DNA from: a virus | IMG/VR virus record: IMGVR_UViG_3300042317_001568 | Span: 124,001 to 188,000 of that record | Reading direction: 5' to 3' (one strand) | DNA: 64,000 bases | Shown: piece by piece, positions 1 to 64,000 of the stretch | Position numbering within the stretch: position 1 is the first letter of the stretch | How the letters are laid out: each line of letters opens with the position of its first letter | The notes under the pieces: generated by a model | Told to the model about the DNA's origin: nothing | Database searches by the model: none | The model's input: only the letters and a program-made list of their open reading frames with translations | Program-made: the position numbers and the translations under genes

Positions 1-59
1 ACCTGATTTTTCGGCATAAGGCAACGAAAAAGTGGGCTGAACGGGTAATGATTAGTTAA
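1..59 (+). CDS. C-terminal end of an upstream gene (partial)
   Basis: The frame beginning at base 3 is open from the window edge and ends with TAA at 57-59. It encodes LIFRHKATKKWAERVMIS. The gene starts outside the window, so nothing can be said about function. An open reading frame this short at an edge could be chance, but the spacing to the next possible start (base 92) fits the compact layout. Confidence 0.3.
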   Translation, partial: LIFRHKATKKWAERVMIS

Positions 60-91
60 ACCATACGGTTTGCCGTTAAGGTTTAGAACTA

Positions 92-184
92 ATGGGAGTA
101 TCGGTTCCAACGACGGAAACGCGCGATTCTTTGCCAGAGCCTGTAGAACAGCAGATCGCTCCAGCACTGATTTGCGGTCAGTGA
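92..184 (+). CDS. Possible 30-aa ORF, in-frame open beyond its TGA stop
   Basis: ATG at 92 opens a 30-codon frame ending in TGA at 182-184. The same frame then stays open for 30 more codons to TAA at 275-277. It could be one short gene with a stop that is read through or mutated, two tiny genes (a TTG at 191 could start the second), or noncoding leader. There is only a weak purine-rich stretch before the ATG. I do not recognise the product. Confidence 0.25.
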   Translation: MGVSVPTTETRDSLPEPVEQQIAPALICGQ

Positions 185-290
185 GGTCGATTGACAGCAA
201 GTCTTGTAGCAGCGTCTGAACTCCAGCGTTTGGAATTTCAGCGGCTGCGTATTCCTGCGGGGATTGATCCCGCTTAATTTCTGGTGACAT

Positions 291-482
291 ATGCGCAATA
301 ATACTCGAAAAAGTTCGCCACGTCGCCGTTATCCAGCCAGCAGTCCCAAACCAGAACTGCAATGGCTTGAAGACGGAGTCCACACGTTCATGAAAACTGT
401 CGCCAACTGCTTGTACAACACAGGCATGGCGGCAGCGGACGCAGTGGATCGCTTTTCAAAGCAACGCCCGACGCGGCGATAG
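291..482 (+). CDS. Small basic hypothetical protein (63 aa)
   Basis: The ATG at 291 opens a 63-codon frame rich in Arg, Ser and Pro at both ends (starts MRNNTRKSSPRRR, ends KQRPTRR). It is probably basic and may bind nucleic acid, but no known domain is visible. The ribosome binding site is poor. It lies in the same direction and spacing as its neighbours. The overlapping minus-strand ORF at 329-760 is a shadow. Confidence 0.4.
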   Translation: MRNNTRKSSPRRRYPASSPKPELQWLEDGVHTFMKTVANCLYNTGMAAADAVDRFSKQRPTRR

Positions 483-490
483 GTATTATT

Positions 491-529
491 CTTGCAAACA
501 AGTATACTGAGCAGTAGCTTGTTTACAAG
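491..529 (+). promoter_or_regulatory. Inverted repeat overlapping the ribosome binding site of the gene at 539
   Basis: CTTGCAAACAAG (491-502) is complementary to CTTGTTTACAAG (518-529) at 11 of 12 positions, with a 15-nt loop. The last bases of the right arm are the first bases of the Shine-Dalgarno sequence AAGGAG (527-532). In RNA this hairpin would compete with ribosome binding at the ATG at 539. It could instead be a dyad operator. No regulator is known. Confidence 0.4.
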
Positions 530-538
530 GAGCGAGAT

Positions 539-772
539 ATGCCACAAATCGGCAAAAGCGGAAAATTGTATCAAGAGCGCCGCCAACCGCAGTTTCAATC
601 TACGCTGCGCGGTCCCGGCCCGCAAATTTACTTGGCAGACAACGCCGTGCACGATTTGCCGCTTGAGCCGCCGTATCCCTTTCCACAATACCAACGCCAG
701 CAAAACGGCGACCCAGTGCCTGACGCTGGTCGTACGCAAGCGTGGCCGCACGGAGATCAATACGCCCCCTGA
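539..772 (+). CDS. Hypothetical protein (77 aa)
   Basis: ATG at 539 has a good Shine-Dalgarno sequence, AAGGAG, ending 6 nt upstream. The product is hydrophilic and rich in Gln and Pro, with a segment LPLEPPYPFPQYQ that should be extended. No family is recognised. Its stop overlaps the start of the next gene (TGATG), so the two are likely translationally coupled. The hairpin at 491-529 may control it. Confidence 0.55.
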   Translation: MPQIGKSGKLYQERRQPQFQSTLRGPGPQIYLADNAVHDLPLEPPYPFPQYQRQQNGDPVPDAGRTQAWPHGDQYAP

Positions 773-942
773 TGGACAACGACGTCAACAAAACGTTCAC
801 CTTACTTGCCGGAGGTTTAATTGCGGCAAATTTGCTCTTGCCGGCTAGCGCCGGATTTGGCATCATAACCACAGGCTTTGCGCTTTATTTCATGCTGCGC
901 GCAACAAATGCAATTAGGCGCAGCGAACTGCGACGAGAATAA
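772..942 (+). CDS. Small membrane protein (56 aa)
   Basis: I chose the ATG at 772, which overlaps the previous stop, over an upstream ATG at 742. After a short polar N-terminus (MDNDVNKT) the protein is hydrophobic across residues 8-43, enough for one or two membrane passes with small residues at the turn (LLPASAGFG). It ends in a basic cytoplasmic-type tail (RRSELRRE). The function is unknown. It is followed at once by another membrane protein. Confidence 0.5.
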   Translation: MDNDVNKTFTLLAGGLIAANLLLPASAGFGIITTGFALYFMLRATNAIRRSELRRE

Positions 943-944
943 GC

Positions 945-1292
945 ATGTGGTCTTGGCTCGACTTTCTCGCGGTAATCTTTGCCGCCGGCGCCATCATTGA
1001 AGTGTGGCACAAGGGCACCATCTTTGCCACTGCGCGTGCCTACGTGCAGGCTTGGCAAGATAGCGTCGACTCCGAAAGCTTTCGGGGAAGACTTTTCGAA
1101 CTACTGACGTGCCCGTTCTGCCAGAGCTATCACGTACCGTTTTACCTGTTTTTGCTGCTCTGGCTGAGCACAGGAGTCGGGTCGCTTGCGGAGAACTTGA
1201 TGCGAGCTATAGTGTACGGACTAGCGGCTACCAGAATTGGTAACGTGTTGAATAGCGTACTTCCACCCACAGCAAAGTATAAGGACATATGA
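945..1292 (+). CDS. Membrane protein with CPFC motif, DUF1360-like
   Basis: The 115-aa product has an N-terminal hydrophobic segment (residues 4-20), a CPFC pair near residue 57 (LLTCPFCQSYHV) and a second hydrophobic stretch directly after it (FYLFLLLWLS). A CPxC motif at the edge of a membrane helix recalls the small phage and bacterial DUF1360 proteins, whose function is unknown. The call is from motif memory. The gene overlaps the next one by 4 nt (ATGA). Confidence 0.6.
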   Translation: MWSWLDFLAVIFAAGAIIEVWHKGTIFATARAYVQAWQDSVDSESFRGRLFELLTCPFCQSYHVPFYLFLLLWLSTGVGSLAENLMRAIVYGLAATRIGNVLNSVLPPTAKYKDI

Positions 1293-1678
1293 CCACAGAA
1301 CCAGAAGAAAATCAGGCCGTTGCTGAACCAACACGCCTGCCATACGACGCAGAATTTGTTAAACACACTGAAGAGTTTATCGCAAAATCTATGCAGTCTA
1401 TTCCAGAGCTGCAAGGCGTTGCGATCGTTCCGCTATGGGCGCGACAGCCAGAAAATTTCCCGCCCGGATTTCTCAAGCTTCGGTCGCAGAACAGCCTGTA
1501 TGTCCAAGAACTATTAAAACTGATTAGTTTGTTCACCGCCTTCAGTGTCGAGGCGCACAAAGATTTTATGGGTCAAGTGCAGATACTTGACAACTATGTC
1601 CGAGAACGGCAGAACAAACTGAACGAAATACAGGGCGCCATCAATGCTGCAGGAAACACCGCCAGTTCACCGGAATAA
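1289..1678 (+). CDS. Hypothetical protein (129 aa)
   Basis: Starts with ATGA overlap on the previous stop. The first 20 residues are acidic. The middle holds amphipathic helices, and residues 95-120 (QVQILDNYVRERQNKLNEIQG) look able to form a short coiled coil. No catalytic motif or known family is recognised. It is likely co-transcribed with both neighbours. Confidence 0.55.
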   Translation: MTTEPEENQAVAEPTRLPYDAEFVKHTEEFIAKSMQSIPELQGVAIVPLWARQPENFPPGFLKLRSQNSLYVQELLKLISLFTAFSVEAHKDFMGQVQILDNYVRERQNKLNEIQGAINAAGNTASSPE

Positions 1679-1964
1679 TTTTGTAGACGTCAAGCTCGAT
1701 TCAGGAGCTGACGCAAATGACGTACTTGTAAAAATACTAGAAGCGCAGTACGCCGAAAAAGAGCCTAACGACTTGCGTACGGCGCTCGAACGTTTCGGTA
1801 AGACGTGGGACAACGCCGAATTACTCGCCGATTTTGAGGTAGAGTTTTTTGACCCGCCGTACGTACGAGTAATTCAAACCAACACTGGTGTACGCGGCAC
1901 AGTGCTGTTCGTCAGTAATCCGCGCGTATATTTCTATTTTTGCGCAAATACTTCGGCGGCGTAA
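1644..1964 (+). CDS. Hypothetical protein (106 aa)
   Basis: The start used is the first ATG, giving a 35-nt overlap with the gene before. A later start is possible but no better ATG exists nearby. The product is a compact alpha/beta-looking acidic protein without recognisable motifs. Its C-terminus (RGTVLFVSNPRVYFYF) is beta-rich. The stop lies just before the diphosphohydrolase-like gene. Confidence 0.5.
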   Translation: MLQETPPVHRNNFVDVKLDSGADANDVLVKILEAQYAEKEPNDLRTALERFGKTWDNAELLADFEVEFFDPPYVRVIQTNTGVRGTVLFVSNPRVYFYFCANTSAA

Positions 1965-1966
1965 GC

Positions 1967-2428
1967 ATGGACAACAAAAAACACTACGACACTGGCGCCG
2001 TACGAAGCAGTGACTGCGAAGATACGCGATACGATTTGATATCGCCAATCGGTCTTGAGGCGTTGGCCCGAACATACGCGGAAGGCGCAAAAAAGTTCGG
2101 GCCATTCAATTGGGAAAACGGCATGCCGGTAACAGACCTACTCAATCACGCGATCGCGCACATCTACAAATTTCTCGGCGGCAACCGCGACGAGAATCAT
2201 CTGGGGCACGCCGCGTGGAATCTGTTAGGCGCTGTACACTCGCTTGAAAAATGGCCTGAGTTGAACGACCAGTGGCTGCGAGACGCAAACGGCAACATAC
2301 CGCCCGCAGCGCGTGAAAAGGCTGCAGAACAGCCGCCAGCCACGCCAGACGCATCAACTGCGGCATTGGCTGCGTTACGGCATTCAATTCTTGCCGTTGC
2401 GCCGGATTTGAACGTAAAAGAATTCTAA
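1967..2428 (+). CDS. dATP/dGTP diphosphohydrolase-like protein (DUF5664 type)
   Basis: I start the 153-aa product at ATG 1967 (MDNKKHYDTG), not the upstream in-frame ATG at 1940. The core has the pattern of the phage family once called DUF5664: RYDLISPIGLEALARTYAEGA, then KFGPFNWENG, then a His-rich helix pair LLNHAIAHIYKFLGG and HLGHAAWNLLG. Family members are annotated as dATP/dGTP diphosphohydrolases, all-alpha MazG-like enzymes that trim purine dNTP pools. Residues 110-153 are an Ala/Pro-rich linker and tail. Together with the MazG-like gene (23700) and dTMP kinase (57961) it suggests active dNTP management. Substrate is inference. Confidence 0.65.
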   Translation: MDNKKHYDTGAVRSSDCEDTRYDLISPIGLEALARTYAEGAKKFGPFNWENGMPVTDLLNHAIAHIYKFLGGNRDENHLGHAAWNLLGAVHSLEKWPELNDQWLRDANGNIPPAAREKAAEQPPATPDASTAALAALRHSILAVAPDLNVKEF

Positions 2429-2470
2429 CCCGGGTATTGCCTTTAGCAAAATACCGGTTATTGTTGGATA

Positions 2471-2496
2471 GCCGCTACGGCGGCGTTTTCCTTTTG
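2471..2496 (+). terminator. Rho-independent terminator
   Basis: A short GC stem, CCGC-tacg-GCGG, is followed by a T-rich tract (gttttccttttg). It lies between the diphosphohydrolase-like gene and the acidic HTH-like gene and would separate the two transcription units. The stem is only 4-5 bp, so efficiency is uncertain. Confidence 0.5.
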
Positions 2497-2513
2497 TGTC
2501 GTTGGGAGGACAC

Positions 2514-3386
2514 ATGGCTATGAAAGACGGCGCGGGAACACCGTTGAATCCCGCAAACCTGTGGGGCAAACCAGACCCGCGGGCTAGCATCATCAAGGAG
2601 GAGAAAGTGTCACGGAAGACTGAAGACGAAGAGCATCTTGAAGAAGATGTTGATCTTGATGCGGAACTCGATACCGCAGAAGAAGAGTTTGCAGACGAAG
2701 ACGGCGATGGCGATTTTGCGCCAGAAGCCGGCGACGAAACTAGCGAACAAGACGAAAACGTTGAGGAAGAGATCGCTGCTGAAGCCGAAGACGCAGACGC
2801 AGAACTCGAACCCGGCGATGACGATGACGATGCGGCGGAGTCTGTGGATGACGACGCCGAAGATGATGAAAACCTCGCGGCCGACGACGAAGTTACCGAC
2901 TCGGTCGCTACAAATAGGAAACGTGACATGGCTGAAAAGAAGACCTCCCTGTCCGATCATGTTCGGGCAGAGATTCGTCGTCGGAAAGATTCCGGCGCGT
3001 CCTTACGCGGTAAGGATATCGTCGAGGCGCTGGCTCGCCGCAACGTCAAGGTAAGCGCGGCGCAGGTAAGTCAGCTCATGAAGAAAGAGGGCGTTCCGCC
3101 GGGCAAGCCCGGCCGGCGTGCGAAGGAGACGGCTGAACAGGAAACCCCGACCCGGTCGGCGTTCCAGCGAAAGCAGGCTGCTGCTCCTGTCAAAGCCCCC
3201 GCGAAGGCTCAGCCGACTCGGGCGGCGGGGCAGGCGCGGCAGGCTGACTCCTCGCGTGGTTTCCGCGTCCCGATGGCGCAGCTAGAAGCTGCCGAGGCTT
3301 TCGTAGAAGCTTGCGGCGGCACGTTTGAAGCGGCCGAGCGCATCCTGACGGCCGCAGCTCAGCTGTCGAAATCGTTTAACGGCTGA
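2514..3386 (+). CDS. Acidic protein with C-terminal HTH-like domain
   Basis: The 290-aa product has a leader (1-30), a very acidic low-complexity region (about 32-138, dominated by D/E), a predicted helical HTH-like region (about 143-190, with AEIRRRKDSGASLRGKDIV and VSAAQVSQLMKKEGV), a basic Pro/Ala-rich linker and a helical C-terminus. The HTH-like part resembles a domain I associate with planctomycete proteins. ATG 2514 has GGAGGA upstream. Two further in-frame starts also have Shine-Dalgarno sequences: GTG 2607 (AGGAGG) and ATG 2929 (AGGAA), which would give shorter forms, the last being the DNA-binding half alone. The acidic part may act as a DNA mimic or a histone-like charge shield. 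Confidence 0.6.
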   Translation: MAMKDGAGTPLNPANLWGKPDPRASIIKEEKVSRKTEDEEHLEEDVDLDAELDTAEEEFADEDGDGDFAPEAGDETSEQDENVEEEIAAEAEDADAELEPGDDDDDAAESVDDDAEDDENLAADDEVTDSVATNRKRDMAEKKTSLSDHVRAEIRRRKDSGASLRGKDIVEALARRNVKVSAAQVSQLMKKEGVPPGKPGRRAKETAEQETPTRSAFQRKQAAAPVKAPAKAQPTRAAGQARQADSSRGFRVPMAQLEAAEAFVEACGGTFEAAERILTAAAQLSKSFNG

Positions 3387-3405
3387 TCGCTAATCTACCC
3401 GCTTA

Positions 3406-3459
3406 GCCGCCCTTGACATGCGCCGGACCGATAAACCGGAAAGCAGACTCAAGGGCGGC
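3406..3459 (+). promoter_or_regulatory. Long inverted repeat in the intergenic gap
   Basis: GCCGCCCTTGA (3406-3416) and TCAAGGGCGGC (3449-3459) are perfect 11-bp complements. Between them is a smaller CCGG/CCGG hairpin. There is no T tract after it, so it is not a typical terminator. It may be an RNA stability or regulatory structure, or an operator. The 182-bp gap 3387-3568 holds nothing else I can support, as other ORFs there are shadows. Confidence 0.45.
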
Positions 3460-3568
3460 GGCGGGCTAGATATCTTTGCGTGTGCACTCGGCACGCGCCT
3501 CCCGGAACCGCATCATGGGCAGCACCCTGCAAGCGTGTCCGACGGAAATTACACGCGGCGGCCCCGCC

Positions 3569-3805
3569 ATGTTTCCTGCCGGCACAATAAAACGAATTCA
3601 CGTAAATCAGCACATCGTCCGGAACAACAAATCAACCGGCGCAGCAGAAAACGTTATCACGATTCAGTGGCGCGGAAAATCCTACCGCGTCAAAAACGCA
3701 CAAATCAAAGGCTCGTCAAAGGCTGTCTACAGCCCGGATAAACCGCTAAGTTGCGGCGCGCACGTATGGGTAGAAACCACCGCAGAAATCCTTCCTACTT
3801 ACTGA
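3569..3805 (+). CDS. Small planctomycete-type hypothetical protein (78 aa)
   Basis: The start at ATG 3569 is set by the conserved-looking beginning MFPAGTIKRIHVNQH. An open frame runs further upstream, but that sequence looks noncoding. The protein ends with VYSPDKPLSCGAHVWVETTAEI, a pattern I recall from many short planctomycete ORFs of unknown function. It is beta-rich and basic in the middle. It precedes the DUF1257 gene by 7 nt. Confidence 0.6.
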   Translation: MFPAGTIKRIHVNQHIVRNNKSTGAAENVITIQWRGKSYRVKNAQIKGSSKAVYSPDKPLSCGAHVWVETTAEILPTY

Positions 3806-3812
3806 GGACTCC

Positions 3813-4175
3813 ATGTCTCACATTGTTCAGATCAAAACCGAAGTTCGCGACGTCGAGGCGCTTATGGGCGCCTGCCGTCGACTCAAGCTGGCAGACCCAG
3901 TGAACGCCAATCATCACGTATTCGCCGTCCATCGGCAGGGCTGGGGCGTTAAGCTCCCCGGCTGGAATTACCCCGTCGTGTGCAACACGGATACGGGCGC
4001 GGTCGACTATGACAACTACAACGGCAGCTGGGGCAAGCAGGCCGAGCTCGACAAGTTCTTGCAGGCATATGCGGTTGAAAAGGCTGTGCTGGAAGCGCAG
4101 CGCAACGGGTACTCGATGTACGAAACCGAACTGCCCGATGGCTCGATTGAACTCAACATCACGATGGAGGCTTGA
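3813..4175 (+). CDS. DUF1257 (Ycf35-like) protein
   Basis: The 120-aa product starts MSHIVQIKTEVRDVEAL and has the family's central block PGWNYPVVCNTDTGAVDYDNYNG-WG and the helix LDKFLQAYAVEKAVLEAQRNGY. This matches DUF1257, the family of the algal plastid protein Ycf35. The biochemical role is unknown. In bacteria it commonly sits with a DUF2997 gene and an AAA+ ATPase of Ycf46 type, and all three are present here within 2.5 kb in that order. Confidence 0.75.
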   Translation: MSHIVQIKTEVRDVEALMGACRRLKLADPVNANHHVFAVHRQGWGVKLPGWNYPVVCNTDTGAVDYDNYNGSWGKQAELDKFLQAYAVEKAVLEAQRNGYSMYETELPDGSIELNITMEA

Positions 4176-4178
4176 TTC

Positions 4179-4370
4179 ATGACTAAGATTCTCAAGGTGA
4201 CGGTCAGCCCGAAGGGCGAAACCAAGTTGGAAACGATCGGCTTCAGCGGCGGCTCATGTCAGGAAGCGTCGCGCAATTTTGAGCGAGCGCTGGGCGTCGC
4301 GACCGACGAGCAGTTCACGGGCGAGTACTACACCGCCGCGAACGAGCAGCAGGTCGAAGCGCAGAACTAA
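4179..4370 (+). CDS. DUF2997 protein
   Basis: The 63-aa product begins MTKILKVTVSPKGETKLETIGF and continues GGSCQEASRNFERALG, the diagnostic pattern of DUF2997. The family has no known activity, but its genes accompany DUF1257 and Ycf46-like ATPases, implying that the three work together. The gene is 3 nt downstream of the DUF1257 stop and overlaps the next gene by one base (TAATG). Confidence 0.75.
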   Translation: MTKILKVTVSPKGETKLETIGFSGGSCQEASRNFERALGVATDEQFTGEYYTAANEQQVEAQN

Positions 4371-4765
4371 TGCTTGAAAAAGCAGATTACGCGCCATTTA
4401 CCGGCACATACCAGCCGTTTATCTCAACGCAGCGATTTGACATATTTCATCATCGCGTTGTGCGCAACCCCAAATTAGGGCACCCCAAAGAAATGTTTAC
4501 GGCGTGGTTCCGGAACGAAGATGTTCCACGGCCCGTATGCGAAGTCATTCTGTTTCCAAACCCATATGGCATTTATGTCGAATGGGTGCACGTCTGCGAA
4601 GAATATCGCCGGCAAGGTATCGCCACAGAGATCGTGGCGGCGTTAGAAGAAAAGTTTGGGCCGCTTGATATGGGCGGCGCAACTGACGCAGGCGAGGCTT
4701 TTGTGGATGCGTACCGCGAAGCCTATCCGGAAAAAAAGAAACCGCGCAAGAAAAGCCGTAAATAA
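4370..4765 (+). CDS. GNAT-type acetyltransferase-like protein
   Basis: The 131-aa product has the core of a GNAT fold: a central strand (GIYVEWVHVCEEYR) and the acetyl-CoA pyrophosphate loop RRQGIATEIV at about residue 80, matching Q/R-x-x-G-x-G/A. The C-terminal tail is basic (EKKKPRKKSRK). It lies inside the DUF1257/DUF2997/AAA+ cluster, so it may act on a component of that module. Substrate unknown. Confidence 0.6.
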   Translation: MLEKADYAPFTGTYQPFISTQRFDIFHHRVVRNPKLGHPKEMFTAWFRNEDVPRPVCEVILFPNPYGIYVEWVHVCEEYRRQGIATEIVAALEEKFGPLDMGGATDAGEAFVDAYREAYPEKKKPRKKSRK

Positions 4766-4820
4766 ACATATGCGGTGCTGTGCAGCACACGCTTAAAACC
4801 AACCACCCTAGAACCATACA

Positions 4821-6311
4821 ATGAAACTCGCTCAAGAAATCAAAGAACTCGTCTGCGCCGGCTTTTCCGGCATTTGGGTCGAATCGTCCGAGTGCGACGA
4901 TGCCGTAAAGCTTATTCGCGAAATGGCCGCGGAAAAGAAATGGGATTGCGACGTCTGGGACATTGATCGGCAGCTGTACTCAGGTAGGTTCCAGACACGC
5001 GGTCCGGTCGAGGCCATCAAGCTCCCGCTCGACGCGCCGAAGACTGCCGATACGCAGATTCTTATTCTGAAGAACTTCCACCGGTTTCTGCCAAACCCCG
5101 AGGTTACGCAGACGCTGGCAAATCGTGTGCTGGTGGGCAAGGGCGAAAGTCGGCATGTGATCATCGTAGCGCCGACGCTGGCACTGCAGCCGGAGCTCGA
5201 AAAGCTGTTCACTGTTGTGCATCACGATCTGCCGGACACCGAGCAACTCAAGCAGGTGTGCGACAAAATCTTTGGCGACAACTCGTCGTTCGCCAAGCCG
5301 ACGCCAGAAGAGGTCGATGGCGTGGTTGACGCAGCGCGTGGTCTTACAAGCCTTGAGGCCGAGAACGCCTACGCGCTTTCTTTGGTGCGTTGCAACAAGC
5401 TGCAGCCGGACACGATCTGGAATATCAAAGCGCAGACGCTTGAGAAGTCTGGCACGTTGTCGCTGTATCGCGGCACTGCTGACTTCAGCCACCTTGGTGG
5501 TCTGGAGAGCTTGAAGCAGTTCTGTCTGCGCGCTATGCGCAAGCAGGGCTCCGATGACGCCGATTGCCGGCCCAAGGGCGTCCTGCTTCTTTCTCCTCCC
5601 GGCTGCGGCAAGTCTCAGTTCGCGAAGGCGCTAGGCAATGAAGTTGGGCGGCCGACCGTTATCCTCGATTTCGGCAGCCTGATGGGTAAGTTTGTCGGTG
5701 AGTCCGAGGCCAATATGCGGCGCGCACTGCGGCAAGTAGACGCCATGGCGCCGTGCGTCCTGTTCGTCGACGAGATCGAGAAGGCTCTTGCCGGTGTGCA
5801 AAACTCCGGCCAGACTGACTCCGGCGTAAGCTCGCGGCTGTTCGGTACGCTGCTGACGTGGCTTAATGACCACACCAGTGACGTGTTCTTTATCGGTACG
5901 TGTAATGACGCCAGTCAGCTGCCGGCACCGTTTACCCGTGCCGAGCGTTTCGACGGCATCTTTCTGGTCGACCTGCCCGGCGAAGACCAGCGCCAGCAGA
6001 TTTGGGATATTTATCTGGATCAGTTCAAGCTCGACAAGGGTCAGGAGCGTCCGGACGACACCAACTGGACCGGTGCCGAGATCAAGTCGTGCTGCCGCTT
6101 GGCGGCCCTGCTTGACGTGCCGCTGATCGAGGCGGCGCAGAACGTAGTCCCGGTTGCCGTAACGTCCGCTGAGCAGATCGAAAGTCTGCGTAACTGGGCC
6201 GAGGGGCGTTGTCTGTCCGCCGATGTAGGCGGCATCTACAGCCGTGTGGGAGTCCGCAAGGCCCCAAACGTCAAAGCCCGGCGGATCATGAATAAGCCGT
6301 CGGTGAATTGA
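4821..6311 (+). CDS. AAA+ ATPase, Ycf46-like
   Basis: The 496-aa product has an N-terminal domain (1-220) typical of Ycf46 proteins (residues 15-45 like FSGIWVESSECDD; ILILKNFHRFL near 81) and one AAA+ domain. Walker A is PPGCGKS (259-265), Walker B LFVDEIE (314-320), sensor 1 is FIGTCND and the arginine finger region is FTRAERFDG. Length matches the family. Ycf46-like ATPases are proposed remodelling enzymes linked to DUF1257 (Ycf35). The associated genes lie directly upstream. All ATPase residues are intact. Confidence 0.85.
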   Translation: MKLAQEIKELVCAGFSGIWVESSECDDAVKLIREMAAEKKWDCDVWDIDRQLYSGRFQTRGPVEAIKLPLDAPKTADTQILILKNFHRFLPNPEVTQTLANRVLVGKGESRHVIIVAPTLALQPELEKLFTVVHHDLPDTEQLKQVCDKIFGDNSSFAKPTPEEVDGVVDAARGLTSLEAENAYALSLVRCNKLQPDTIWNIKAQTLEKSGTLSLYRGTADFSHLGGLESLKQFCLRAMRKQGSDDADCRPKGVLLLSPPGCGKSQFAKALGNEVGRPTVILDFGSLMGKFVGESEANMRRALRQVDAMAPCVLFVDEIEKALAGVQNSGQTDSGVSSRLFGTLLTWLNDHTSDVFFIGTCNDASQLPAPFTRAERFDGIFLVDLPGEDQRQQIWDIYLDQFKLDKGQERPDDTNWTGAEIKSCCRLAALLDVPLIEAAQNVVPVAVTSAEQIESLRNWAEGRCLSADVGGIYSRVGVRKAPNVKARRIMNKPSVN

Positions 6312-6319
6312 TCTTTGTG

Positions 6320-6339
6320 CGTGACTGCGCAGTCACGCC
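6320..6339 (+). promoter_or_regulatory. Perfect 20-bp palindrome between genes
   Basis: GCGTGACT-gcgc-AGTCACGC is a perfect palindrome in the 52-bp gap after the AAA+ gene. As RNA it makes an 8-bp hairpin with a 4-nt loop. No T tract follows, so it is more likely a processing or stability element, or a protein-binding site, than a terminator. A weaker hairpin with a similar loop (GTGCT-gtgc-AGCAC) sits upstream of the AAA+ gene near 4774. Confidence 0.4.
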
Positions 6340-6363
6340 ATCGTTACTTGCAGGAGGCACACT

Positions 6364-6591
6364 ATGCCAATTAACAATGTCAATGGGCGGGAGAATTTAC
6401 GCAAAAGCACGCTGGCGCACTGGGATCACGTCCGAGAGCAATTAGCTGACGTGACCAATAATGAAAAAAAAGCGGCTTTGTTGGAAATTATAGCGTTACG
6501 CGCTATCGCCGTTGAGTACGAAAACCGCGCGAACCAAGCAGACCGCGGCGTTTCGTCAGCCAAGCGACGAAACAAATCTTTTGTCCGTTAA
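6364..6591 (+). CDS. Hypothetical protein (75 aa)
   Basis: ATG 6364 has a strong AGGAGG ribosome site 6 nt upstream. The product is almost fully helical and charged, with residues 22-56 able to form a coiled coil, and a basic C-terminus (SAKRRNKSF). No family is recognised. It opens the transcription unit that continues to the 314-aa protein. Confidence 0.55.
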   Translation: MPINNVNGRENLRKSTLAHWDHVREQLADVTNNEKKAALLEIIALRAIAVEYENRANQADRGVSSAKRRNKSFVR

Positions 6592-6609
6592 AGTTACAAA
6601 GGGAACACA

Positions 6610-7554
6610 GTGTCAACAGAAACAGAGAATTTAGCAGGCGCCAGCGTCGCCGAAGCGGCTCGCGAGCTGCAGCAGAGTATGGGCGCCGTCCGCGTCATGT
6701 TTTCGTGGCTCGGTACTCAACGGAAACTTTCGGACGCGCAGACAAAACAGGCTGCGGACACTTTTTCCGCAGACGACGGGCTGGTGACAGCATCGAAGCG
6801 ACTTATCGATACCAAGCATCCGTCATATAAGGCCGTGACAGCCATCAAGAGTCAGATATCAGCCTACTGGCGCGGCATCACGCTGCCGTATCCACAAGAA
6901 AGCATCAGGCTTATTCGGCAAAGCGACGTCGCAGGATTTGAAACAAAGATGCAGGAGTTTCGCACGATGCTGCACGCCGCGGCGTCTAATCTGCAGCTGG
7001 AGTACGAAACCATCAAAGCTGGCGCGCGTGAAAAGCTGGGTACGCTTTACAACGAGGCTGATTATCCTACCAGCCTTGAAAACGTATTTGACATCAAATG
7101 GGATTTTCCGTCGGTTGAGCCGCCGAACTATCTCATGAATTACAACCCAGAACTGTATGAGCAGGAAAGAAACAAAATCCAGCAGCGGTTTGAGGATGCC
7201 GTCGCGCTAGCAGAAAACGCTTTTGCGGAACAGCTGAAAGGACTTGTAGACCATCTTATTGAGCGCCTTACCGACAATCCGGATGGTACACGAAAAACCT
7301 TTCGATCGTCGGCAATCGCAAACTTCAAAGAATTTGCCGATAATTTTCGTCGTATGAATGTGCGTTCAAACGCGCAGTTAGAACAACTTGTTACGCAAGC
7401 TGAAAGCCTTGTCGGCGGTGTGGACGTCGATGACTTGAAGAAAAAGAAAGATTTGCGACAGGAACTCACGTCGCAGATGTCGACTATCCAAACAGCGCTA
7501 GACAGTCTTGTAACCAACGCCCCGAGTCGCCGCATTGTGCCAATGAACGATTAA
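6610..7554 (+). CDS. Large helical hypothetical protein (314 aa)
   Basis: GTG start at 6610 with GGGAA upstream. The N-terminal part has KHPSYKAVTAIKSQISAYWRGITLPYPQESIRLIR, a pattern seen in uncharacterised phage and planctomycete proteins (possibly DUF3150-like). The C-terminal two-thirds is helical with coiled-coil character. No catalytic motif is visible. It could be a partner of the AAA+ ATPase upstream, but only position suggests this. It overlaps the next gene by one base. Confidence 0.6.
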   Translation: MSTETENLAGASVAEAARELQQSMGAVRVMFSWLGTQRKLSDAQTKQAADTFSADDGLVTASKRLIDTKHPSYKAVTAIKSQISAYWRGITLPYPQESIRLIRQSDVAGFETKMQEFRTMLHAAASNLQLEYETIKAGAREKLGTLYNEADYPTSLENVFDIKWDFPSVEPPNYLMNYNPELYEQERNKIQQRFEDAVALAENAFAEQLKGLVDHLIERLTDNPDGTRKTFRSSAIANFKEFADNFRRMNVRSNAQLEQLVTQAESLVGGVDVDDLKKKKDLRQELTSQMSTIQTALDSLVTNAPSRRIVPMND

Positions 7555-8765
7555 TGAGTGAACCAACTAACATCACGACACCCTCACTAACAACCCCCGA
7601 GCCCACCCCCATTTATCTTGACCGCGCCGAAAACGGCGCAGTAGCAACTGCGGCAATCGTGTCGGGCACGTGGGTTAATGCCGCAGCTATAGCGGCCGCC
7701 GGCGCCGCTGGCGACACGCTGTCACCGAGGCTGGCCAGTGAATTTGGGCCACCAAAGACTATCCCCGCGCCCGTTAAACCAAAAATAAAGCGGGCGCCAA
7801 AACACGATTTCAAAGACGGCCGCGGCCGCGTATTTGCGCATAGGCACGCCAATGGCGGCGGGTGGGTCGAAGATACGGCCCATGTGGGAGCTGACGTGTA
7901 TGTCGGTTCCGGCGCGCAAATTATGAACAACGCCTCCGTATTTGGTCGCGAAATTCGCATTGAGGCAAAGGCTAAGGTTTCAGGTAACGCGTCGATAATG
8001 CGAGAAACGCGTGTCGCCGGCGAATGCGTAGTAAGCGGAAAGGCTGTTGTTATTGCCAGCTCGCTGTACGGCGAATGTCGTGTTACCGGTAACGCTGAAG
8101 TCTCGTATTGCAATATGGAACACGCGGTCACGGTATGCGGCTCAGCGCACGTCCGCGGCTCACGTTGCCGAGGGCGCGTACTCATTGATGACAACGCCGT
8201 CGCCGTGGCTACGTTTATGCGAGGCTTTATCAAATTAAGCGGCAATTCTGTCGCTGTTAGGTCGACGTTAGAGGGCCTTGTAGAGATACGAGACTTCGGG
8301 CAGATTCTGCGATCTTGCGCAGCTAACTATCAGTATTTCACGAATTATCTTGAGTGGCGTAAATACAGCACCCGCATGGTTCGCCCGGAATTTTTTATCT
8401 GTATCGCCGGCTCGTCGACAATTCAAAACGACACAAATTTGTCGGGCGCTTTGTTCGTCGGCGGTAAATCACTGATCGACAATTGTCGCGTGCACATTGA
8501 CTATCGGATTGCGGGGTCAGACATCTATCCAGTCCGCAACCAAGACGGGACCTATGATCTTGGTCCGCCGCGTATTGAACGTAGAAACGTCGCTGACAAA
8601 AAATGGTCCAGTTCTGACATTCGTAGTATGGAGGAGCTTGACCGGCTAATAAACGACACTACGACAAATGCTACCGGACAAATGCGCGTAGTGCGCCGAG
8701 AAGAACTGCAATCACCGTACAGCCTCGAACGGATGCCAAACGGCCGGAGGATCGTTCCCGTATGA
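7554..8765 (+). CDS. Left-handed beta-helix (hexapeptide-type) protein, YdcK-like
   Basis: Residues 1-95 are a low-complexity Ala/Pro/Thr linker. Residues about 100-330 show imperfect repeats in the pattern V/A-x-G-x-A-x-V (AHVGADVYVGSGAQIMNNASVFG, then AKVSGNASI, CVVSGKAVV, CRVTGNAEV), as in left-handed parallel beta-helices of hexapeptide acyltransferases and YdcK-like proteins. No acyltransferase catalytic His is evident in the repeats, so a structural or binding role is likely. The C-terminal 70 residues are outside the helix. Phage cargo function unknown. Confidence 0.65.
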   Translation: MSEPTNITTPSLTTPEPTPIYLDRAENGAVATAAIVSGTWVNAAAIAAAGAAGDTLSPRLASEFGPPKTIPAPVKPKIKRAPKHDFKDGRGRVFAHRHANGGGWVEDTAHVGADVYVGSGAQIMNNASVFGREIRIEAKAKVSGNASIMRETRVAGECVVSGKAVVIASSLYGECRVTGNAEVSYCNMEHAVTVCGSAHVRGSRCRGRVLIDDNAVAVATFMRGFIKLSGNSVAVRSTLEGLVEIRDFGQILRSCAANYQYFTNYLEWRKYSTRMVRPEFFICIAGSSTIQNDTNLSGALFVGGKSLIDNCRVHIDYRIAGSDIYPVRNQDGTYDLGPPRIERRNVADKKWSSSDIRSMEELDRLINDTTTNATGQMRVVRREELQSPYSLERMPNGRRIVPV

Positions 8766-9049
8766 GCGCTAGTATGAAACTATTCGTTCGACCTGACGGC
8801 ACTATGCAGTGTCTATATGGTGAAATTGTAGACCTTGGGCAATTTGGCGCGCTGGATATTCGGCGCGCGAGCCATGTTGAGCCAGACCCAGAAAACCCGG
8901 GTACGTGGTTCGTAGATTTGGCGCCGGTTGGCGGGCCGCGGATTACCGGGTATGCTACGCGAGCTCAGGCGCTAAACGCCGAAGAGCTGTGGCTGCACGG
9001 GAAAATGCGCCACACACATGTCGAGGCCCGCCAATGCCCTGTCAGCTAA
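8762..9049 (+). CDS. Planctomycete-type hypothetical protein (95 aa)
   Basis: The start overlaps the previous stop (ATGA). The product has MKLFVRPDGTMQCLY, then LDIRRASHVEPD and FVDLAPVGGPRITGYATRAQALNAE, ending in a helix with ELWLHG. I recall this layout from short planctomycete genome ORFs of unknown function. It overlaps the next gene by 16 nt. Confidence 0.6.
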   Translation: MSASMKLFVRPDGTMQCLYGEIVDLGQFGALDIRRASHVEPDPENPGTWFVDLAPVGGPRITGYATRAQALNAEELWLHGKMRHTHVEARQCPVS

Positions 9050-9396
9050 CATGGGAACACAACGACACCGACGGCAACAATCCGCTCGCCCGGGCTGGTT
9101 GTTTTACGTTTGAAGTTGACTTCGACTTTGAACCCGGCGACAATGTGCCGGAATTTTTAATACACGATGCGGACAACAATAAACCGCAAGTGACGTTCCT
9201 TGACGTATTTTGCAACGAAGTAAATTTCTCGGACGACGAAAAAGGACCGCGGCTTCCAACTTTTGAAGAAAAATCAGAGCTGGAACGGTGGTTTGACAAT
9301 CAACTCCGCAATGACACCGAACTGCAAAATAGCATCAAGGAACAATGCGTCGACCTCGTAAATTTCGGGGCCGATGGTGACGATTGGGATGATTAA
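9034..9396 (+). CDS. Acidic hypothetical protein (120 aa)
   Basis: ATG 9034 gives MPCQLTWEHNDTDGNNPLARAGCF. The product is strongly acidic (many D/E runs, ends DGDDWDD). A beta-rich N-terminal half is followed by helices. No recognised family. An open frame extends upstream to 8905 but that part is a shadow of the gene before. Confidence 0.55.
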   Translation: MPCQLTWEHNDTDGNNPLARAGCFTFEVDFDFEPGDNVPEFLIHDADNNKPQVTFLDVFCNEVNFSDDEKGPRLPTFEEKSELERWFDNQLRNDTELQNSIKEQCVDLVNFGADGDDWDD

Positions 9397-9436
9397 CCTG
9401 TGGGATACCCCCACTTAACAAGGAAGAGGTAGACAA

Positions 9437-9820
9437 ATGCGTTCTGCATTTTTTGGAATGATTCTGTGCGTCTGTGGTTCCGCGTTCGCCGGTGACGAGG
9501 GCAGCGTGCTCGTAAACGCCGCCCCGACGCCCGCAGCAGCTCCTGTAGCGGTTGTCAGCAGCAACGCCTGCTGCAACGAGTGCGCCTGCGCGTCAGCCGC
9601 TCCGGCCCGCGTGCGCGGTCGGTACCGCATCGTAACGGAAAGCTGCGACGCCTGCACCGGCAGCAAGTCGCGGAGCGTAACCCGCGGCGTTGTGCGCGGG
9701 ACGGGCGAGGTGGTCCGCGGGGTCGGCGCGGCGACGGTGAACGTCGTCACGCTGCCTGTGCGCGCCATCCGCGGTTGCCGTAGCGGCAGCTGCAGCGCCG
9801 CCGGTAGTTGCTGCAACTGA
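9437..9820 (+). CDS. Secreted Cys-rich small protein with signal peptide
   Basis: Residues 1-19 form a classical Sec signal peptide (MRSAFFGMILCVCGSAFA, cleavage after AFA). The mature part has a CCNECAC cluster (about 46-52), CDACTG (about 72), a Gly/Arg/Val repeat region (RGVVRGTGEVVRGVGA) and a Cys-rich tail (GCRSGSCSAAGSCCN). Multiple Cys pairs imply disulfides outside the cytoplasm. Similar short secreted proteins are a planctomycete habit. In a phage it could modify the host envelope or block superinfection. The GC-rich gene has GGAAGAGG upstream and its own terminator downstream, so it behaves as a unit of its own. Confidence 0.7.
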   Translation: MRSAFFGMILCVCGSAFAGDEGSVLVNAAPTPAAAPVAVVSSNACCNECACASAAPARVRGRYRIVTESCDACTGSKSRSVTRGVVRGTGEVVRGVGAATVNVVTLPVRAIRGCRSGSCSAAGSCCN

Positions 9821-9844
9821 TCGAAATCAGTTGTAACTCATAGA

Positions 9845-9882
9845 GGGGCGCCGGGTATGCACTCGGCGCCCCTTCTCTTTTT
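9845..9882 (+). terminator. Strong Rho-independent terminator
   Basis: GGGGCGCCG (9845-9853) pairs perfectly with CGGCGCCCC (9864-9872) across a 10-nt loop, followed by TTCTCTTTTT. It ends the transcript of the secreted Cys-rich protein. Confidence 0.85.
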
Positions 9883-9894
9883 CAGGAGCAGACA

Positions 9895-10137
9895 ATGCCA
9901 TACTTTCGAATTCGAATTAGTCAAAGCAATTGCACGACTTATCACATCGACGCCTCCAGCGCCCAAGCCGCAAAACAATTTGTCCAAGAAGCGCACGCCG
10001 CTAAGGACACAAATATGGTCAGCGGCCTGTACCGTGTTGAAGACATTAGCGACGAAAACACAGAAGTGGTGCGCATGCCTGACGACGGAGAAATTTACCG
10101 GGCTGATCGTGTAAACGCTGGATTAAAGGACCTGTAA
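9895..10137 (+). CDS. Hypothetical protein (80 aa)
   Basis: ATG 9895 has CAGGAGC upstream, just after the terminator T tract. The protein is mixed alpha/beta with no motif. It is the first gene of a long run of small accessory genes that continue to about 18.4 kb, most linked by short overlaps or gaps. Confidence 0.6.
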   Translation: MPYFRIRISQSNCTTYHIDASSAQAAKQFVQEAHAAKDTNMVSGLYRVEDISDENTEVVRMPDDGEIYRADRVNAGLKDL

Positions 10138-10138
10138 C

Positions 10139-10660
10139 ATGGGAATTGACATCTATCTTGAGTGGGAAGGTATGACCGAAGATGACCGCAAAAACCAGAG
10201 CGCCGCTGCGTGGTCATTAGAAGGCGGCCGTGTCGGTTATCTGCGGGAAGCGTATCACGGAGAGCCGTACGCTACCCAAATCCTCGTACGAGAGGCTTTT
10301 GAGGCAGACTCATGTAAGGCTGAAATACCGGCGGCCACGCTTAGAGCCCGAATGACGCAGGTCACCGAACCAGTATACGGAAAAACTGGCGGGCACGACA
10401 CGGCCGTCGCCGTTGGCGAGATGCTACAAGAGCTAGCAAAAATCAGTTCTAACACGCATGTAAGTGGCACGTGTCGCGGTCGGGGGCAGACTTCGCCAAT
10501 GACCGTGGAGGAAGCGGTTACCGAACGCGCAATCAAACTCTACAACGCAAACAACTCCGAGGTTGCGGAAGTAAAACGTTCTTTTTGGGATTTTGTCAGG
10601 CTCGCCGAAAAAATGGAGTTGGCCACCGGCAAGCCGTGCACAATTTACGCCTCCTATTAG
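10139..10660 (+). CDS. Phage hypothetical protein, MGIDIYLEW type
   Basis: The 173-aa protein starts MGIDIYLEWEGMTEDD and includes VGYLREAYHGEPYAT, a start I have seen in phage proteins of unknown function. C-terminal residues 130-170 are helical (SFWDFVRLAEKMELATGK). No catalytic motif is assigned. Confidence 0.6.
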   Translation: MGIDIYLEWEGMTEDDRKNQSAAAWSLEGGRVGYLREAYHGEPYATQILVREAFEADSCKAEIPAATLRARMTQVTEPVYGKTGGHDTAVAVGEMLQELAKISSNTHVSGTCRGRGQTSPMTVEEAVTERAIKLYNANNSEVAEVKRSFWDFVRLAEKMELATGKPCTIYASY

Positions 10661-10669
10661 AGAAACAGC

Positions 10670-11083
10670 ATGCCAAAAACCACAGCCATTGAAATCATTA
10701 AAGAGTTTTGTGCTTTTCTGCAAGATTACGGCGTCACCGAAGTAACAGCAACCTATGACGGTTCGGGCGACTCTGGCGACATGGATTTCTCTTTCAATAT
10801 GGTCGAGCATCGACCGCAGATTGGCAACGTCGAGCCGCAAACAAATTCTTCGTGGCGGAGTCAGGCGGCAATAAAAAATATCATTACTAACACTGTCGGC
10901 GGAACAATCTGTCCCGTTGCGTTTGACAATTTTATTGACGCGGTATGGGAGCTGTTACCCGGCGGCTGGGAAATTGACGACGGGGCATACGGTGAAATCC
11001 ATATAGACGTCCGCGAAAAAACTATAAACGTAGAACACAGCGAACGTTATACGGAAGTGACAACTACGGAACAAACGTACTGA
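10670..11083 (+). CDS. DUF6878-like protein
   Basis: The 137-aa product contains VTATYDGSGDSGDMDF, then PGGWEIDDGAYGEIHIDV and a C-terminal strand with VEHSERYTE. This is the pattern of DUF6878-type proteins found in phages and planctomycetes. Function unknown. Overlaps the next gene by one base. Confidence 0.6.
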   Translation: MPKTTAIEIIKEFCAFLQDYGVTEVTATYDGSGDSGDMDFSFNMVEHRPQIGNVEPQTNSSWRSQAAIKNIITNTVGGTICPVAFDNFIDAVWELLPGGWEIDDGAYGEIHIDVREKTINVEHSERYTEVTTTEQTY

Positions 11084-11289
11084 TGACCATCGACGAAGCA
11101 ATTGCCAATTTGCAGCGCGCTAAAGCACGCGGTGTAAAAACCGTTATTTTGGCCTATTGGACCGCCGACACGTTTGACAGACCAGACGACGAAAACTGGC
11201 AAACAGACGCCGAAATTGTCGAAGACAAATTTGATTGGTCGGCTACCCACTCCGACCTGATGTCATGTCGAGATTTGTACGGAGGATAA
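11083..11289 (+). CDS. Small phage/planctomycete protein (68 aa)
   Basis: The sequence begins MTIDEAIANLQRAKARGVK and continues VILAYWTADTFDRPDDENW, ending with KFDWSATHSDL. This tight pattern recurs in small phage and bacterial proteins of unknown function. It starts on the last base of the previous gene and directly precedes the DUF6915-type gene. Confidence 0.65.
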   Translation: MTIDEAIANLQRAKARGVKTVILAYWTADTFDRPDDENWQTDAEIVEDKFDWSATHSDLMSCRDLYGG

Positions 11290-11655
11290 ATGGCCCACCC
11301 ATATCATCACGCCCTGTCTTCTGTGAAGAAATGGGGCGGCAAACCCGAGGACTACCAAGCCATTCACGACTGGTTTGACGAGTCCAAAGCGCATGTCGCG
11401 GACTTTCGCCATCGCGCCCTTCGGCACCACAGCGAAGGCATCTTTATGGCGGAAAAGATATTTGGAACGACGATCACAAACGCGGACGGGCGCGTTGTCC
11501 CCGTGCGCTATATCGGCGAGCAGCATGTCAAAGAAGACTTAGGAAAAATCCCTACGCTTGCTGACTGGTTGCTGAATATTCAACCGCAAGGATGGATGCT
11601 CGGCCGCGGAAAGAATCTGGAGGCAGAACTTGAAGCTAGTTCCGCAGCTGCCTGA
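11290..11655 (+). CDS. DUF6915-like protein
   Basis: The 121-aa product starts MAHPYHHALSSVKKWGGKPEDY and includes DFRHRALRHHSEGIF, VPVRYIGEQHVKEDLGKIPTLADWL. These blocks match DUF6915, a His-rich family that I associate mainly with planctomycete and phage genomes. The conserved His cluster (H3, H6, H7, RHRALRHH) could bind metal. No activity is known. Confidence 0.7.
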   Translation: MAHPYHHALSSVKKWGGKPEDYQAIHDWFDESKAHVADFRHRALRHHSEGIFMAEKIFGTTITNADGRVVPVRYIGEQHVKEDLGKIPTLADWLLNIQPQGWMLGRGKNLEAELEASSAAA

Positions 11656-11833
11656 AGAAGAACAACTACACACGCTAGCAATCAAAAAAAGCGACGTCGC
11701 TATTGTCGCATCGGCGTTGGCGTTTTTTTACGCCAATCGAGACACGGCAAAAGTCTCGGGAACGGACGCCGAACAAATTAAGGGCCTATTTGAGTTTTTC
11801 AAAAATGTCTACAACTCTAAGGGAGCAATTTAA
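11630..11833 (+). CDS. Hypothetical protein (67 aa)
   Basis: The ATG at 11630 overlaps the DUF6915-like gene by 26 nt. The short protein is largely helical, with one hydrophobic helix (VAIVASALAFFYA) that may pack or touch the membrane. No family recognised. It shares its last base with the next start. Confidence 0.5.
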   Translation: MKLVPQLPEEEQLHTLAIKKSDVAIVASALAFFYANRDTAKVSGTDAEQIKGLFEFFKNVYNSKGAI

Positions 11834-12249
11834 TGGGAACCTGTGTATTTAACACCACCGAGCTTAAACGCTGCGTCCAGCACGCACTGAACGCCAGCCA
11901 GCACGAAATGCCATTTGCAGAAGACGAGACACCCACGCCGGCGTTGTTGTTTGTGCACGATGACGGCGTCTATTTAATGAGCAATGGCATTCCGCGGGAT
12001 TTTGCAGACGACACGGAATCTCAGTCGTATGTCGTGCACGCGGCCACCACCAATCCAAACGTAGACGAAGACTGGTGGCATAACGCCGCGGACCTCGTTG
12101 GCGGCGACGATTTTGTGGAAATAATACCGGTTACGCAGCAGTGGCTTGAAGACTGCGACACGTTCACAGAATGCTACGTCACGGTCAACGGCACCCGGTT
12201 AGAGGCTGGTTTTCACAAACGGCGGTCGCCTGAGCCGGTCGGCGTATGA
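11833..12249 (+). CDS. DUF3085-like protein
   Basis: The 138-aa product has an N-terminal helix (TTELKRCVQHALNASQH), a strand pair LLFVHDDGVYLMSNGIPRDF, and later YVVHAATTNPN. This order resembles DUF3085 proteins, which have no proven role. The match is partial and from memory. Confidence 0.5.
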   Translation: MGTCVFNTTELKRCVQHALNASQHEMPFAEDETPTPALLFVHDDGVYLMSNGIPRDFADDTESQSYVVHAATTNPNVDEDWWHNAADLVGGDDFVEIIPVTQQWLEDCDTFTECYVTVNGTRLEAGFHKRRSPEPVGV

Positions 12250-12461
12250 GCCCTGTATCAGGAATCTCTATCTTTTTTACGCCAGACGAAATAGCGTGGC
12301 TGAACTGGGTTGTAACCGATGTGCTAAAAAACAGCGCGATGACACAGCACGCAGCAGTCAAAAAAATTACCGACGCTCAAAACCTTTTTACAGACGTGCA
12401 GGAAGTGCTTGAACAAACTGGCAAAGAAATCGAAGAAAAAGACGAAGCCAAAAGAAATTAA
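12246..12461 (+). CDS. Hypothetical protein (71 aa)
   Basis: Starts within the previous stop (ATGA). It consists of a short beta start followed by two long helices and a charged tail (KEIEEKDEAKRN). No family recognised. Its end overlaps an open frame of the next gene, whose more likely start lies further on. Confidence 0.5.
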   Translation: MSPVSGISIFFTPDEIAWLNWVVTDVLKNSAMTQHAAVKKITDAQNLFTDVQEVLEQTGKEIEEKDEAKRN

Positions 12462-12477
12462 AACATGGCGGCAGGCA

Positions 12478-12855
12478 ATGACGTTTGATTTACGTCGCAC
12501 GTCGCCCATAGCGTTTGAAGCGGAAACACTCGAAAGAGGCGTAAATTTCTTTGTGCTTATGCTGGAAAAGCTTGGAGCGTATACGTGCTTTAGTTGCGAA
12601 GGCCACCCAAACAGTTTTTATTTGACATTTGTAGCGCCGATTAATCTGGCCGTGCGTATTCGCAGTTGCGGGTTTTTCACCGTGGAACTAGAAGGCCACA
12701 ATTACTGGAGCATTCGAATAAACCGCGACGTTACGGAACAAACGCGAGTAAGCATTCTGACGTACGCTGCCGAAGCTTGGGCAAAAGAATTTGGACCTAT
12801 TACCTACGTAAAGGATGTGTATGTCAACCGTAGCAGAAATCAAAAAAGAAGTTGA
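12478..12855 (+). CDS. Phage protein with CEGH motif (125 aa)
   Basis: ATG 12478 is preferred over a TTG at 12409 that would overlap the previous gene by 53 nt. The core is YTCFSCEGHPNSFYLTF, a motif typical of a phage protein family of unknown function, often written as SCEGHP. A second conserved-looking block is EGHNYWSIRINRD. Cys and His could coordinate metal. Confidence 0.6.
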   Translation: MTFDLRRTSPIAFEAETLERGVNFFVLMLEKLGAYTCFSCEGHPNSFYLTFVAPINLAVRIRSCGFFTVELEGHNYWSIRINRDVTEQTRVSILTYAAEAWAKEFGPITYVKDVYVNRSRNQKRS

Positions 12856-13111
12856 TGAGCTTGTAGGATTTCCTGTGCGCGTGGCTATTGTGCCCGATGG
12901 TTTTTCGCGAAATCATTTTGGCCCGCAGGTCGCCGTCGCAGGGGTTCTAGAGCGCAAAGAAGACAGCCGCGGCCAACCACATTACCGAGCAATGTGCGAC
13001 AGCGACAATTTTGCGTACTTTCAACTGGACAATGTAGTGCTCGTAAACACGTTAGCTACTGTGCCCACAATTACTCTAAACATACCGGTTGATACAGGCG
13101 AGGGTGATTAA
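12821..13111 (+). CDS. Hypothetical protein (96 aa)
   Basis: ATG 12821 has AAGGA 5 nt upstream; an in-frame GTG at 12815 is less likely. The product looks beta-rich after an N-terminal helix (MSTVAEIKKEVDELVGF). No motif recognised. It overlaps its upstream neighbour by 35 nt and the next by one base. Confidence 0.55.
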   Translation: MSTVAEIKKEVDELVGFPVRVAIVPDGFSRNHFGPQVAVAGVLERKEDSRGQPHYRAMCDSDNFAYFQLDNVVLVNTLATVPTITLNIPVDTGEGD

Positions 13112-14067
13112 TGCCTAATTGGTGTTCTAACTACATCATTTTGAAAAACAAGAATGAAGCGCTATTGCAGCGCTTTGTGGACGCGTATAACGCCGGCGAG
13201 GTCATGCAGGATTTTCGACCGTGCCCACAAGACCTGCGCGACACCACTGCTGGCTATCCGGCAAACGAAAACGAGCGGGCAGCAAACGAGCAGAAAAAAC
13301 GCAGCAATTTAACTCAGTACGGTCACGAGACATGGTACGACTGGAACGTGGCGAACTGGGGCAGCAAGTGGGATTTTGGAAAGCGCGAATATGAAGACCC
13401 GATAAAACTTGAAAGCACGCGCGACGGCGTCTGCGTCAAAGTAGGGTTTGATACCGCGTGGTCGCCGCCCGTCGAATTTTATACGTATTTGCGCCAAGAA
13501 TACGGTTTCGATGTCGTAGCTTATTATTTTGAGCCGGGTGTGGGATATTGCGGCACGATCAAAAATGAGCAAGACGACTACATCGATATCGAGGATTTCA
13601 CGCCTGAATGGCTAAAAACCCACGTGCCGGCCAAACTACTGACCGTGTTCAATATGCTAGAGCAGGCAGAAGAAATGCAAGAAACTGAAAAGGAGTGGGA
13701 GGCAATGCAGCAAGCACAAAACGCCGTCGAACTAAAATACAATAACGGCGATGACGACTATAGCGCGTCTGAAGGCGATATTATTATTGAAGGCCATCGC
13801 TTGATCTGCACCTGCTCCGCCTGTCCGGAGCAGTACGAAGTGTTTCATGATCAATCTCGGCAACACATTGGTTACCTGCGGTTACGACACGGGAAGTTTC
13901 GGGCGGATTACCCCGATTGTGGCGGCGAAACTGTATACGACGCAACGACTAAAGGCGACGGTAATTTTGAGGACGACGAACGAATGGAGCACCTAACCAA
14001 CGCGGTCAGGGCTTTATCCCGGCGGTATTTAACCGACACCGAGCTTGACGGAAAAACCGAAACATGA
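13111..14067 (+). CDS. YubB/Api92-like ferredoxin-fold protein with C-terminal extension
   Basis: The start MPNWCSNYIIL is diagnostic of the phage Api92/YubB family, whose N-terminal domain has a ferredoxin-like fold. Conserved aromatic blocks follow: YDWNVANWGSKWD (about 80) and VGFDTAWSPPVEFY (about 115). Residues 220-318 form a second domain with CTCSACPEQYEVFHD, GYLRLRHGKFRADYPDCGG and ENAVRALS-type helix. That part resembles planctomycete phage ORFs often encoded alone, so this looks like a fusion. Function unknown. Confidence 0.65.
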   Translation: MPNWCSNYIILKNKNEALLQRFVDAYNAGEVMQDFRPCPQDLRDTTAGYPANENERAANEQKKRSNLTQYGHETWYDWNVANWGSKWDFGKREYEDPIKLESTRDGVCVKVGFDTAWSPPVEFYTYLRQEYGFDVVAYYFEPGVGYCGTIKNEQDDYIDIEDFTPEWLKTHVPAKLLTVFNMLEQAEEMQETEKEWEAMQQAQNAVELKYNNGDDDYSASEGDIIIEGHRLICTCSACPEQYEVFHDQSRQHIGYLRLRHGKFRADYPDCGGETVYDATTKGDGNFEDDERMEHLTNAVRALSRRYLTDTELDGKTET

Positions 14068-14597
14068 CATCTCCAATTCAGCGCATCCAAGAAATACAAC
14101 AGAAAAAAATACAGGCAGAAGAACAACGGCGCCGACGTATCGACGCGCGGCGTAACCGCGAAATCAACGCGTTTGTGGCATCGCCTGTCTATCAACTGCT
14201 ATCAACTATGTGGCACATGCCACTACAGCAAAAATATCGCGCTGATATTGGACCGATCCTTGCTCACGCAATTCGCAATAATCGCGAGGACGTGCTTGCC
14301 GGCAAAACTTCTATCGTAGCTATGGCCCGCCACGGCAGCATGTCGGGCGTCATGTGGCGATGCGAAGAATTAGAGAGCGGCAATATTTGTTATAGCGTAG
14401 ACGGCGTTTATGGTTTTAAACACAACGCGGTTGGCGCCGAAGGCATCCAACTTTTTGAAGACAGCTTTGTGGAGTATGTCGCCGAAATACTTGATCCCGC
14501 CTGCGTAACGGAAACCGCCGGAACGTATGTCGCCCCCACTGAAACGACAAGCACGCGCGACAATACACCAAAACGAGTCATTCAGGCCATCACATGA
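14064..14597 (+). CDS. Hypothetical protein (177 aa)
   Basis: ATGA overlap with the previous gene. The N-terminus (residues 5-40) is a basic, charged helix likely to form a coiled coil (IQEIQQKKIQAEEQRRRRIDARRNRE). The rest is a compact domain with no motif, and the C-terminal tail is Thr/Pro-rich. Confidence 0.55.
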   Translation: MTSPIQRIQEIQQKKIQAEEQRRRRIDARRNREINAFVASPVYQLLSTMWHMPLQQKYRADIGPILAHAIRNNREDVLAGKTSIVAMARHGSMSGVMWRCEELESGNICYSVDGVYGFKHNAVGAEGIQLFEDSFVEYVAEILDPACVTETAGTYVAPTETTSTRDNTPKRVIQAIT

Positions 14598-14872
14598 CCC
14601 CCGTAACAGTTCAATTTGACAATGGTTTTGACTGGGAGTTACTGCACGAACAAAAGCAGGAATTGCTCAAGCTTATCTTCAGCGAGTTTGGCGAGGTCCA
14701 AGACGTTCCGCACCCACTAGATTATATCGTGGCAATTATCGATGAAGTGCAATATCAGGCTGCCGACGCTGGCGAGCCCGTAGTTTTTGATGATGACGAA
14801 CTCAACGACGAGTTAACCGAAATCGATGCTTTGCTGGAAGGAGTAATCGAAAGTGACAAAGAAAAAGTCTGA
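14594..14872 (+). CDS. Acidic hypothetical protein (92 aa)
   Basis: ATGA overlap with the preceding gene. The product is acidic, with many D/E residues in its second half (FDDDELNDELTEID). Hydrophobic heptads suggest helical bundling. No family recognised. Overlaps the next gene by 20 nt. Confidence 0.5.
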   Translation: MTPVTVQFDNGFDWELLHEQKQELLKLIFSEFGEVQDVPHPLDYIVAIIDEVQYQAADAGEPVVFDDDELNDELTEIDALLEGVIESDKEKV

Positions 14873-15377
14873 ATACGACGTGTTACAGCTAATAGCCAAT
14901 GAGCAGCACGAACTGCAGCAAAAGAAGGGCAGCAACTTAGCCAAAAAGCTTGAGTTACTGTCTCGTAAAAAGGCTGCGTGGATACAGACCGGCATTCCGC
15001 AAATGTGGGAAGACGTCAAGCACATTGAAGTAAAAAATTTTGCGCGCCGCGACGTCGCCGGAGAAACACCGCCGTTGGTCGATTTTGTTAACCCCTTGGC
15101 AGAGTGCAACATATACGGCAACGGGTTAGCGCTGCACGACAGCAGATTTACGGAGGTTGTCTGGCAAGTTATCGCAGAGAACGACCGCAAAGTGGATTCA
15201 TCCTTGCAATATGTTACGTACGATAACGGATACGTAAATACGCCAGAAGAAATGCAGCAAAGTTTTATCAAATGGCTGGCGCGACGTATTGACCACCGCG
15301 TTGTCGTTGATCTGGGTTACACCCCCAAAGAAATCAAAAAAGCTGAGCGGCGCATTCTCTTAGAAGCAACAAATTAA
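14853..15377 (+). CDS. Hypothetical protein (174 aa)
   Basis: GTG start at 14853. The upstream GGAAGGAG (near 14837) is about 9 nt away, which supports it. N-terminal residues 1-45 are a Lys-rich coiled coil. The C-terminal part has a helix ending in HRVVVDLGYTPKEIKKAERR. No recognised domain. Confidence 0.55.
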   Translation: MTKKKSEYDVLQLIANEQHELQQKKGSNLAKKLELLSRKKAAWIQTGIPQMWEDVKHIEVKNFARRDVAGETPPLVDFVNPLAECNIYGNGLALHDSRFTEVVWQVIAENDRKVDSSLQYVTYDNGYVNTPEEMQQSFIKWLARRIDHRVVVDLGYTPKEIKKAERRILLEATN

Positions 15378-15387
15378 CAAATAACCT

Positions 15388-15657
15388 ATGGTAGATTTCA
15401 ACAAACCCGACGCGCTTGACAACCCAAGCCCCGAAGTTTTAGCGTGGTGTAGCAATACAATGCGCGTTATTTCTCATGGCGGTGTGTGGGGTATTCCCAG
15501 ATCAGGCACCGTTTTTCGGGTAGATCATGTAAACAAGCAACTTGTTTTAATCATGCCCGGCAATGACGACGATGATGATTTTGATGCCACCAAAAAAGTA
15601 TTCAAGCACATTGGCTGGGAGGTCGTAAAAGAACATGGACCTGACAGTGCTGAGTAA
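15388..15657 (+). CDS. Hypothetical protein (89 aa)
   Basis: ATG 15388 follows a 10-nt gap. The sequence contains a beta-rich block (GGVWGIPRSGTVFRVD) and an acidic stretch GNDDDDDFDATK, then a helix. It resembles small phage proteins with a GIPRSG block but no function can be named. It overlaps the next gene by 23 nt. Confidence 0.55.
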   Translation: MVDFNKPDALDNPSPEVLAWCSNTMRVISHGGVWGIPRSGTVFRVDHVNKQLVLIMPGNDDDDDFDATKKVFKHIGWEVVKEHGPDSAE

Positions 15658-16234
15658 ACCGCTCCGCCCATTTCGGCGCAGCAGGTTTGACGACGAAACA
15701 ATTTGGACAAAACTCTGGGATGGCGTGTGCTGGGCGCCCAGCAAAGTTTATTACTTTTGCCGCAAATACGCGCAGCGCCTTAAACGCAGCTGGGCGTACG
15801 CAAAGTTTGGTTGGGAAAACTACGACTTTGACGGCGAGTACCTGACGCACCTGATAACGTTCAAACTCAAGCGGATGCAAAAAGCGTTACAGGGCGGTTG
15901 TTCGGTTCAGGACGACAAATACATGCAGGCGCTTCAGCTAGCGATTCGGCTAGGCGATAAGCTGGAGAGCCACGCGTATCACTGGTTTCTTGACCGACAT
16001 GACGCCAAATGGGGCGCGGCGCATTTAAATTTTGTTGATGGCGGCGAGCCGTTCAATGGCAAAAACCTGCGATCGATGGAAATTGAGCGCTCAGGAGTGA
16101 TAGACGCCGAAACCAAAGCGCAAGAACGCGATGAGTTTCGCGCGGCGTATGAAGCCGACGATGCAATTAGACTGCGCGACGCCCGCCTGTTTTTTAGAAT
16201 CATCGAAAAGTATTACCCCGGGTGGTGGGACTAA
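15635..16234 (+). CDS. Hypothetical protein (199 aa)
   Basis: ATG 15635 overlaps the previous gene. The N-terminus is basic and aromatic (RPFRRSRFDD, YYFCRKYAQRLKRSW). The middle resembles phage proteins with DFDGEYLTHLITFKLKRMQ. The C-terminal half is helical and ends YYPGWWD. Unknown function. TAATG joins it to the next gene. Confidence 0.55.
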   Translation: MDLTVLSKPLRPFRRSRFDDETIWTKLWDGVCWAPSKVYYFCRKYAQRLKRSWAYAKFGWENYDFDGEYLTHLITFKLKRMQKALQGGCSVQDDKYMQALQLAIRLGDKLESHAYHWFLDRHDAKWGAAHLNFVDGGEPFNGKNLRSMEIERSGVIDAETKAQERDEFRAAYEADDAIRLRDARLFFRIIEKYYPGWWD

Positions 16235-16485
16235 TGAAAAACGGGCGTATCAGCTTGGGCAAAAACAAGCATATTGAACTACTGCACCCAATCAATTTTG
16301 TGCTAATGCAGCGCCCTGAAATAGACGACCCAGACGTAGAGTGGCCAGAACAAGACGATCTGTACCTATACGGTTTCAGTTTTGATTTCACGACAGAACT
16401 GTACTGGTTCACATATGACTGGGGTCGCGGTTTCAATTTTCGAATTTTGGGTTTTGGTTTTAGCGTTACACACTACTCACTGTAA
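16234..16485 (+). CDS. Hypothetical protein (83 aa)
   Basis: ATG 16234 overlaps the stop before it (TAATG). An in-frame GTG at 16222 is less likely. The product is rich in aromatic residues, with an amphipathic beta pattern near the end (YWFTYDWGRGFNFRILGFGFSV). No family known. Confidence 0.55.
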   Translation: MKNGRISLGKNKHIELLHPINFVLMQRPEIDDPDVEWPEQDDLYLYGFSFDFTTELYWFTYDWGRGFNFRILGFGFSVTHYSL

Positions 16486-16494
16486 GGGAAAACA

Positions 16495-16746
16495 ATGAAC
16501 AACAACAAGAACTTTTGGCCAGTTATGCTCAGCGCGCTGCTGGCTGGCGTGGTAATCCAGTCGATGTTTATCAGCTGCGCGCCTAGTTCAAACACCGGGA
16601 ACAACGCTGGTTTTGACGTAGATACCTCCAGCCTTGAGCATCGCTACGCCACGGAACGATTTAAGCAAGAAGGCTATAGCGCTAAAGATGCCCGAACAGC
16701 TGCTGACGCGGTAATGAAGTTCCACAACGCACAGAAAAACCGGTAA
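16495..16746 (+). CDS. Small membrane-anchored protein or lipoprotein (83 aa)
   Basis: After MNNNKNF the sequence is hydrophobic (WPVMLSALLAGVVIQSMFIS) and followed by CAPSS. FISC-A is close to a lipobox, so it may be a lipoprotein; otherwise it is a single-pass anchor. The outer part is short and helical (YSAKDARTAADAVMKFHNA). AAGGGAAA precedes the ATG. A phage-encoded lipoprotein could act in superinfection exclusion, but this is only a guess. Confidence 0.55.
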   Translation: MNNNKNFWPVMLSALLAGVVIQSMFISCAPSSNTGNNAGFDVDTSSLEHRYATERFKQEGYSAKDARTAADAVMKFHNAQKNR

Positions 16747-16748
16747 CC

Positions 16749-17087
16749 ATGGCAGAGAAAAAATACAAAGTTTTTGACCGGCGGTTGTTGAGCCACATCA
16801 ACGAATCGTCGATTGGTTTTAAGTACAACAGAACACTAGACCCTGCGTTTATCGCGCGGCTCCCAGAAGACAAGATTTTTCCTGTAGTGTTTACGATGCT
16901 TCATGAGCACCGCGCAGGAAAAGCTTGTGAGCCCCATGTGCGGGTTATGATTGCTGTCCCCAGTGTTGGAGAAACAGCTGGATTGTCAGACCGACTTTTG
17001 CTTGACGTAAATATGGATTTATTTGATATCATTCCAGAAATCGGCGTTCCGGAAAATGATCCTGAAACAACGCCGGTTGCGGAATGA
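16749..17087 (+). CDS. Hypothetical protein (112 aa)
   Basis: ATG 16749 follows the previous stop by 2 nt. Mixed alpha/beta protein with a short acidic Pro-rich tail (PENDPETTPVAE). No motif recognised. The stop overlaps an ATG at 17084, but that frame is probably not the next gene; see the entry at 17100. Confidence 0.55.
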   Translation: MAEKKYKVFDRRLLSHINESSIGFKYNRTLDPAFIARLPEDKIFPVVFTMLHEHRAGKACEPHVRVMIAVPSVGETAGLSDRLLLDVNMDLFDIIPEIGVPENDPETTPVAE

Positions 17088-17099
17088 TTTTAGGAGAAT

Positions 17100-17231
17100 A
17101 TGCATTCTCCCTCTTTTTACCTATCGGTGGCTATGTTTACTTTAATCAGCCTGTCATGGCACATTGGGTTGTTCAGTCTTGTCGCAATGTCGTTTTTCAT
17201 GGTGTACATCAGCAAACGTTACGGTCGATGA
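17100..17231 (+). CDS. Small membrane protein (43 aa)
   Basis: ATG 17100 has AGGAG just upstream. The product is MHSPSFYLSVAMFTLISLSW followed by another hydrophobic run (GLFSLVAMSFFMVYIS) and a basic end (KRYGR). Nearly the whole protein is hydrophobic, giving one long or two short membrane segments. I prefer it to the overlapping 101-codon frame from 17084, whose translation has no sensible composition. Membrane proteins of this size occur among phage lysis and exclusion genes. Confidence 0.5.
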   Translation: MHSPSFYLSVAMFTLISLSWHIGLFSLVAMSFFMVYISKRYGR

Positions 17232-17236
17232 TAGGT

Positions 17237-17389
17237 ATGTCTTTACTCTGTATTCTGAGTAATCAGATACGTAGTACGGTCAAACTGGACACTGCGATCT
17301 TCCGCGTGTCGCTTGACACGATTCCCGAGCCGAATATGATAGGCGATTCTTCGACATGGTCGCAGCATAGCGGACGCGACCAGCGCTGA
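17237..17389 (+). CDS. Possible 50-aa ORF
   Basis: ATG 17237 opens 50 codons (MSLLCILSNQIRSTVKLDTA...) filling the gap before the SEC-C gene. The ribosome site is poor (AGGT) and the composition is unremarkable. It may be noncoding. Confidence 0.2.
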   Translation: MSLLCILSNQIRSTVKLDTAIFRVSLDTIPEPNMIGDSSTWSQHSGRDQR

Positions 17390-17413
17390 CAACTCGTTTT
17401 GCAAGGAAGCATC

Positions 17414-17926
17414 ATGACGCAAAAAGATTCTTCTCACGTCGCCGAAAAAGATGCGGCGCTCTTACGTCACCGCCCACGCCGCAATGAGCGGTGCGCTTGC
17501 GGTAGCGGCAAAAAATTTAAACATTGCCACGGCACCACGCCAAACAACATCAATTGGCGTAAGCCCGCCTACATCGACGGCGGCGAGTCTCCGGTGCGTT
17601 GGGTTATTGTTAATCGATCCGGCACTAGTTTCTTTTCGACAAAAGACGACAAGCTTATGGTGTTTAAGTCTCGTGCGGACGCCAACGCCATTGCCATGTT
17701 GGATTTTTTTGCGGATCAAGAACCCGGCGACATTAACGTTGGGGGCGTAGGGCCGACAAAATGGCAGCATTTGCAAGATACGCTGCCGTACATTGAAGTT
17801 GAAAACGCGGATCAGGGTTTTGTGTTTATTCAAGAACGCATCGACTTTGCCCGCGACACGTATCTAAACGCTGCCGGCGCTGACGCCGACATTCCTCCCA
17901 CCGAAACGGATTCGCAGGAGAACTAA
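17414..17926 (+). CDS. SEC-C zinc-motif protein
   Basis: I start at ATG 17414 (MTQKDSSH), with AAGGA about 9 nt before it; the frame is open further upstream. Residues 22-40 hold a SEC-C motif, RNERCACGSGKKFKHCHG, the Cys3His zinc site found at the C-terminus of SecA and in many small proteins. Here it is N-terminal. The rest (about 130 aa) is a separate domain of unknown fold with an acidic tail. Possible role in protein or nucleic acid binding. Confidence 0.7.
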   Translation: MTQKDSSHVAEKDAALLRHRPRRNERCACGSGKKFKHCHGTTPNNINWRKPAYIDGGESPVRWVIVNRSGTSFFSTKDDKLMVFKSRADANAIAMLDFFADQEPGDINVGGVGPTKWQHLQDTLPYIEVENADQGFVFIQERIDFARDTYLNAAGADADIPPTETDSQEN

Positions 17927-17931
17927 TTCGC

Positions 17932-18288
17932 ATGGCATCGCGGCCCACAGCACGCGCTACGGCGCATGGTTGGAACGACTCGTGGTGGGATTACGTCAAG
18001 CACGGGCAGCCAATGGACCCCGCAAAAAAAGCGGAGTTAGCGGCTAAAAAGAAAGCGCGTCAGCAGGAAACAGCAAACAAGGGTTTGCGGTTTATTATTT
18101 TGAAAAGCTCGCGGTATGTAGACGAAACCGATCTCTCGGTTACTGACGCGTACACCGGACCTACTTGTCGCCGCGCTAAAGTTGAGCCGGGGCAGGTCTA
18201 TACGTCGTTTGAGACGGCGCAAGCAGACGCTGACAAACTGTCAAAATTCAACTCTGCAGGATTTGAAGTGCACCCTCTTTCATCATGA
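17932..18288 (+). CDS. Hypothetical protein (118 aa)
   Basis: ATG 17932 follows GGAGAA. The N-terminus has WNDSWWDYVKHGQPMDPAKKAELAAKKKARQQ, an aromatic patch and a basic helix. A beta-rich second half follows (RFIILKSSRYVDE). No family recognised. ATGA links it to a small ORF at 18285. Confidence 0.5.
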   Translation: MASRPTARATAHGWNDSWWDYVKHGQPMDPAKKAELAAKKKARQQETANKGLRFIILKSSRYVDETDLSVTDAYTGPTCRRAKVEPGQVYTSFETAQADADKLSKFNSAGFEVHPLSS

Positions 18289-18437
18289 TCTATAGCGACT
18301 ACACGGATGTTTTACGCGGCAATCGAATCTCGCCTCCGCATGGCGAAAATGCGGCAAAATCGTATTGCCCGCGTGATGTCCCGGGCGCGACACATATTCG
18401 CGCTGGTGACGACATTCGGGTTAGCGCGCAATCGTGA
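18285..18437 (+). CDS. Small ORF (50 aa) in ATGA overlap
   Basis: ATG 18285 overlaps the previous stop. The 50-codon product starts MIYSDYTDVLRGNRISPPHG and ends DDIRVSAQS. The coupled start and the fact that the next gene has no convincing start before about 18376 support it. No function can be proposed. Confidence 0.35.
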   Translation: MIYSDYTDVLRGNRISPPHGENAAKSYCPRDVPGATHIRAGDDIRVSAQS

Positions 18438-19416
18438 GAAACGCGCGGTACGCCGACGATGGCGTAAGTTTCAAGGCTGGTGGTTGCATACGCTAGAGCA
18501 GCTTTGCACTCACGGATTATGGTCACCGGTTTCAGACCAGTGTTTTTCTAATCTCACTGCAAACGAAGCCAACCGATTTGATTTCGCGTTTGGCTTGTGC
18601 ACGCGGTGTCTGCCTTTATGTGTGAAGTGGGTAGAGTCTCGCGCGTCTTTTGTGCGGCGTCTTCGTCGCAAAATAAACGCGCAGATTATTCCCTGCCGTA
18701 AGACGCATTTCTGTCCATCTTGTTTTGCGTCTTTGTCGGCCAACCAGTATCGAAAATTTAAAGAGGTCGTAAACGATCTTATTCAGAGTCACGCCGTCGT
18801 TAGCGTTACGGCGCACGTCTCTGCTGTGTTTATTCCAGCGACCACACTGTACGATAAAAATCTGCAGCAGGACGAGTATTTACGGGAAAACATTGGAGCT
18901 CTTCGGCAGGCTATAACGCACGCAAAAAATTTGCGGCAAAAGCTGCACAAGCGGTTTCAGCGCAACACGCTTGGGTCGTTCTGGCGGATCATCGCTGTTC
19001 CAATGCCAGACGGCTGGCGTTTGGAAACTCGATGGGTGGTGCTGCATCGAAGCGATACGCCCCCACCGATTGAAGACACTGACGACAGTCACGTACGGTT
19101 TCACAAAACTGTGGCTTTAGAGTACTCAACGTGGGCCGAGCGGTTTTCTAGCGGCGACCTTGATGACACGCTGGCCGACGTGCTGGCTCGATTTGCTAAA
19201 TATCCAGTATCGCTCATTCGCGGCGATGTAGACCTTATTGCTGCGTGGTTAAACGCTAGCGCAAGAACAAAAGTTTTGCTCGGAACTGGTCTTTTAAAAC
19301 AAGCCGGCCCAAGCCTTATTGGTCACTACAAAAAACGCGACAAGCGCACACGCCGAGCTCGCGCGTACAGGAGAAGTCGTCTTGCCGGGCAAACGACGCA
19401 AACGCGCAACACGTAA
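18307..19416 (+). CDS. Basic Cys-motif protein, possibly Rep-like (369 aa)
   Basis: The open frame begins at ATG 18307, but ATG 18376 or a later codon may be the true start since the 5' part overlaps a small ORF. The protein is very basic. It has Cys pairs FGLCTRCLPLCVKWV and THFCPSCFASL (about 98-145), a helical middle and a block FWRIIAVPMPDGWRLETRWVVLH. The order resembles plasmid or phage replication proteins with an N-terminal zinc region, but I cannot identify an HUH motif or catalytic Tyr with confidence. A zinc-binding DNA-binding protein is the safe reading. Confidence 0.5.
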   Translation: MFYAAIESRLRMAKMRQNRIARVMSRARHIFALVTTFGLARNREKRAVRRRWRKFQGWWLHTLEQLCTHGLWSPVSDQCFSNLTANEANRFDFAFGLCTRCLPLCVKWVESRASFVRRLRRKINAQIIPCRKTHFCPSCFASLSANQYRKFKEVVNDLIQSHAVVSVTAHVSAVFIPATTLYDKNLQQDEYLRENIGALRQAITHAKNLRQKLHKRFQRNTLGSFWRIIAVPMPDGWRLETRWVVLHRSDTPPPIEDTDDSHVRFHKTVALEYSTWAERFSSGDLDDTLADVLARFAKYPVSLIRGDVDLIAAWLNASARTKVLLGTGLLKQAGPSLIGHYKKRDKRTRRARAYRRSRLAGQTTQTRNT

Positions 19417-20518
19417 TGGTGTTGCTCCGGGTATTGCGTTTGACCCTGCGCCTACCACGCAGCGGTTACGCTACTTGTGTGAGTTCTTGTTTGCCGGCGA
19501 CCCCTATGCCATGGCGCAGGCGCTTGGCGTTTGTTATAGGCACTTCTATACGGTTTACGACGGCCGGTGTAAATTGTCGATTCGCATGGCGGGGCAAGTT
19601 ATTGCCGCGCTGAACGTTCGGGCCGAGTGGCTGCTAAACGGAACAGGGCCAATGCTAGCGACAGACATTTCTGAAATTCGATTTCATCTTGCGCCGACTA
19701 TACGTAGTTCGTTTCCGTTAAAATCGGCTGATCGGTTTATCCGGCCGGAAACTGTTTGCGCGGCGCCGTCTGATAATGCTGCGCCAGAAGCTGTGGGTGA
19801 TTACTCGGAAGCCGCCACCGCGCTTTTTAAGGCGCGTGTGCAGAATGCTCCGGTACTCCTGTTGGTCGGCGGCACCGCGGCACCAGCTGGCCCGGCAATG
19901 GCTTCTTTTATCCGTAGTGGTTATGCCGGCGCTGCTGGCTTTACCCTGCAGGCGGCAAAACAAGATGCCTCGCCGGCACTAGCCGCAGGTGAATTAGACT
20001 TAAACAACATAGCTAGGTTTGCTGCCGCCGTTGGCCGAGGATACGGGGAGGCTATTGCGTCAAAGATTCATAGTCCCCGTTCTCCGTGGCCCAGAGAGCA
20101 CAGCGCCTTGGCTGCGGCATACGACAACTCGCTGCCGATAGCTGTACAGGTTGAGCTTGGTGAAATACCCGAGCATTTTGGCCCAGTGCACGCCGGCGCA
20201 GAGTTAGGCGCCGCTGTTGGTTCTGCAGCGTATGTGGACCAGCTTGTGTTGGCTGACTATTTGCAAAAAATTGACTGCCATGACGCGGCAGTCATTATTT
20301 GCGTTGGAGAAGCACATCGTTGGCTGACTGCCTTATCGCGGCAGTCAACCTTACTTCGGAAAATCATCTTGGCAGACGCTGACACATCGGCGGCGCAGTG
20401 TTTTTCGCAAAAAGCGGCGCAGGTGATCTACATTGACAATAGTGCTTGTGTGTTTTTTCGTGAATTGCTTGTGGCGGTTCAGGCGGCTCAAGCCGCCGGT
20501 GAAATGACTGGAGAATAG
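19382..20518 (+). CDS. HTH-domain chimera with C-terminal alpha/beta domain (378 aa)
   Basis: TTG 19382 is chosen because AGGAG lies 8 nt upstream; the frame is open further back. Residues 30-90 look like a repressor-type helix-turn-helix, ending RAEWLLNGTGPM, a phrase common in phage CI-like regulators. The C-terminal 200 residues (IAVQVELGEIPEHFGPVHAGAELGAAVGSA, then AAVIICVGEAHRWLTAL) recall planctomycete deoxyhypusine synthase-like proteins in motif order, though key residues are not conserved. A ligand-sensing regulator is a reasonable idea. Overlaps the previous gene by 35 nt. Confidence 0.5.
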   Translation: MPGKRRKRATRNGVAPGIAFDPAPTTQRLRYLCEFLFAGDPYAMAQALGVCYRHFYTVYDGRCKLSIRMAGQVIAALNVRAEWLLNGTGPMLATDISEIRFHLAPTIRSSFPLKSADRFIRPETVCAAPSDNAAPEAVGDYSEAATALFKARVQNAPVLLLVGGTAAPAGPAMASFIRSGYAGAAGFTLQAAKQDASPALAAGELDLNNIARFAAAVGRGYGEAIASKIHSPRSPWPREHSALAAAYDNSLPIAVQVELGEIPEHFGPVHAGAELGAAVGSAAYVDQLVLADYLQKIDCHDAAVIICVGEAHRWLTALSRQSTLLRKIILADADTSAAQCFSQKAAQVIYIDNSACVFFRELLVAVQAAQAAGEMTGE

Positions 20519-20519
20519 A

Positions 20520-21734
20520 GTGGCAGATAGTGTTTTTGAACAAGTCGATCAGTTTGTGCTGCACTCTTCCGCGCCGACAGTTCCGAAAGAGGACGTATTG
20601 TCGGCGCAAGAGCAGCTCACCTTTGTGACGTCGCTTATTGACTTCTGGAAGCAGGTACCTAAAGCCTGTCGCGCTCAGTTGCAACGCGTGTCTGAAAGTA
20701 TTTCGCAGCTTGATTTCCCACTAATTGGTGGAGATTTTTACTCGGCATTGTTTTCTAGCGAGCGGATTGCCAGCGCAGAGAAGAAATACGGTTTGTCGCA
20801 GGAAGAGGTTTTTGCTGCGTTGCTGTACGCGCTGCAGCTGTTTTTGATGCGGTCTGACCCAAAGACGGCGGTTATCGATGACTTGTGGAAACTGGTTGTA
20901 ATTGCGCTGGAGAAAGCGGCCAACAGAAACAAGCCGACCAACGAGCCCGAGCTGTACAACGAGCGCATGGTGTCTCGGGTATTTAAACACCGCAAACAAA
21001 CCATTGCGTCGTTGGGCGCCGTCAACGCCGAGTATGTGTATTTTGAAACCCCGGTAGCCGACGACAAACATGGGCCAGAGCTCCGCGGACTGGCATTTAT
21101 TTCTCGCACTGATTTGCCAAAAGCAAAGCAGCCTGCTTTCGCCAATAAGCTTTTTGTGTTGCTCGAAACCGGCGAGCACATTATTGTCGAGACAAATGCT
21201 TCAAACCTAAGCCGCCACGCCGATCCCGAAGCCTACGAGAAAATTCCGGCGAGCTTGTTGCTGCAGGCGGTAATTGCGGCGCCACTGATGGTTCGCATGG
21301 GCGTTATTACTCGGTCTCAGGCTGATACTATCGCAGAAACGTTTGGTGAGTTTATTGCGCCTGTAACAGCAGAGATTATTGCTGACACGGCGTCCATGCT
21401 GCCGATTGAACAGGTGTTTGTGCGGGCGCACGCCAACACGGCTTATGCCGGGCACGTTACTGGACCCAACGGAGCCGAGGTGCGGTTTCCCGCACTAAGC
21501 ATCGACGACACCAATCAGCTCGCTTTTGTGTTGCGCGCGCGGATTACGCCGAGCAGCTATTACTTGGTATCTAGTCTGGTGGCGGGCGGAGACGACTCTC
21601 CCGATGTACCCATCATGAAAAATGACTACCCAAGACAGCTGTCTCCATACGGCGTATACTTATTTCCAACGTCGCAGGATTTGTTCGTGTTGTCGGCTTT
21701 TCCGCACAACTTTATTCTTGGCCCCGAGGGATAG
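20520..21734 (+). CDS. Hypothetical protein (404 aa)
   Basis: GTG start at 20520 with GGAGAAT before it. The N-terminal 150 residues are helical and the rest mixed. A hydrophobic helix LLLQAVIAAPLMVRMGV appears at about 245. No catalytic motif or recognised family. It sits between the HTH chimera and a DnaQ-type exonuclease, all in one operon. Confidence 0.6.
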   Translation: MADSVFEQVDQFVLHSSAPTVPKEDVLSAQEQLTFVTSLIDFWKQVPKACRAQLQRVSESISQLDFPLIGGDFYSALFSSERIASAEKKYGLSQEEVFAALLYALQLFLMRSDPKTAVIDDLWKLVVIALEKAANRNKPTNEPELYNERMVSRVFKHRKQTIASLGAVNAEYVYFETPVADDKHGPELRGLAFISRTDLPKAKQPAFANKLFVLLETGEHIIVETNASNLSRHADPEAYEKIPASLLLQAVIAAPLMVRMGVITRSQADTIAETFGEFIAPVTAEIIADTASMLPIEQVFVRAHANTAYAGHVTGPNGAEVRFPALSIDDTNQLAFVLRARITPSSYYLVSSLVAGGDDSPDVPIMKNDYPRQLSPYGVYLFPTSQDLFVLSAFPHNFILGPEG

Positions 21735-21739
21735 GCGGC

Positions 21740-22354
21740 ATGTATTTGTTCATGGACACGGAAACCGGCGGGCTAACGCCAGACCGTAGTTTGCTTACGG
21801 CGTCGTTTATTCCGGTGGACAAGAATTTCGGCATTATGCCGCTTACGTATTTCGATCCGCTAATGCAGCGGACAGAGCACGCTGAGTGCGGCCTGTATCT
21901 GGCTATTAAGCCGGAGACGTACGTCATCGACCAAGAGGCGTTAGCCGTTAACAAAATCAACATCGCCGAGCACGAGCGCGACGCGGTACCGGTCGACATG
22001 GCTCGCCGGCTGATCAACAGTTTTGTAGAAGCCGCGCGCAAAGAATCCGGCAAAAAGTATCTGGTCCCCGCCGGTCACAATGTGGCGTTTGACGTGCAGT
22101 TTTTGAAAGCGCAAATCTTCACTGAAGAAGAGTGGGACCGGTTGTTCACGTACCCGTTTCTGGACACAGCGTCTGCTGCGCGGTTCCTCAACGCAGCTGG
22201 GGCTATTGACGGCGGGTACTCGCTGACCACGATGCGGTCCAAGTTTTTGAGCGCCGATTTTGGAGTTGCGCACAACGCAGAAGTGGATAATCTGACGACT
22301 ATCGCGTTGGCTCAAAAGCTCACTGAATTCGTTCAACGGCGCGCCAGCGCCTAA
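21740..22354 (+). CDS. DnaQ-like 3'-5' exonuclease
   Basis: The 204-aa protein has the three DEDDh exonuclease motifs: Exo I MDTETGG (residues 5-11), Exo II AGHNVAFDVQFL (about 110-121) and Exo III with H-x4-D in HNAEVDNLTT near 178. These residues bind two metal ions and remove nucleotides from 3' ends. Length fits a stand-alone proofreading or repair nuclease. The phage polymerase has its own exonuclease domain, so this one likely serves DNA repair or RNA/oligo turnover. Confidence 0.8.
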   Translation: MYLFMDTETGGLTPDRSLLTASFIPVDKNFGIMPLTYFDPLMQRTEHAECGLYLAIKPETYVIDQEALAVNKINIAEHERDAVPVDMARRLINSFVEAARKESGKKYLVPAGHNVAFDVQFLKAQIFTEEEWDRLFTYPFLDTASAARFLNAAGAIDGGYSLTTMRSKFLSADFGVAHNAEVDNLTTIALAQKLTEFVQRRASA

Positions 22355-22488
22355 ATCGCGTCAAACTTCCGCGATCTGGCACCCTAGTCATGAGTGGGTC
22401 ATAACCGTGAAGCGTACAGCAAAGAAAGGTGATACTCCAATTTGTGTGTGCGAAGCCGTGGTATAAAAGGACGTTACCGCGCGAAGCT

Positions 22489-22557
22489 GCCCGATGGTGT
22501 AACGGTAGCACAAGAGATTTTGGCTCTCTTAGTCTAGGTTCGAATCCTAGTCGGGCA
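22489..22557 (+). tRNA. trnQ: tRNA-Gln (UUG)
   Basis: The 7-bp acceptor stem GCCCGAT/GTCGGGC has one T-G pair. The anticodon arm AGAGA-ttttggc-TCTCT places TTG at 34-36, reading CAA (Gln). The T arm is AGG-ttcgaat-CCT. The discriminator is A, and CCA is not encoded. The D arm is short (TGTAACGGTAGCACA). A TATAAA at about 22471 could be part of its promoter. The 134-bp gap before it (22355-22488) holds no convincing gene, only a 19-codon GTG frame. Its last 23 bases plus 2 are repeated at 23118-23142. Confidence 0.9.
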
Positions 22558-22559
22558 TT
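22535..22559 (+). repeat. Direct repeat, left copy (tRNA-Gln 3' end)
   Basis: A 25-bp sequence beginning TAGGTTCGAATCC and ending GGGCATT covers the T arm and acceptor 3' strand of tRNA-Gln. An identical copy lies 583 bp downstream. T-arm sequences are classic tyrosine-recombinase attachment sites. Confidence 0.85.
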
Positions 22560-22571
22560 CGGAGGTTTTAA

Positions 22572-23120
22572 ATGAGTACTAGCGTAAATCTTTGGGATCA
22601 GCTAGACGTACCGCACAAAGGTTGGATTTTTTTAGACGTTATAGATACGGAAACAGCAGAAGCAACCTGCGAGATGTGCGGAAACGAGCGTATTCGTTAT
22701 GTACATATGATGGCGCACGCAGATTACGCCGCACGACTCAGTGTTGGTTGTGTGTGCGCCGAAAAAATGGCAGATGATTATGTTAACCCGCGTCGTCGCG
22801 AACGTAAATTGCGCAATGCTGCTGCAAAACGCATTCGCGACAAAAAACGTGAACTTGAAAATAAAGAAACGCGGCGACAACAAATACTTGACGCGGTGTG
22901 GCAAGAATCAAAAAACGGCAATCCGTATTTGCGCATAAATCTATACTACAGCGACAGTAGCCACATCTGGACGCGAAAAATTCACGCTGTAGTAGTCAAA
23001 TCAAAATTTACAGCTTCTTGGGCATTCTCTGTCGATGGCGTGTTTTCATCGTATAAGCACGCCAGCATAAACGCGGCGATGGCGGCGGCAAAACAAGAAA
23101 TTTTGCGCAAATTTGTTTAG
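22572..23120 (+). CDS. Zinc-motif phage protein carried between tRNA repeats (182 aa)
   Basis: ATG 22572 follows GGAGG, which lies directly after the tRNA. Residues 32-75 hold CEMCGNERIRYVH and VGCVCAEKM, two Cys pairs with a His between, so probably a zinc site. Residues 75-110 are a basic helix (NPRRRERKLRNAAAKRIRDKKRE), and the last 70 residues are a small beta-rich domain. I recall this CEMCG...GC.CA layout in phage proteins of unknown function. Its stop codon TAG is formed by the first bases of the downstream repeat. Confidence 0.65.
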   Translation: MSTSVNLWDQLDVPHKGWIFLDVIDTETAEATCEMCGNERIRYVHMMAHADYAARLSVGCVCAEKMADDYVNPRRRERKLRNAAAKRIRDKKRELENKETRRQQILDAVWQESKNGNPYLRINLYYSDSSHIWTRKIHAVVVKSKFTASWAFSVDGVFSSYKHASINAAMAAAKQEILRKFV

Positions 23121-23142
23121 GTTCGAATCCTAGTCGGGCATT
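23118..23142 (+). repeat. Direct repeat, right copy (tRNA-Gln 3' end)
   Basis: Identical over 25 bp to 22535-22559. There is no acceptor 5' strand, D arm or anticodon arm in front of it, so it is not a tRNA gene. Its first three bases are the stop codon of the enclosed gene. Confidence 0.85.
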
Positions 23143-23169
23143 GGTTTAATTTTACTTTTGGAGAACAAC

Positions 23170-23490
23170 ATGATTAAAAACAATTTGGTGTACCAGTCTT
23201 ATCGTTCGGCTAAGCAAAAGACAGAGCGGCGTTTAGTTGGATTGCCGCTGCGTAAGCATTTAATCAAAAACATTTGTCGCGTCATGAAGGAGTATGCTCC
23301 GCTTGTTGGCGTAACTCAAAAAGAAATTGCTGCCGACATTAAGGCTATTCAGGCGTGGAAACTTGATGCGGTGACAGATTGGTACTTCCTATACGACGCG
23401 CTTGGGTCTTCTTCTCGCCTTGATATTGAACTGCTTGATTTTTGTTCTTATGCGCGGTCGCGCTGGTGGTACAACCAACTTTCGCGGTAG
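23170..23490 (+). CDS. Hypothetical protein (106 aa)
   Basis: ATG 23170 has TTGGAG upstream; an in-frame TTG at 23158 is less likely. The product is basic in its first half (YRSAKQKTERRL) and helical afterwards (GVTQKEIAADIKAIQAWKLDAVTDWY), which could include a helix-turn-helix-like pair. No family recognised. Confidence 0.55.
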   Translation: MIKNNLVYQSYRSAKQKTERRLVGLPLRKHLIKNICRVMKEYAPLVGVTQKEIAADIKAIQAWKLDAVTDWYFLYDALGSSSRLDIELLDFCSYARSRWWYNQLSR

Positions 23491-23506
23491 AGTATTTTTT
23501 GGTTTT

Positions 23507-23648
23507 TGATCGGCTCCTCAGTGACAGCGACTAAGGCGGCGCTTTGGTGCGCCGGTACCCAACAGCCACGTGCTTGACCTAACCCGACGGGGTGAACTAC
23601 ACAGCATGCCGGTGAGGTACATAGCGGGTGCAATTCCCGCCCGATCAA
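23507..23648 (+). ncRNA. tRNA-like structured RNA (142 nt)
   Basis: The ends form a perfect 7-bp acceptor-type stem, TGATCGG (23507-23513) with CCGATCA (23641-23647), plus a discriminator-like A. Directly inside the 3' strand is a T-arm, GCGGG-tgcaatt-CCCGC (23624-23640). Between are a 6-bp hairpin CGGCGC-tttggt-GCGCCG, an outer pair GTACC/GGTAC, an inner pair CGTGC/GCATG and a hairpin ACCC-gacg-GGGT. There is no normal D arm or 7-nt anticodon loop, and the RNA is about twice tRNA length. No ORF fits. It may be a tRNA mimic, a tRNA with an insertion, or a new RNA. Confidence 0.5.
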
Positions 23649-23699
23649 TTCGGAGGCTGACGTTAGAGTTACAAAAATTTGTTTAATAAGGACGCAGTA

Positions 23700-24008
23700 A
23701 TGACATTCAACGAACTGGAAGAGAAGGTACTGCAGTGGGCGATAGACCGAAAGATCATCCCCAACAGCAATCCGACAGCGCAACTCATGAAGACGATGTC
23801 GGAGTTGGGCGAGTTAGCCGACGCCACGCTCAAGGACAATCGACACGGCATTGTGGACGGCGTTGGCGACGTGCTGGTGACACTGATTCTGTACTGCAAA
23901 TTACAAGAAATCAGCGTAGCGGCATGTTTAGGCCGTGCCTACGATGAGATTAAAGATAGAAAAGGCACTTTAACACCAGAAGGTATTTTTGTGAAGGAGA
24001 CAGCATGA
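23700..24008 (+). CDS. MazG-like NTP pyrophosphohydrolase
   Basis: ATG 23700 follows AAGGA. The 102-aa protein has the MazG-type metal site: KTMSELGELADA (E-x2-E) followed 16 residues later by DGVGDVLVTLILY (D-x2-D type). Small phage MazG-like enzymes hydrolyse (d)NTPs or ppGpp to monophosphates and are thought to shape host pools or stress signalling. It overlaps the next gene by 4 nt. Confidence 0.75.
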   Translation: MTFNELEEKVLQWAIDRKIIPNSNPTAQLMKTMSELGELADATLKDNRHGIVDGVGDVLVTLILYCKLQEISVAACLGRAYDEIKDRKGTLTPEGIFVKETA

Positions 24009-24283
24009 TCGATCCAAATAAAGTAATAAATGACTGCGAGCAAGCCGATCATATTATGCAGGATCAACGGGCCGAAATTGATCGGCTCAAGGAAGCCATC
24101 CGCCGCCTCGCTGACCAAGACGCCACGCTCTCGGTGTGCAACGGCAACGTGATTGTGACGATGGACGCCACTCTCACCGACGAGGAGCGGGAGGCGGTGG
24201 AGTGGGCGGAAGAACTCGCTGGAAACTGCGAAGAGTTTGATCGCGTGAACACGCTGCGCAACCTACTAGAGAGAACGAAGTGA
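24005..24283 (+). CDS. LTDEERE-family protein (92 aa)
   Basis: The N-terminus is a coiled coil with RAEIDRLKEAIRRLADQDATLSV. The C-terminal half has TLTDEEREAVEWAEELAG and ends NTLRNLLERTK. The same end pattern recurs in the products at 24280, 24540 and 25950, making a local paralogue family. I recall many such short proteins from Rhodopirellula-like genomes. Function unknown; the tail looks like a helical hairpin. Confidence 0.6.
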   Translation: MIDPNKVINDCEQADHIMQDQRAEIDRLKEAIRRLADQDATLSVCNGNVIVTMDATLTDEEREAVEWAEELAGNCEEFDRVNTLRNLLERTK

Positions 24284-24543
24284 CTAAAACACAATGTCAA
24301 GTTCCGTCGCAAATAAACGTGACGCTCACAGACGAGCAGCGAGAGTCATTGCGGGCGTCCTTGTCAGGCGGTGCAGGAGGCCCGCTGGTTCATCCACCGC
24401 AGCCCGCGCTCACCGCCGATGAGTGGGAAGCCGTCTGGCTGGCAATCGGAATGTTCGCGGAAGGGCCGGAGCATATCAAGCGACATGAGGAAATGGCCGA
24501 CACGCTGCGCAACCTGCTGGAGCGGCTAGGAGGTGCAAAGTGA
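24280..24543 (+). CDS. LTDEERE-family protein (87 aa)
   Basis: GTG start overlapping the previous stop (GTGA). Contains two related blocks, NVTLTDEQRESL and PALTADEWEAVWLAIGM, and ends MADTLRNLLERLGGAK. It may be a tandem of the family motif. Codon use is more GC-rich than in the flanking phage genes. One of the two AATGTCAAGTT-type repeats lies at its 5' end. Confidence 0.55.
   Translation: MTKTQCQVPSQINVTLTDEQRESLRASLSGGAGGPLVHPPQPALTADEWEAVWLAIGMFAEGPEHIKRHEEMADTLRNLLERLGGAK
24293..24318 (+). repeat. Direct repeat flanking the cassette region (left copy)
   Basis: Begins AATGTCAAGTTCCGTCGC. A second copy at 26260-26285 matches at 23 of 26 positions. Together they enclose the LTDEERE genes and the attC-like array. 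They may mark the ends of the acquired segment. Confidence 0.45.
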
Positions 24544-24848
24544 GCGACACAAACAAGCCTGTGGCATGGGCAGTGACGCCGAACGGCCGCGACGAGGAGA
24601 TTGACTGCGAGTTCATCTACCCTGACGCCGCGACTGCCGGAGACGTTGCGCTGGGTTGCGATGGCGTGGTGTTGCCGCTCTTTCGTCCGAAGCCACCGCC
24701 TGCCACCACGCTCACCGACGAGGAGCGGGAGGCGTTGAATCGCGGAATCGACGCGTTGTACGGCGTGGAGGACGTATCGGATGGTGCGTGCCGCAGAGAC
24801 GATGCCGCAGCGAGGACGCTCCTCGCGTTACTGGAACGACTGAAGTGA
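24540..24848 (+). CDS. LTDEERE-family protein with WAV/PLFR domain (102 aa)
   Basis: GTG start overlapping the previous stop. It begins MSDTNKPVAWAVTPNG, has VVLPLFRPKPP, then TTLTDEEREALNRGIDALYG and ends LLALLERLK. The product at 25950 has the same layout (AWAVVLADG, VPLYRSP, LTDEEREALAEAIG, LLKRLGG). The attC-like site 1 overlaps its stop region, so it is the first cassette-type gene of the array. Its 5' cassette boundary is not visible. Confidence 0.6.
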   Translation: MSDTNKPVAWAVTPNGRDEEIDCEFIYPDAATAGDVALGCDGVVLPLFRPKPPPATTLTDEEREALNRGIDALYGVEDVSDGACRRDDAAARTLLALLERLK

Positions 24849-24894
24849 GAACGATGCGATCTGCGGCGCAGTCCCCTCAATCGCGTGGTTCTGG
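24846..24894 (+). repeat. attC-like site 1
   Basis: R'' TGAGAAC (24846-24852) and R' GTTCTGG (24888-24894). The L stem is GCGAT/ATCGC, with an inner CTG/CAG. An unpaired stretch tcccctca makes it the least regular of the five. Its R'' is the complement of the R' of site 5 (GTTCTCA), so the cassettes before site 1 and after site 5 may derive from the same type. Confidence 0.6.
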
Positions 24895-24906
24895 AGACAC
24901 ACACAC

Positions 24907-25074
24907 ATGACAATCACTCAAATAATCGGTGCTGCACTGATCGCATCCCCCTTTGCGGGCGTTGCGGTGTTGTGCCACATGCACGGCGGCTGGCCCGCCG
25001 TTGCTGTAGTGTTTGGGGCGAGCGGAGCCGTTGTTGCTGTTATCGCACTTGGGTGCCGACTTCTGGTTCCATAA
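24907..25074 (+). CDS. Cassette A gene: small membrane protein (55 aa)
   Basis: ATG 24907 lies 13 nt after site 1. The product is MTITQIIGAALIASPFAGVA followed by HMHGGWPAVAVVFGASGAVVAVIALG, two likely membrane helices with a His/Gly/Trp turn. I recall similar short hydrophobic ORFs in planctomycetes. The stop codon lies within the R'' of site 2, typical of tight cassettes. Confidence 0.55.
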   Translation: MTITQIIGAALIASPFAGVAVLCHMHGGWPAVAVVFGASGAVVAVIALGCRLLVP

Positions 25075-25117
25075 CGCTTGCGATCTGCGGCTCGTCCGCA
25101 GCATCGCGTGGTTCTCT
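25069..25117 (+). repeat. attC-like site 2
   Basis: R'' CCATAAC (25069-25075), stem GCGAT-CTGCGG / CCGCAG-C-ATCGC with an extrahelical C at 25102, loop CTCGT, and R' GTTCTCT (25111-25117). Spacers GCTT and GTG stay unpaired between R and L boxes, the attC pattern. Total 49 nt. Confidence 0.75.
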
Positions 25118-25137
25118 CAGGGAGTCTGGTGCGATCA

Positions 25138-25326
25138 ATGAGATGGTTCATCTGCAAAAACCACAGCGGCGAGAAGTTTGTGAAACGCTGGTACGCGATC
25201 TGGCCGGTGACGGTCAAGGGTGAGACGCGATGGTTGGAGTGGGTCGCCGTGGAATACCGGAGGGTGTTCTACGTCGGCAAGGATCACATTCAGCACGGGG
25301 AGCAGGCGGTTCGGTTTGTGAGTTGA
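25138..25326 (+). CDS. Cassette B gene: basic aromatic protein (62 aa)
   Basis: ATG 25138 begins MRWFICKNHSGEKFVKRWYA and continues with VKGETRWLEWVAVEYRRVFYVGKDH. It is Trp- and Arg-rich and probably a small beta barrel. The frame is open upstream through site 2, but ATG 25138 is the first plausible start. Its TGA stop shares one base with the R'' of site 3. Function unknown. Confidence 0.55.
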   Translation: MRWFICKNHSGEKFVKRWYAIWPVTVKGETRWLEWVAVEYRRVFYVGKDHIQHGEQAVRFVS

Positions 25327-25415
25327 GAGAACACGCAGGATCAGGAGCGGCGAACAATGAGCGATGACAACACGCAGGACGGTGCCGAGCCGTCTCCTGC
25401 ATCCGCTGGTTATCC
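25326..25415 (+). repeat. attC-like site 3, with start codon in its loop
   Basis: R'' AGAGAAC (25326-25332), stem GGAT-CAGGAG / CTCCTG-C-ATCC with an extrahelical C at 25400, and R' GTTATCC (25409-25415). The 46-nt loop contains the ATG of the next gene (25357), and the Shine-Dalgarno AGGAG is in the left stem arm. Total 90 nt. Confidence 0.75.
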
Positions 25416-25590
25416 GCAGCAAGTCGCCTGCGACGCTTGCGGTGGTTCTGGAAAGTTCTGCGTAGGGGAGACATTGGTCAGCCGCGACATGGCGATAGAC
25501 GCAGAGTGTCCGTCGCTTGAGGGCACGCACTACGAGTACGAGTTCGCGCGGTGCCCGGCTTGCGGCGGCGACGGTTGGGTTCTTGGATAA
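25357..25590 (+). CDS. Cassette C gene: CxxCxG zinc-motif protein (77 aa)
   Basis: The start lies in the loop of site 3, so the first 17 residues (MSDDNTQDGAEPSPASA) are attC-encoded and come from the preceding cassette. The rest has two DnaJ-type zinc motifs, ACDACGGSG (about 24-32) and RCPACGGDG (about 66-74), which together could bind one zinc. A role as a protein or nucleic acid adaptor is possible. The stop TAA lies in the R'' of site 4. Confidence 0.6.
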   Translation: MSDDNTQDGAEPSPASAGYPQQVACDACGGSGKFCVGETLVSRDMAIDAECPSLEGTHYEYEFARCPACGGDGWVLG

Positions 25591-25640
25591 CGACAAGGAT
25601 AAGCGGCGGCTTCGCCGTCCGCTTCATCCGCTGGTTCTGC
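25585..25640 (+). repeat. attC-like site 4
   Basis: R'' GGATAAC (25585-25591), stem GGAT-AAGCGG-CGGC / GCCG-T-CCGCTT-C-ATCC with extrahelical T (25618) and C (25625), loop TTC, R' GTTCTGC (25634-25640). This is the most perfect of the hairpins. Total 56 nt. Confidence 0.8.
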
Positions 25641-25657
25641 GTCAAACGAGGTGAGAC

Positions 25658-25903
25658 ATGAGAACGCTTGAAGACGAAGAAGACCCCTTCATTCCGACTC
25701 CGTCAGAGGCTCGTCGCTTCGGGCGGCTGGACAAGATGCCGGAACATAAGCGACTGAAGGCGACAGTGCGGATGTTTTTGGATGCGATCAGGTGTGTGCC
25801 GATGCGGGCGATTGACTGCGATCAACTTCTGGTAAGTGAACTGTTGAACCGTCTGCACGATGAAACAAAACCAAACCGCAAGAAGAAGCGTCGCGCAAAG
25901 TGA
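25658..25903 (+). CDS. Cassette D gene: hypothetical protein (81 aa)
   Basis: ATG 25658 follows GAGGTGAG, 18 nt after site 4. It starts acidic (MRTLEDEEDPFIPTPSEARR), has a helical centre (LKATVRMFLDAIRC), and ends very basic (KPNRKKKRRAK). No family recognised. The stop is 2 nt before the R'' of site 5. Confidence 0.55.
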   Translation: MRTLEDEEDPFIPTPSEARRFGRLDKMPEHKRLKATVRMFLDAIRCVPMRAIDCDQLLVSELLNRLHDETKPNRKKKRRAK

Positions 25904-25904
25904 C

Positions 25905-25993
25905 GCAGAACGCCAGAGATGAATGGCTGCGAACACAGGAGCATGACACATGACAGACGAAAATGAGCAGTCCATTCCATCGCGTGGTTCTCA
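25905..25993 (+). repeat. attC-like site 5, with ribosome site and start codon in its loop
   Basis: R'' GCAGAAC (25905-25911), stem GAT-GAATGG / CCATTC-C-ATC with extrahelical C at 25978, R' GTTCTCA (25987-25993). The 45-nt loop carries CAGGAGC and the ATG at 25950. Total 89 nt. Confidence 0.75.
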
Positions 25994-26261
25994 CGGGGAG
26001 CCGTGCGCGTGGGCTGTGGTGCTTGCTGACGGCCAGCGAATCTACGATGTCTATGGCATCGAAGAAGAGGCCAAGGCGATTGACGAGGCAGTTACTGGGA
26101 ATCACGGCATCGTCCCGCTCTACCGCTCTCCCACGCTCACCGACGAGGAACGCGAGGCGCTTGCTGAAGCGATTGGAGCCTACAACGACAACGACGACGA
26201 CGAGGAATGTGCTAAGATTGCGGCCACGCTTCACGGCTTACTGAAGCGGCTGGGCGGTTAA
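25950..26261 (+). CDS. Cassette E gene: LTDEERE-family protein with attC-encoded N-terminus (103 aa)
   Basis: ATG 25950 is inside the loop of site 5, with AGGAG 9 nt upstream. Residues 1-12 (MTDENEQSIPSR) are attC sequence. Then follow CAWAVVLADGQRIYDVYGIEE, HGIVPLYRSP, LTDEEREALAEAIGAY and LLKRLGG, the same order as in the product at 24540. No attC follows, so this cassette is cut short or is the last. Confidence 0.6.
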   Translation: MTDENEQSIPSRGSHGEPCAWAVVLADGQRIYDVYGIEEEAKAIDEAVTGNHGIVPLYRSPTLTDEEREALAEAIGAYNDNDDDEECAKIAATLHGLLKRLGG

Positions 26262-26285
26262 TGTCAAGTTTTGTTGCAAAAAAAC
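26260..26285 (+). repeat. Direct repeat flanking the cassette region (right copy)
   Basis: Begins AATGTCAAGTTTTGTTGC, matching 24293-24318 at 23 of 26 positions. It starts at the stop codon of the last cassette gene, where an attC would be expected. Confidence 0.45.
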
Positions 26286-26297
26286 TAGGAGCAACTA

Positions 26298-26540
26298 ATG
26301 ACCGACAAAGAGAAAAACCGCAGTTACATAACAGCATGTGTTTCGTGCGGCGGGCGTATTCAGGTCACAAACGGCGTCAGTGGCAGGCACGAATGCTCTA
26401 AACGGCATGACGCCGCGCAAAAAGCTGCCGACACGCGGGCCTACGATGACGTGCCAACGCGGCGAAAACAATCCCTACTGACGCGGCTTTCAACCGGGTT
26501 TAAAATGCTGGCCGAAAAAGAAGACGACGACCCCGAGTGA
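26298..26540 (+). CDS. Small zinc-motif protein (80 aa)
   Basis: ATG 26298 has AGGAGC upstream. Residues 12-35 include ACVSCGGRIQV and HECSKRH, giving Cys-x2-Cys and His/Cys ligands for a probable zinc. The remainder is basic and helical with an acidic end. Function unknown. Phage-like base composition resumes here. Confidence 0.55.
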   Translation: MTDKEKNRSYITACVSCGGRIQVTNGVSGRHECSKRHDAAQKAADTRAYDDVPTRRKQSLLTRLSTGFKMLAEKEDDDPE

Positions 26541-26612
26541 CCTGTCGCAAAAACGGAAAAATAGCGACAAGTTTTGGCAATATGTCGCCGGTAACAACAT
26601 CAGGAGGATAAC

Positions 26613-26813
26613 GTGACCGACAAAGAAATTGAGCAAAAGTTGAGTTTGTGGGGAGCCGGCCGGCCAAAGACCGCCGAGGGGCAGTTAGCCTTGCAAGCCG
26701 CAGACGTTATTTCCAAACTTCGTGCCGATCTGAAATATGAGCGCGCCCGCGCTGATTTGAATGACCACACTGAAGAATTAAGAGAACTGTACGCAAAAAA
26801 TAAGGCGCAATAA
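26613..26813 (+). CDS. Helical hypothetical protein (66 aa)
   Basis: GTG 26613 with a strong AGGAGG site upstream. It is mostly helix with coiled-coil character (ADVISKLRADLKYERARADLNDHTEEL). The 72-bp gap before it contains a TGTCGC/GCGACA inverted repeat of unknown role. Overlaps the next gene by one base. Confidence 0.5.
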   Translation: MTDKEIEQKLSLWGAGRPKTAEGQLALQAADVISKLRADLKYERARADLNDHTEELRELYAKNKAQ

Positions 26814-27211
26814 TGAGTCCAGAACTTGAACAACAACTGATCAAAAAATACCCTGCGCTATTTCAAGATACAGACAAACCGGCAACGGAAAGTCTGATGT
26901 GCTTTGGCTGCGAGTGCCGTGACGGCTGGTACAACATTATTGAGAGCGCGTGCGGAATCATTTCTCACTACATCGAGCAACGGCGAAAAACAAACGACCT
27001 TTCGTCATTTCGCTGGATGCAGATTAAAGAAAAATTCGGCACGCTGCGGCTGTATCACTCCGGCGACGCAGACGAATACATTTTGGGTGTAACTGACATG
27101 GCGGAAGACCTTTCCGGTTCTGTTTGTGAAGTGTGCGGAAATGTTGGCCAGCTGTGCGGTACTGGGTGGTATCAAACACTCTGCCCTGAGCACGAAAAGC
27201 TTCTTCCGTGA
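26813..27211 (+). CDS. Phage zinc-motif protein (132 aa)
   Basis: The protein has FGCECRDGWYNIIESACGII near residue 30, then IKEKFGTLRLYHSG, and a C-terminal zinc-type cluster CEVCGNVGQLCGTGWYQTLCPEH. This combination recurs in phage proteins of unknown function. The spacing of Cys and His suggests a bound zinc near the end. Confidence 0.65.
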   Translation: MSPELEQQLIKKYPALFQDTDKPATESLMCFGCECRDGWYNIIESACGIISHYIEQRRKTNDLSSFRWMQIKEKFGTLRLYHSGDADEYILGVTDMAEDLSGSVCEVCGNVGQLCGTGWYQTLCPEHEKLLP

Positions 27212-27259
27212 TGGCGGTTATCGGCAAAAGCTGGTAGAATATGCCCGAGGAATTTTGCC

Positions 27260-27841
27260 GTGTTTAGTGCCGCACACATGTCAAAAGCCGAGTTGGATTT
27301 TATTCGTTTGTACGTGCAGATCACGCACAAACGCTTTGCGGCATTGCAGGCCGTGTTGAGCTTGGCGCATCCAGACAATCTGGCGCTTTTGGACATGGTG
27401 CACGCTACAGAATTGGTAGCGCACATGGAGCGGCTACAAAACGATTTTGACGGGCAGATACAGCAACTCCAGTTAAAACACAATATTCCGTCTAAACGTT
27501 TGCCGCCTGCCCCGCCAACAAATGAGCAACTGGCCGACATTGTTGTCATGTCATTTTTCAAAGTTGTCGGCGTAATGAACGCGACAAACGGTTTGATGGC
27601 AAAGACAAAACAAAACGGGTGGTTTAGCGGTAAACCCAAAGAGTGGAATGATCTTTTCGACAAGCTGGCGACCGACTTACCCGAAAACCAAATGGATTCG
27701 GCGCTGTCGCCTTATCTAAAATCTGTCGCCAAGTTTTTTCCAAAATATTATCCCCCCGGGAACTGGTCAAAGTTGTTTCCGCCTCCGCAGCAAGAATTTT
27801 ACGAAGACGACGAATACGACGAAGAGTGGGACAACGAATAG
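27260..27841 (+). CDS. Hypothetical protein (193 aa)
   Basis: GTG 27260 is preceded by GAGGAA; an ATG at 27278 is the alternative. Helical throughout, with a Pro-rich linker (RLPPAPPTN) in the middle and a very acidic tail (YEDDEYDEEWDNE). No family recognised. It is directly upstream of the SbcD-like gene and may share its transcript. Confidence 0.55.
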   Translation: MFSAAHMSKAELDFIRLYVQITHKRFAALQAVLSLAHPDNLALLDMVHATELVAHMERLQNDFDGQIQQLQLKHNIPSKRLPPAPPTNEQLADIVVMSFFKVVGVMNATNGLMAKTKQNGWFSGKPKEWNDLFDKLATDLPENQMDSALSPYLKSVAKFFPKYYPPGNWSKLFPPPQQEFYEDDEYDEEWDNE

Positions 27842-27849
27842 GAGGGCCT

Positions 27850-29031
27850 ATGCGGCCGTTGTTTGTTTTTTGTGCTGATTTGCATTTGGAAGATGGCGCT
27901 TGGACTTCTCGGATAAACATCTACGGCGACGCGTATTACAGTTTTAAGCAGATCGTAGACCACTGCATTGAGCACAAACTGCCGCTCATACTTGGCGGCG
28001 ACGTGCTGGAAAAGAAAAGCAATGCGGCGCGTCCAATTGCAAAACTGTGCGCCGAGCTGACCCGCATGCAGGACGCCAAACTCCCGGTGTACTACATTCA
28101 GGGTAATCACGAATATGATCGCTATGCGCCGTGGCTAAGCGTGCACCCGTGGCCGACGCACATGCATAACCTCACAGTGGTGTTCGACAACGTCAGCGTG
28201 CACGGCATCGATTGGTTACCAAAGGGAGAAATTCAAAAAGCGCTCAAAGATGTTCCGGCGACTACAGCCGTACTTGTCACGCATCAGGTGTGGCAAGATT
28301 TTATGGGCACCGTTGGGCGAACCGAATGCGATTTGTCGGAGGTGCACTACGCACACACAGTCCTCGCCGGTGACTTTCACGTTACAAAAGTAGCTGAAGG
28401 TACAAACGCGCAAGGAAAACCGATTCGCATGTTGTCTCCGGGTTCAACTGCTATGCAAGACATCGGCGAAGAACCCGAGAAGTTTTTCTTCGTTATTTGT
28501 GTTGACGAAGCGGGCAAAATTGTTTTCGCCCCGCATCGGCTGCAGACACGCAAATTTTTGAGTTATGTTGTTAAAACAGCGGAAGAGCTGGACGAACTGT
28601 GCGCCGGCAAACTGGCAAACGCTGTTGACCGGGTACTACAGGCGGCCCGGCTTTACGTTCCGCCAGAACTAGCAAAACCACTGGTTCGGGTGAAATTCAA
28701 CAAAAACCTTCCGGACGCTTATCTTCGAATCACGACGGCCGGCGCTGACATAGCGCATTTGTTTTGCGACGCCATTGCGGATCGTGACGATGAGAACAAA
28801 GACCGCCCCGCCCGCCCGCGAGATGAAACAAAAAACGACTTACTGCACGCAATCGCCGAGCTGCTTGGCGACGACACAGATGAATATCGCTTCGCGCAAG
28901 AAATACTTGCGGCTACAAATCCAAAGCGGCTCGTTGAGTCGCACCTACACGAATATGTGAAAGGGGCAGGCAATGCAGCTATTACGGCTGGAAGTTCAGA
29001 ACTGGGTGCACCACCGGAAACGGGTTTGTGA
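27850..29031 (+). CDS. sbcD: SbcD/Mre11/gp47-like DNA repair nuclease subunit
   Basis: ATG 27850 (GGAGGG upstream). The 393-aa protein has the calcineurin-type phosphoesterase motifs in order: DLHLEDG (residues 9-15), GGDVLEKKS (about 48), GNHEYD (about 84), then a His in VTHQVW and GDFH at about 178. These bind two Mn ions. With its SbcC partner it makes an ATP-dependent nuclease that opens DNA ends and hairpins, as T4 gp47 does. A C-terminal helical part (about 280-393) would contact the ATPase coiled coil. It overlaps sbcC by 59 nt. Confidence 0.85.
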   Translation: MRPLFVFCADLHLEDGAWTSRINIYGDAYYSFKQIVDHCIEHKLPLILGGDVLEKKSNAARPIAKLCAELTRMQDAKLPVYYIQGNHEYDRYAPWLSVHPWPTHMHNLTVVFDNVSVHGIDWLPKGEIQKALKDVPATTAVLVTHQVWQDFMGTVGRTECDLSEVHYAHTVLAGDFHVTKVAEGTNAQGKPIRMLSPGSTAMQDIGEEPEKFFFVICVDEAGKIVFAPHRLQTRKFLSYVVKTAEELDELCAGKLANAVDRVLQAARLYVPPELAKPLVRVKFNKNLPDAYLRITTAGADIAHLFCDAIADRDDENKDRPARPRDETKNDLLHAIAELLGDDTDEYRFAQEILAATNPKRLVESHLHEYVKGAGNAAITAGSSELGAPPETGL

Positions 29032-31126
29032 GTTTACCCGCGGCCTTGTCGCCATCCTTGGCGAAAATGGTTCCGGCAAAAGCAGCTTGTTCGGCGCGGT
29101 CAGCTGGCTGCTTACTGGAGAAAACCCCAACTACGGCACTAAAGCCGAAAACATCTCTCAATACGCCGAAAACGACGAGCCGGCTTTTGCGCGACTTGAG
29201 TTTGAGCACAACGGCCATATCGCCGTAGTAACTCGCTGGCTTCGGCCCGAAAAAGAAACAGCCACGATGCTCGTCGACGACGTCGAGGTGGCCAGAGGCG
29301 ACAAAAGCGTCACCGCGGCTATTGAGCAGTTGCTTGGAATTGACGCCAAGTTTATTTCGCGGTTTATCATTGTTGGTCAGCTAGACATTTTTTCGTTTAT
29401 TGACCAACGGCAGAGCGAAGTCGACACTTTTTTTCAGCACCTCTTCGGCACAGCAAAAGCTCAAAAATGCGCCGCTGCCGTAGGCGACGTTCTTCTGACA
29501 GCAAAGCCACCCGAGATATTGCGCACGTCGGCGGAGCTGCAGTTGGTAAGAGACGCGTTGGCTACAAAAATAAAAGACGCTCAGGACCGCGTCGACGCTA
29601 TTCCGACAATTGACGCATTTTTGAAAATGCAGCAGGTAGATCAGGCTATTATCGAGCAATGGCGTTTACGTGAAAAACTTGGCGCAGAGCTTTCAGCACT
29701 TGAGCAGCGGGAAAAAGAGTACGCAAAAGAGCTGCAAATAGATGACGACCAGTTGACTCAGTACGCTGCTGATCTCGCCGCGCTTACCGAGTCCGCTGAC
29801 ACTCAAGACGCAGACTACACATCGGCGAAGGTTGCTTTAGCGCATTGGGGCAACTACAAGACTATTGCTAGCCAACGCCGACAGATTGAAACACAGCGCG
29901 CGGGAATCGCTACTGCTCGAAACGAGAATATACGCCCGGAACCAGTGACGCAGTCGGTGATTGACATGGCTGCGCAAAAGTATGCGCATTTGCATCAAGA
30001 GATCACGCGGCTGCGAAATTTTGTTAGCGCTTTTTCAAAGGCCGGCACAGCCGAATGTCCGACGTGTCATACGCCGACCGCGAACTTACAGGCGCAACTC
30101 GATGAGTCGAAAAAGTTGTTGCCGATTCTGCAAGCACAGGCCGTAGACGCGCAAGAAGCCTTGACAGAGCTGCGAAAAGCCGCAGACGGTTATGCAAAGT
30201 GGGAAAAGACAGATCACGAATTATCGGTACGGGAACAGGCGCTTCAAACATCACTAGCGCAACTTACAGCCGTCTCCCCCCCGACAGATGACGAAACGAT
30301 TCTGCAGCAAACTGTAATAGATTACGAGGAGTTGCAGGCGGCAAAAATCGGGCTTAATGAGCTGCTTCAAAAGCTTCGTGAGCACCGCGCCCAGCTTGCC
30401 GGAGTCGCTACCACAATCGCGGAACGGAAAAGCGAAATAGATCAATCTGTCGCGGTTATTTCTACGACTCAGGCTGACGCACATTTGGCTTCTTTACGGT
30501 TGGAAAAACTCAAAGAGCGGTGTGCTTTGCGGCAGTCACTAGAGCGCGAATTTGAAGAACTTCGTTTTTCTGATCGACAATTAGCCGAGCAGCAGGCAAA
30601 TAGTCAAAAACTGGAGGAGGAGGCAGCCCGGCTTAAAAACTGGACAGAGCAAGCGACGCGCGTTCGGGAGGCTTTCAAGAGTGCCCCGCGGCTTGTGGCT
30701 ACAAGAAATCTGCAGCGGCTGGAGACAGCCATTAACGAGCTGCTGCAAATTTTTAGCGTGAACTTTTTAGTCCGCGTCGCCACCGACGGTACCCCCACGT
30801 TTGTGGCCGAATTTTATGACGGGCGAAAACAAGTTGCGCAGCGGTTGTCCGTCGGGCAGAAAACAGTTTTGGCGCTTGCGTTTCGCGTAGCGTGTAATGC
30901 AATGTTTGCAGAAGAAATTGGTTTGCTTGCGCTCGACGAGCCTACCGCTGCTTTGGATTCTGTGCGTATTCAAGCGCTCGCTCCGGTTCTGGAAAAGCTA
31001 CGAGAACTATCGACGGCAAAAGGGTTACAATGTCTATTGGTGACGCACGCGTCTTCTTTGTCGCATTTGTTTGAGTCGACGATAGAACTCGAAGCACCGG
31101 AAACCCGCCATGTCAAAAAATTATGA
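28973..31126 (+). CDS. sbcC: SbcC/Rad50/gp46-like ATPase subunit
   Basis: The 717-aa SMC-type protein has Walker A GENGSGKSS (about 29-37), long coiled coils (about 190-590), a zinc hook CPTC at about 361-364, an ABC signature LSVGQKTVLALAFR (about 623) and Walker B LLALDEPTAALD (about 650). This is the full layout of Rad50 relatives at phage size. It pairs with the SbcD-like protein to process DNA ends for recombination-dependent replication. Confidence 0.88.
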   Translation: MQLLRLEVQNWVHHRKRVCEFTRGLVAILGENGSGKSSLFGAVSWLLTGENPNYGTKAENISQYAENDEPAFARLEFEHNGHIAVVTRWLRPEKETATMLVDDVEVARGDKSVTAAIEQLLGIDAKFISRFIIVGQLDIFSFIDQRQSEVDTFFQHLFGTAKAQKCAAAVGDVLLTAKPPEILRTSAELQLVRDALATKIKDAQDRVDAIPTIDAFLKMQQVDQAIIEQWRLREKLGAELSALEQREKEYAKELQIDDDQLTQYAADLAALTESADTQDADYTSAKVALAHWGNYKTIASQRRQIETQRAGIATARNENIRPEPVTQSVIDMAAQKYAHLHQEITRLRNFVSAFSKAGTAECPTCHTPTANLQAQLDESKKLLPILQAQAVDAQEALTELRKAADGYAKWEKTDHELSVREQALQTSLAQLTAVSPPTDDETILQQTVIDYEELQAAKIGLNELLQKLREHRAQLAGVATTIAERKSEIDQSVAVISTTQADAHLASLRLEKLKERCALRQSLEREFEELRFSDRQLAEQQANSQKLEEEAARLKNWTEQATRVREAFKSAPRLVATRNLQRLETAINELLQIFSVNFLVRVATDGTPTFVAEFYDGRKQVAQRLSVGQKTVLALAFRVACNAMFAEEIGLLALDEPTAALDSVRIQALAPVLEKLRELSTAKGLQCLLVTHASSLSHLFESTIELEAPETRHVKKL

Positions 31127-32054
31127 CGAGACTGTAATGCGGTTGCACACAGACCAAAACGGTATTGTGTGGTTTGCACGCGGCCTAGACGCGCCGACGT
31201 CTTCCGAAAAAAATACAGACACGTTTATGCTGACGCCGGTTTGTTCTGGCAAAAGCGCGGTATTTCGGTTAATTGGAGCTGCGCAAAACGCTGAACTAAT
31301 TTGCGGGCTTTTTTTACGGTTGCGTCAAAAAGAAGTCTTATCTGTTGAGTTGGGCGGACCGAATATTTTTGACGACAATTTGCGACAACTTGACGCGCAG
31401 CAGGTTGTTATGCGCATGAATGGTGTTCGTTTACCGGCATCCCGTGGCGGCTGGCACTCAGCAACCTACGCCGACTACAACATATACGGCTTGCTGGCGC
31501 GTTTAAACCGAAACGGTTTTATGCCGGATACGCCGGCTAAGATTCATTTTGGTTCGCACCCAATTGCAAAAATTCTTCAGTTTATTCCAACACTGTCAGA
31601 GTCAGACGCGGCGGTCTTTGCTGCTACCGTCATCGACCCGCGTTGGTTTTCTGATCGGCGCACAACTGATTGCACTAAAAACGTGTTTAACTTTTTGGGG
31701 CTTACGCCGGCGTCGCAGCGCCGCGTGAGCGATCCGACTGCAATTTTAACGCGTGTTCGTGACGTACGTTGCGCTAGAGTTTTGGCCGCGTGGAAAAGCA
31801 AAGAAATTTCTCCGGACAGCGTAGACCTGAAAAACCCGGCAAATTTTTTGTACCGTATTTGGCACGCTGCCGGCGGTGGGCCAAAGGGGGACTTGCGAGC
31901 TTCGCAGGCTTTTGTACAGTATGCGGTGTCGAACTGGCTGTCAGCGCTGGAGCAGCGCGCCGGAGTCAGGGACGGGCTATTTGCGCCTAACCTGTATTTC
32001 AAAACACCAGCCGAGCAAAAAGCTTACACGCAATACGCCGCGGCCGTTTCGTGA
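31110..32054 (+). CDS. Hypothetical protein (314 aa)
   Basis: ATG 31110 overlaps the sbcC end by 17 nt. A mixed alpha/beta protein with no motif I can place. Contains FMLTPVCSGKSAVFRLIG, which resembles a P-loop superficially but lacks the GxxxxGK spacing. Position between SbcC and helicase suggests a DNA-metabolism accessory. Confidence 0.6.
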   Translation: MSKNYDETVMRLHTDQNGIVWFARGLDAPTSSEKNTDTFMLTPVCSGKSAVFRLIGAAQNAELICGLFLRLRQKEVLSVELGGPNIFDDNLRQLDAQQVVMRMNGVRLPASRGGWHSATYADYNIYGLLARLNRNGFMPDTPAKIHFGSHPIAKILQFIPTLSESDAAVFAATVIDPRWFSDRRTTDCTKNVFNFLGLTPASQRRVSDPTAILTRVRDVRCARVLAAWKSKEISPDSVDLKNPANFLYRIWHAAGGGPKGDLRASQAFVQYAVSNWLSALEQRAGVRDGLFAPNLYFKTPAEQKAYTQYAAAVS

Positions 32055-32057
32055 CCT

Positions 32058-32552
32058 ATGCAGGAAGTAGCAATCACTCTGCGGTTTAACCGTGTCTGTC
32101 TAGGCGCTGCCAGACGACGACGCAACGGGCAAACTATATTTTGCTTTGACCGTGATCCGGACGGCAGAGTGATGTTTATGCCCGCGGCGTGGCTGTCGTG
32201 TATGCGGTACGCTGCCAAGCTCTACAACCGATTCCATACAGACGTAAAAAACATCGATTGGTGTCCGCTTGTAATGGGTACGCCAAAACCAGACTGGCGG
32301 CGAACAATCATTTCAAACGCCAACAAAGAAGACACCCGGGCGCATTTTGCCGTGCATGAAGCCTTCAAGCCCGGCGACAAAATCACGTTGAGCGCTGTAT
32401 TGCCGCAAGAAATTGGCGTGGAAGATTTTACCTACATGTTGACAATTGTCGGCAAATACCGCGGCTTCTCGCCGTTTAACAACAATCAAGAAAAATATGG
32501 CACATTCGAAGTCATCTCAGTCGACCCAATCGCCGGACCCGGATCGGAATAG
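32058..32552 (+). CDS. Hypothetical protein (164 aa)
   Basis: Begins MQEVAITLRFNRVCLGAARRRRNGQTIFCFDRD, with beta strands and a basic turn. The pattern VMFMPAAWLSCMRYAA and a C-terminal beta region follow. I recall similar proteins as uncharacterised in large phages. It overlaps the helicase gene. Confidence 0.55.
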   Translation: MQEVAITLRFNRVCLGAARRRRNGQTIFCFDRDPDGRVMFMPAAWLSCMRYAAKLYNRFHTDVKNIDWCPLVMGTPKPDWRRTIISNANKEDTRAHFAVHEAFKPGDKITLSAVLPQEIGVEDFTYMLTIVGKYRGFSPFNNNQEKYGTFEVISVDPIAGPGSE

Positions 32553-34089
32553 GTTTGCGGGTCTGCGTGTCGTTATCCATAAAACGGGTAACGTGTTGCG
32601 GCTGATGGGCGAGAACAATACGCCCCTGCCGCCTGAACTAATTAAAGCTGTTACGCGCGGCCTGCAGTATTCGCACGTCGAGCAGCTTCACGGAAAGTCG
32701 CACCGTAACCCAATTACGGGGCAGCGGCTGTTTTTCCAGACACGGGAATACAAACTATACCGCGTCGAGAACGGCCAGATTACTTTGCTTTTCGGCTACA
32801 CTGCCCGAGCGCTTAAACGCCTCCGGCGGCTCGGTTGCGAAATTGCGTTTTTTGACCTAAGCCCGGCACGTGCGCGACCAAACTGTTATGTCCCGCAATG
32901 GGAGGGTCTTGCCGGCCGCATCGAGTTCCGCGCCCGGCAGGACGAGTGTTTAAATACGATTGCCCGCGTACCTTGTGGCATCATCAAAGCAGTTACGGGC
33001 TTCGGCAAGACGACACTGATCGGAGCTGCCGCGCTGCTGTTTCCTGAGGCGCGTATTGATGTCGTCACAAAATCTGTCGACGTCGCTGAGCGTATTGTGC
33101 GCAGTCTGCGGCGGTTCGTGCCAAAGGTCGGACTCATTGGTGACGGCTCCCGCCGCCGTGAGCGCGTCACAGTAATCACCGCCGGCAGTTTGGCGCACGC
33201 CGACGGCGACGCGGATTTTTTGTTTGCAGACGAAGTGCATCAGTTGGCCACAATCAACTTCTCGACAACGATAGCGGATCGGTACCGCAACTCACGCAAC
33301 TTCGGTTTGAGCGCCACGCCGTATGCTCGGATGGACAACGCGCACGAAGTTTTGGAGCCGTTGTTCGGCCCGATGATTTTTGAGTTGACGTATCAGCAAG
33401 CGGTCGAGCTCGGGCTCGTCGTGCCTGTTCGCGTCAAATGGCTGCCTATCAGGCTCAGTCACAATCCTGCAGAACGGTTTCAGAATCGTATAGCGAGAAA
33501 ACGGTACGGCATCTGGACAAACCATGAGCGGAACCGTATGATCGCCGAAGCCGTTCGCGAGTATCCAGAAGAGTCTCAAATTCTGATACTCGTTGAGACC
33601 ATTGAGCACGCTGTTTATTTGGGGGCGCAATTACCGGAGTTTACGCTGGTGTATTCCAGCATGGATAACTATGACTGCTCTAAGTACAGAAAAATGGGTT
33701 TGCTGCCAAAAGACTACAGGCCCATCTCCGACATTCAAAAGCACAATTTCCGCGACCAGTTTGAACGTGGTGAATTACGGCGCGTAATAGCCACGGATGT
33801 GTGGTCTACGGGCGTTGACTTTGAGCAGTTGAATGTACTTGTGCGTGCCGATGATCGTGACAGCGACATTGTGGACGTTCAAGGTCCCGGTCGTGTCAGC
33901 CGTATTTACACGGCTCCTGACGGCACATCAAAAGAGGTCGGCGAAGTAATAGACTGCATGGACGTATTCGATCCCACTTTTTACAAGAAAAGCGCTGGTC
34001 GTCGTGATAGCTACAAACTACTTGGATGGGAGCAGAATTGGAATGATGCTCAAAGAAACTGGCGCAATATCCCCAACCATGAGCCGTGA
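32497..34089 (+). CDS. SF2 DEAD/DEAH-type helicase
   Basis: ATG 32497 is the most plausible start (530 aa); the frame is open to a TTG at 32446. An N-terminal domain of about 140 residues precedes the helicase core. Motif I is AVTGFGKTTL, motif II LFADEVHQL (a DEVH box), motif III GLSATPYAR, and domain 2 has ATDVWSTGVDFEQLNVLV and QGPGRVSR (motifs V and VI). This is a UvsW- or RecG/RAD25-like superfamily 2 translocase. In T4, UvsW acts in branch migration and origin-to-recombination switching. Confidence 0.8.
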   Translation: MAHSKSSQSTQSPDPDRNRFAGLRVVIHKTGNVLRLMGENNTPLPPELIKAVTRGLQYSHVEQLHGKSHRNPITGQRLFFQTREYKLYRVENGQITLLFGYTARALKRLRRLGCEIAFFDLSPARARPNCYVPQWEGLAGRIEFRARQDECLNTIARVPCGIIKAVTGFGKTTLIGAAALLFPEARIDVVTKSVDVAERIVRSLRRFVPKVGLIGDGSRRRERVTVITAGSLAHADGDADFLFADEVHQLATINFSTTIADRYRNSRNFGLSATPYARMDNAHEVLEPLFGPMIFELTYQQAVELGLVVPVRVKWLPIRLSHNPAERFQNRIARKRYGIWTNHERNRMIAEAVREYPEESQILILVETIEHAVYLGAQLPEFTLVYSSMDNYDCSKYRKMGLLPKDYRPISDIQKHNFRDQFERGELRRVIATDVWSTGVDFEQLNVLVRADDRDSDIVDVQGPGRVSRIYTAPDGTSKEVGEVIDCMDVFDPTFYKKSAGRRDSYKLLGWEQNWNDAQRNWRNIPNHEP

Positions 34090-34804
34090 TGCTGAAATTC
34101 TAAAACCAGACTGGCACACCCGGCTTACTGACAAACAACTGATGGCGTACATTCGCTATCAGTTTATTCGTTTAAAAGAGCACGTTATTGATCTTGATTC
34201 CCCGGCACACACGCACCGGCGCCCGAACTGGGACGGCGGCGAAAATAGCGCGGGTGTCACCTACAAGGCTTTGTGGCCAAAAGCCATGAACGCCATTAAG
34301 GAACGAGAAGCGCATCCCGGCGTTTGGGTGACGGCGCGGTTCTCGCCAATTGCGCTATCGTTTGATTTGTCGAACCGCATGTCAGCCCCGCCGATTAAAC
34401 CGTCGTCGCTAGCCGACCACAATGCCGCGACAATTTACGCTGAATACTGCAAGCGGTTTACCGGGTCATTTACGTTTAATTTGAACATTGCGTTGAAGGT
34501 TGTGGCGTCGCGTTTGCGTGAGCTAGCGGCGCACCCAATGCCGGAAAACGCCCGGGTATTTTATGTTCTTTGTGACGAGGCGCATCTTTCAACGCCGGCA
34601 TTTTTCCGGCACGGCATGGCCTCCGCCGCCGAGTGCGATAAAGCGGCGCTCAAGTACCTGTGGCGCGCCGCAGTCGACTACGAGGCGCAGCAGCCGCTTT
34701 ACGACGCCGCCTGCGCCGCGCAATCTGTTTCAGATTTTATTACTCCCGAATTGCAGCAGTATGTGATTAATATCCGCAAACATTGGATGACTTACAATGA
34801 CTAA
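34079..34804 (+). CDS. Hypothetical protein (241 aa)
   Basis: ATG 34079 gives an 11-nt overlap with the helicase gene; upstream ATGs in frame exist at 34040-34043. The sequence has a helical N-terminus (DKQLMAYIRYQFIRLKEHV) and a motif RVFYVLCDEAHLSTPAFF that looks like Walker B but has no Walker A, so ATPase activity is unlikely. It could be a helicase loader or accessory by position. Overlaps the DnaB-like gene by 8 nt. Confidence 0.55.
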   Translation: MSRDAEILKPDWHTRLTDKQLMAYIRYQFIRLKEHVIDLDSPAHTHRRPNWDGGENSAGVTYKALWPKAMNAIKEREAHPGVWVTARFSPIALSFDLSNRMSAPPIKPSSLADHNAATIYAEYCKRFTGSFTFNLNIALKVVASRLRELAAHPMPENARVFYVLCDEAHLSTPAFFRHGMASAAECDKAALKYLWRAAVDYEAQQPLYDAACAAQSVSDFITPELQQYVINIRKHWMTYND

Positions 34805-36488
34805 GAATCAGTTAGAAGATGGCCCACTAAAGGCCCGTGACATCGACGTCGAGTACCCAATTACCGTTACTGACGTGCGGTTGTTGGTGAAAACGTTGCT
34901 GCGGTATCAGCAGATGCTGCAAAGCGCTATCTCTGCCGGATTGAATTTCAATCAGTTTAATGGCCCGGACGAAGCGCCTTACGGTTACGTTATGCACGCC
35001 GCCGGCGCGCTTGTTAAGGAACATAACGCCGTAACAGAGGAAATGCTGAAAGCCGAACTTCAGGCTTGGTATTCTGGCGGGGCTATGGCGATAGCGCCGC
35101 AGCAGTTTGAAGAGTTGCTTGGCACTGAAGGGAATCCCGGATTTCTGAGCGAGGCTTTTGCCGCACCCGAGACAGACAACAAGCGCGTTACCGCGGAGAA
35201 AGATTATGCGCAAAAGCTGCTGTACAAGTTTCTAAAAGCGCGCATGCTGACAGCAGACTTGTCGGAAATGCTTCAGGCGTCGTCGGCTGACACGTCGCCG
35301 CAACGGTTTGAAGAGCTGCTCGGTAAGTCGTATCGCAAAGCGCAGTCAATCCGATTCATCGGCACGGAACTTGACGATGAAAATGATTTCATGCCAGAGT
35401 TCGGCTCAGAAACGAATTACGCGCCCGTAGTCGCCGAGCCAACCGGTATACCGTGGATTGACCAGTACATCGGCGGATTTTGCGCCGGAGACGTAATCGG
35501 TCTTCTTGGCCCTACTGGCGGCGGCAAGAGCAACATGATGATCTCGGCTGCGGTAAGAATGGCGCAATATTATGCGGCAAACAACCTGAACAAGTTGTCT
35601 GTCTACGTGTGCTATGAAGACGGCAATTACCGCATGAAACCGTTGTTCTGGTCCGCCGCGACGCGCATTAGCCGCGAGACCTTTGCAAACGCTGATTTCA
35701 ACTGGGCAAATATGTCTACAAGCGAGATGCCCAACGACGCTGACCGCCGTCTCCCCGAAAATCAAAATGGTGAGTTTATTCTCGGCGAGCGGGAGCGATA
35801 TATTGCCGCGCAGTCTTGGATGAAGAAGCACTTCAAGTTTTTGGACTTTTCTTACAACGTTGCTACTGGCGGCCGCGGCCTTGGCGGGCTGCAGGAAATC
35901 GTATCAGTGGTTGAGCAGATTTGTGAGAAGCGTGGAATGTCGTTGGGTTTTATCGCCATTGATTATGCGGGCATACTTATTGAGCGTTACCTTGCAGCGA
36001 CGGGGCGTTTAAAATCTACAGGCCCTGACGGCGTATATCTTCCGCTAAAAACGTTTGGTGACGAAGTGCGGTATAGTCTGTCTGCTCCGTACGGGGCTGT
36101 AGCTATGGTCGCGCATCAGATTGCTGGCGCCGCCGCAAACGCAAAGCCCTTTTATCGGTATCTTACGCACTGGGACGTACAGCACTGCAAGTCGTTCGCT
36201 GAGAATATGCAGGCTTGCATTTGCATAAATTCTGCGGACCCTGACACGCAAGCGCGGCTTATTAATTACTCAAAAATTCGATACGGCGCGCCCGGGATGC
36301 AGCACGGCATTATCAAGATCAAGAGCGAGTACTGCAGTATTGACCTTGTGTCTGACTTTTATCAGGTCGATGAGTTTTCGAAGAAGATCGTTCCTAAAAA
36401 TGAGCTTTCTTCAGCCGCCGGTCGACCAGCACGAACCCGGCCGTCTTCTGGAATGGTTCCCGGAGATAACTTTAGCAACATGTTGTAG
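34797..36488 (+). CDS. DnaB-like replicative helicase
   Basis: The 563-aa protein has an N-terminal helical region (1-200) and a RecA-fold core. Walker A is GPTGGGKS (238-245). A DnaB-type H1a/H2 region follows with VYVCYEDG and Walker B GFIAIDYAGIL at about 385. C-terminal blocks GAVAMVAHQIAG and INYSKIRYGAPG fit the H3-H4 region of SF4 helicases. It likely unwinds the fork with the primase encoded next. The N-domain is longer than usual and not clearly DnaB-like. Confidence 0.78.
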   Translation: MTKNQLEDGPLKARDIDVEYPITVTDVRLLVKTLLRYQQMLQSAISAGLNFNQFNGPDEAPYGYVMHAAGALVKEHNAVTEEMLKAELQAWYSGGAMAIAPQQFEELLGTEGNPGFLSEAFAAPETDNKRVTAEKDYAQKLLYKFLKARMLTADLSEMLQASSADTSPQRFEELLGKSYRKAQSIRFIGTELDDENDFMPEFGSETNYAPVVAEPTGIPWIDQYIGGFCAGDVIGLLGPTGGGKSNMMISAAVRMAQYYAANNLNKLSVYVCYEDGNYRMKPLFWSAATRISRETFANADFNWANMSTSEMPNDADRRLPENQNGEFILGERERYIAAQSWMKKHFKFLDFSYNVATGGRGLGGLQEIVSVVEQICEKRGMSLGFIAIDYAGILIERYLAATGRLKSTGPDGVYLPLKTFGDEVRYSLSAPYGAVAMVAHQIAGAAANAKPFYRYLTHWDVQHCKSFAENMQACICINSADPDTQARLINYSKIRYGAPGMQHGIIKIKSEYCSIDLVSDFYQVDEFSKKIVPKNELSSAAGRPARTRPSSGMVPGDNFSNML

Positions 36489-37573
36489 TGAGAGGAATGG
36501 GCGCAACAGTGGACGCGGGAATAAAACCCCTGAACCCAACACTTTACGCGCTGCTGGAACACAAATTCAGCGGGAGCGTAAAGATCGCAAATCCCGGCGT
36601 GGCGGCAGCCATCGAGCGTTATCGTGATCCAGTGCACCCCGGCAGGTACGTAACCCGTAGTTCACACTGGGGCGAGTACTACTGCGTATGCTGCCCGTTT
36701 TGCAACGACGTTGGACACAAGCTCTGGATCAATCATCGCTACGGTGCAGACGTCGACCCCGAAACGGGACGACGCTCGGACACGTTTTTGGCCGTGTGCT
36801 ATAAAAACAATTGTATCCGTACGCGGTATCAGCAGTTTGAAGATTTAGTTTTTGGTCCCGGCAAAAAACTACCAGTGCGTATGGGTATCGCCACCGGCAT
36901 CAAACCCGAAAACGCTGAATCTATTTCTCCGCCGGGCGAGATTGTTTCCTTGGTTGATCTTCCGGACTATCATCCGGCAAACGAGTATCTACGGTCCCGA
37001 AATTTTGATCCCGCTGTTCTCGCCGAAAAATTCGGCGTCGGCGTTTGCGTAAACCCCGTGCCGGCTTACGGCATCATGCGCGGCCGAATCTACATTCCTG
37101 TGTATTCCAGCGGGCAGCTTGTTGGTTGGCAGGGACGGATCGTGACACCCCCCGACGGCAAACCGAAGTATTACACGCAAGGCAGCAAAAGCCGCGCGCT
37201 TTACAACTATGCGCAAGCGGCTCGTCAGCCGTACGTCGTTGTTGTCGAAGGCGTGCCGAGCGTGTGGCGCATTGGCGACCCTGCCGTCGCCATTTTTGGA
37301 AAAACGTTGTCGCAATGGCAGCAAAACACGATCGGCACGGCGTGGACTGGAAAACCTGTTTTTGTCGTGATAGATTTCGGCGAAGACGAGGGGCGTGCGC
37401 TTGAGCAGATTGCCATGCAGCTGTACCGGTATCCCATCCAGTTGGTTCCAGTGCAGATGCCAGACGCCCGCGACCCGGCTGATTATTCTTTGCCGGATTT
37501 TTACGAGTTGCTCCACGAGGCGGCAGCAGACATAGGCGTAGATTCATCAGTATTAAACACGAGAAACCAATGA
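36488..37573 (+). CDS. DnaG-type primase
   Basis: The start is uncertain (GTG 36488 or ATG 36497; GAGAGGA lies between). Residues 60-100 carry a zinc-binding region, YCVCCPFCNDVGHKLWI and later a Cys in AVCYKNNCIRT. A Toprim-like domain follows, with VVVVEGVPSVWRIGD (catalytic Glu) and VFVVIDFGEDEGRA (acidic pair). GRIYIPVYSSGQLVGWQGR is typical of phage primases just before Toprim. It would prime lagging-strand synthesis with the helicase. Confidence 0.75.
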   Translation: MRGMGATVDAGIKPLNPTLYALLEHKFSGSVKIANPGVAAAIERYRDPVHPGRYVTRSSHWGEYYCVCCPFCNDVGHKLWINHRYGADVDPETGRRSDTFLAVCYKNNCIRTRYQQFEDLVFGPGKKLPVRMGIATGIKPENAESISPPGEIVSLVDLPDYHPANEYLRSRNFDPAVLAEKFGVGVCVNPVPAYGIMRGRIYIPVYSSGQLVGWQGRIVTPPDGKPKYYTQGSKSRALYNYAQAARQPYVVVVEGVPSVWRIGDPAVAIFGKTLSQWQQNTIGTAWTGKPVFVVIDFGEDEGRALEQIAMQLYRYPIQLVPVQMPDARDPADYSLPDFYELLHEAAADIGVDSSVLNTRNQ

Positions 37574-40500
37574 GTGTAGTGTCTTTAAATCAGCGTCATA
37601 CACGCTCTCTTTATGACCCTAAAAGCGCTAAGCTAACAGCAGCGCTTTTTCCGTTTTTGCCGCTCGACGCTCCGGGCATGCCGTCCGCAGGCCCGAACTT
37701 TATCGCGCATGCCAATATCTTGGGCGACACGATCGATCCGGCAAAAACGAAAAAACAAATCCCGATCGGCGAGAAGCTGACAAACTTGTACAGAGACGCG
37801 CTGTACAACCCGCAGTTCTTTCTGCCTGTCGCTCACAAGAATGAGTTGACGGCGGTGCCGTTTCTTCCGGGACACATTCTCGGTCAAGTCGCGGACGAAA
37901 AGTTTAAATCGCTTCACGCGACTGATGACGAGTTTGGCCCTCGCCCCGCTCGCGTCATGATCGTAGGAAAGTCCCCCGGGCAGACAGAGATTCAATACCG
38001 CAACTCTTTTGGCGGTTCTGGCATGCGGCCTATGCAGCACGCTATGCAGGAGTGCGGCTTTTTGCCGGACGAGTATTTGTCGTGGTACGTAACCTTCGCC
38101 TGCAAATTTATGTCGCCGGACGCAGAGCTGACGGCTCTCCCGGCCGCGTGGCTGAAGGACTGCGCGCTGCTGCTAGAGCAAGAAATACGGCTTGTACAGC
38201 CAGACTATATTCTCTGCCTTGGCGCGGAGGCTACAAAGGCCGTGCTGCAGACAACCGGGAGCGTCACGAATCTTCTTGGCCGCGCTATAACGCGTAAGTC
38301 AAAAGATGCGGAAGGAAACGACCGCGAGATTCTTGTTGTCCCTGCCGTCAACCCGGGTTTTGTAGCGCGTAAGCCTGACGCTTACGAAGACTTTGTCGGC
38401 CAGATTCAGCGGTTTTACGACTTGGTTCACAACAAGCAGTCTGTTGAAGAAACAGTCGACCACGCCGAGATTTACACGGAAGAGACTTTACGTGAAATGG
38501 TCGATGAGATGATTGCCGACACGACGCTGAACGCGAACATCATCGCCATCGACTGCGAGTGGCACGGCGAGTTCCCCACGGAAGATGGCGCTTACTTGCG
38601 CACCATTCAGGTCTCTAACAAGGACAAGTGGGCGCGCACGATTGTCTTGCGGCATCAAGGCGGTGGAATTGCTTTTCAGCCAAATCTCGACGTAATTCGC
38701 GAACAGTTGAATCGGCTACTGAAGAGCACGCCTGATCGGCATGTCCGAGTTGGCGGGCATTTCTTTCGTGCTGACTTGCCGTGGCTTGTCCACTTCGGCG
38801 TCGATGTACGCGAGGAGTACGGTCCGGTTGATAACTCAGACGATAGAACTCGCGGGGGTTGGGACACGAGTCTGATGTATCACGCTGTAAACGAGACGGC
38901 GCGGTATGGGTTAGACGCGTGCTCCATGCGGTTTACTTCTGCGCCTATTTACTGGGAAGAATTGGACAACTGGAACAAGAAGCGAAAAAAGAATGGCGAC
39001 GCAGACGGCGGTTACGGTAATTGCCCGGGCCACATTTTGCATCCGTACGCCTCGTACGACGCCGACGTCACGCGACGGATTATGTTGCGTTTTTACGGCA
39101 CCAACGGCCGAGACGGCTTGTTAGCCAGCGACGCAAACGGCGTTGACTGCTGGTTACCGTACTGGACCGCGCATATCGCGTCGCTGGCGTTTCTGGAAAT
39201 GGAAATGACCGGTCTCGTAATTGACCGCGACCGCGCTGACGAGCTGACAACCGTGTTTATGAATACGCAAGACCAGCTTTTGGACGAAATTAGGGCGGAA
39301 CTGAACTGGCCTGAATTCAATCCAAAATCGCAGCCGCAACTATCTGTCGCGTTGTTCGGCGCCGACTTTGGCGCGCGGTATGTCAACCCACCCGAGCCGC
39401 CGGCAGACGCTTCGTTATTGAGCCTGACGCCAGTCAAGACAACCGGCAAACGCCCGACCTTGTGGGCGGAACTAGGCATGCGCGGCCTTGACGCAGCTAC
39501 TGCGGTGCCCAGCACCGATAAAGAAAGTCTGGGTATTCTTGGGCATCAAAACGCCACAGCTGCCAAGATTCGCGATTACAAGTTTGTGAGTCAGGTCCTG
39601 CAGTCTGTTTTACGTAAACCAGCAAAAGACGACACCGGAGAATACGAAGCCGATGAAAACGGAAATTTCGTCTATGAGAAGGGGCTGGTGGGCTGCGTTC
39701 ATTCCGACGGCCGTGTTCGCACACACTTTTTTCAGACGAAAGAAACCGGCCGCGCGTCAAGCTCTCGACCGCCTTTGCAAAACCTCAGCTCCCGCCGCGA
39801 GGACGACTATCGACGTATCCTCGGCGCATCTTATCACCACCCAGTCCGGTCAGTCCTGCGGGTGCCAGAAGGGTACGTCGGGCTTGAAACGGACCTCACT
39901 GGTGCGGAACTGGCGGTCCTCGCGTGGTTGTCGCAAGATAAAAACATGATCGAACATGTTCGGCGTAATCTTCTCCCAGAGAGTCACACCGACCATTACG
40001 ACATCCACTCGCGACAGGCGTGCAAGGCGTTTAATCTCCACAACATCGAACCTACAAAAACTGGCCTCGTAAAGGCCGGGAAAAAGGGTTTGCGTGTTGC
40101 CGCTAAAAACGTGAATTTCGGTATCCCATATGGCCGCGGGGCAGAAGCTATCGCGCGGCAATGCAAAGAAGAGGGTGTCGAGGTTACGCCAGCCGAGTGT
40201 CAGGCGATGATCGACGCGTACTTTGACTCGTATCCCGGCACAGCTGATTTTTTAGCGGAGTGCCGCGCACGGTCTCAAAACCCCGGTTGGCTCGTTGGCC
40301 CATACGGCCGCTTGCGGCGCTTTTCATCTGCCGAGTTCAATCGTTCTTCTAACAGCAAGGGTACAAAAGCATACGCCGTTGTTGGAGAACAGGAACGGCA
40401 AGCGCAGAACTTCCCGATTCAAGGCGGCGTGGCTGATGCGGTGTCAATGGCATTGGCGAACTTTTACGAGTATCGCACAAACCACTCTGACATTGATTAC

Positions 40501-40764
40501 AAGATCGCGCTCCAGATTCACGACGCGATTGTTTTGTTGGTTCCCATTGAACACTCTGAACGCGTGTATAAGGAGGTTATTCCTAAATGCATGATTGATG
40601 ATGTGCCGTTTTGGCCTCGCCGATTAGATGGCAGTTCCATCCTTGTTCCCGAGCCGTATCGGTTCGGCTGCTCCCGAGACGTCTTTGTGCACTGGGGCGA
40701 GAACATAACCCCCGAGCAAATCAGGGCTTACGGCATGGACTGGCTTTTTGATTGCAAGGACTAG
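37570..40764 (+). CDS. Family A DNA polymerase with N-terminal uracil-DNA-glycosylase-like domain
   Basis: The 1064-aa protein has three parts. Residues 128-285 resemble family 4/5 UDGs (MIVGKSPGQTE, ILCLGAEATKAVL, VVPAVNPGFVAR), but the usual HP of motif 2 is NP. Residues 320-520 are a DEDDy 3'-5' exonuclease: IDCEW (D328, E330), GHFFRADLPWL, and YASYDAD. Residues 700-1064 are the palm-fingers-thumb: motif A ETDLTGAELAVLAWLS (D775), motif B KNVNFGIPYG (about 845), motif C QIHDAIVLL (H984 D985), where the usual HDE is HDA. UDG-polymerase fusions are known from SPO1-type phages. Overlaps the primase by 4 nt. Confidence 0.88.
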   Translation: MSVVSLNQRHTRSLYDPKSAKLTAALFPFLPLDAPGMPSAGPNFIAHANILGDTIDPAKTKKQIPIGEKLTNLYRDALYNPQFFLPVAHKNELTAVPFLPGHILGQVADEKFKSLHATDDEFGPRPARVMIVGKSPGQTEIQYRNSFGGSGMRPMQHAMQECGFLPDEYLSWYVTFACKFMSPDAELTALPAAWLKDCALLLEQEIRLVQPDYILCLGAEATKAVLQTTGSVTNLLGRAITRKSKDAEGNDREILVVPAVNPGFVARKPDAYEDFVGQIQRFYDLVHNKQSVEETVDHAEIYTEETLREMVDEMIADTTLNANIIAIDCEWHGEFPTEDGAYLRTIQVSNKDKWARTIVLRHQGGGIAFQPNLDVIREQLNRLLKSTPDRHVRVGGHFFRADLPWLVHFGVDVREEYGPVDNSDDRTRGGWDTSLMYHAVNETARYGLDACSMRFTSAPIYWEELDNWNKKRKKNGDADGGYGNCPGHILHPYASYDADVTRRIMLRFYGTNGRDGLLASDANGVDCWLPYWTAHIASLAFLEMEMTGLVIDRDRADELTTVFMNTQDQLLDEIRAELNWPEFNPKSQPQLSVALFGADFGARYVNPPEPPADASLLSLTPVKTTGKRPTLWAELGMRGLDAATAVPSTDKESLGILGHQNATAAKIRDYKFVSQVLQSVLRKPAKDDTGEYEADENGNFVYEKGLVGCVHSDGRVRTHFFQTKETGRASSSRPPLQNLSSRREDDYRRILGASYHHPVRSVLRVPEGYVGLETDLTGAELAVLAWLSQDKNMIEHVRRNLLPESHTDHYDIHSRQACKAFNLHNIEPTKTGLVKAGKKGLRVAAKNVNFGIPYGRGAEAIARQCKEEGVEVTPAECQAMIDAYFDSYPGTADFLAECRARSQNPGWLVGPYGRLRRFSSAEFNRSSNSKGTKAYAVVGEQERQAQNFPIQGGVADAVSMALANFYEYRTNHSDIDYKIALQIHDAIVLLVPIEHSERVYKEVIPKCMIDDVPFWPRRLDGSSILVPEPYRFGCSRDVFVHWGENITPEQIRAYGMDWLFDCKD

Positions 40765-40789
40765 ACATCTTCGGCGGCCGAGGTATAAT
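40762..40789 (+). promoter_or_regulatory. Sigma70-like promoter
   Basis: TAGACA (40762-40767, 5 of 6 to TTGACA), a 16-bp spacer, and a perfect TATAAT (40784-40789). It is in the 101-bp gap between the polymerase and the putative DNA-binding protein gene and is the best promoter I see in the window. It implies a strong transcript starting near 40796. Confidence 0.75.
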
Positions 40790-40805
40790 GCGGCTACCGT
40801 TGAAA

Positions 40806-40830
40806 GCAGGTACAACGCCCTGCACTTTTT
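40806..40830 (+). promoter_or_regulatory. Possible leader hairpin with T tract
   Basis: GCAGG-tacaacgc-CCTGC followed by ACTTTTT lies about 10-15 nt after the predicted transcription start. It is a weak terminator shape and could be an attenuator in the 5' leader, or may simply stabilise the transcript. Confidence 0.35.
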
Positions 40831-40865
40831 GATTCCTAACTACTTAACAAAGAAAGAGCATAACA

Positions 40866-42242
40866 ATGCCTCGTTATCCCGGTCAGAATCTTGCTTCCGT
40901 TAACCCTGAATACCGAAAAGAACACAAGATTGATGACGGCTCAGGTAAGACAAGCCGCTACACTTTCGGTAAAAACGTAGTCATCGCCGCCGGTGACAAA
41001 ATTCTTTCTGGCGGTTTCTGCATGCGCCTGCTCCCACTTGTGGATCAGGCCGGCTCTGCGCGGGCAAACAAGCCCGAATTTATCTCGTTCCGCGAAGGTC
41101 GCGATCAGGCGGCCATCGGCGACTGGTGCCGGATTATGACGGTCGCGTACTGGGTTGGTAACCCGGGCGTGTGCTTCATTATTCATGACGGCAACCCGGA
41201 ATTGGACATCAAGCAGAGTCCGTATTTTCTGCTGCGTGACGCCGCCCGCGCTAACACAGAAACTCCGGGCATTGGCCGGCTGTTTGCTGAGTTGACGCAA
41301 AATCGCGTGATGAACTCGCATATCGGTTCGCTCTCGCAACCCGAGAAGATGCTGTTCGTTTCCGCGACGGCCGTGTATGTAGACGAGCGCGGGCAGGTAA
41401 CTCTGGGCGCTTTCAGCGAAGACCCAAAGCGCAATGCGCGGGTCATCGGTCTGAAGTACAGCGCTACTCAGAGTCTGTATTCTGTGCTCAACGCCCGCGA
41501 CCCGCAGACGGGTGAGTTTTACGTAAACGATATGTTGTCGTTTGGTCCGTCGCAACTTCTGTCGATTGTGCCTGAATCGTTTCAGGCAGGTCCGCAAAAG
41601 CAGATCGGCGTCGGCGAACACGGCCCGGATGTGTTTCACTGCCCGGCGTATGCCCGCAACAACGACCCGAACGCCAAGTTTGTGATCGGTCGTCCGGGAA
41701 AGCCGAGCTCGTATACGCACTACTGCATCGTGCACGACACGTTCCGCGGTCAGCCGATTTCGCTCGAAGCGTACGAAGATCGCATTACCAGCGAGAATCG
41801 TACGATGGACGACATGCTGTACGTGCCGAGCTACGAAGAGCAGGCCGAGCTGCTGTCGCGAGCGTTCCCGCAGGAAGTGCTTGAATTTGCGTGGCAGGAT
41901 TATCCTGAGTATCGCAAGCATCTCCGCGGACGGACGACGACTGTTGAGACATCGCCGCAGCGCACTCCGACTCCGGCAGCTGATTCTAGCTGGATGGATC
42001 GCGCTGCTCCGACCGCAGTTGCCAAGGCTGCTCCGAAGCCAGCGGCTAATTACGATGATGTCCCGTTCGACGGCGAGATTTCCGAAGAGGATACCGCCAG
42101 CGTCGTGGACATGTTCTCCGAAGCGCCGCTCCCAGCCGGCGCGTCCGTTCCGCCTCCTCCGCCGCCCCGCGCTACTCCGGCCCGCTCTACGCCGGCTGAA
42201 ATCATGAGTCGCGTGCGTAAGTCGTCGCGTAAGGACGGCTGA
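40866..42242 (+). CDS. Putative abundant DNA-binding (SSB-like) protein (458 aa)
   Basis: The first 330 residues form a compact domain with KTSRYTFGKNVVIAAGDKILSGGFCMRLLPL at the start and FHCPAYARNNDPNAKFVIGRPGKPSSYTHYCIVHDTF later. The C-terminal 110 residues are a flexible Pro/Ala/Thr-rich region with YDDVPFDGEISEED, which looks like the acidic protein-recruiting tail of SSBs, and a short basic end. Strong own promoter and position between polymerase and recombinase fit a single-strand DNA-binding protein made in quantity. No OB-fold signature can be proven by eye. Confidence 0.5.
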   Translation: MPRYPGQNLASVNPEYRKEHKIDDGSGKTSRYTFGKNVVIAAGDKILSGGFCMRLLPLVDQAGSARANKPEFISFREGRDQAAIGDWCRIMTVAYWVGNPGVCFIIHDGNPELDIKQSPYFLLRDAARANTETPGIGRLFAELTQNRVMNSHIGSLSQPEKMLFVSATAVYVDERGQVTLGAFSEDPKRNARVIGLKYSATQSLYSVLNARDPQTGEFYVNDMLSFGPSQLLSIVPESFQAGPQKQIGVGEHGPDVFHCPAYARNNDPNAKFVIGRPGKPSSYTHYCIVHDTFRGQPISLEAYEDRITSENRTMDDMLYVPSYEEQAELLSRAFPQEVLEFAWQDYPEYRKHLRGRTTTVETSPQRTPTPAADSSWMDRAAPTAVAKAAPKPAANYDDVPFDGEISEEDTASVVDMFSEAPLPAGASVPPPPPPRATPARSTPAEIMSRVRKSSRKDG

Positions 42243-42264
42243 GTTCAACGGTAAAGTCCGCATT

Positions 42265-42291
42265 TGGCGTGACACATATGAATGTGCACGC
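42265..42291 (+). promoter_or_regulatory. Intergenic hairpin
   Basis: GGCGTG-a-CACAT-atga-ATGTG-CACGCC makes an 11-bp stem with one bulged A. No T tract directly follows. It lies in the 121-bp gap between two genes and could reduce read-through or protect the 3' end of the abundant upstream transcript. Confidence 0.45.
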
Positions 42292-42322
42292 CATTTGCGG
42301 TGCTTTATTTCTGGAGGTTTTC

Positions 42323-42385
42323 ATGTCTGCAGATCGCTTACAAATTAACAATAGGACACGCACATGGCCCGCAAGAAAAAAGTAG
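42323..42385 (+). CDS. Possible 20-aa leader peptide
   Basis: ATG 42323 has a strong GGAGG site 5 nt upstream and encodes MSADRLQINNRTRTWPARKK, ending 22 nt inside the next gene in another frame. The ribosome site is better than that of the recombinase gene (GGA at 42355). It may couple translation of the two. Confidence 0.3.
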   Translation: MSADRLQINNRTRTWPARKK

Positions 42386-43740
42386 ATGCTCGTGACGTCG
42401 GTCTGCCTCACAGCTACGACGGCGAGCATCCAGTAATCACAGAAATCCTGAAGGCCACCGCGGAGGATCAGGACCCGCTTATTGGGTTACCGCTCCCGAC
42501 GTTGGCCGCGCGGTACTTGTTGCAATCAAACATCTTCCCGCTGTCTCGGTTTACGCAACTCCGAGGCGAATTCAGCGCCGGCAAGTCTGCGCTGTTAACC
42601 GAGATCATGCGGTGGTTTCATGTTTATGGCGGCGGCGGAATCCTTATCGACACTGAGAACAAGGGTTCCCCGACAATGCTGGCCGGCATGTTCGGCCACA
42701 ATCAGCAGTACATGGCCCGCACGAAAGTCACGACCGCGGCCAGTGTCGAAGAGTGGCAGAGCAAGTACATGGGTTTCTGCAAAGCTGTGCATGCGCAAAT
42801 CGATGCCGCTGGAGCGCCAGAACGCGTAATCCCTATCTGCATTGGTGTTGACTCTATTTCTGCCGTCGAGGTCGACCGCCGTGTAGAGAAGGTTGCCGAG
42901 GAGGGACATGCTGCCGCCGGTCACCCGTATCTGGCCCGAAACCTCTCTGACTTTATGCGGACCGCTTTAGTGCCGACATTGCGGCACTATCCAATCGCGT
43001 TTGTGGCGACAAATCATCTCAAGGAGGAAATTAACTCTATGGGATTCGGCCCGCCAAAGAAGTATGCTCCCGGCGGCGCTAGCCTCGACTATTACCCGAC
43101 CCTGATTATCGACATGTCGCGCGTCAGTCGAAACAATATTCAAGTCGGCCGCGCAGAAGGGCAGGCGGTCCGATTGATAGCGACCAAGAATAACCTTGGT
43201 GCTCCCGGTCGCCGATTAGTTGTAAATCTTATGTGGTACAACGACATCGTAACCGGCAAAGACGCTAACGGAAACGAAACGTATCGCAATCAGCAGTATC
43301 ACTATTGGGACTGGCACACGGCCACGACGCGGTTACTCATCGAGTTGCAGGATGCCACTAAAAAGCTTCCGCCCGGCATGGACCCGAAACTTCCCGGGCT
43401 GATCAAGCAGGTCTGCGATATCGAGTATAAGCACGGCACGAAGAATGCCGATGTGCCGTTGGTGTTCTCTTCGGCTATGGGCATCACGAAGCAGGAAGCG
43501 GTGTCTGAAGTCGAGTTTTCAATGGCGCTTGAAGAAAACAAAAAGGTGCTGGGTGTTCTAAATGGTTTACTCGGGGTCAACGAGTACATCATCTGCGACC
43601 CGGCACGAAAGTATCGCGAACAGATTATGGAACAGCTGCGTGAAAAGCAGATGACGGACGTTCCTGAACTTATGGCCGCTTCTAGCATGGCCGCAAGCAT
43701 GTTACCCGAAGACTTTGATCCCCTAGGACAGGTGGAGTAA
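42364..43740 (+). CDS. RecA/UvsX-like recombinase
   Basis: The 458-aa protein has a RecA-fold core with Walker A GEFSAGKSAL (about 68-77), IDTENKG (about 98), Walker B PICIGVDSISA (about 157), and FVATNHLKEEI at about 218, comparable to the L1/motif 3 region. Length and order fit phage recombinases of the UvsX/RecA class that form filaments on ssDNA. It follows the putative SSB-like gene, a usual partnership. Confidence 0.78.
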   Translation: MARKKKVDARDVGLPHSYDGEHPVITEILKATAEDQDPLIGLPLPTLAARYLLQSNIFPLSRFTQLRGEFSAGKSALLTEIMRWFHVYGGGGILIDTENKGSPTMLAGMFGHNQQYMARTKVTTAASVEEWQSKYMGFCKAVHAQIDAAGAPERVIPICIGVDSISAVEVDRRVEKVAEEGHAAAGHPYLARNLSDFMRTALVPTLRHYPIAFVATNHLKEEINSMGFGPPKKYAPGGASLDYYPTLIIDMSRVSRNNIQVGRAEGQAVRLIATKNNLGAPGRRLVVNLMWYNDIVTGKDANGNETYRNQQYHYWDWHTATTRLLIELQDATKKLPPGMDPKLPGLIKQVCDIEYKHGTKNADVPLVFSSAMGITKQEAVSEVEFSMALEENKKVLGVLNGLLGVNEYIICDPARKYREQIMEQLREKQMTDVPELMAASSMAASMLPEDFDPLGQVE

Positions 43741-44052
43741 ATGGCTGTTTTACAAGTTGAATGTTTCGGTGGCCCGATCGATGGACAGACGATGCCGATT
43801 CCGGATGAAGCTGAGCTCGCGTGCGGTGTGGCGGTAGACAAAGAAACCGGCGAACCGCATTTCTATGTGCTGGCAAAAAAGTGGAGCTTCGAAAAGCTTG
43901 GTGAAAATTGCGTGTTTGAGTATTTTGGCAACAATCCCGAGCGGGTCGTTGCGCGGCTGCGGGACATGAACTCGCCGCTCGCCGACCAGATTGAAGCAGA
44001 TTTGTATGGCCGCAGCGATGACGGCCCGGAGTTTGAAAACGACGATGACTGA
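43741..44052 (+). CDS. Hypothetical protein (103 aa)
   Basis: Starts directly after the recombinase stop. Begins MAVLQVECFGGPIDGQTMPIPD, a beta-hairpin-like phrase common in phage proteins of unknown function (GGPxDG). The C-terminus is acidic (PEFENDDD). Overlaps the next gene by 8 nt. Confidence 0.6.
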   Translation: MAVLQVECFGGPIDGQTMPIPDEAELACGVAVDKETGEPHFYVLAKKWSFEKLGENCVFEYFGNNPERVVARLRDMNSPLADQIEADLYGRSDDGPEFENDDD

Positions 44053-44659
44053 CGGCGACAATCGCGATAGTTTTTTCAACGAGCTATTCGACGACAATAG
44101 TCGACAAGCTGGCGCTAATCGGGAGCAGCGCCAAATATCGTATGAGTCTCGGTTGGTCCGCCGAGTGTTTAGCGAATGCCGCGTGCCGCGTGTGAGCATG
44201 GGGCAACTTGTTAATCACTGCAAAGGCGCTACCGGCAACCACGAGCTCACGTTTGAGTGGTTTAATTTTACGTTTCCTGAATTCCCAGCACGCCTTATGG
44301 GTCGGCGAATCGGATACTGCGCTCGGCGTAAACAAGCAGACGGAACGTCGGTACCGTTGTCGTTATATCAGTTACAGTTCGCCGATATTTTCCGACCAAA
44401 AAACAATCTTGTTCTGCGGTCAGTATCCCGGGCATTAGCTGATTACGAACAGGAACTCACCGACCCCTACGTGTTTATTTTTCCTATAGTGCGCAAAATG
44501 TTTTGTGCGCACAATTTGGAGTTGCCCGGCAATCCCGGTATTGACGAACCGCGAATTCAGTGGATAATGCAAGCCCAGTCGGGCGTACGGATGACCATTG
44601 AACCGACGACGTCATTGTTTGCCGCCGTTGGGCCGGATTGGTTTCAACCGCCAGAATAG
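44045..44659 (+). CDS. Hypothetical protein (204 aa)
   Basis: ATG 44045 overlaps the previous stop; an in-frame upstream start at 43991 would overlap too far. A mixed alpha/beta protein with many aromatic residues (ELTFEWFNFTFPEFP) and no recognised motif. Confidence 0.55.
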   Translation: MTDGDNRDSFFNELFDDNSRQAGANREQRQISYESRLVRRVFSECRVPRVSMGQLVNHCKGATGNHELTFEWFNFTFPEFPARLMGRRIGYCARRKQADGTSVPLSLYQLQFADIFRPKNNLVLRSVSRALADYEQELTDPYVFIFPIVRKMFCAHNLELPGNPGIDEPRIQWIMQAQSGVRMTIEPTTSLFAAVGPDWFQPPE

Positions 44660-44666
44660 CGGCACC

Positions 44667-45806
44667 ATGGATTCTATCGCGCAGCAGACGCGCAGCGTAT
44701 TTGCACCCGTTATTGCGCTGAATTTTAACTCAGCGCAATTCGACGAGTGCAAAACATTCTTAGAGTCACGAGTAGCCGACACAGAGCGGCTGCCCGTTGT
44801 CGACCCGCGCCAACTTGTTATGACGGCCGACGGCCGGTTGGCTGAAACTGGCTATCGGTTTAACGCTATTGGTTTTGCTGCCGTCGCGAACGCTTTAATG
44901 TCTGGGCTCGTCGGCGTGTTTAACGACCTGTCAGGCGAATCGAGAAACAGGTTCAACGCTAGTAGTGAAAGTGGTGAACTCGCCGCGGCTGTCAGCATTT
45001 ACAACACGGCTTTGCGGTCCCGGTTTGATGTCATGCGTGAGCGCACGTTATTGGCAGACCACCGATCCCGCACGATTGAGGGCTGCCTTGGCATTGAACA
45101 TAAGCTGCTCGACAACGCCGTGTTTTTTAACACCATTGCCGAAGAGCTAGAGGCCGCACAACCTAACGCCGAGTTCTACCGGGCCGAGGTCATAGGTCGT
45201 GAGTTGCGTGTGTATTACATGGATGTACGTTCTCGGCGAACAGACGTCTACCGTGATCCGCGCCACACGTTTGCTGCCGGTTGGTACTTCTCAAATCGCG
45301 AAGACGCCGGACTGGCAATGCGGGCGACGAACTGCTTATTCACCAAATTTGGTCCCGCTGTGGACGGTCGCAGCCGGCACACGAATCTTCGGCATGTCGG
45401 CGCAGATTTCTTTGGTCGAGCTACTTTGCTGATCCGTAAAGCCGCCGGCAATAGCCTCGACATGGCCACTGTAAGCAAAGCTATTTCGCGTCTGAACTCG
45501 GTACCCCTTAATTTTTCAGAAGATCGCGCGGTATTTAATTCTGCGCTGGCTCAATGGATGGGTTATCTTGGGCAGTTCAAAATCGGTCGCGAGTTCGCTA
45601 AGCACATCGCCCGTAACGCCGCGGTAATAGGCTCTGACATGTCACCGCGAAATCCCTTGGAGGCTTACAACGATGAAATACTGACAAATCGCAACATGTA
45701 CGACTTGTTTTGCGCTACGTTACGTTATTCAAAAAATCAGTACCATACTGTTCGTGATCTTTTACAGTCGGCCGCAATGCAGATGCTGCTTCCGACCAAA
45801 CAATAG
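44667..45806 (+). CDS. DUF932-like phage protein (379 aa)
   Basis: ATG 44667 starts MDSIAQQTRSVFAPVIALNF. Blocks LGIEHKLLDNAVFFNTIAEEL, LRVYYMDVRSRRTD, FAAGWYFSNREDAGLAMRATNCLFTKFG and TNLRHVG follow in the order seen in DUF932 (phage/plasmid-like TIGR03299) proteins. The function of the family is not settled; an annealing or DNA-related role has been suggested from fold and context. Here it is in the recombination block. Confidence 0.6.
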   Translation: MDSIAQQTRSVFAPVIALNFNSAQFDECKTFLESRVADTERLPVVDPRQLVMTADGRLAETGYRFNAIGFAAVANALMSGLVGVFNDLSGESRNRFNASSESGELAAAVSIYNTALRSRFDVMRERTLLADHRSRTIEGCLGIEHKLLDNAVFFNTIAEELEAAQPNAEFYRAEVIGRELRVYYMDVRSRRTDVYRDPRHTFAAGWYFSNREDAGLAMRATNCLFTKFGPAVDGRSRHTNLRHVGADFFGRATLLIRKAAGNSLDMATVSKAISRLNSVPLNFSEDRAVFNSALAQWMGYLGQFKIGREFAKHIARNAAVIGSDMSPRNPLEAYNDEILTNRNMYDLFCATLRYSKNQYHTVRDLLQSAAMQMLLPTKQ

Positions 45807-45815
45807 GAGTTAATC

Positions 45816-46676
45816 ATGCCCGCAACGAATGCGATTGTTGAAAAGAATCCCGCCCCGGCTGAACTCGTGCCGGTTGTAAATGTGGATACCTGCACAGCTG
45901 AGTTGCAGGACGTTGTTATCGAAATTGATCAAATTTTTAGTGACGCTCAGGTCGCTGGCTTAACAGCTTTTTGGCGTATCGGGCAGCTGATTACTCGGGT
46001 CAAGAATGAACCCGAGGTGTACCTGACTCCCGAGCAACGCTCGGCTCATGTGGACGGAGCCTCGCTGCTTATTTCTATTTTTGCTCCGGTGTACACGGCC
46101 GACCAGCTTCGGAGCGCCGTAAACTTTTTTGAAAAGTACCCGACGGAGAGCGAAATTCACCGATTGCTCGCAATGCGTTGCCCGGAGCGCCCGCGGTGGC
46201 GTATGACGCTGTCGCACGTACAGCTTTTGGCGCAGGTCGCCGACGAGGACACGCGGAATACGCTTGAGAGCACTTGCGCCACGGAGGCGTATACTGCGCG
46301 CGCCTTGGCGATGGAGCTGCAAGAGATGCGCGGCAAGGGCGCTAACACCGGTCGGCCTCACGCCGCGCCAAAGGGCCTCAAGCAGCAGCTACAGGATTTG
46401 CTGCTTCATCAGAAGCGGTTTATCGCGCGATCTGAGCAAATCTGGCTGAACGACGACGTCGAGAATGTCTACGATACGCTAGCGAACACGGCGCCCGAAA
46501 AGGTTGACGAGAACATGCGGGCGTATTTCACAGAAATTTGCGGCAATTTTACGATCATGTCCGACATGCTCGGCGACCATATGGCGACCTGCAATCGGCT
46601 GGCCGAGTTGCTTCAAGGGACTGAGGGTGACGCGGAGACCGTGACACCTAAAACCGAATCAACGATTGTGCGGTGA
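45816..46676 (+). CDS. Hypothetical protein (286 aa)
   Basis: ATG 45816 with TAGGAG upstream. Helix-rich, with AFWRIGQLITRVKNEP near 50 and MTLSHVQLLAQVADEDTRNTLE near 130. The arrangement recalls the N-terminal part of DUF1016-type or ParB-like HTH proteins, but no signature is clear. Gly/Lys-rich linker (GKGANTGRPHAAPKG) near 180. Joined to the next gene by GTGA overlap. Confidence 0.55.
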   Translation: MPATNAIVEKNPAPAELVPVVNVDTCTAELQDVVIEIDQIFSDAQVAGLTAFWRIGQLITRVKNEPEVYLTPEQRSAHVDGASLLISIFAPVYTADQLRSAVNFFEKYPTESEIHRLLAMRCPERPRWRMTLSHVQLLAQVADEDTRNTLESTCATEAYTARALAMELQEMRGKGANTGRPHAAPKGLKQQLQDLLLHQKRFIARSEQIWLNDDVENVYDTLANTAPEKVDENMRAYFTEICGNFTIMSDMLGDHMATCNRLAELLQGTEGDAETVTPKTESTIVR

Positions 46677-47212
46677 CTATGACAAACGAAATGATCATTC
46701 GAAATGTACCAATTGTTGTTGAGCCCGGCGTAAACGTAATTGAAGCAACTGTAGAAGTTGCTGAGAATGCCGGCACTCGAGAATTTCCTGTACAGCTATT
46801 TCGGTTATTTGTCGACCGCAAGGTTCTAAAGCGTTTGCCGTTTGTGCCGTCCACCACGACGCCGCACGTGTTCTCGCCTGTATCCAGCATCCGTGACTCG
46901 CCCATACTTATCGTTTATGATCACACGGGCAGGCTCGCGATGTTATACAAACGAGCACGCCGCGACACGTGGGATCGGTATGATTTGTTTGACGAGGTTG
47001 TCGGCCGCTGCGTAATTAGTCCGTCGGTACGCTTTCGCTTTACTAACGAGAAAACGCGGGATAAGTTTTTGCGTTTAGCGGAACAGTTAATTGAGCAAAG
47101 TCGCGGTAGCGTTGTAAACTATGACGACGTGCAGGAGTTCGTCAAAATCATGGGGCGGATGCGCTCGCCGCCCGTGCTGGTTCCTGTCGCGGTTGTAAAT
47201 CCTGTAGTGTAG
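46673..47212 (+). CDS. Hypothetical protein (179 aa)
   Basis: GTG 46673 overlaps the previous stop; ATG 46679 is also possible. A beta-rich N-terminal half (NVPIVVEPGVNVIEATVEVAE) precedes a helical C-terminal half. No family recognised. Confidence 0.55.
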   Translation: MTMTNEMIIRNVPIVVEPGVNVIEATVEVAENAGTREFPVQLFRLFVDRKVLKRLPFVPSTTTPHVFSPVSSIRDSPILIVYDHTGRLAMLYKRARRDTWDRYDLFDEVVGRCVISPSVRFRFTNEKTRDKFLRLAEQLIEQSRGSVVNYDDVQEFVKIMGRMRSPPVLVPVAVVNPVV

Positions 47213-47232
47213 CGCAAGGATGCGATAGCTAT

Positions 47233-47907
47233 ATGGCGGAAGGACCCGCAAGTACGTGCATATGTGTTTTCTTTCGGGACACGCCTGAATGCGTATCGGA
47301 CGTGGCTACAGCAGCCACGGGCCCGATTACCCGACTACTCTCGTTGGGTTGCCGTATTCGGTTTGTTTGCGCTGTCGCGCCCGAAAAAAGATCGGCTATT
47401 TTTAGTCGCGTAATGGCTGAACAACCGGCCATTCAATTTATCTTTTTACCGGATACGGCAAGCAAAGCCGACGCGATGTATTTTGCGCTTAACAGCCCCA
47501 CCCCAGAACAATACTTTGCGTGGTTCGATAATCCTACGACACTGCAGGCAAAAACAGATTCCCGCGGTTGGCTTTTTCGGGCTGTCCGGCAATTGCGTGT
47601 TTCTGAGCTTGTAGGCGCTGTGTACCGCGCGCCTGTAGAGTCTCGGCACTGTTCTTGGTTGCAGCGGCAACTGCTTGATTTCGAATTTCATTGCCCTAAG
47701 TACGTGAATTGTGTGACGAGCAATTGGTTGCTAGCGCAGCGCTCTGATCTGCTCAACTGGTCGTGGCCTAAACCGGACATGACAGAAACCGACATGGATG
47801 TTTTTCTCGGGCTGTGGCTGCACGCTAAAAAAATGCGCGTCAACCATTTCCGGGATGACGTTCAAACAACCGCAAACAATTGCGGCATAGAAAAAGCATT
47901 ATGTTGA
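47233..47907 (+). CDS. Glycosyltransferase-like protein (224 aa)
   Basis: Rossmann-like order: a strand (ICVFFRDTPEC), a helix, LLSLGCRIRFVCAVAPEK, IQFIFLPD and then FAWFDNPTTL at about residue 94, where GT-A glycosyltransferases have a DxD metal site (here only WFDN). Similar phage proteins are annotated as family 2 glycosyltransferases. The missing DxD makes activity uncertain. A second, clearer glycosyltransferase is at 55836. Confidence 0.4.
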   Translation: MAEGPASTCICVFFRDTPECVSDVATAATGPITRLLSLGCRIRFVCAVAPEKRSAIFSRVMAEQPAIQFIFLPDTASKADAMYFALNSPTPEQYFAWFDNPTTLQAKTDSRGWLFRAVRQLRVSELVGAVYRAPVESRHCSWLQRQLLDFEFHCPKYVNCVTSNWLLAQRSDLLNWSWPKPDMTETDMDVFLGLWLHAKKMRVNHFRDDVQTTANNCGIEKALC

Positions 47908-48743
47908 AGACAAGATTCAGCTATGTTCAAACAATTAAACGCCGTAACGAACTATACGCAAATGTCTTCGGGCCGCGTATTGGTACGCTCATTGACGGCG
48001 ACGCGTTAATCGCGTTGACGCAGGCGGTAATGTTGTATTTGCCGCAGACAACGTCACGAAACGCCGTATACGAATCTTTGCGTGCTTACGCCGGTACGCA
48101 GATCAGTCAGAAAAACGCCGCTGAAATAGCGTGGCGTCTTGCCGGGAATGTTTTGCGGCTGATCGACGGGACACCTATTTTACCGTGGGTGCAGCAAACT
48201 CAGGACGAGATGCTGCCTGTCATGGTTGAGCGTGTTGTCTCCGGCGACCGAAAAGGTAAACCCGGATATTATTTCACATTGCGCTGCGTAGGCGGCTCGG
48301 CGTGTACCCTGCAATTTACGCATTTTATGTCTCGCGTGGCGATTAAAATTCTTGCGCGTGCAGTCGGGTTTTCTACAACTAAATGGGGTAAATATCCGTT
48401 TGCCGGCCGCGCCCAGCACTTTGTCGGGCTCCTATTTTTTGCTCACGTGGAAGCCGAGCGTAGCGGCGACCGGCCGTACTTCCACGAAATCAGCGCGTCT
48501 ACGAGCATGTTGAAACATAACAAAGCCTTGCTGGAGGTCCGTTGCCGTGCCGCACCGTGCCCTGAAAACTATCAACATCACTGTGTTGACTGCCCTGTAG
48601 GCACCGACCAGTGTCGTTACAGTACGCATCCGCACACATACGACGTTCGCTTTTGCGCGGCCTGTCAAAAAGAAGCCTTTTTCGATTCGCGAATGCCGGC
48701 TATGATGTGCTTGCGTTGCCAACGAGCGGCACGAAGTAATTAA
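47901..48743 (+). CDS. Hypothetical protein with C-terminal zinc ribbon (280 aa)
   Basis: ATG 47901 overlaps the previous stop. The N-terminal 200 residues are helical with a beta block. The C-terminal 70 residues carry many Cys: CRAAPCPENYQHHCVDCPVG, then FCAACQKEAFFDSRM and MCLRCQRAARS, which should fold as zinc ribbons. Likely nucleic acid or protein binding. Confidence 0.6.
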   Translation: MLKTRFSYVQTIKRRNELYANVFGPRIGTLIDGDALIALTQAVMLYLPQTTSRNAVYESLRAYAGTQISQKNAAEIAWRLAGNVLRLIDGTPILPWVQQTQDEMLPVMVERVVSGDRKGKPGYYFTLRCVGGSACTLQFTHFMSRVAIKILARAVGFSTTKWGKYPFAGRAQHFVGLLFFAHVEAERSGDRPYFHEISASTSMLKHNKALLEVRCRAAPCPENYQHHCVDCPVGTDQCRYSTHPHTYDVRFCAACQKEAFFDSRMPAMMCLRCQRAARSN

Positions 48744-48754
48744 AGGATTAATGC

Positions 48755-49417
48755 ATGTCAGGCATAGGTTTTAAACCTCGCGGCGCCAACGGCCCGATGT
48801 ACAACCCAGAGCGGGATTATGCGTACATCACCCCGACGCTGATGAGTTACGCAATCGAGAACATGGTTCGCTACGAGCCTGAAGAGCTAAAGCGCTGGAA
48901 GGCGGCCAACGAAGTTACTGCGTTTGAGATTGAACGTGTCGCAGAGGCGCTTGCTAGGGCGCAACGTGATTTTGTAAATGCAAATGATCCGGTCGCTACG
49001 CTTGAGCAGGCGTTAAGTCGACACGAGTTTTACAATCATCGGCATTGCGTACGGCAACTGTTGTTCGCCAGCATCGGCGAGGTCTTTTGCGCGGCATGGT
49101 TCAAAGCCGTTCGCGAGGTATCCATTGTCGGCGAAGAGTCGCCGGCGCAGGCCGACATGGCGCGCTTTGTCGCGACCGTAAGAGATTTCGCTGTCGCGAG
49201 CGCCGTACCCACGTACAACCCAGACCATCGCGCCGAGCTCTTGCAGTTCCAAAATGATGTGCTACAAACGCGCATCAACGAGCTGGGGCAGAGCCTGCAA
49301 AAAATGCGTGCCGAGCTAGAGGCCGCACGAGCTACACCCGCCCCAGCCGAAATCCCCGAACCAAAAGCCTCTCGCGGCTGGCGGCATTTTTTTTCTTGGT
49401 GGAGTGACCATGCCTAA
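48755..49417 (+). CDS. Hypothetical protein with terminal coiled coil (220 aa)
   Basis: ATG 48755. A helical body is followed by a coiled coil (residues about 160-195) and a Pro-rich linker ending in an aromatic basic tail, ASRGWRHFFSWWSDHA. The Trp-rich tail may bind a partner or the membrane. No family recognised. Overlaps the RuvC-like gene by 8 nt. Confidence 0.55.
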   Translation: MSGIGFKPRGANGPMYNPERDYAYITPTLMSYAIENMVRYEPEELKRWKAANEVTAFEIERVAEALARAQRDFVNANDPVATLEQALSRHEFYNHRHCVRQLLFASIGEVFCAAWFKAVREVSIVGEESPAQADMARFVATVRDFAVASAVPTYNPDHRAELLQFQNDVLQTRINELGQSLQKMRAELEAARATPAPAEIPEPKASRGWRHFFSWWSDHA

Positions 49418-50048
49418 GTACAGGATGTACAAGGACCCGCAAGAGTTCAAAAAGAAGATACCGAAAAAACCTTCTGACGCGCTGCGCCTGTTGGGATTGG
49501 ATTTGGGTAACAACTGCGGCGTCGCGATTTACGACTATTTGCCGAAAAAACAGATGTTCAAGGAAAACCTTCATCTGTTTCAATGGGACTTATCGCCGCA
49601 GGGGCTTGAATCTAGCGTAGCCCGGTACGTCCGCCTGCGCGAATTTTTAAATGTTACGTCTCCTGACGCTATCGCGTACGAAGACGTCAAGTACTCGCCG
49701 CCCAAAGAGTTTTTTGTAAACAAGAAGTTCGGTATTCCGGCGATCCTTTCGCGGGTATCTACTGCGGCTGAAGTTCTTGGCGGAATGAAAGTAACCGTGG
49801 CGACATGGGCTGAAGAGGCCGGATTGTTGAGCAACGGTTACGCCATCAGCACAATTAAAAAGTACGCTACTGGCAGCGGCAAAGCGAGTAAAGACGACAT
49901 GATTGCTGCGCTCAACAAACTGCTGGGCGCCTCCTTCGACCAAACCAAGTACAAGTCGACGGGAATCGATAACGTAGTAGACGCGGCTTACGTGTTGTTG
50001 CTCATGTCAATGCACGTGCAAGCGTCTGCAGAACACAGCAAACTCTAG
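49410..50048 (+). CDS. RuvC-like Holliday junction resolvase (RNase H fold)
   Basis: ATG 49410 with GGAG upstream. Acidic active-site residues of the RuvC class are in place: LLGLDLGNNCGVAIYD (about 27-42), IAYEDVKYSP (about 89), and a C-terminal pair IDNVVDAAYVLL (about 191). The 212-aa size fits phage resolvases that cut branched DNA before packaging. It completes the recombination set. Confidence 0.78.
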   Translation: MPKYRMYKDPQEFKKKIPKKPSDALRLLGLDLGNNCGVAIYDYLPKKQMFKENLHLFQWDLSPQGLESSVARYVRLREFLNVTSPDAIAYEDVKYSPPKEFFVNKKFGIPAILSRVSTAAEVLGGMKVTVATWAEEAGLLSNGYAISTIKKYATGSGKASKDDMIAALNKLLGASFDQTKYKSTGIDNVVDAAYVLLLMSMHVQASAEHSKL

Positions 50049-50050
50049 CG

Positions 50051-50686
50051 ATGGCCAAAGCAATCCTTCATGAGCTGTTGCCAGTCACAGGCGCCGACGA
50101 TATTGTGACGCTGTCGTGCGCTGACATGCTCAGCAGGCGAGAACGCCCGGTCTCCCTTTTTACTCCGGGATTGCTGATCACGCACGGGCACCTCGACCGC
50201 GACCCCGTGCAAGAGTTTAACGCGTTGTACCCGGCACCGTCGGACGACTTGAAACCCTTCGCTTTTGATCTGCGAAAAGACAGTGAGCGGTTTTTCGAAG
50301 GTCTTGGCGCGGCGATGATTCCGGGGAAACCGCGGCCCATAAACTTCGACAAACGTCTTTACGCCATCGACAACGAGCGCGCTGACGAGTGTTTTGAGTT
50401 TTTATCGGGCATATCTTTCTCTGATCCGCGGACCGGTTTTTTTGCGCAGACATGTTCGTACGACCTGATTACGCCCGACCCGACATCTAAATTGCAGCAG
50501 ATGTTGACCGTCCGCGTTTTCGGGGTTGTTGCCAATGATTTTGTGGCGCTCTTGCAGGCGCGACCGTATCTGCCGGCAAAGGCTATCAAGATCGGCCTGA
50601 CCGGCGATAACAAATCGTTGTTTTTGCAGAGCCACGGAATTACGGGTATTTTTGACGGAATTGATCCTCTGCAGCATAGGGAGTAA
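50051..50686 (+). CDS. Hypothetical protein (211 aa)
   Basis: Starts 2 nt after the resolvase stop. Alpha/beta protein with TPGLLITHGHLDRDP near 38 and a C-terminal beta/alpha region. No catalytic signature is recognised. Likely part of the same operon as ruvC and the next gene. Confidence 0.55.
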   Translation: MAKAILHELLPVTGADDIVTLSCADMLSRRERPVSLFTPGLLITHGHLDRDPVQEFNALYPAPSDDLKPFAFDLRKDSERFFEGLGAAMIPGKPRPINFDKRLYAIDNERADECFEFLSGISFSDPRTGFFAQTCSYDLITPDPTSKLQQMLTVRVFGVVANDFVALLQARPYLPAKAIKIGLTGDNKSLFLQSHGITGIFDGIDPLQHRE

Positions 50687-50688
50687 TC

Positions 50689-51099
50689 ATGGCAGAGAAG
50701 AAAGAATCTGAGGCGTGCGGCGTTGTTATCCTGACGCCAGACGGAGAATTCAAAACTGAAGTATTCGCCACCCTCGACGAACTCACCGCCCGGCTCACCG
50801 AGCTTATTGACAAGGACGTATCAGTCTCTTGTTTTGCCGGAATACCCTTACCGATATCAAAACCGCCTTTTAGGCATTTGATGACGCCGCACGGCAACAA
50901 GCCTCTTTTTGCTGCACCCACCGCCGAACTGGAAGCCGACGAGACAGGCTATTTAGGCGTCGATCCGATCCACGTGTTTCCGCCGTCGTCTATACAGGCG
51001 CCGGTGAAAGCACGTCCGGCGGAAGACGAATTTTTCGATGACGAAGTCAGCGATACGATTGATGTTTTTAATCGCATGCTCCCTGACCCGGACAGCTAA
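50689..51099 (+). CDS. Hypothetical protein (136 aa)
   Basis: ATG 50689 after GGGAG. N-terminal 60 residues form a small alpha/beta domain (ACGVVILTPDGEFKTEVFATLDEL). The rest is Pro-rich and acidic (EDEFFDDEVSDT), probably disordered. A terminator follows. Confidence 0.55.
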   Translation: MAEKKESEACGVVILTPDGEFKTEVFATLDELTARLTELIDKDVSVSCFAGIPLPISKPPFRHLMTPHGNKPLFAAPTAELEADETGYLGVDPIHVFPPSSIQAPVKARPAEDEFFDDEVSDTIDVFNRMLPDPDS

Positions 51100-51137
51100 A
51101 TTTGTTCGCATAACACGGCATATTATCTGCGTCTCTG

Positions 51138-51172
51138 TTGCGCGCTATTCAAAGTAGCGCGTATTTTTTTTA
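51138..51172 (+). terminator. Rho-independent terminator
   Basis: GCGCGCTA (51140-51147) pairs with TAGCGCGT (51155-51162) across a 7-nt loop, followed within 2 nt by eight T. It ends the transcription unit that includes ruvC. Confidence 0.8.
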
Positions 51173-51206
51173 TCCACCAGCGAGAAAATTAAGATGAGTA
51201 GCACCA

Positions 51207-51395
51207 ATGCGCGTAGTCATGTTTCAGGGAAAAGCTGTAAAACGCCAGCGGAGGATCGGGGACGATAAGATCATGGTCACCTTCTACAATAATCACGCGT
51301 CGGTTGTCGTAAGTGCAGCCGCGTGGGAGAATGGAAGGACAGACAAGTACACGGATGGAACGGTTCCGCGAAAGATGGTTGTTAGAAGCCTCTAG
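51207..51395 (+). CDS. Small basic hypothetical protein (62 aa)
   Basis: ATG 51207 gives MRVVMFQGKAVKRQRRIGDDKIMVTFYNN, a beta-type basic N-terminus, then VVVSAAAWENGRTDKY. I recall similar planctomycete-phage ORFs with FQGK and SAxAWExGR. An overlapping 24-codon frame starts at 51194 but looks like noise. Confidence 0.5.
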   Translation: MRVVMFQGKAVKRQRRIGDDKIMVTFYNNHASVVVSAAAWENGRTDKYTDGTVPRKMVVRSL

Positions 51396-51408
51396 GAGTA
51401 AATAGGCT

Positions 51409-52434
51409 GTGATGCGTACTTCTGTAAAAACTCGCGCGCAAGTATCGACACTAATCACCGAGCACCGAAAACTGCTCCGGCGATTCAACCGTGTGTCGCA
51501 CTATATCTCCGGCATTTGTGCCGGACTGTATCTACCCGGTGTGCATCAGACGTTCGACGTTCCGATGCGCAAGATCACCGGCAAGCGGCCAGTATTTGTG
51601 ACGCTCGAAGCGTCAGGACCGAGCCTATCGTTTGTCGGCGCCATTAGCCGACTAAAGGCAGGAAAGCTGAATTGGCAGTCGATCTTCAATTACGACTTAG
51701 CTATTCCCATGACGCCCCGAGGTGGCGGCCGAGTGGTGAGTGCCAAGAACGTCGTGATAGCTCGGCGTGGTTTAGAGCTGCTTTCTGAGCTGGTGGAATA
51801 CGGTGAAGCCGCAGCCGCTAACGAGCACGCGCCGTTAGAGCCCGCGACGTTTCCAACCGTGGTTTACGGGTACGGCCGAATCACGGGTGAAGATTATTCC
51901 GCGGTGCTGGGTTTTGCAGTTCCTAACCCCGCAGATGGTCTTGAGTCTGTTACGGCGCGCAGGTACAGCGCGGCGGAAAAGGTTTTGTCTCGTCGTGGAC
52001 TAGAAAAGCTGGAGGACATCGCTGAGGAAATGTGGCCAGTACTGATGGCCGAATTCCGCGCCGAGTACCCCGACTTCCAAATCGCCGGCGAGGTGGTATT
52101 GGACGCGCTTAAAACGCGCGCTGATTTTGTGAATATTCCGCTCCCCGCCGATGAGGCGTTGGCGGTCGATCCCGACGCAGTCGTGCAGGCAATGCGCGAT
52201 AAGCTGTCTGGCCGGTTCCGTTACGAAGCGTCCTACAAGGATTTGCTTCTTGCGGCGGCTAATCCCGGCAAACCGCTGCGGATCAGTCGGCTTTCCGCGC
52301 TGCAACTGTTTCCTGTGGAAACAGCGCAGGACTTGCCGGAGTGCTACACGGGTTCGGTGTTGTCGCCGGTGAAGCTGTCGGAAGCCGCCGCCGCGGTTTC
52401 CCCCGGAGACCCGACACCGGTAGAGGGTAATTGA
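51409..52434 (+). CDS. Hypothetical protein (341 aa)
   Basis: GTG 51409 (ATG 51412 is the alternative), with TAGGAG 10 nt upstream. A mixed protein with VFVTLEASGPSLSFVGAISRLKAG near 66 and a helical C-terminal half. No recognised family. Just before the late-gene terminator, so it probably belongs to the middle genes. Confidence 0.55.
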   Translation: MMRTSVKTRAQVSTLITEHRKLLRRFNRVSHYISGICAGLYLPGVHQTFDVPMRKITGKRPVFVTLEASGPSLSFVGAISRLKAGKLNWQSIFNYDLAIPMTPRGGGRVVSAKNVVIARRGLELLSELVEYGEAAAANEHAPLEPATFPTVVYGYGRITGEDYSAVLGFAVPNPADGLESVTARRYSAAEKVLSRRGLEKLEDIAEEMWPVLMAEFRAEYPDFQIAGEVVLDALKTRADFVNIPLPADEALAVDPDAVVQAMRDKLSGRFRYEASYKDLLLAAANPGKPLRISRLSALQLFPVETAQDLPECYTGSVLSPVKLSEAAAAVSPGDPTPVEGN

Positions 52435-52716
52435 ATGTCGCGCTATTTTCTAAACCACGACTGTTCGTTGGACTGGTTATTGCGGCAAGATAGTCGACCT
52501 GACATTTTGCCGAAATTCCCGGACGACGATAGTTTTGGTTTGGTTGTAGCGTACCTTGCGTCAGGGCGCATGGTGTCTGAAGTTATTCCCACGCCGCAGC
52601 AGTTCCCCGAAATCTGCGGCGTCGGTCTTCCGTTGGGCAGGCTGTATTTCCATATTTCCAAAAATCGGTTATACAGTGTGTGCGAGGGATTAACTCCAGA
52701 AGCATTTAACAACTAA
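52435..52716 (+). CDS. Hypothetical protein (93 aa)
   Basis: Begins immediately after the preceding TGA. Alpha/beta protein with GLPLGRLYFHISKNRLYSVCEGL at the end. No family recognised. It is the last gene before the strong terminator. Confidence 0.5.
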   Translation: MSRYFLNHDCSLDWLLRQDSRPDILPKFPDDDSFGLVVAYLASGRMVSEVIPTPQQFPEICGVGLPLGRLYFHISKNRLYSVCEGLTPEAFNN

Positions 52717-52748
52717 ACGAGCGCTAGGCAGTGCGCGTTTTGAAGGAA

Positions 52749-52804
52749 CCGGGCGGCAGATGAAAGCTAGTAATCTGCCGCCCGGCCTTCCCTTTCTTTT
52801 TTTT
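52749..52804 (+). terminator. Strong Rho-independent terminator before the virion module
   Basis: CCGGGCGGCAGAT (52749-52761) and ATCTGCCGCCCGG (52773-52785) form a perfect 13-bp stem with an 11-nt loop, followed by a T-rich tract (ttccctttctttttttt). It separates middle genes from the structural genes and is the strongest terminator in the window. Confidence 0.9.
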
Positions 52805-52820
52805 AGCTATTGAGGGAAAC

Positions 52821-53726
52821 ATGGCGCAGCGATACGGCGACCCACGCTCCGAGCGGCTGTCTAACGGACGAAGTTTGGCCGATGTAATGCCGGGCCGCAC
52901 CAGAGGCATTCAAGGCGTTATTGTTGCCCCCTCAACTAAAGGCGGCGTACCTATTAACTACAACCCGCACGACATATCAAACATGTCAATTACCGTAGAC
53001 CCCGACGGAGAAGGTAAGACGGTATTAAACATTGGTCGGTGCAGCGCCGACGAGATACACACTGCAAATGACGAGGCTAGAAAAAAGTTTCCGGGGCAAG
53101 ACATAGAGTCACAGCGTGAACGCGCGTTATACGCTTTTCAGTTGCTGGCAAAACCGGCAGTAAAAACCGCTGTAGCCCCACAACCTGTTTTGTCGCGTGA
53201 GGACGTGCTAGCAGACGAGGAAAGTGAAGAAGCAGAATTAATCCGGCAGCTTGCAGACGACGCCGGCATTTCTCTGCCTGCTACTCCCCCCATCGAACAA
53301 ATTGATCGGAGCTACAGCCCGATGACGGCCTTTGGTTTAAAGAAAAAGGTAGGGCTTTCAGCGCCACCCACGGCTGCGCCCAGTAGCGCTAAAATCGGCC
53401 CACCGCAAAAACTGGTGTATTTTGAGAAAGAGGGTATAGGGACTGTCCCCGCTTTTTTTCATGACATTATTACGGCCGTGACATACGCCGACGATACGAG
53501 CACAGAAGAAAGCGGCTTCATGGTGTTAATATACGACATTCGTTTTGAGCAGAGCGCCGCGCGGTGGTTTCCTCCAGCTAACGACCCGTATAACCGACCG
53601 TGGGCTGTTCAAATTAACGGCGCCAACAAGCTGTATCTTGTGCATACAACTGGTTTCCAGTATGTTTATGACAGCCACGAATACTGTATTCTGTTGGTTG
53701 AGAAGGCTGTTACCGTGCAGGAATGA
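52821..53726 (+). CDS. Hypothetical protein upstream of portal (301 aa)
   Basis: ATG 52821 follows GAGGGAAA. N-terminal 100 residues are Gly/Pro/Asn-rich and probably extended. A linker follows, and residues 195-300 form a beta-rich domain (VPAFFHDIITAVTYADD, FMVLIYDIRFEQS, ARWFPP, YCILLVEK). It starts the virion module. It may be a head or packaging accessory; terminase is not seen in the window. Confidence 0.55.
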   Translation: MAQRYGDPRSERLSNGRSLADVMPGRTRGIQGVIVAPSTKGGVPINYNPHDISNMSITVDPDGEGKTVLNIGRCSADEIHTANDEARKKFPGQDIESQRERALYAFQLLAKPAVKTAVAPQPVLSREDVLADEESEEAELIRQLADDAGISLPATPPIEQIDRSYSPMTAFGLKKKVGLSAPPTAAPSSAKIGPPQKLVYFEKEGIGTVPAFFHDIITAVTYADDTSTEESGFMVLIYDIRFEQSAARWFPPANDPYNRPWAVQINGANKLYLVHTTGFQYVYDSHEYCILLVEKAVTVQE

Positions 53727-53730
53727 GAAA

Positions 53731-53886
53731 ATGGAAAAAATGGCCGTGATTCGCCCCGGGCTTACACCTCCCGAAAACGGCGTCGAATCTGGTAAAATTG
53801 AAGAGAAAACCGCCGCGGTAGAAAACCTCGACAGCGATTTTCGAAAAAAAGCTGCGGAAGCCGCGGCAAAAATTCCTCAAAAATAG
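53731..53886 (+). CDS. Small helical protein (51 aa)
   Basis: ATG 53731, 4 nt after the previous stop. Short charged protein (MEKMAVIRPGLTPPENG, then DFRKKAAEAAAKIPQK). Coding is supported by tight spacing to both neighbours. No function assigned. Confidence 0.45.
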   Translation: MEKMAVIRPGLTPPENGVESGKIEEKTAAVENLDSDFRKKAAEAAAKIPQK

Positions 53887-53898
53887 CGAGAAATTGCC

Positions 53899-55830
53899 GT
53901 GGTTTTAACGCCATCTGGGCAGGGCGGTTACGGCTCTATGGGCCGTGGCACAATGGCCGACGAACGGTTTCCCGACCCGTTCTGCGACATGGCCAGCCTA
54001 TCCATGCCGGAAAGCATTCAGACCGCCTTGCGGTGGACTGAATACATCATGAATGCCAACGGTGTATACCGGCAGGCTATTGATCGCGTTGTGTCTTATT
54101 TTATTACAGACGTAGAAATTTACGACATCGGCGAGAATACGACTGGCAGAGAAGAAAAAGAAAAGTATCAGGTTTTCCTTGAAGATACGCTGAAGATTCG
54201 CAACGTGCTGCATACGATTGCCATGGATTACATGACATATGGCAATTCGTTTACCAGTCTTCTGTTGCCATTTCGCCGCTATTTAATGTGCAAACGTTGC
54301 GGCTTTGAGATGCCGTTTGACAAAGTTTACAACTCACCGCAATGCGCGTTTAAATGGCAGAATTTCGAGTTCCACGCGACATGCCCTAAGTGCAAATACT
54401 CTGGCGTCTGGCGGCACATCGACCGGCGCTCGGGCGACTCAGAAAATATGCACGTTAAACGCTGGAGCCCACATGAGATCGACATTTTGTGGGACCCGTA
54501 CACCGATGAGTGCTCGTATGTTTGGAAGATTCCGCAAGACTATCGGACACTGATTAAAGAAGGGCATTTACATCATTTAGAGCGCGCTAGTTGGGAGATA
54601 ATTCAGGCTATCAAAAATGAGCAGAACCTCATGTTTGATAAGGGCATGATCTATCACTTGAAAGAAGACGCGCTCGCCGGCATGCGCAATCGTGGCTGGG
54701 GCATCTCGCGCATTTTGGCTAATTTCCGACAAGCGTGGTACGTGCAGATTCTCCACCGCTACAACGAGGCCATTGCGCTGGACTATGTCGTGCCATTCCG
54801 CGTCATTACTCCGGCACCCCGCGGCGGCGATGGGCAGTCATCTGACCCTGTGCATACAATTAACCTTTCAAATTTTGCGTCGCGTGTACAGTCTATGTTA
54901 CGCGCCAGACGAACAGACCCGGCCCGCTGGAACGTGCTGCCGTTTCCCGTGCAGTATCAAGCCCTCGGCGGCGACGCCACGCAGCTGGCGCCCAAAGACT
55001 TAATTGATCAGGGGCTAGATACGCTTTTAAAGTGTATCGGTATGCCCGTCGAACTGTTTAACGGCACGCTGCAGTTGCAGGCAGCACCGGCAGCTTTACG
55101 TTTATTTGAGGCGAACTGGAGCCATCTGCCGCTGAACCTCAATACGTTCATGGCCGAATTAGTAACGCAAATTGCGCGCTTTATGTCGTGGGAACCTGTC
55201 GGCGCCAAGCTTGTTCGCGTCACACACGCTGATGACCTGAATCGTCAGATGGCGAAACTGCAGCTTATGCAGGCGCAACAGATCAGCAAGGGTACTGGAC
55301 TTAAGAGCGTTGGGCTTGACTACGAAGAAGAAATCAAACGCATGCTCGACGAAGAAAAGATTTACGCTGAAGAGCAACAGCGCATGCAAAAGGAAATGGA
55401 GCAGTCGCAGCAGATGCAGGACCTGAGCCAGCAGGCCCAGATGATGGGCGGAGTTGGCAATGCGGGTGCTGGCGCAACCGGCATGCCGCAAGGCGGCGCT
55501 CCGGCGCCTGCTGGCGGTGGTGGCGCACCTCCTCCGGGAACGCTGCCCGGCGCGGCCCCATCGTCTGTCGACCAGTTCATTATGCAGCGACAGAACTCCC
55601 CAAATGTTCCGCGCACGCCGGAAGACTTACAGCAGCAAGCCCAGCTCATTGCGAACGACTTGCTGTCTAAGCCTGAGTCCATAAAGGATTCGGAGCTAAT
55701 TAAGTTGAAGCGCAGCGATCAAACGATGCACGCGCTTGTAACAAGCATTATGGACGATATTCGTCAGCAAGCCCGGTCGCAGGGCGGCGCTATGGTTATG
55801 CAACAACAGTTCGGCCAACCTGCGGGTTAA
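53899..55830 (+). CDS. Portal protein with internal zinc ribbon
   Basis: GTG 53899. The 643-aa protein has portal-like order: an N-terminal wing (RWTEYIMNANGVYRQAIDRVVSYFITDVEIYD), a long middle with MIYHLKEDALAGMRNRGWG, helices around 300-420 including LIDQGLDTLLKCIGMPVELFNG, and a Gln/Gly/Pro-rich tail (about 480-570). Residues 134-170 insert a Cys4 zinc ribbon (CKRCGFEMP...CPKCKYSG), unusual for a portal. Portals form the dodecameric DNA gate of the head. Identified by layout, not a single motif. Confidence 0.7.
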   Translation: MVLTPSGQGGYGSMGRGTMADERFPDPFCDMASLSMPESIQTALRWTEYIMNANGVYRQAIDRVVSYFITDVEIYDIGENTTGREEKEKYQVFLEDTLKIRNVLHTIAMDYMTYGNSFTSLLLPFRRYLMCKRCGFEMPFDKVYNSPQCAFKWQNFEFHATCPKCKYSGVWRHIDRRSGDSENMHVKRWSPHEIDILWDPYTDECSYVWKIPQDYRTLIKEGHLHHLERASWEIIQAIKNEQNLMFDKGMIYHLKEDALAGMRNRGWGISRILANFRQAWYVQILHRYNEAIALDYVVPFRVITPAPRGGDGQSSDPVHTINLSNFASRVQSMLRARRTDPARWNVLPFPVQYQALGGDATQLAPKDLIDQGLDTLLKCIGMPVELFNGTLQLQAAPAALRLFEANWSHLPLNLNTFMAELVTQIARFMSWEPVGAKLVRVTHADDLNRQMAKLQLMQAQQISKGTGLKSVGLDYEEEIKRMLDEEKIYAEEQQRMQKEMEQSQQMQDLSQQAQMMGGVGNAGAGATGMPQGGAPAPAGGGGAPPPGTLPGAAPSSVDQFIMQRQNSPNVPRTPEDLQQQAQLIANDLLSKPESIKDSELIKLKRSDQTMHALVTSIMDDIRQQARSQGGAMVMQQQFGQPAG

Positions 55831-55835
55831 ACTGC

Positions 55836-56879
55836 ATGCGCATCGGAATATGTACTCATTACGCACATTGCGATCAGGCGTACCTAGCGATTCGGCTCGC
55901 GGATTTTTTGCGTGAGCAGGGCGTCGAGGCGTCTCTGTATGCGCACGACAAACCCGGTAAACTCGGCGCTGCGTACGACAATAAAATAATTCATCGCGGT
56001 CGCGCCCGGTTTACGGCGTGGGCGAAAAGTTGTCGTTCGATTATCTGGACGCATGTTCCGTCTATTGAGCAGTTAAATTACGTAAAACGTCAAAACGTAC
56101 AAACCGTAATTGTGCCCATGTGGCAAGACCTGCGGACGCCGTTTCGCAAGACGATCCGCGCTGCTGACCATGTGGTCGCGATGTCCGCTGAATGTCGGGA
56201 ACTTTTTCACAGCGTCTACAAGTTTAAAAATACGACGCTTGTGCCTTTTGACACAGGGTTGCCTCCTACACGCAAAACGGTGAATGTGAACCAGCGTCGG
56301 ATACGGCTGTTGTTGCCGTGGTTTGACCGAAATGCGCGCTGCGCTCACCAGCTATTTTTGACAAATCTGCAACTGCTGCTTACCCGGATGCCGGAGGCAA
56401 ATTTAACGGTTGCAATTACGTCTAGTCAGTTTTCCCCGGCGATAGCGAAGTTTTTTACGCGGCTTGGCGAAAAACTCGACAAACGTGTAAATGTTATCCG
56501 GCGTGTGCGTTACGCCGACCGACCGAAGTTGTTCTTGAATCACGATTTAACGCTATACCCTGCAGAGTGTGACAACTACGGTTTTTGCGGTCTGACGTCT
56601 ATTGCTTGCGGCACGCCAATATTAACATTTGCCGTACCGCCGCAAATTGATTTTGCATATCCGGACACAAACGCAGTGGTAGTAAAAACAAAAGTGAATT
56701 ATGATGAGTACGGCGTCGCTCATGCTGACCCTGATTACGAGCGATACTTTTCGGCGCTGCAAACGCTGATTGCCGAACCTTGGCATATTGATGCCATGAA
56801 CAAACGAATCAACTACAACTTAAACTCTCGACGCAAATCTTTTGAAACGGGGTGGCAAGCTATTTTGCGTCTTGTGTAG
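55836..56879 (+). CDS. GT4-family glycosyltransferase (GT-B fold)
   Basis: The 347-aa protein begins MRIGICTHYAHCDQAYLAIRLADFL, as GT-B glycosyltransferases do, and has the donor-binding E(x7)E-like region AECDNYGFCGLTSIACGTPILTF at about 246, where Glu-x-x-x-(Y/G)-G-(F/L) and Cys-Gly-Thr-Pro are typical of GT4. It lies directly after the portal gene. It may glycosylate a virion protein or modified DNA, or alter the host surface. Sugar donor unknown. Confidence 0.72.
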   Translation: MRIGICTHYAHCDQAYLAIRLADFLREQGVEASLYAHDKPGKLGAAYDNKIIHRGRARFTAWAKSCRSIIWTHVPSIEQLNYVKRQNVQTVIVPMWQDLRTPFRKTIRAADHVVAMSAECRELFHSVYKFKNTTLVPFDTGLPPTRKTVNVNQRRIRLLLPWFDRNARCAHQLFLTNLQLLLTRMPEANLTVAITSSQFSPAIAKFFTRLGEKLDKRVNVIRRVRYADRPKLFLNHDLTLYPAECDNYGFCGLTSIACGTPILTFAVPPQIDFAYPDTNAVVVKTKVNYDEYGVAHADPDYERYFSALQTLIAEPWHIDAMNKRINYNLNSRRKSFETGWQAILRLV

Positions 56880-56895
56880 CGCATGGAGGCGCCGC

Positions 56896-57657
56896 ATGAA
56901 AAAAACTCACGAGCTATCGTTTGATAAAACAATCGAATTTTCGCGGCGGTATTACAAAGATCACACTACTTTGCTCGGAGAGTCGTTATCGGCGCACTGC
57001 CAACAAGTAGCGCGTCAAGCTGAAACGATTGCCGGTCGGTTGTACAAAGATGTGCGCCCAGACTATTTTCAAGACTCCAGCAAAGACGGCATTGCGGCGA
57101 TTATCCACGGCGCCCTACTCCACGACATTTTCAACGTCGGCGCCTGCCCGTTTGAGCACGTAGCTGAGGCCACGACCGTTCAGATTGCGGCCAGCGTCGC
57201 CGACATTAGCCGCGACTTTCGTTTAGTAGAGACAAAGCGCGATATGGAGTTCCGCGGCCGGCTAAGTCAAAGCCCTGTCTCGTCGCAAGTAATCGCCGCG
57301 GCAGACATTATTTGTACTGCCAACGACGCGCTTAAATTTCTAACCGCTTCCGGCCACTCAGCGATACCAAAGGTTAAGAAGATTCTTACCCAGCTTGACG
57401 GTGACTTGCTAGCAATACATGCAGCCAACAAGTACTACTCTCTGCGCCTGTACGTTCACGCCGCTAGAAACCTCTTGACAACTATTAGTCAAGAGATTAA
57501 AACCTGCAAGAATCGCGTCAAAATGGCTAGAATTGCAGCGGCGTCAACAGAGTCGCTGCGGGAAAAAATAGCCGCACGCGAAAAAGAAACAGCAGTTCCG
57601 GTAGAAACAAAAGGACGAAAAAATGCCGGCAAAAAATCTCGTACGTCAAATTCTTGA
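56896..57657 (+). CDS. HD-domain phosphohydrolase-like protein
   Basis: ATG 56896 has GGAGGC upstream. The 253-aa protein has the HD order: H in LSAHCQQVARQAETIAGRLY, HD in IHGALLHDIFNVG (about 72-76), and D in VIAAADIICTAND (about 136). The layout is closest to SpoT/MESH1-type ppGpp hydrolases, but the ED pair that follows HD in those enzymes is absent (HDIFN). It may act on another nucleotide or be a binding protein. C-terminal tail is Lys/Arg/Ala-rich. Close to dTMP kinase. Confidence 0.6.
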   Translation: MKKTHELSFDKTIEFSRRYYKDHTTLLGESLSAHCQQVARQAETIAGRLYKDVRPDYFQDSSKDGIAAIIHGALLHDIFNVGACPFEHVAEATTVQIAASVADISRDFRLVETKRDMEFRGRLSQSPVSSQVIAAADIICTANDALKFLTASGHSAIPKVKKILTQLDGDLLAIHAANKYYSLRLYVHAARNLLTTISQEIKTCKNRVKMARIAAASTESLREKIAAREKETAVPVETKGRKNAGKKSRTSNS

Positions 57658-57958
57658 TCAGTACAAGACGGCTAATCCTAACCACACCGAACCAGAGACA
57701 AAGCTGCTCAACGGTTTCGGCGAGTTCGCTGAACAATGGTTGCGTACGATAAAGATTATCGGCGTGGGGTATACGGTTAACGGCATGGTGCTTCGTACGG
57801 CCGCGGGGGAAGAGTTGGTCTTGGATGACTCGTCCGCCACGCCCCCGACAAACATTCCGGGATACAACGCGGTCGGTATTACTGGCAACGCCGCCCCGAT
57901 GTCCGTGACCACACCGATGCGGCCATCGGACTTCTCTATTACCGGGGGGGCTGGCTAG
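57623..57958 (+). CDS. Hypothetical protein (111 aa)
   Basis: ATG 57623 overlaps the HD gene by 35 nt; GGACGAAAAA precedes it. Helical N-terminus (LVRQILDQYK), then Gly/Thr/Pro-rich C-terminal half (ATPPTNIPGYNAVGITGNAAP), possibly a structural accessory. No family recognised. Confidence 0.5.
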   Translation: MPAKNLVRQILDQYKTANPNHTEPETKLLNGFGEFAEQWLRTIKIIGVGYTVNGMVLRTAAGEELVLDDSSATPPTNIPGYNAVGITGNAAPMSVTTPMRPSDFSITGGAG

Positions 57959-57960
57959 GC

Positions 57961-58629
57961 GTGTTTATTTGTTTTGAGGGCATTGACGGCGCTGGTAAAA
58001 CAACTCAAGCGCGCATGCTGCATCAACGTCTGTGTGCCGAAGGACTATCGCCTGAACTAGTCCACGATCCCGGCACGACAAAAATCGGTACGGCTATTCG
58101 GCAGATTCTTCTGCACAACGACGCCCCGATCTCTGCGCACGCGCAAATGCTTCTTTTCTCGGCCGCGCGGGCTGAACTAGCAGTGCACATTCGCGCGGTG
58201 CTTGATGCCGGCGGCCACGCCATTTGTGACAGATGGTTGCTTTCCACGTTGGTTTATCAGGGCGAAATAAACGGCATCAGCGAAAAACTAATTACGACAA
58301 TTTTTCAGGAAACCTCGCGCGTTGAGCCTGACCTCTGCTTTCTTCTAGACCTCGACCCTGAAGATGCGGGGGCTCGGATGACAAAAAGGTCCGGCAGCCA
58401 AAAAATGGACCGATACGAGCGGCGTTGCGTCAGTGACCGAATCCGTATGCGCGATGCTTATCTCCGCTACGCCGACGAGCCGCCCCACAACAAAAACATG
58501 TATGTTGTCTCTGCCGCTGAAAGCCCAGAGGAAACACACGAGTTGGTGTACGATGCCGTCATGACTGTCTTTTCTAGAATGGAGTCTAAAAATGACAATG
58601 GCCGTAAGCGTTTGCTTGAAAAATCGTGA
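57961..58629 (+). CDS. tmk: Thymidylate kinase (dTMP kinase)
   Basis: GTG 57961. Walker A is FEGIDGAGKTTQ (5-16), identical in type to bacterial Tmk. The DR motif that binds dTMP is CDRWLLSTLVYQG (about 90), with Trp where Tyr or His is usual. The LID region has DAGARMTKRSGSQKMDRYERR (about 138-155). The enzyme makes dTDP from dTMP with ATP. The 222-aa length is normal. Its presence in a virion-gene region points to local gene gain. Overlaps the next gene by 38 nt. Confidence 0.85.
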   Translation: MFICFEGIDGAGKTTQARMLHQRLCAEGLSPELVHDPGTTKIGTAIRQILLHNDAPISAHAQMLLFSAARAELAVHIRAVLDAGGHAICDRWLLSTLVYQGEINGISEKLITTIFQETSRVEPDLCFLLDLDPEDAGARMTKRSGSQKMDRYERRCVSDRIRMRDAYLRYADEPPHNKNMYVVSAAESPEETHELVYDAVMTVFSRMESKNDNGRKRLLEKS

Positions 58630-59104
58630 ACGTTCCGCTGCCTTATTGCAAGCCCGGCAACAAGCGCAGCAGCTAGAAAAAAAGCTGTTGCTGTCGCCAC
58701 AAAACAGAACAGCTGTTGTGGCTATGCGTACGGTATGTTATTTGTTGATTCAGTTAGTGCAAAAATACGTTACACGGTCCCCGAAGGCTTATCAGGACTA
58801 CGAGCAGCTTATGCACTGCACTCGCATATTGCGCGAGCTTGGATTTAAACCACCAAGCGCTACAGAAACCACCGCTGACGAAACTACGTATAACGCGGAC
58901 GCTGTAATTAATTCGCAGGACTACCGGTATCTGCGTAACCGCGCGATTGCGTGTTTAGCCACTATTGCTGATCTCACTGAAAAACCTACGGCTGTCGGAA
59001 CACCCGAGTTTCAAAGCGGTATGCGTGAGGGTTACCGGCGCGCTAGCGATATTGCGGCGGCTTTTTTAACTGACTTTGGCGCAGGAGTTTCTGACGATGA
59101 ATAG
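58592..59104 (+). CDS. Hypothetical protein (170 aa)
   Basis: ATG 58592 (ATG 58598 is equally possible), with TGGAGT upstream. All-helical with N-terminal Gln-rich coiled coil (ALLQARQQAQQLEKKLLLS). The C-terminal part (GMREGYRRASDIAAAFLTDF) resembles helices of phage structural accessory proteins. No family. Confidence 0.55.
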   Translation: MTMAVSVCLKNRERSAALLQARQQAQQLEKKLLLSPQNRTAVVAMRTVCYLLIQLVQKYVTRSPKAYQDYEQLMHCTRILRELGFKPPSATETTADETTYNADAVINSQDYRYLRNRAIACLATIADLTEKPTAVGTPEFQSGMREGYRRASDIAAAFLTDFGAGVSDDE

Positions 59105-59357
59105 CACTTTGATCGAACTACGGGATTTGAATCCCGAGGCTCTTTTGTTAGATAATATGGACGAGGCGCTTGTTGGCGTCGGTCAGGTTGGCCTTGCTGA
59201 CCCGGTCGCTGTCTATAGCCAAGCTTTGATTTTTGCAAAATTGTCGCGCGATGGTTTTTCCCCAGAGGAAGCCGCCGCGTATTTTCAAGAAAAAATGACT
59301 GAGATGGCCAACGCAACCTATGCTCCGGTAATTTTACGGGACGTCATCGAGGAATAA
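59097..59357 (+). CDS. Hypothetical protein (86 aa)
   Basis: ATG 59097 overlaps the previous stop. Helical, acidic protein (PEALLLDNMDEALVGVG, then GFSPEEAAAYFQEKM). Its size, helical content and place in the virion module could fit a chaperone or adaptor, but there is no motif. Confidence 0.5.
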   Translation: MNSTLIELRDLNPEALLLDNMDEALVGVGQVGLADPVAVYSQALIFAKLSRDGFSPEEAAAYFQEKMTEMANATYAPVILRDVIEE

Positions 59358-59362
59358 TTTTC

Positions 59363-59677
59363 GTGGCCACCATAGTTCTTAATTCTGCAGACACGATTCA
59401 ATTTGTTAACATTAGTGTCCGTGATAAACAGTCTGCCCCAACAATGCTCATGCAGGCCGGTGATTGGCAAAACGAGTCTGGCGTAGAAACCGGTATAACG
59501 GTTGACGTCACCGGCGCCGAAGTGCCAATCTTAACTGCCGACAATGCCCGAAAGCTGGCCAAATGGTTACAACGCGCCGCCGACAGCTTAGACGGCGTAA
59601 AATCGCCCGCTAAAAAACGCCACAAATTTACGTACGAAGAAGACGACGATAACGACGATTTTTCGCGGCGGTATTGA
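59363..59677 (+). CDS. Hypothetical protein (104 aa)
   Basis: GTG 59363 after GAGGAA. Beta-rich domain (TIVLNSADTIQFVNISVRDK) with an acidic/basic tail (KKRHKFTYEEDDDNDDF). The 75-bp gap after it contains a weak promoter-like pair TTGGGT-17 bp-TAAACT before the fibre gene. Confidence 0.5.
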   Translation: MATIVLNSADTIQFVNISVRDKQSAPTMLMQAGDWQNESGVETGITVDVTGAEVPILTADNARKLAKWLQRAADSLDGVKSPAKKRHKFTYEEDDDNDDFSRRY

Positions 59678-59710
59678 CGTGTGCGTGTGTTGGGTCGGGC
59701 TGCGCGATAG

Positions 59711-61399
<1,689 letters not shown>

Positions 61400-61416
61400 T
61401 GGGGTGTTGTTGAGCC

Positions 61417-64000
61417 ATGACTCTCGCACCTCCAAAAATTCTTCAGATACGTATATTAAGCGTAACCGAGTTGCCGGATCGGCTATCCGGAAACTATTGG
61501 TCTAGCAGCGCTTATCGGTGGACAGCCACGTTAGCGGTTAATCCGCAAACTCACGGCGACCCGGCGTCTTCAACAGGCTTTTACTACACAGCCCGCGACA
61601 TCAAAATCGGCGACTATGTCGTAACCAGCGGCCGTGGTTTAATTCTTAAAGTAATTGCTGTAAATGCCGGTTCGGTTACAGACACGTCTATCCAGTGCAC
61701 GCTTGAAGACGAAAATCAATACAACGCGTTTCTAAGCGAAAACTCAGACGGTGACGGTTTAATTCCGTCAAACAATACAGAAGGCGTACTGTTTGAAACA
61801 AAAAACGGCTGGCCTATTTTGCATCCTTTACCGGACGCGTTGGCTGGTACGTTGCCGCCCTATTTTTCAGCTGACATTATTTCTCGGTTTATGTACACCC
61901 GGCCCGCCGACTCTGGCGGCAGTGGGTCTGCAGGCCCTACAGGTGCTGCTGGTCCTACTGGTGTTGCAGGCCCAACCGGCGTTGCTGGAGCTACTGGTCC
62001 AACTGGCGCTGCTGGGCTAAACGGAGCTACTGGTCCAACCGGTGTTGCTGGAGCTACTGGTGTTGCTGGTCCAACTGGCGTTGCTGGGTTAGATGGCGCT
62101 ACTGGTCCAACTGGGGCTGCGGGCGCTACTGGCGTCGCAGGCCCGACTGGCGTTGCTGGAGCTACCGGTGTTGCTGGGTTAGATGGCGCTACTGGTCCAA
62201 CTGGGGCTGCTGGCCCAACTGGCGCTGCGGGCGCTACTGGCGCCGCAGGCCCGACTGGCGTTGCTGGAGCTACCGGTGTTGCTGGGTTAGACGGAGCGAC
62301 GGGCCCAACCGGCGCTGCTGGGCTAAACGGAGCTACTGGTCCAACCGGTGTTGCTGGGCTAGATGGCGCTACTGGTCCAACTGGGGCTGCTGGTCCAACT
62401 GGCGTCGCGGGTGTTGTTGGGGCTACGGGCGTTATTGGCCCAATTGGCCCCGCTGGCGTCACCGGTCCAACTGGTCCTGTTGGAGCTACTGGTCCAACTG
62501 GGGCTGCTGGGTCGCAAGGTATAGACGGAGCGACGGGCCCAACCGGCGCTGCTGGGCTAAACGGAGCTACTGGTCCAACCGGTGTTGCTGGAGCTACTGG
62601 TGTTGCTGGTGTTGCTGGATTAGACGGAGCTACTGGTCCAACCGGTGTTGCTGGTCCAACTGGTGTTACAGGCCCTACAGGTCCTGCTGGTCAGCAAGGT
62701 GTTGCTGGTCCTACTGGTGTTACAGGTCCTACAGGTCCTGCTGGTGTTGCTGGGCCGCAAGGTATAGACGGAGCTACTGGACCTACAGGCCCCGCCGGGG
62801 TTGCTGGTCAGCAAGGTGTTGCTGGTCCAACTGGTGTCGCCGGGCCGCAAGGTATAGACGGAGCTACTGGACCTACAGGTCCTGCTGGTCAGCAAGGTGT
62901 TGCTGGTCCAACTGGTGTCGCCGGGCCACAAGGTATAGACGGAGCTACTGGACCTACAGGTCCTGCTGGTCAGCAAGGTGTTGCTGGTCCAACCGGTGTT
63001 GCTGGCGCTACAGGTGTTACAGGTCCTACAGGGCCTGCTGGTGTTGCCGGTGTTGCTGGTCCAACCGGTGTTGCTGGCGCTACGGGTGTTACAGGTCCTA
63101 CAGGGCCTGCTGGTCAGCAAGGTGTTGCTGGTCCAACTGGTGTTGCTGGGCCGCAAGGTATAAATGGCGCTACCGGGCCTACAGGGCCTGCTGGTCAGCA
63201 AGGTGTTGCTGGACCAACTGGTGTTGCTGGCGCTACAGGTGTTACAGGTCCGCAAGGCTCGTCTTTAAATATTCGCGGGCAGCTTGTAGAGTGGCCGCCG
63301 TCGTGGCTGCCCGAGTTTGGCGATATGTGGGTGGCCGTCGATCCCGTGCCGCTTGACACGCCAGTTTATTTGAGCGTGCAACCCGGCGACGGCATCGCGT
63401 GGGTCGAGTCGGGCGATGGCGGAGATTGGTTAAATGTCGGGCCTTTCAGAGGACCTATTGGTCCGCAAGGTTTATTGGGCCCTAGCGGCCCAACGGGCGC
63501 ACAGGGTATTCAAGGCATTCGCGGCGCGACCGGCGTACAGGGTCCGTCTGGCCTCGTCGGCGCAACAGGCCCGCAAGGACCGGCGGCAAGCAATATTGTG
63601 CTCAGCGTTAACTCTCAGACAGGGGTGGTTGTGTTGCAGTCTGACGACATCACGCTCGACACAGAATTTACGGTTTTAGCAGTCGACCAAGGCGACCTTG
63701 CAAATAATACAGTCATAGCAGCCGGTACGTCGTTGACGACGATTATCCGGCGCATGCTTCAAAAGCGCGTTCCGGCGACGTACTTAACGCCGACGCTCGT
63801 TATTGGTAGTACGACCGCCACGGCCACAATTGAATACGGCTCTACTATAAATACGACGTTGTCATTGACGTGGACAAAAAGGGACGGCGGCGACCCAACA
63901 CAGTTTAGATACCGGCAAAACAATCAAACTATAAACACAATTTCAGGGGCCACGGCCGCCGATTTTACGGTCCCGACATTTAATTTAACCAGCACAGCGA
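61417..64000 (+). CDS. Collagen-like fibre protein 2 (partial, runs off the window)
   Basis: ATG 61417 opens a frame with no stop to the window end (at least 861 codons). The N-terminal domain (about 1-165) has [23 protein letters not shown]. Gly-x-y repeats run from about 168 to 614 ([12 protein letters not shown]). A module like that in fibre 1 follows (about 616-680: [39 protein letters not shown]), then more collagen and a beta-rich domain. DNA repeats with an 81-bp period are visible at 62848 and 62929. It is probably the long receptor-binding fibre. Confidence 0.8.
62758..63009 (+). repeat. Tandem DNA repeats within the collagen-like region
   Basis: Units starting CAAGGTATAGACGGAGC occur at 62758, 62848 and 62929, spaced 90 and 81 bp (30 and 27 codons). 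Near-identical nucleotide sequence, including synonymous positions, shows recent expansion by unequal recombination or slippage rather than conserved protein constraint alone. Confidence 0.7.

Follow-up and report, generated by a model that had tools for sequence, protein, structure and literature searches.

A phage genome was found to carry a row of five hairpins which, judged by sequence and predicted fold, are attC sites. We consider that the row is an integrase-less integron cassette array (CALIN) belonging to a phage-enriched 'inverted' family, with a probability of roughly 0.78. The stretch analyzed, hereafter the window, is 64 kb long and corresponds to bases 124001-188000 of the 205,010-base virus record IMGVR_UViG_3300042317_001568. 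The phage nature of the record is apparent from a replication block located 3′ of the array (SbcC-like, helicase, DnaB-like helicase, primase, DNA polymerase and UvsX-like genes, 28973..43740, plus strand) and from a tail-fibre gene further downstream. Directly 5′ of the array, three tandem paralogues of the 'LTDEERE' family are located on the plus strand (24005-24283, 24280-24543 and 24540-24848). With two or more attC sites and no integron integrase, the array has the make-up of a CALIN; it lacks the intI gene that a complete integron contains inside the element. An earlier note on this DNA, made from the sequence alone, had recognized integron-type attC sites in a phage genome, with attC-like extrahelical bases and movement of whole cassettes, and this reading is upheld here. 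The note proposed a search of the record for intI; neither intI nor any other protein of the Phage_integrase family (PF00589) was matched across the 205 kb. The remainder of the record outside the array contained zero further sites.

The five hairpins and their heptamers lie at the positions given in the earlier note. The tail boxes (AAC, at the hairpin 5′ ends) are located at 24846, 25069, 25326, 25585 and 25905, and the GTT boxes (at the hairpin 3′ ends) at 24888, 25111, 25409, 25634 and 25987; all sites are on the plus strand. Site 2 (25069..25117; CCATAA/C ... GTTCTCT) is of the short 49-nt class and was identified by R1 (69.6 bits), by folding and by a structure-only scan. Site 4 (25585..25640, 56 nt), identified by folding and by the same scan, has both unpaired bases (T-N6-C). 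Sites 3 (25326..25415) and 5 (25905..25993) are of the long class. The former contains AGGAG at 25343-25347 and an ATG at 25357 whose frame continues into the downstream ORF, and the latter contains AGGAG at 25937-25941 and the ATG of ORF5 at 25950. Site 1 (24846..24894; TGAGAA/C, hairpin, GTTCTGG) received 25.7 bits with R1 and has a degenerate L′ arm. Its 3′ arm (24868-24894) reads CCCCTCAATCGC vs CCGCAGCATCGC in intact relatives, with loss of stem pairing, which suggests local decay of a single site in the window phage. The structure-only scan of the window detected sites 2-5 and missed site 1, and found 0 sites in three shuffled versions of the window.

Architecture was analyzed in 231 unique sites of the same family. 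Watson-Crick pairing is seen in 94-100% of sites at all six inner positions of the stem and at the first three outer ones, and compensatory pair types at variable positions far exceed those expected from shuffled pairing. Folded as single-stranded DNA, the sites form an R stem, an unpaired central spacer, an L stem and a variable terminal loop, with bulged bases. The earlier note had pointed to an unpaired C shared at one place; an extrahelical C is present in 224 of the 231 sites, on the same arm, together with a second extrahelical base, a T (220 of 231), located six paired bases inward, so that the arm carries T-N6-C. Folded attC bottom strands have two extrahelical bases on the same side, typically T-N6-G, and T-N6-G and T-N6-C sites are the ones most efficiently excised by IntI1 (Larouche and Roy 2011, PMC3053210).

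The extra bases also set the polarity of the sites. By definition they are located on the R″-L″ arm (Bouvier 2009, PMC2727003), and here 281 of 291 sites, and 121 of 123 sites of a second set, have an extra base on the 3′ arm when read along the ORF-sense strand. The ORF-sense strand is therefore the predicted attC bottom strand, on which integron integrases act. This polarity predicts a cut in the 5′ box, at AA/C, and would place the hairpin in one unit with the gene downstream of it. Phage TJE1 served as a yardstick: the structure-only scan found two sites in it, with extra bases on the ORF-sense 5′ arm. In six related arrays the scan found 5-12 sites each, which, like window sites 2-5, have a polarity opposite to that of TJE1. 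Hence the canonical arrangement, with the ORF on the attC top strand and the attC site 3′ of it, is not the one observed.

The expected boundary was found in homologous cassettes located in differing contexts. In 23 pairs of homologous cassette bodies (the pairs are non-independent) the upstream hairpin was the more conserved one in 19, the downstream hairpin in 3, and one pair was a tie. In the aligned junctions, near identity ends precisely at AAC, and the sequences beyond it are unrelated. Since AA|C on the ORF-sense strand is G|TT on the opposite strand, the breakpoint is at G/TT of the attC top strand. The cassettes bounded at G/TT in the earlier note are ruled out by these junctions, which place the boundary in the 5′ (tail) box instead, at AA/C. 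A few cassette pairs have differing upstream hairpins as well, and hairpin exchange is therefore possible by other routes too. Junction comparison thus shows that the cassette, as predicted, consists of a hairpin, an ORF and a tail box, with the attC site at the 5′ end of the gene, inverted with respect to canonical cassettes. So defined, the window contains cassettes K1 (24852..25074; hairpin 1, ORF 24907-25074 and CCATAA), K2 (25075..25331; hairpin 2, ORF 25138-25326 and AGAGAA), K3 (25332..25590; hairpin 3, ORF 25357-25590 with zinc-ribbon-like CxxCxG, and GGATAA) and K4 (25591..25910; hairpin 4, ORF 25658-25903 and GCAGAA), all on the plus strand. They are followed on the same strand by hairpin 5 and ORF5 (25911..26261; ORF5 25950-26261), a member of the 'LTDEERE' family without a 3′ tail box. 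K1 has a full-length, 95% identical copy in phage contig L041, where a different cassette follows it and the right junction is CCATAA|C. A full-length, 97% identical copy of K3 is located in L101 between neighbours that differ on both sides.

It had been claimed that the first heptamer of each cassette is complementary to the heptamer at its own end, more often than chance would allow, and both parts of the claim hold. Cassette heads match their own tails at 6/7 positions in K1 and at 7/7 in K2, K3 and K4 (complementarity extends to 10/10 in K4), while heptamers within single hairpins match at only 4-5/7. Among related cassettes, 133 of 164 are perfect at the four variable positions, against a mean of 30 and a maximum of 47 in 5000 shuffles; when the head was compared with the tail of its own hairpin, 29 matches were obtained. 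In the second contig set cassette ends are perfect in 42 of 56 cases (shuffle mean 10, maximum 20). A fifth match links the two ends of the window array: the last head, GTTCTCA at 25987, is an exact complement of the first tail, TGAGAAC at 24846, so that the five heads and five tails pair as a ring. We infer that this is what insertion of K1-K4 into one pre-existing site would produce. Hairpin 5 with ORF5, together with the tail at 24846, is likely the pre-existing acceptor site, and K1-K4 appear to have entered a single attC that lay between tandem 'LTDEERE' paralogues.

A single predicted attC family of this kind spans diverse phages and about 90 viral contigs. Sites of the family are arrayed in ~90 other viral contigs and number more than 400; contigs with at least two sites amount to ~90 over both contig sets, with a maximum of 14 sites per contig. 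These contigs are assemblies, mostly incomplete, and the covariance-model E-values are rough. Array-bearing contigs contain terminase, helicase and primase genes and mutually unrelated portal families. The 28-nt pattern of the short class was found in 73 IMG/VR stretches vs a single one of 84,980 prokaryote species genomes, a genome scan that used the short-class pattern only and that long-class sites and poorly assembled arrays would escape. The long-class pattern was found in 97 IMG/VR stretches. No relatives at the DNA level were found in isolated phages and plasmids. The only genome matched by the short-site pattern is that of a cyanobacterium, and the planctomycete origin suggested earlier is unsupported.

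In the long class the hairpin may have a second function. In 202 of 244 unique long-class sites the GGT codon of the recombination box is preceded by an in-frame ATG, with an open frame up to the box, at discrete distances of 37, 40, 46, 52 or 55 nt and a few others. A Shine-Dalgarno-like sequence was found in 106 of 112 sites of an earlier subset. The leaders encoded by the hairpins have on average 16 residues and are acidic, and variation in them tends to be greatest at third codon positions. In the window, K3 and ORF5 are the genes that start within their own hairpins. Genes behind short-class sites mostly start 3′ of the GTT box. We infer that the loop of a long-class hairpin provides a Shine-Dalgarno sequence, a start codon and a leader.

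The one matching bacterial genome is the draft assembly of Cyanobium sp. FGCU52. Its locus L068 (1903-7718) is a chromosomal integron with three phage-type cassettes and two identical tandem mazEF cassettes, the attC sites of the mazEF pair being of the ordinary kind. The IntI matches TIGR02249 with 457 bits vs a cut-off of 265 and adjoins recR-lipA. The structure-only scan assigned one polarity to mazEF and phage-type attC sites, with the phage-type ORFs being antisense, and the mazEF attC bottom strand folds with the same T-N6-X bulges. One phage-type cassette is 92% identical to a viral cassette over 353 nt. These data provide strong circumstantial evidence, drawn from sequence comparison, that a real integron took up phage-type cassettes. 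The FGCU52 genome encodes a second full IntI, on a different contig.

The observations could be explained differently if the hairpins were REP-like or regulatory elements shuffled by homologous recombination and only superficially similar to attC. The hairpins are indeed repeated and partly conserved in sequence, and the long ones resemble translation-initiation structures. However, the complementary cassette ends are at least 150 nt apart, a distance for which a local hairpin gives no explanation, the sequence beyond the exact AAC junctions is unrelated, the T-N6-C bulges fit IntI substrates, and the sites also occur inside an array with IntI. We therefore regard this explanation as highly unlikely. 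Even less credible is that the array contigs are mostly fragments of bacterial integrons mislabelled as viral. Many of them are short and full of unknown genes, but terminase, portal, helicase and primase genes occur in array contigs, replication and tail genes occur in the window, and IntI is absent from 40 array-bearing contigs.

That the window array is a host-derived relic, an integron fragment captured by chance that has lost its mobility, is improbable, though less so. The record lacks an integrase, site 1 is decayed, and the same array is present in three contigs (the window, L009 and L010); from the decayed site and the identity of the three arrays it follows that the window copy may be partly fossil. 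Capture by chance is, however, difficult to reconcile with the distribution of the family (the 73 and 97 IMG/VR stretches found with the two patterns vs the single genome found with the first), with the recurrence of K1 and K3 next to different neighbours in other phages, and with the wide occurrence of 'LTDEERE' genes among viral contigs. Relatives of ORF5 were found at 59 IMG/VR loci, ~40 of which hold the same hairpin sites, usually in rows.

The enzyme acting on the phage-enriched inverted sites is most likely a host IntI supplied in trans. This is favoured by the absence of intI from the phage records (no IntI, TIGR02249, was found in 40 array-bearing viral records) and by the Cyanobium integron, which has an IntI and correctly oriented attC sites. 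Against it, more host integrons would be expected, yet only 1 of the 84,980 genomes matched the short-site pattern. A tentative possibility, itself rather unlikely, is that the cassettes are moved by an Xer-like tyrosine recombinase of the phages, which would then have an integron-like platform of their own that does without IntI. Among 50 array-bearing viral records, 31 gave matches to tyrosine recombinases (PF00589), 28 of these over the cut-off; the proteins are Xer-like where examined. The Xer/XerA-like recombinases of array phages belong to the tyrosine recombinase superfamily, have the catalytic R-K-H-R-H-Y residues and may have a role with the cassettes. A recombinase family of ~293 aa (L142-L166) is the most shared gene, present in 15 of 22 array contigs; it has 339 relatives in IMG/VR and only 4 weak matches in INPHARED, and 11-13 of 42 contigs picked only by this recombinase carry sites. 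However, a control helicase from the same phages is associated with arrays about as frequently, so the link may only reflect kinship of the phages. In addition, no such recombinase is present in the window record, and where present it is usually located away from the arrays. The family is matched weakly by XerA, XerC and XerD models and hardly by IntI, far below the IntI cut-off, and the proteins could be ordinary lysogeny integrases. In L340 and L342 the ~293-aa recombinase gene is followed by an attC site within ~1 kb. A private phage pool of inverted cassettes, whose attC sites both recombine and start translation, served by a phage recombinase distinct from IntI and with host integrons as occasional recipients, seems doubtful to a similar degree.

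With host IntI as the most likely enzyme, the following course can be envisaged for the inverted cassettes. Infection would generate abundant single-stranded phage DNA, in which the ORF-sense strand would fold into attC hairpins. Acting at AA/C, a tyrosine recombinase would then swap cassettes from phage to phage, and host integrons would at times take part in the exchange. The fixed polarity of attC would keep the genes co-directional and read by phage transcription, without an integron promoter, and a long-class leader whose frame continues across the recombination box to the gene would let each cassette bring its own translation start.

Phage cassette arrays had been thought very rare in the earlier note. 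The array is indeed in a phage genome, but it is not unprecedented, as an earlier study described phages with integrons and 17 phage attC clusters lacking an integrase (Qi et al. 2023, PMC9892861). Five of six phage attC sites tested in that work recombine with attI1, and TJE1 attC sites were shown to recombine. The CALINs of virulent phages TJE1, PH101 and P12002L (PMC9892861) are likewise attC clusters without intI and with small co-directional cassettes. In TJE1, however, polarity is normal and attC follows the gene on its 3′ side, whereas in the window family polarity is inverted, with attC located 5′ and often encoding the start codon; also unlike the published phage CALINs (PMC9892861), the window site family spans many phage types. 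With canonical chromosomal integrons, represented by the mazEF cassettes of FGCU52 L068, the family shares R boxes, an unpaired spacer, L stems and bottom-strand T-N6-X, as well as complementarity of cassette ends and the cut at G/TT of the attC top strand. It differs from them in having ORFs on the attC bottom strand, no intI and, in the long class, a coding terminal loop. In the literature searched, which was incomplete, neither inverted phage cassettes nor start-codon-bearing attC sites were found to be described, and a phage-enriched, fully inverted cassette class with a translation start in attC appears to be undescribed.

Hitherto, integrons have been regarded as gene-capture platforms of bacteria and phage attC clusters as scattered curiosities. 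Exact exchange of cassettes between phages, together with their presence in a bacterial integron, makes flow from phages to integrons directly testable, and suggests that phages are one source of the numerous integron cassettes of unknown function. A recombination site, a ribosome-binding site and a start codon combined in one hairpin would constitute an apparently undescribed route to cassettes self-sufficient in translation.

The products of the cassettes gave no Pfam or PHROG match above curated thresholds. The small K3 protein (25357-25590) has a DnaJ zinc-binding-like CxxCxG...CxxCxG arrangement, matching Pfam DnaJ_CXXCXGXG with E=1e-5, below the cut-off. In L195 (330-720) a tRNA-end-like stretch ('GGGGATGTAGTTCAGTGGTAGAAC...GGCATCCCC'), for which ARAGORN makes no call, adjoins two sites. 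The 'LTDEERE' family is the commonest cassette gene and is also present as tandem phage paralogues. Its small proteins have a variable N-terminal part, often with '..PVAWAV...VVPLYR', and a conserved C-terminal module, 'LTDEEREA...LLERL'.
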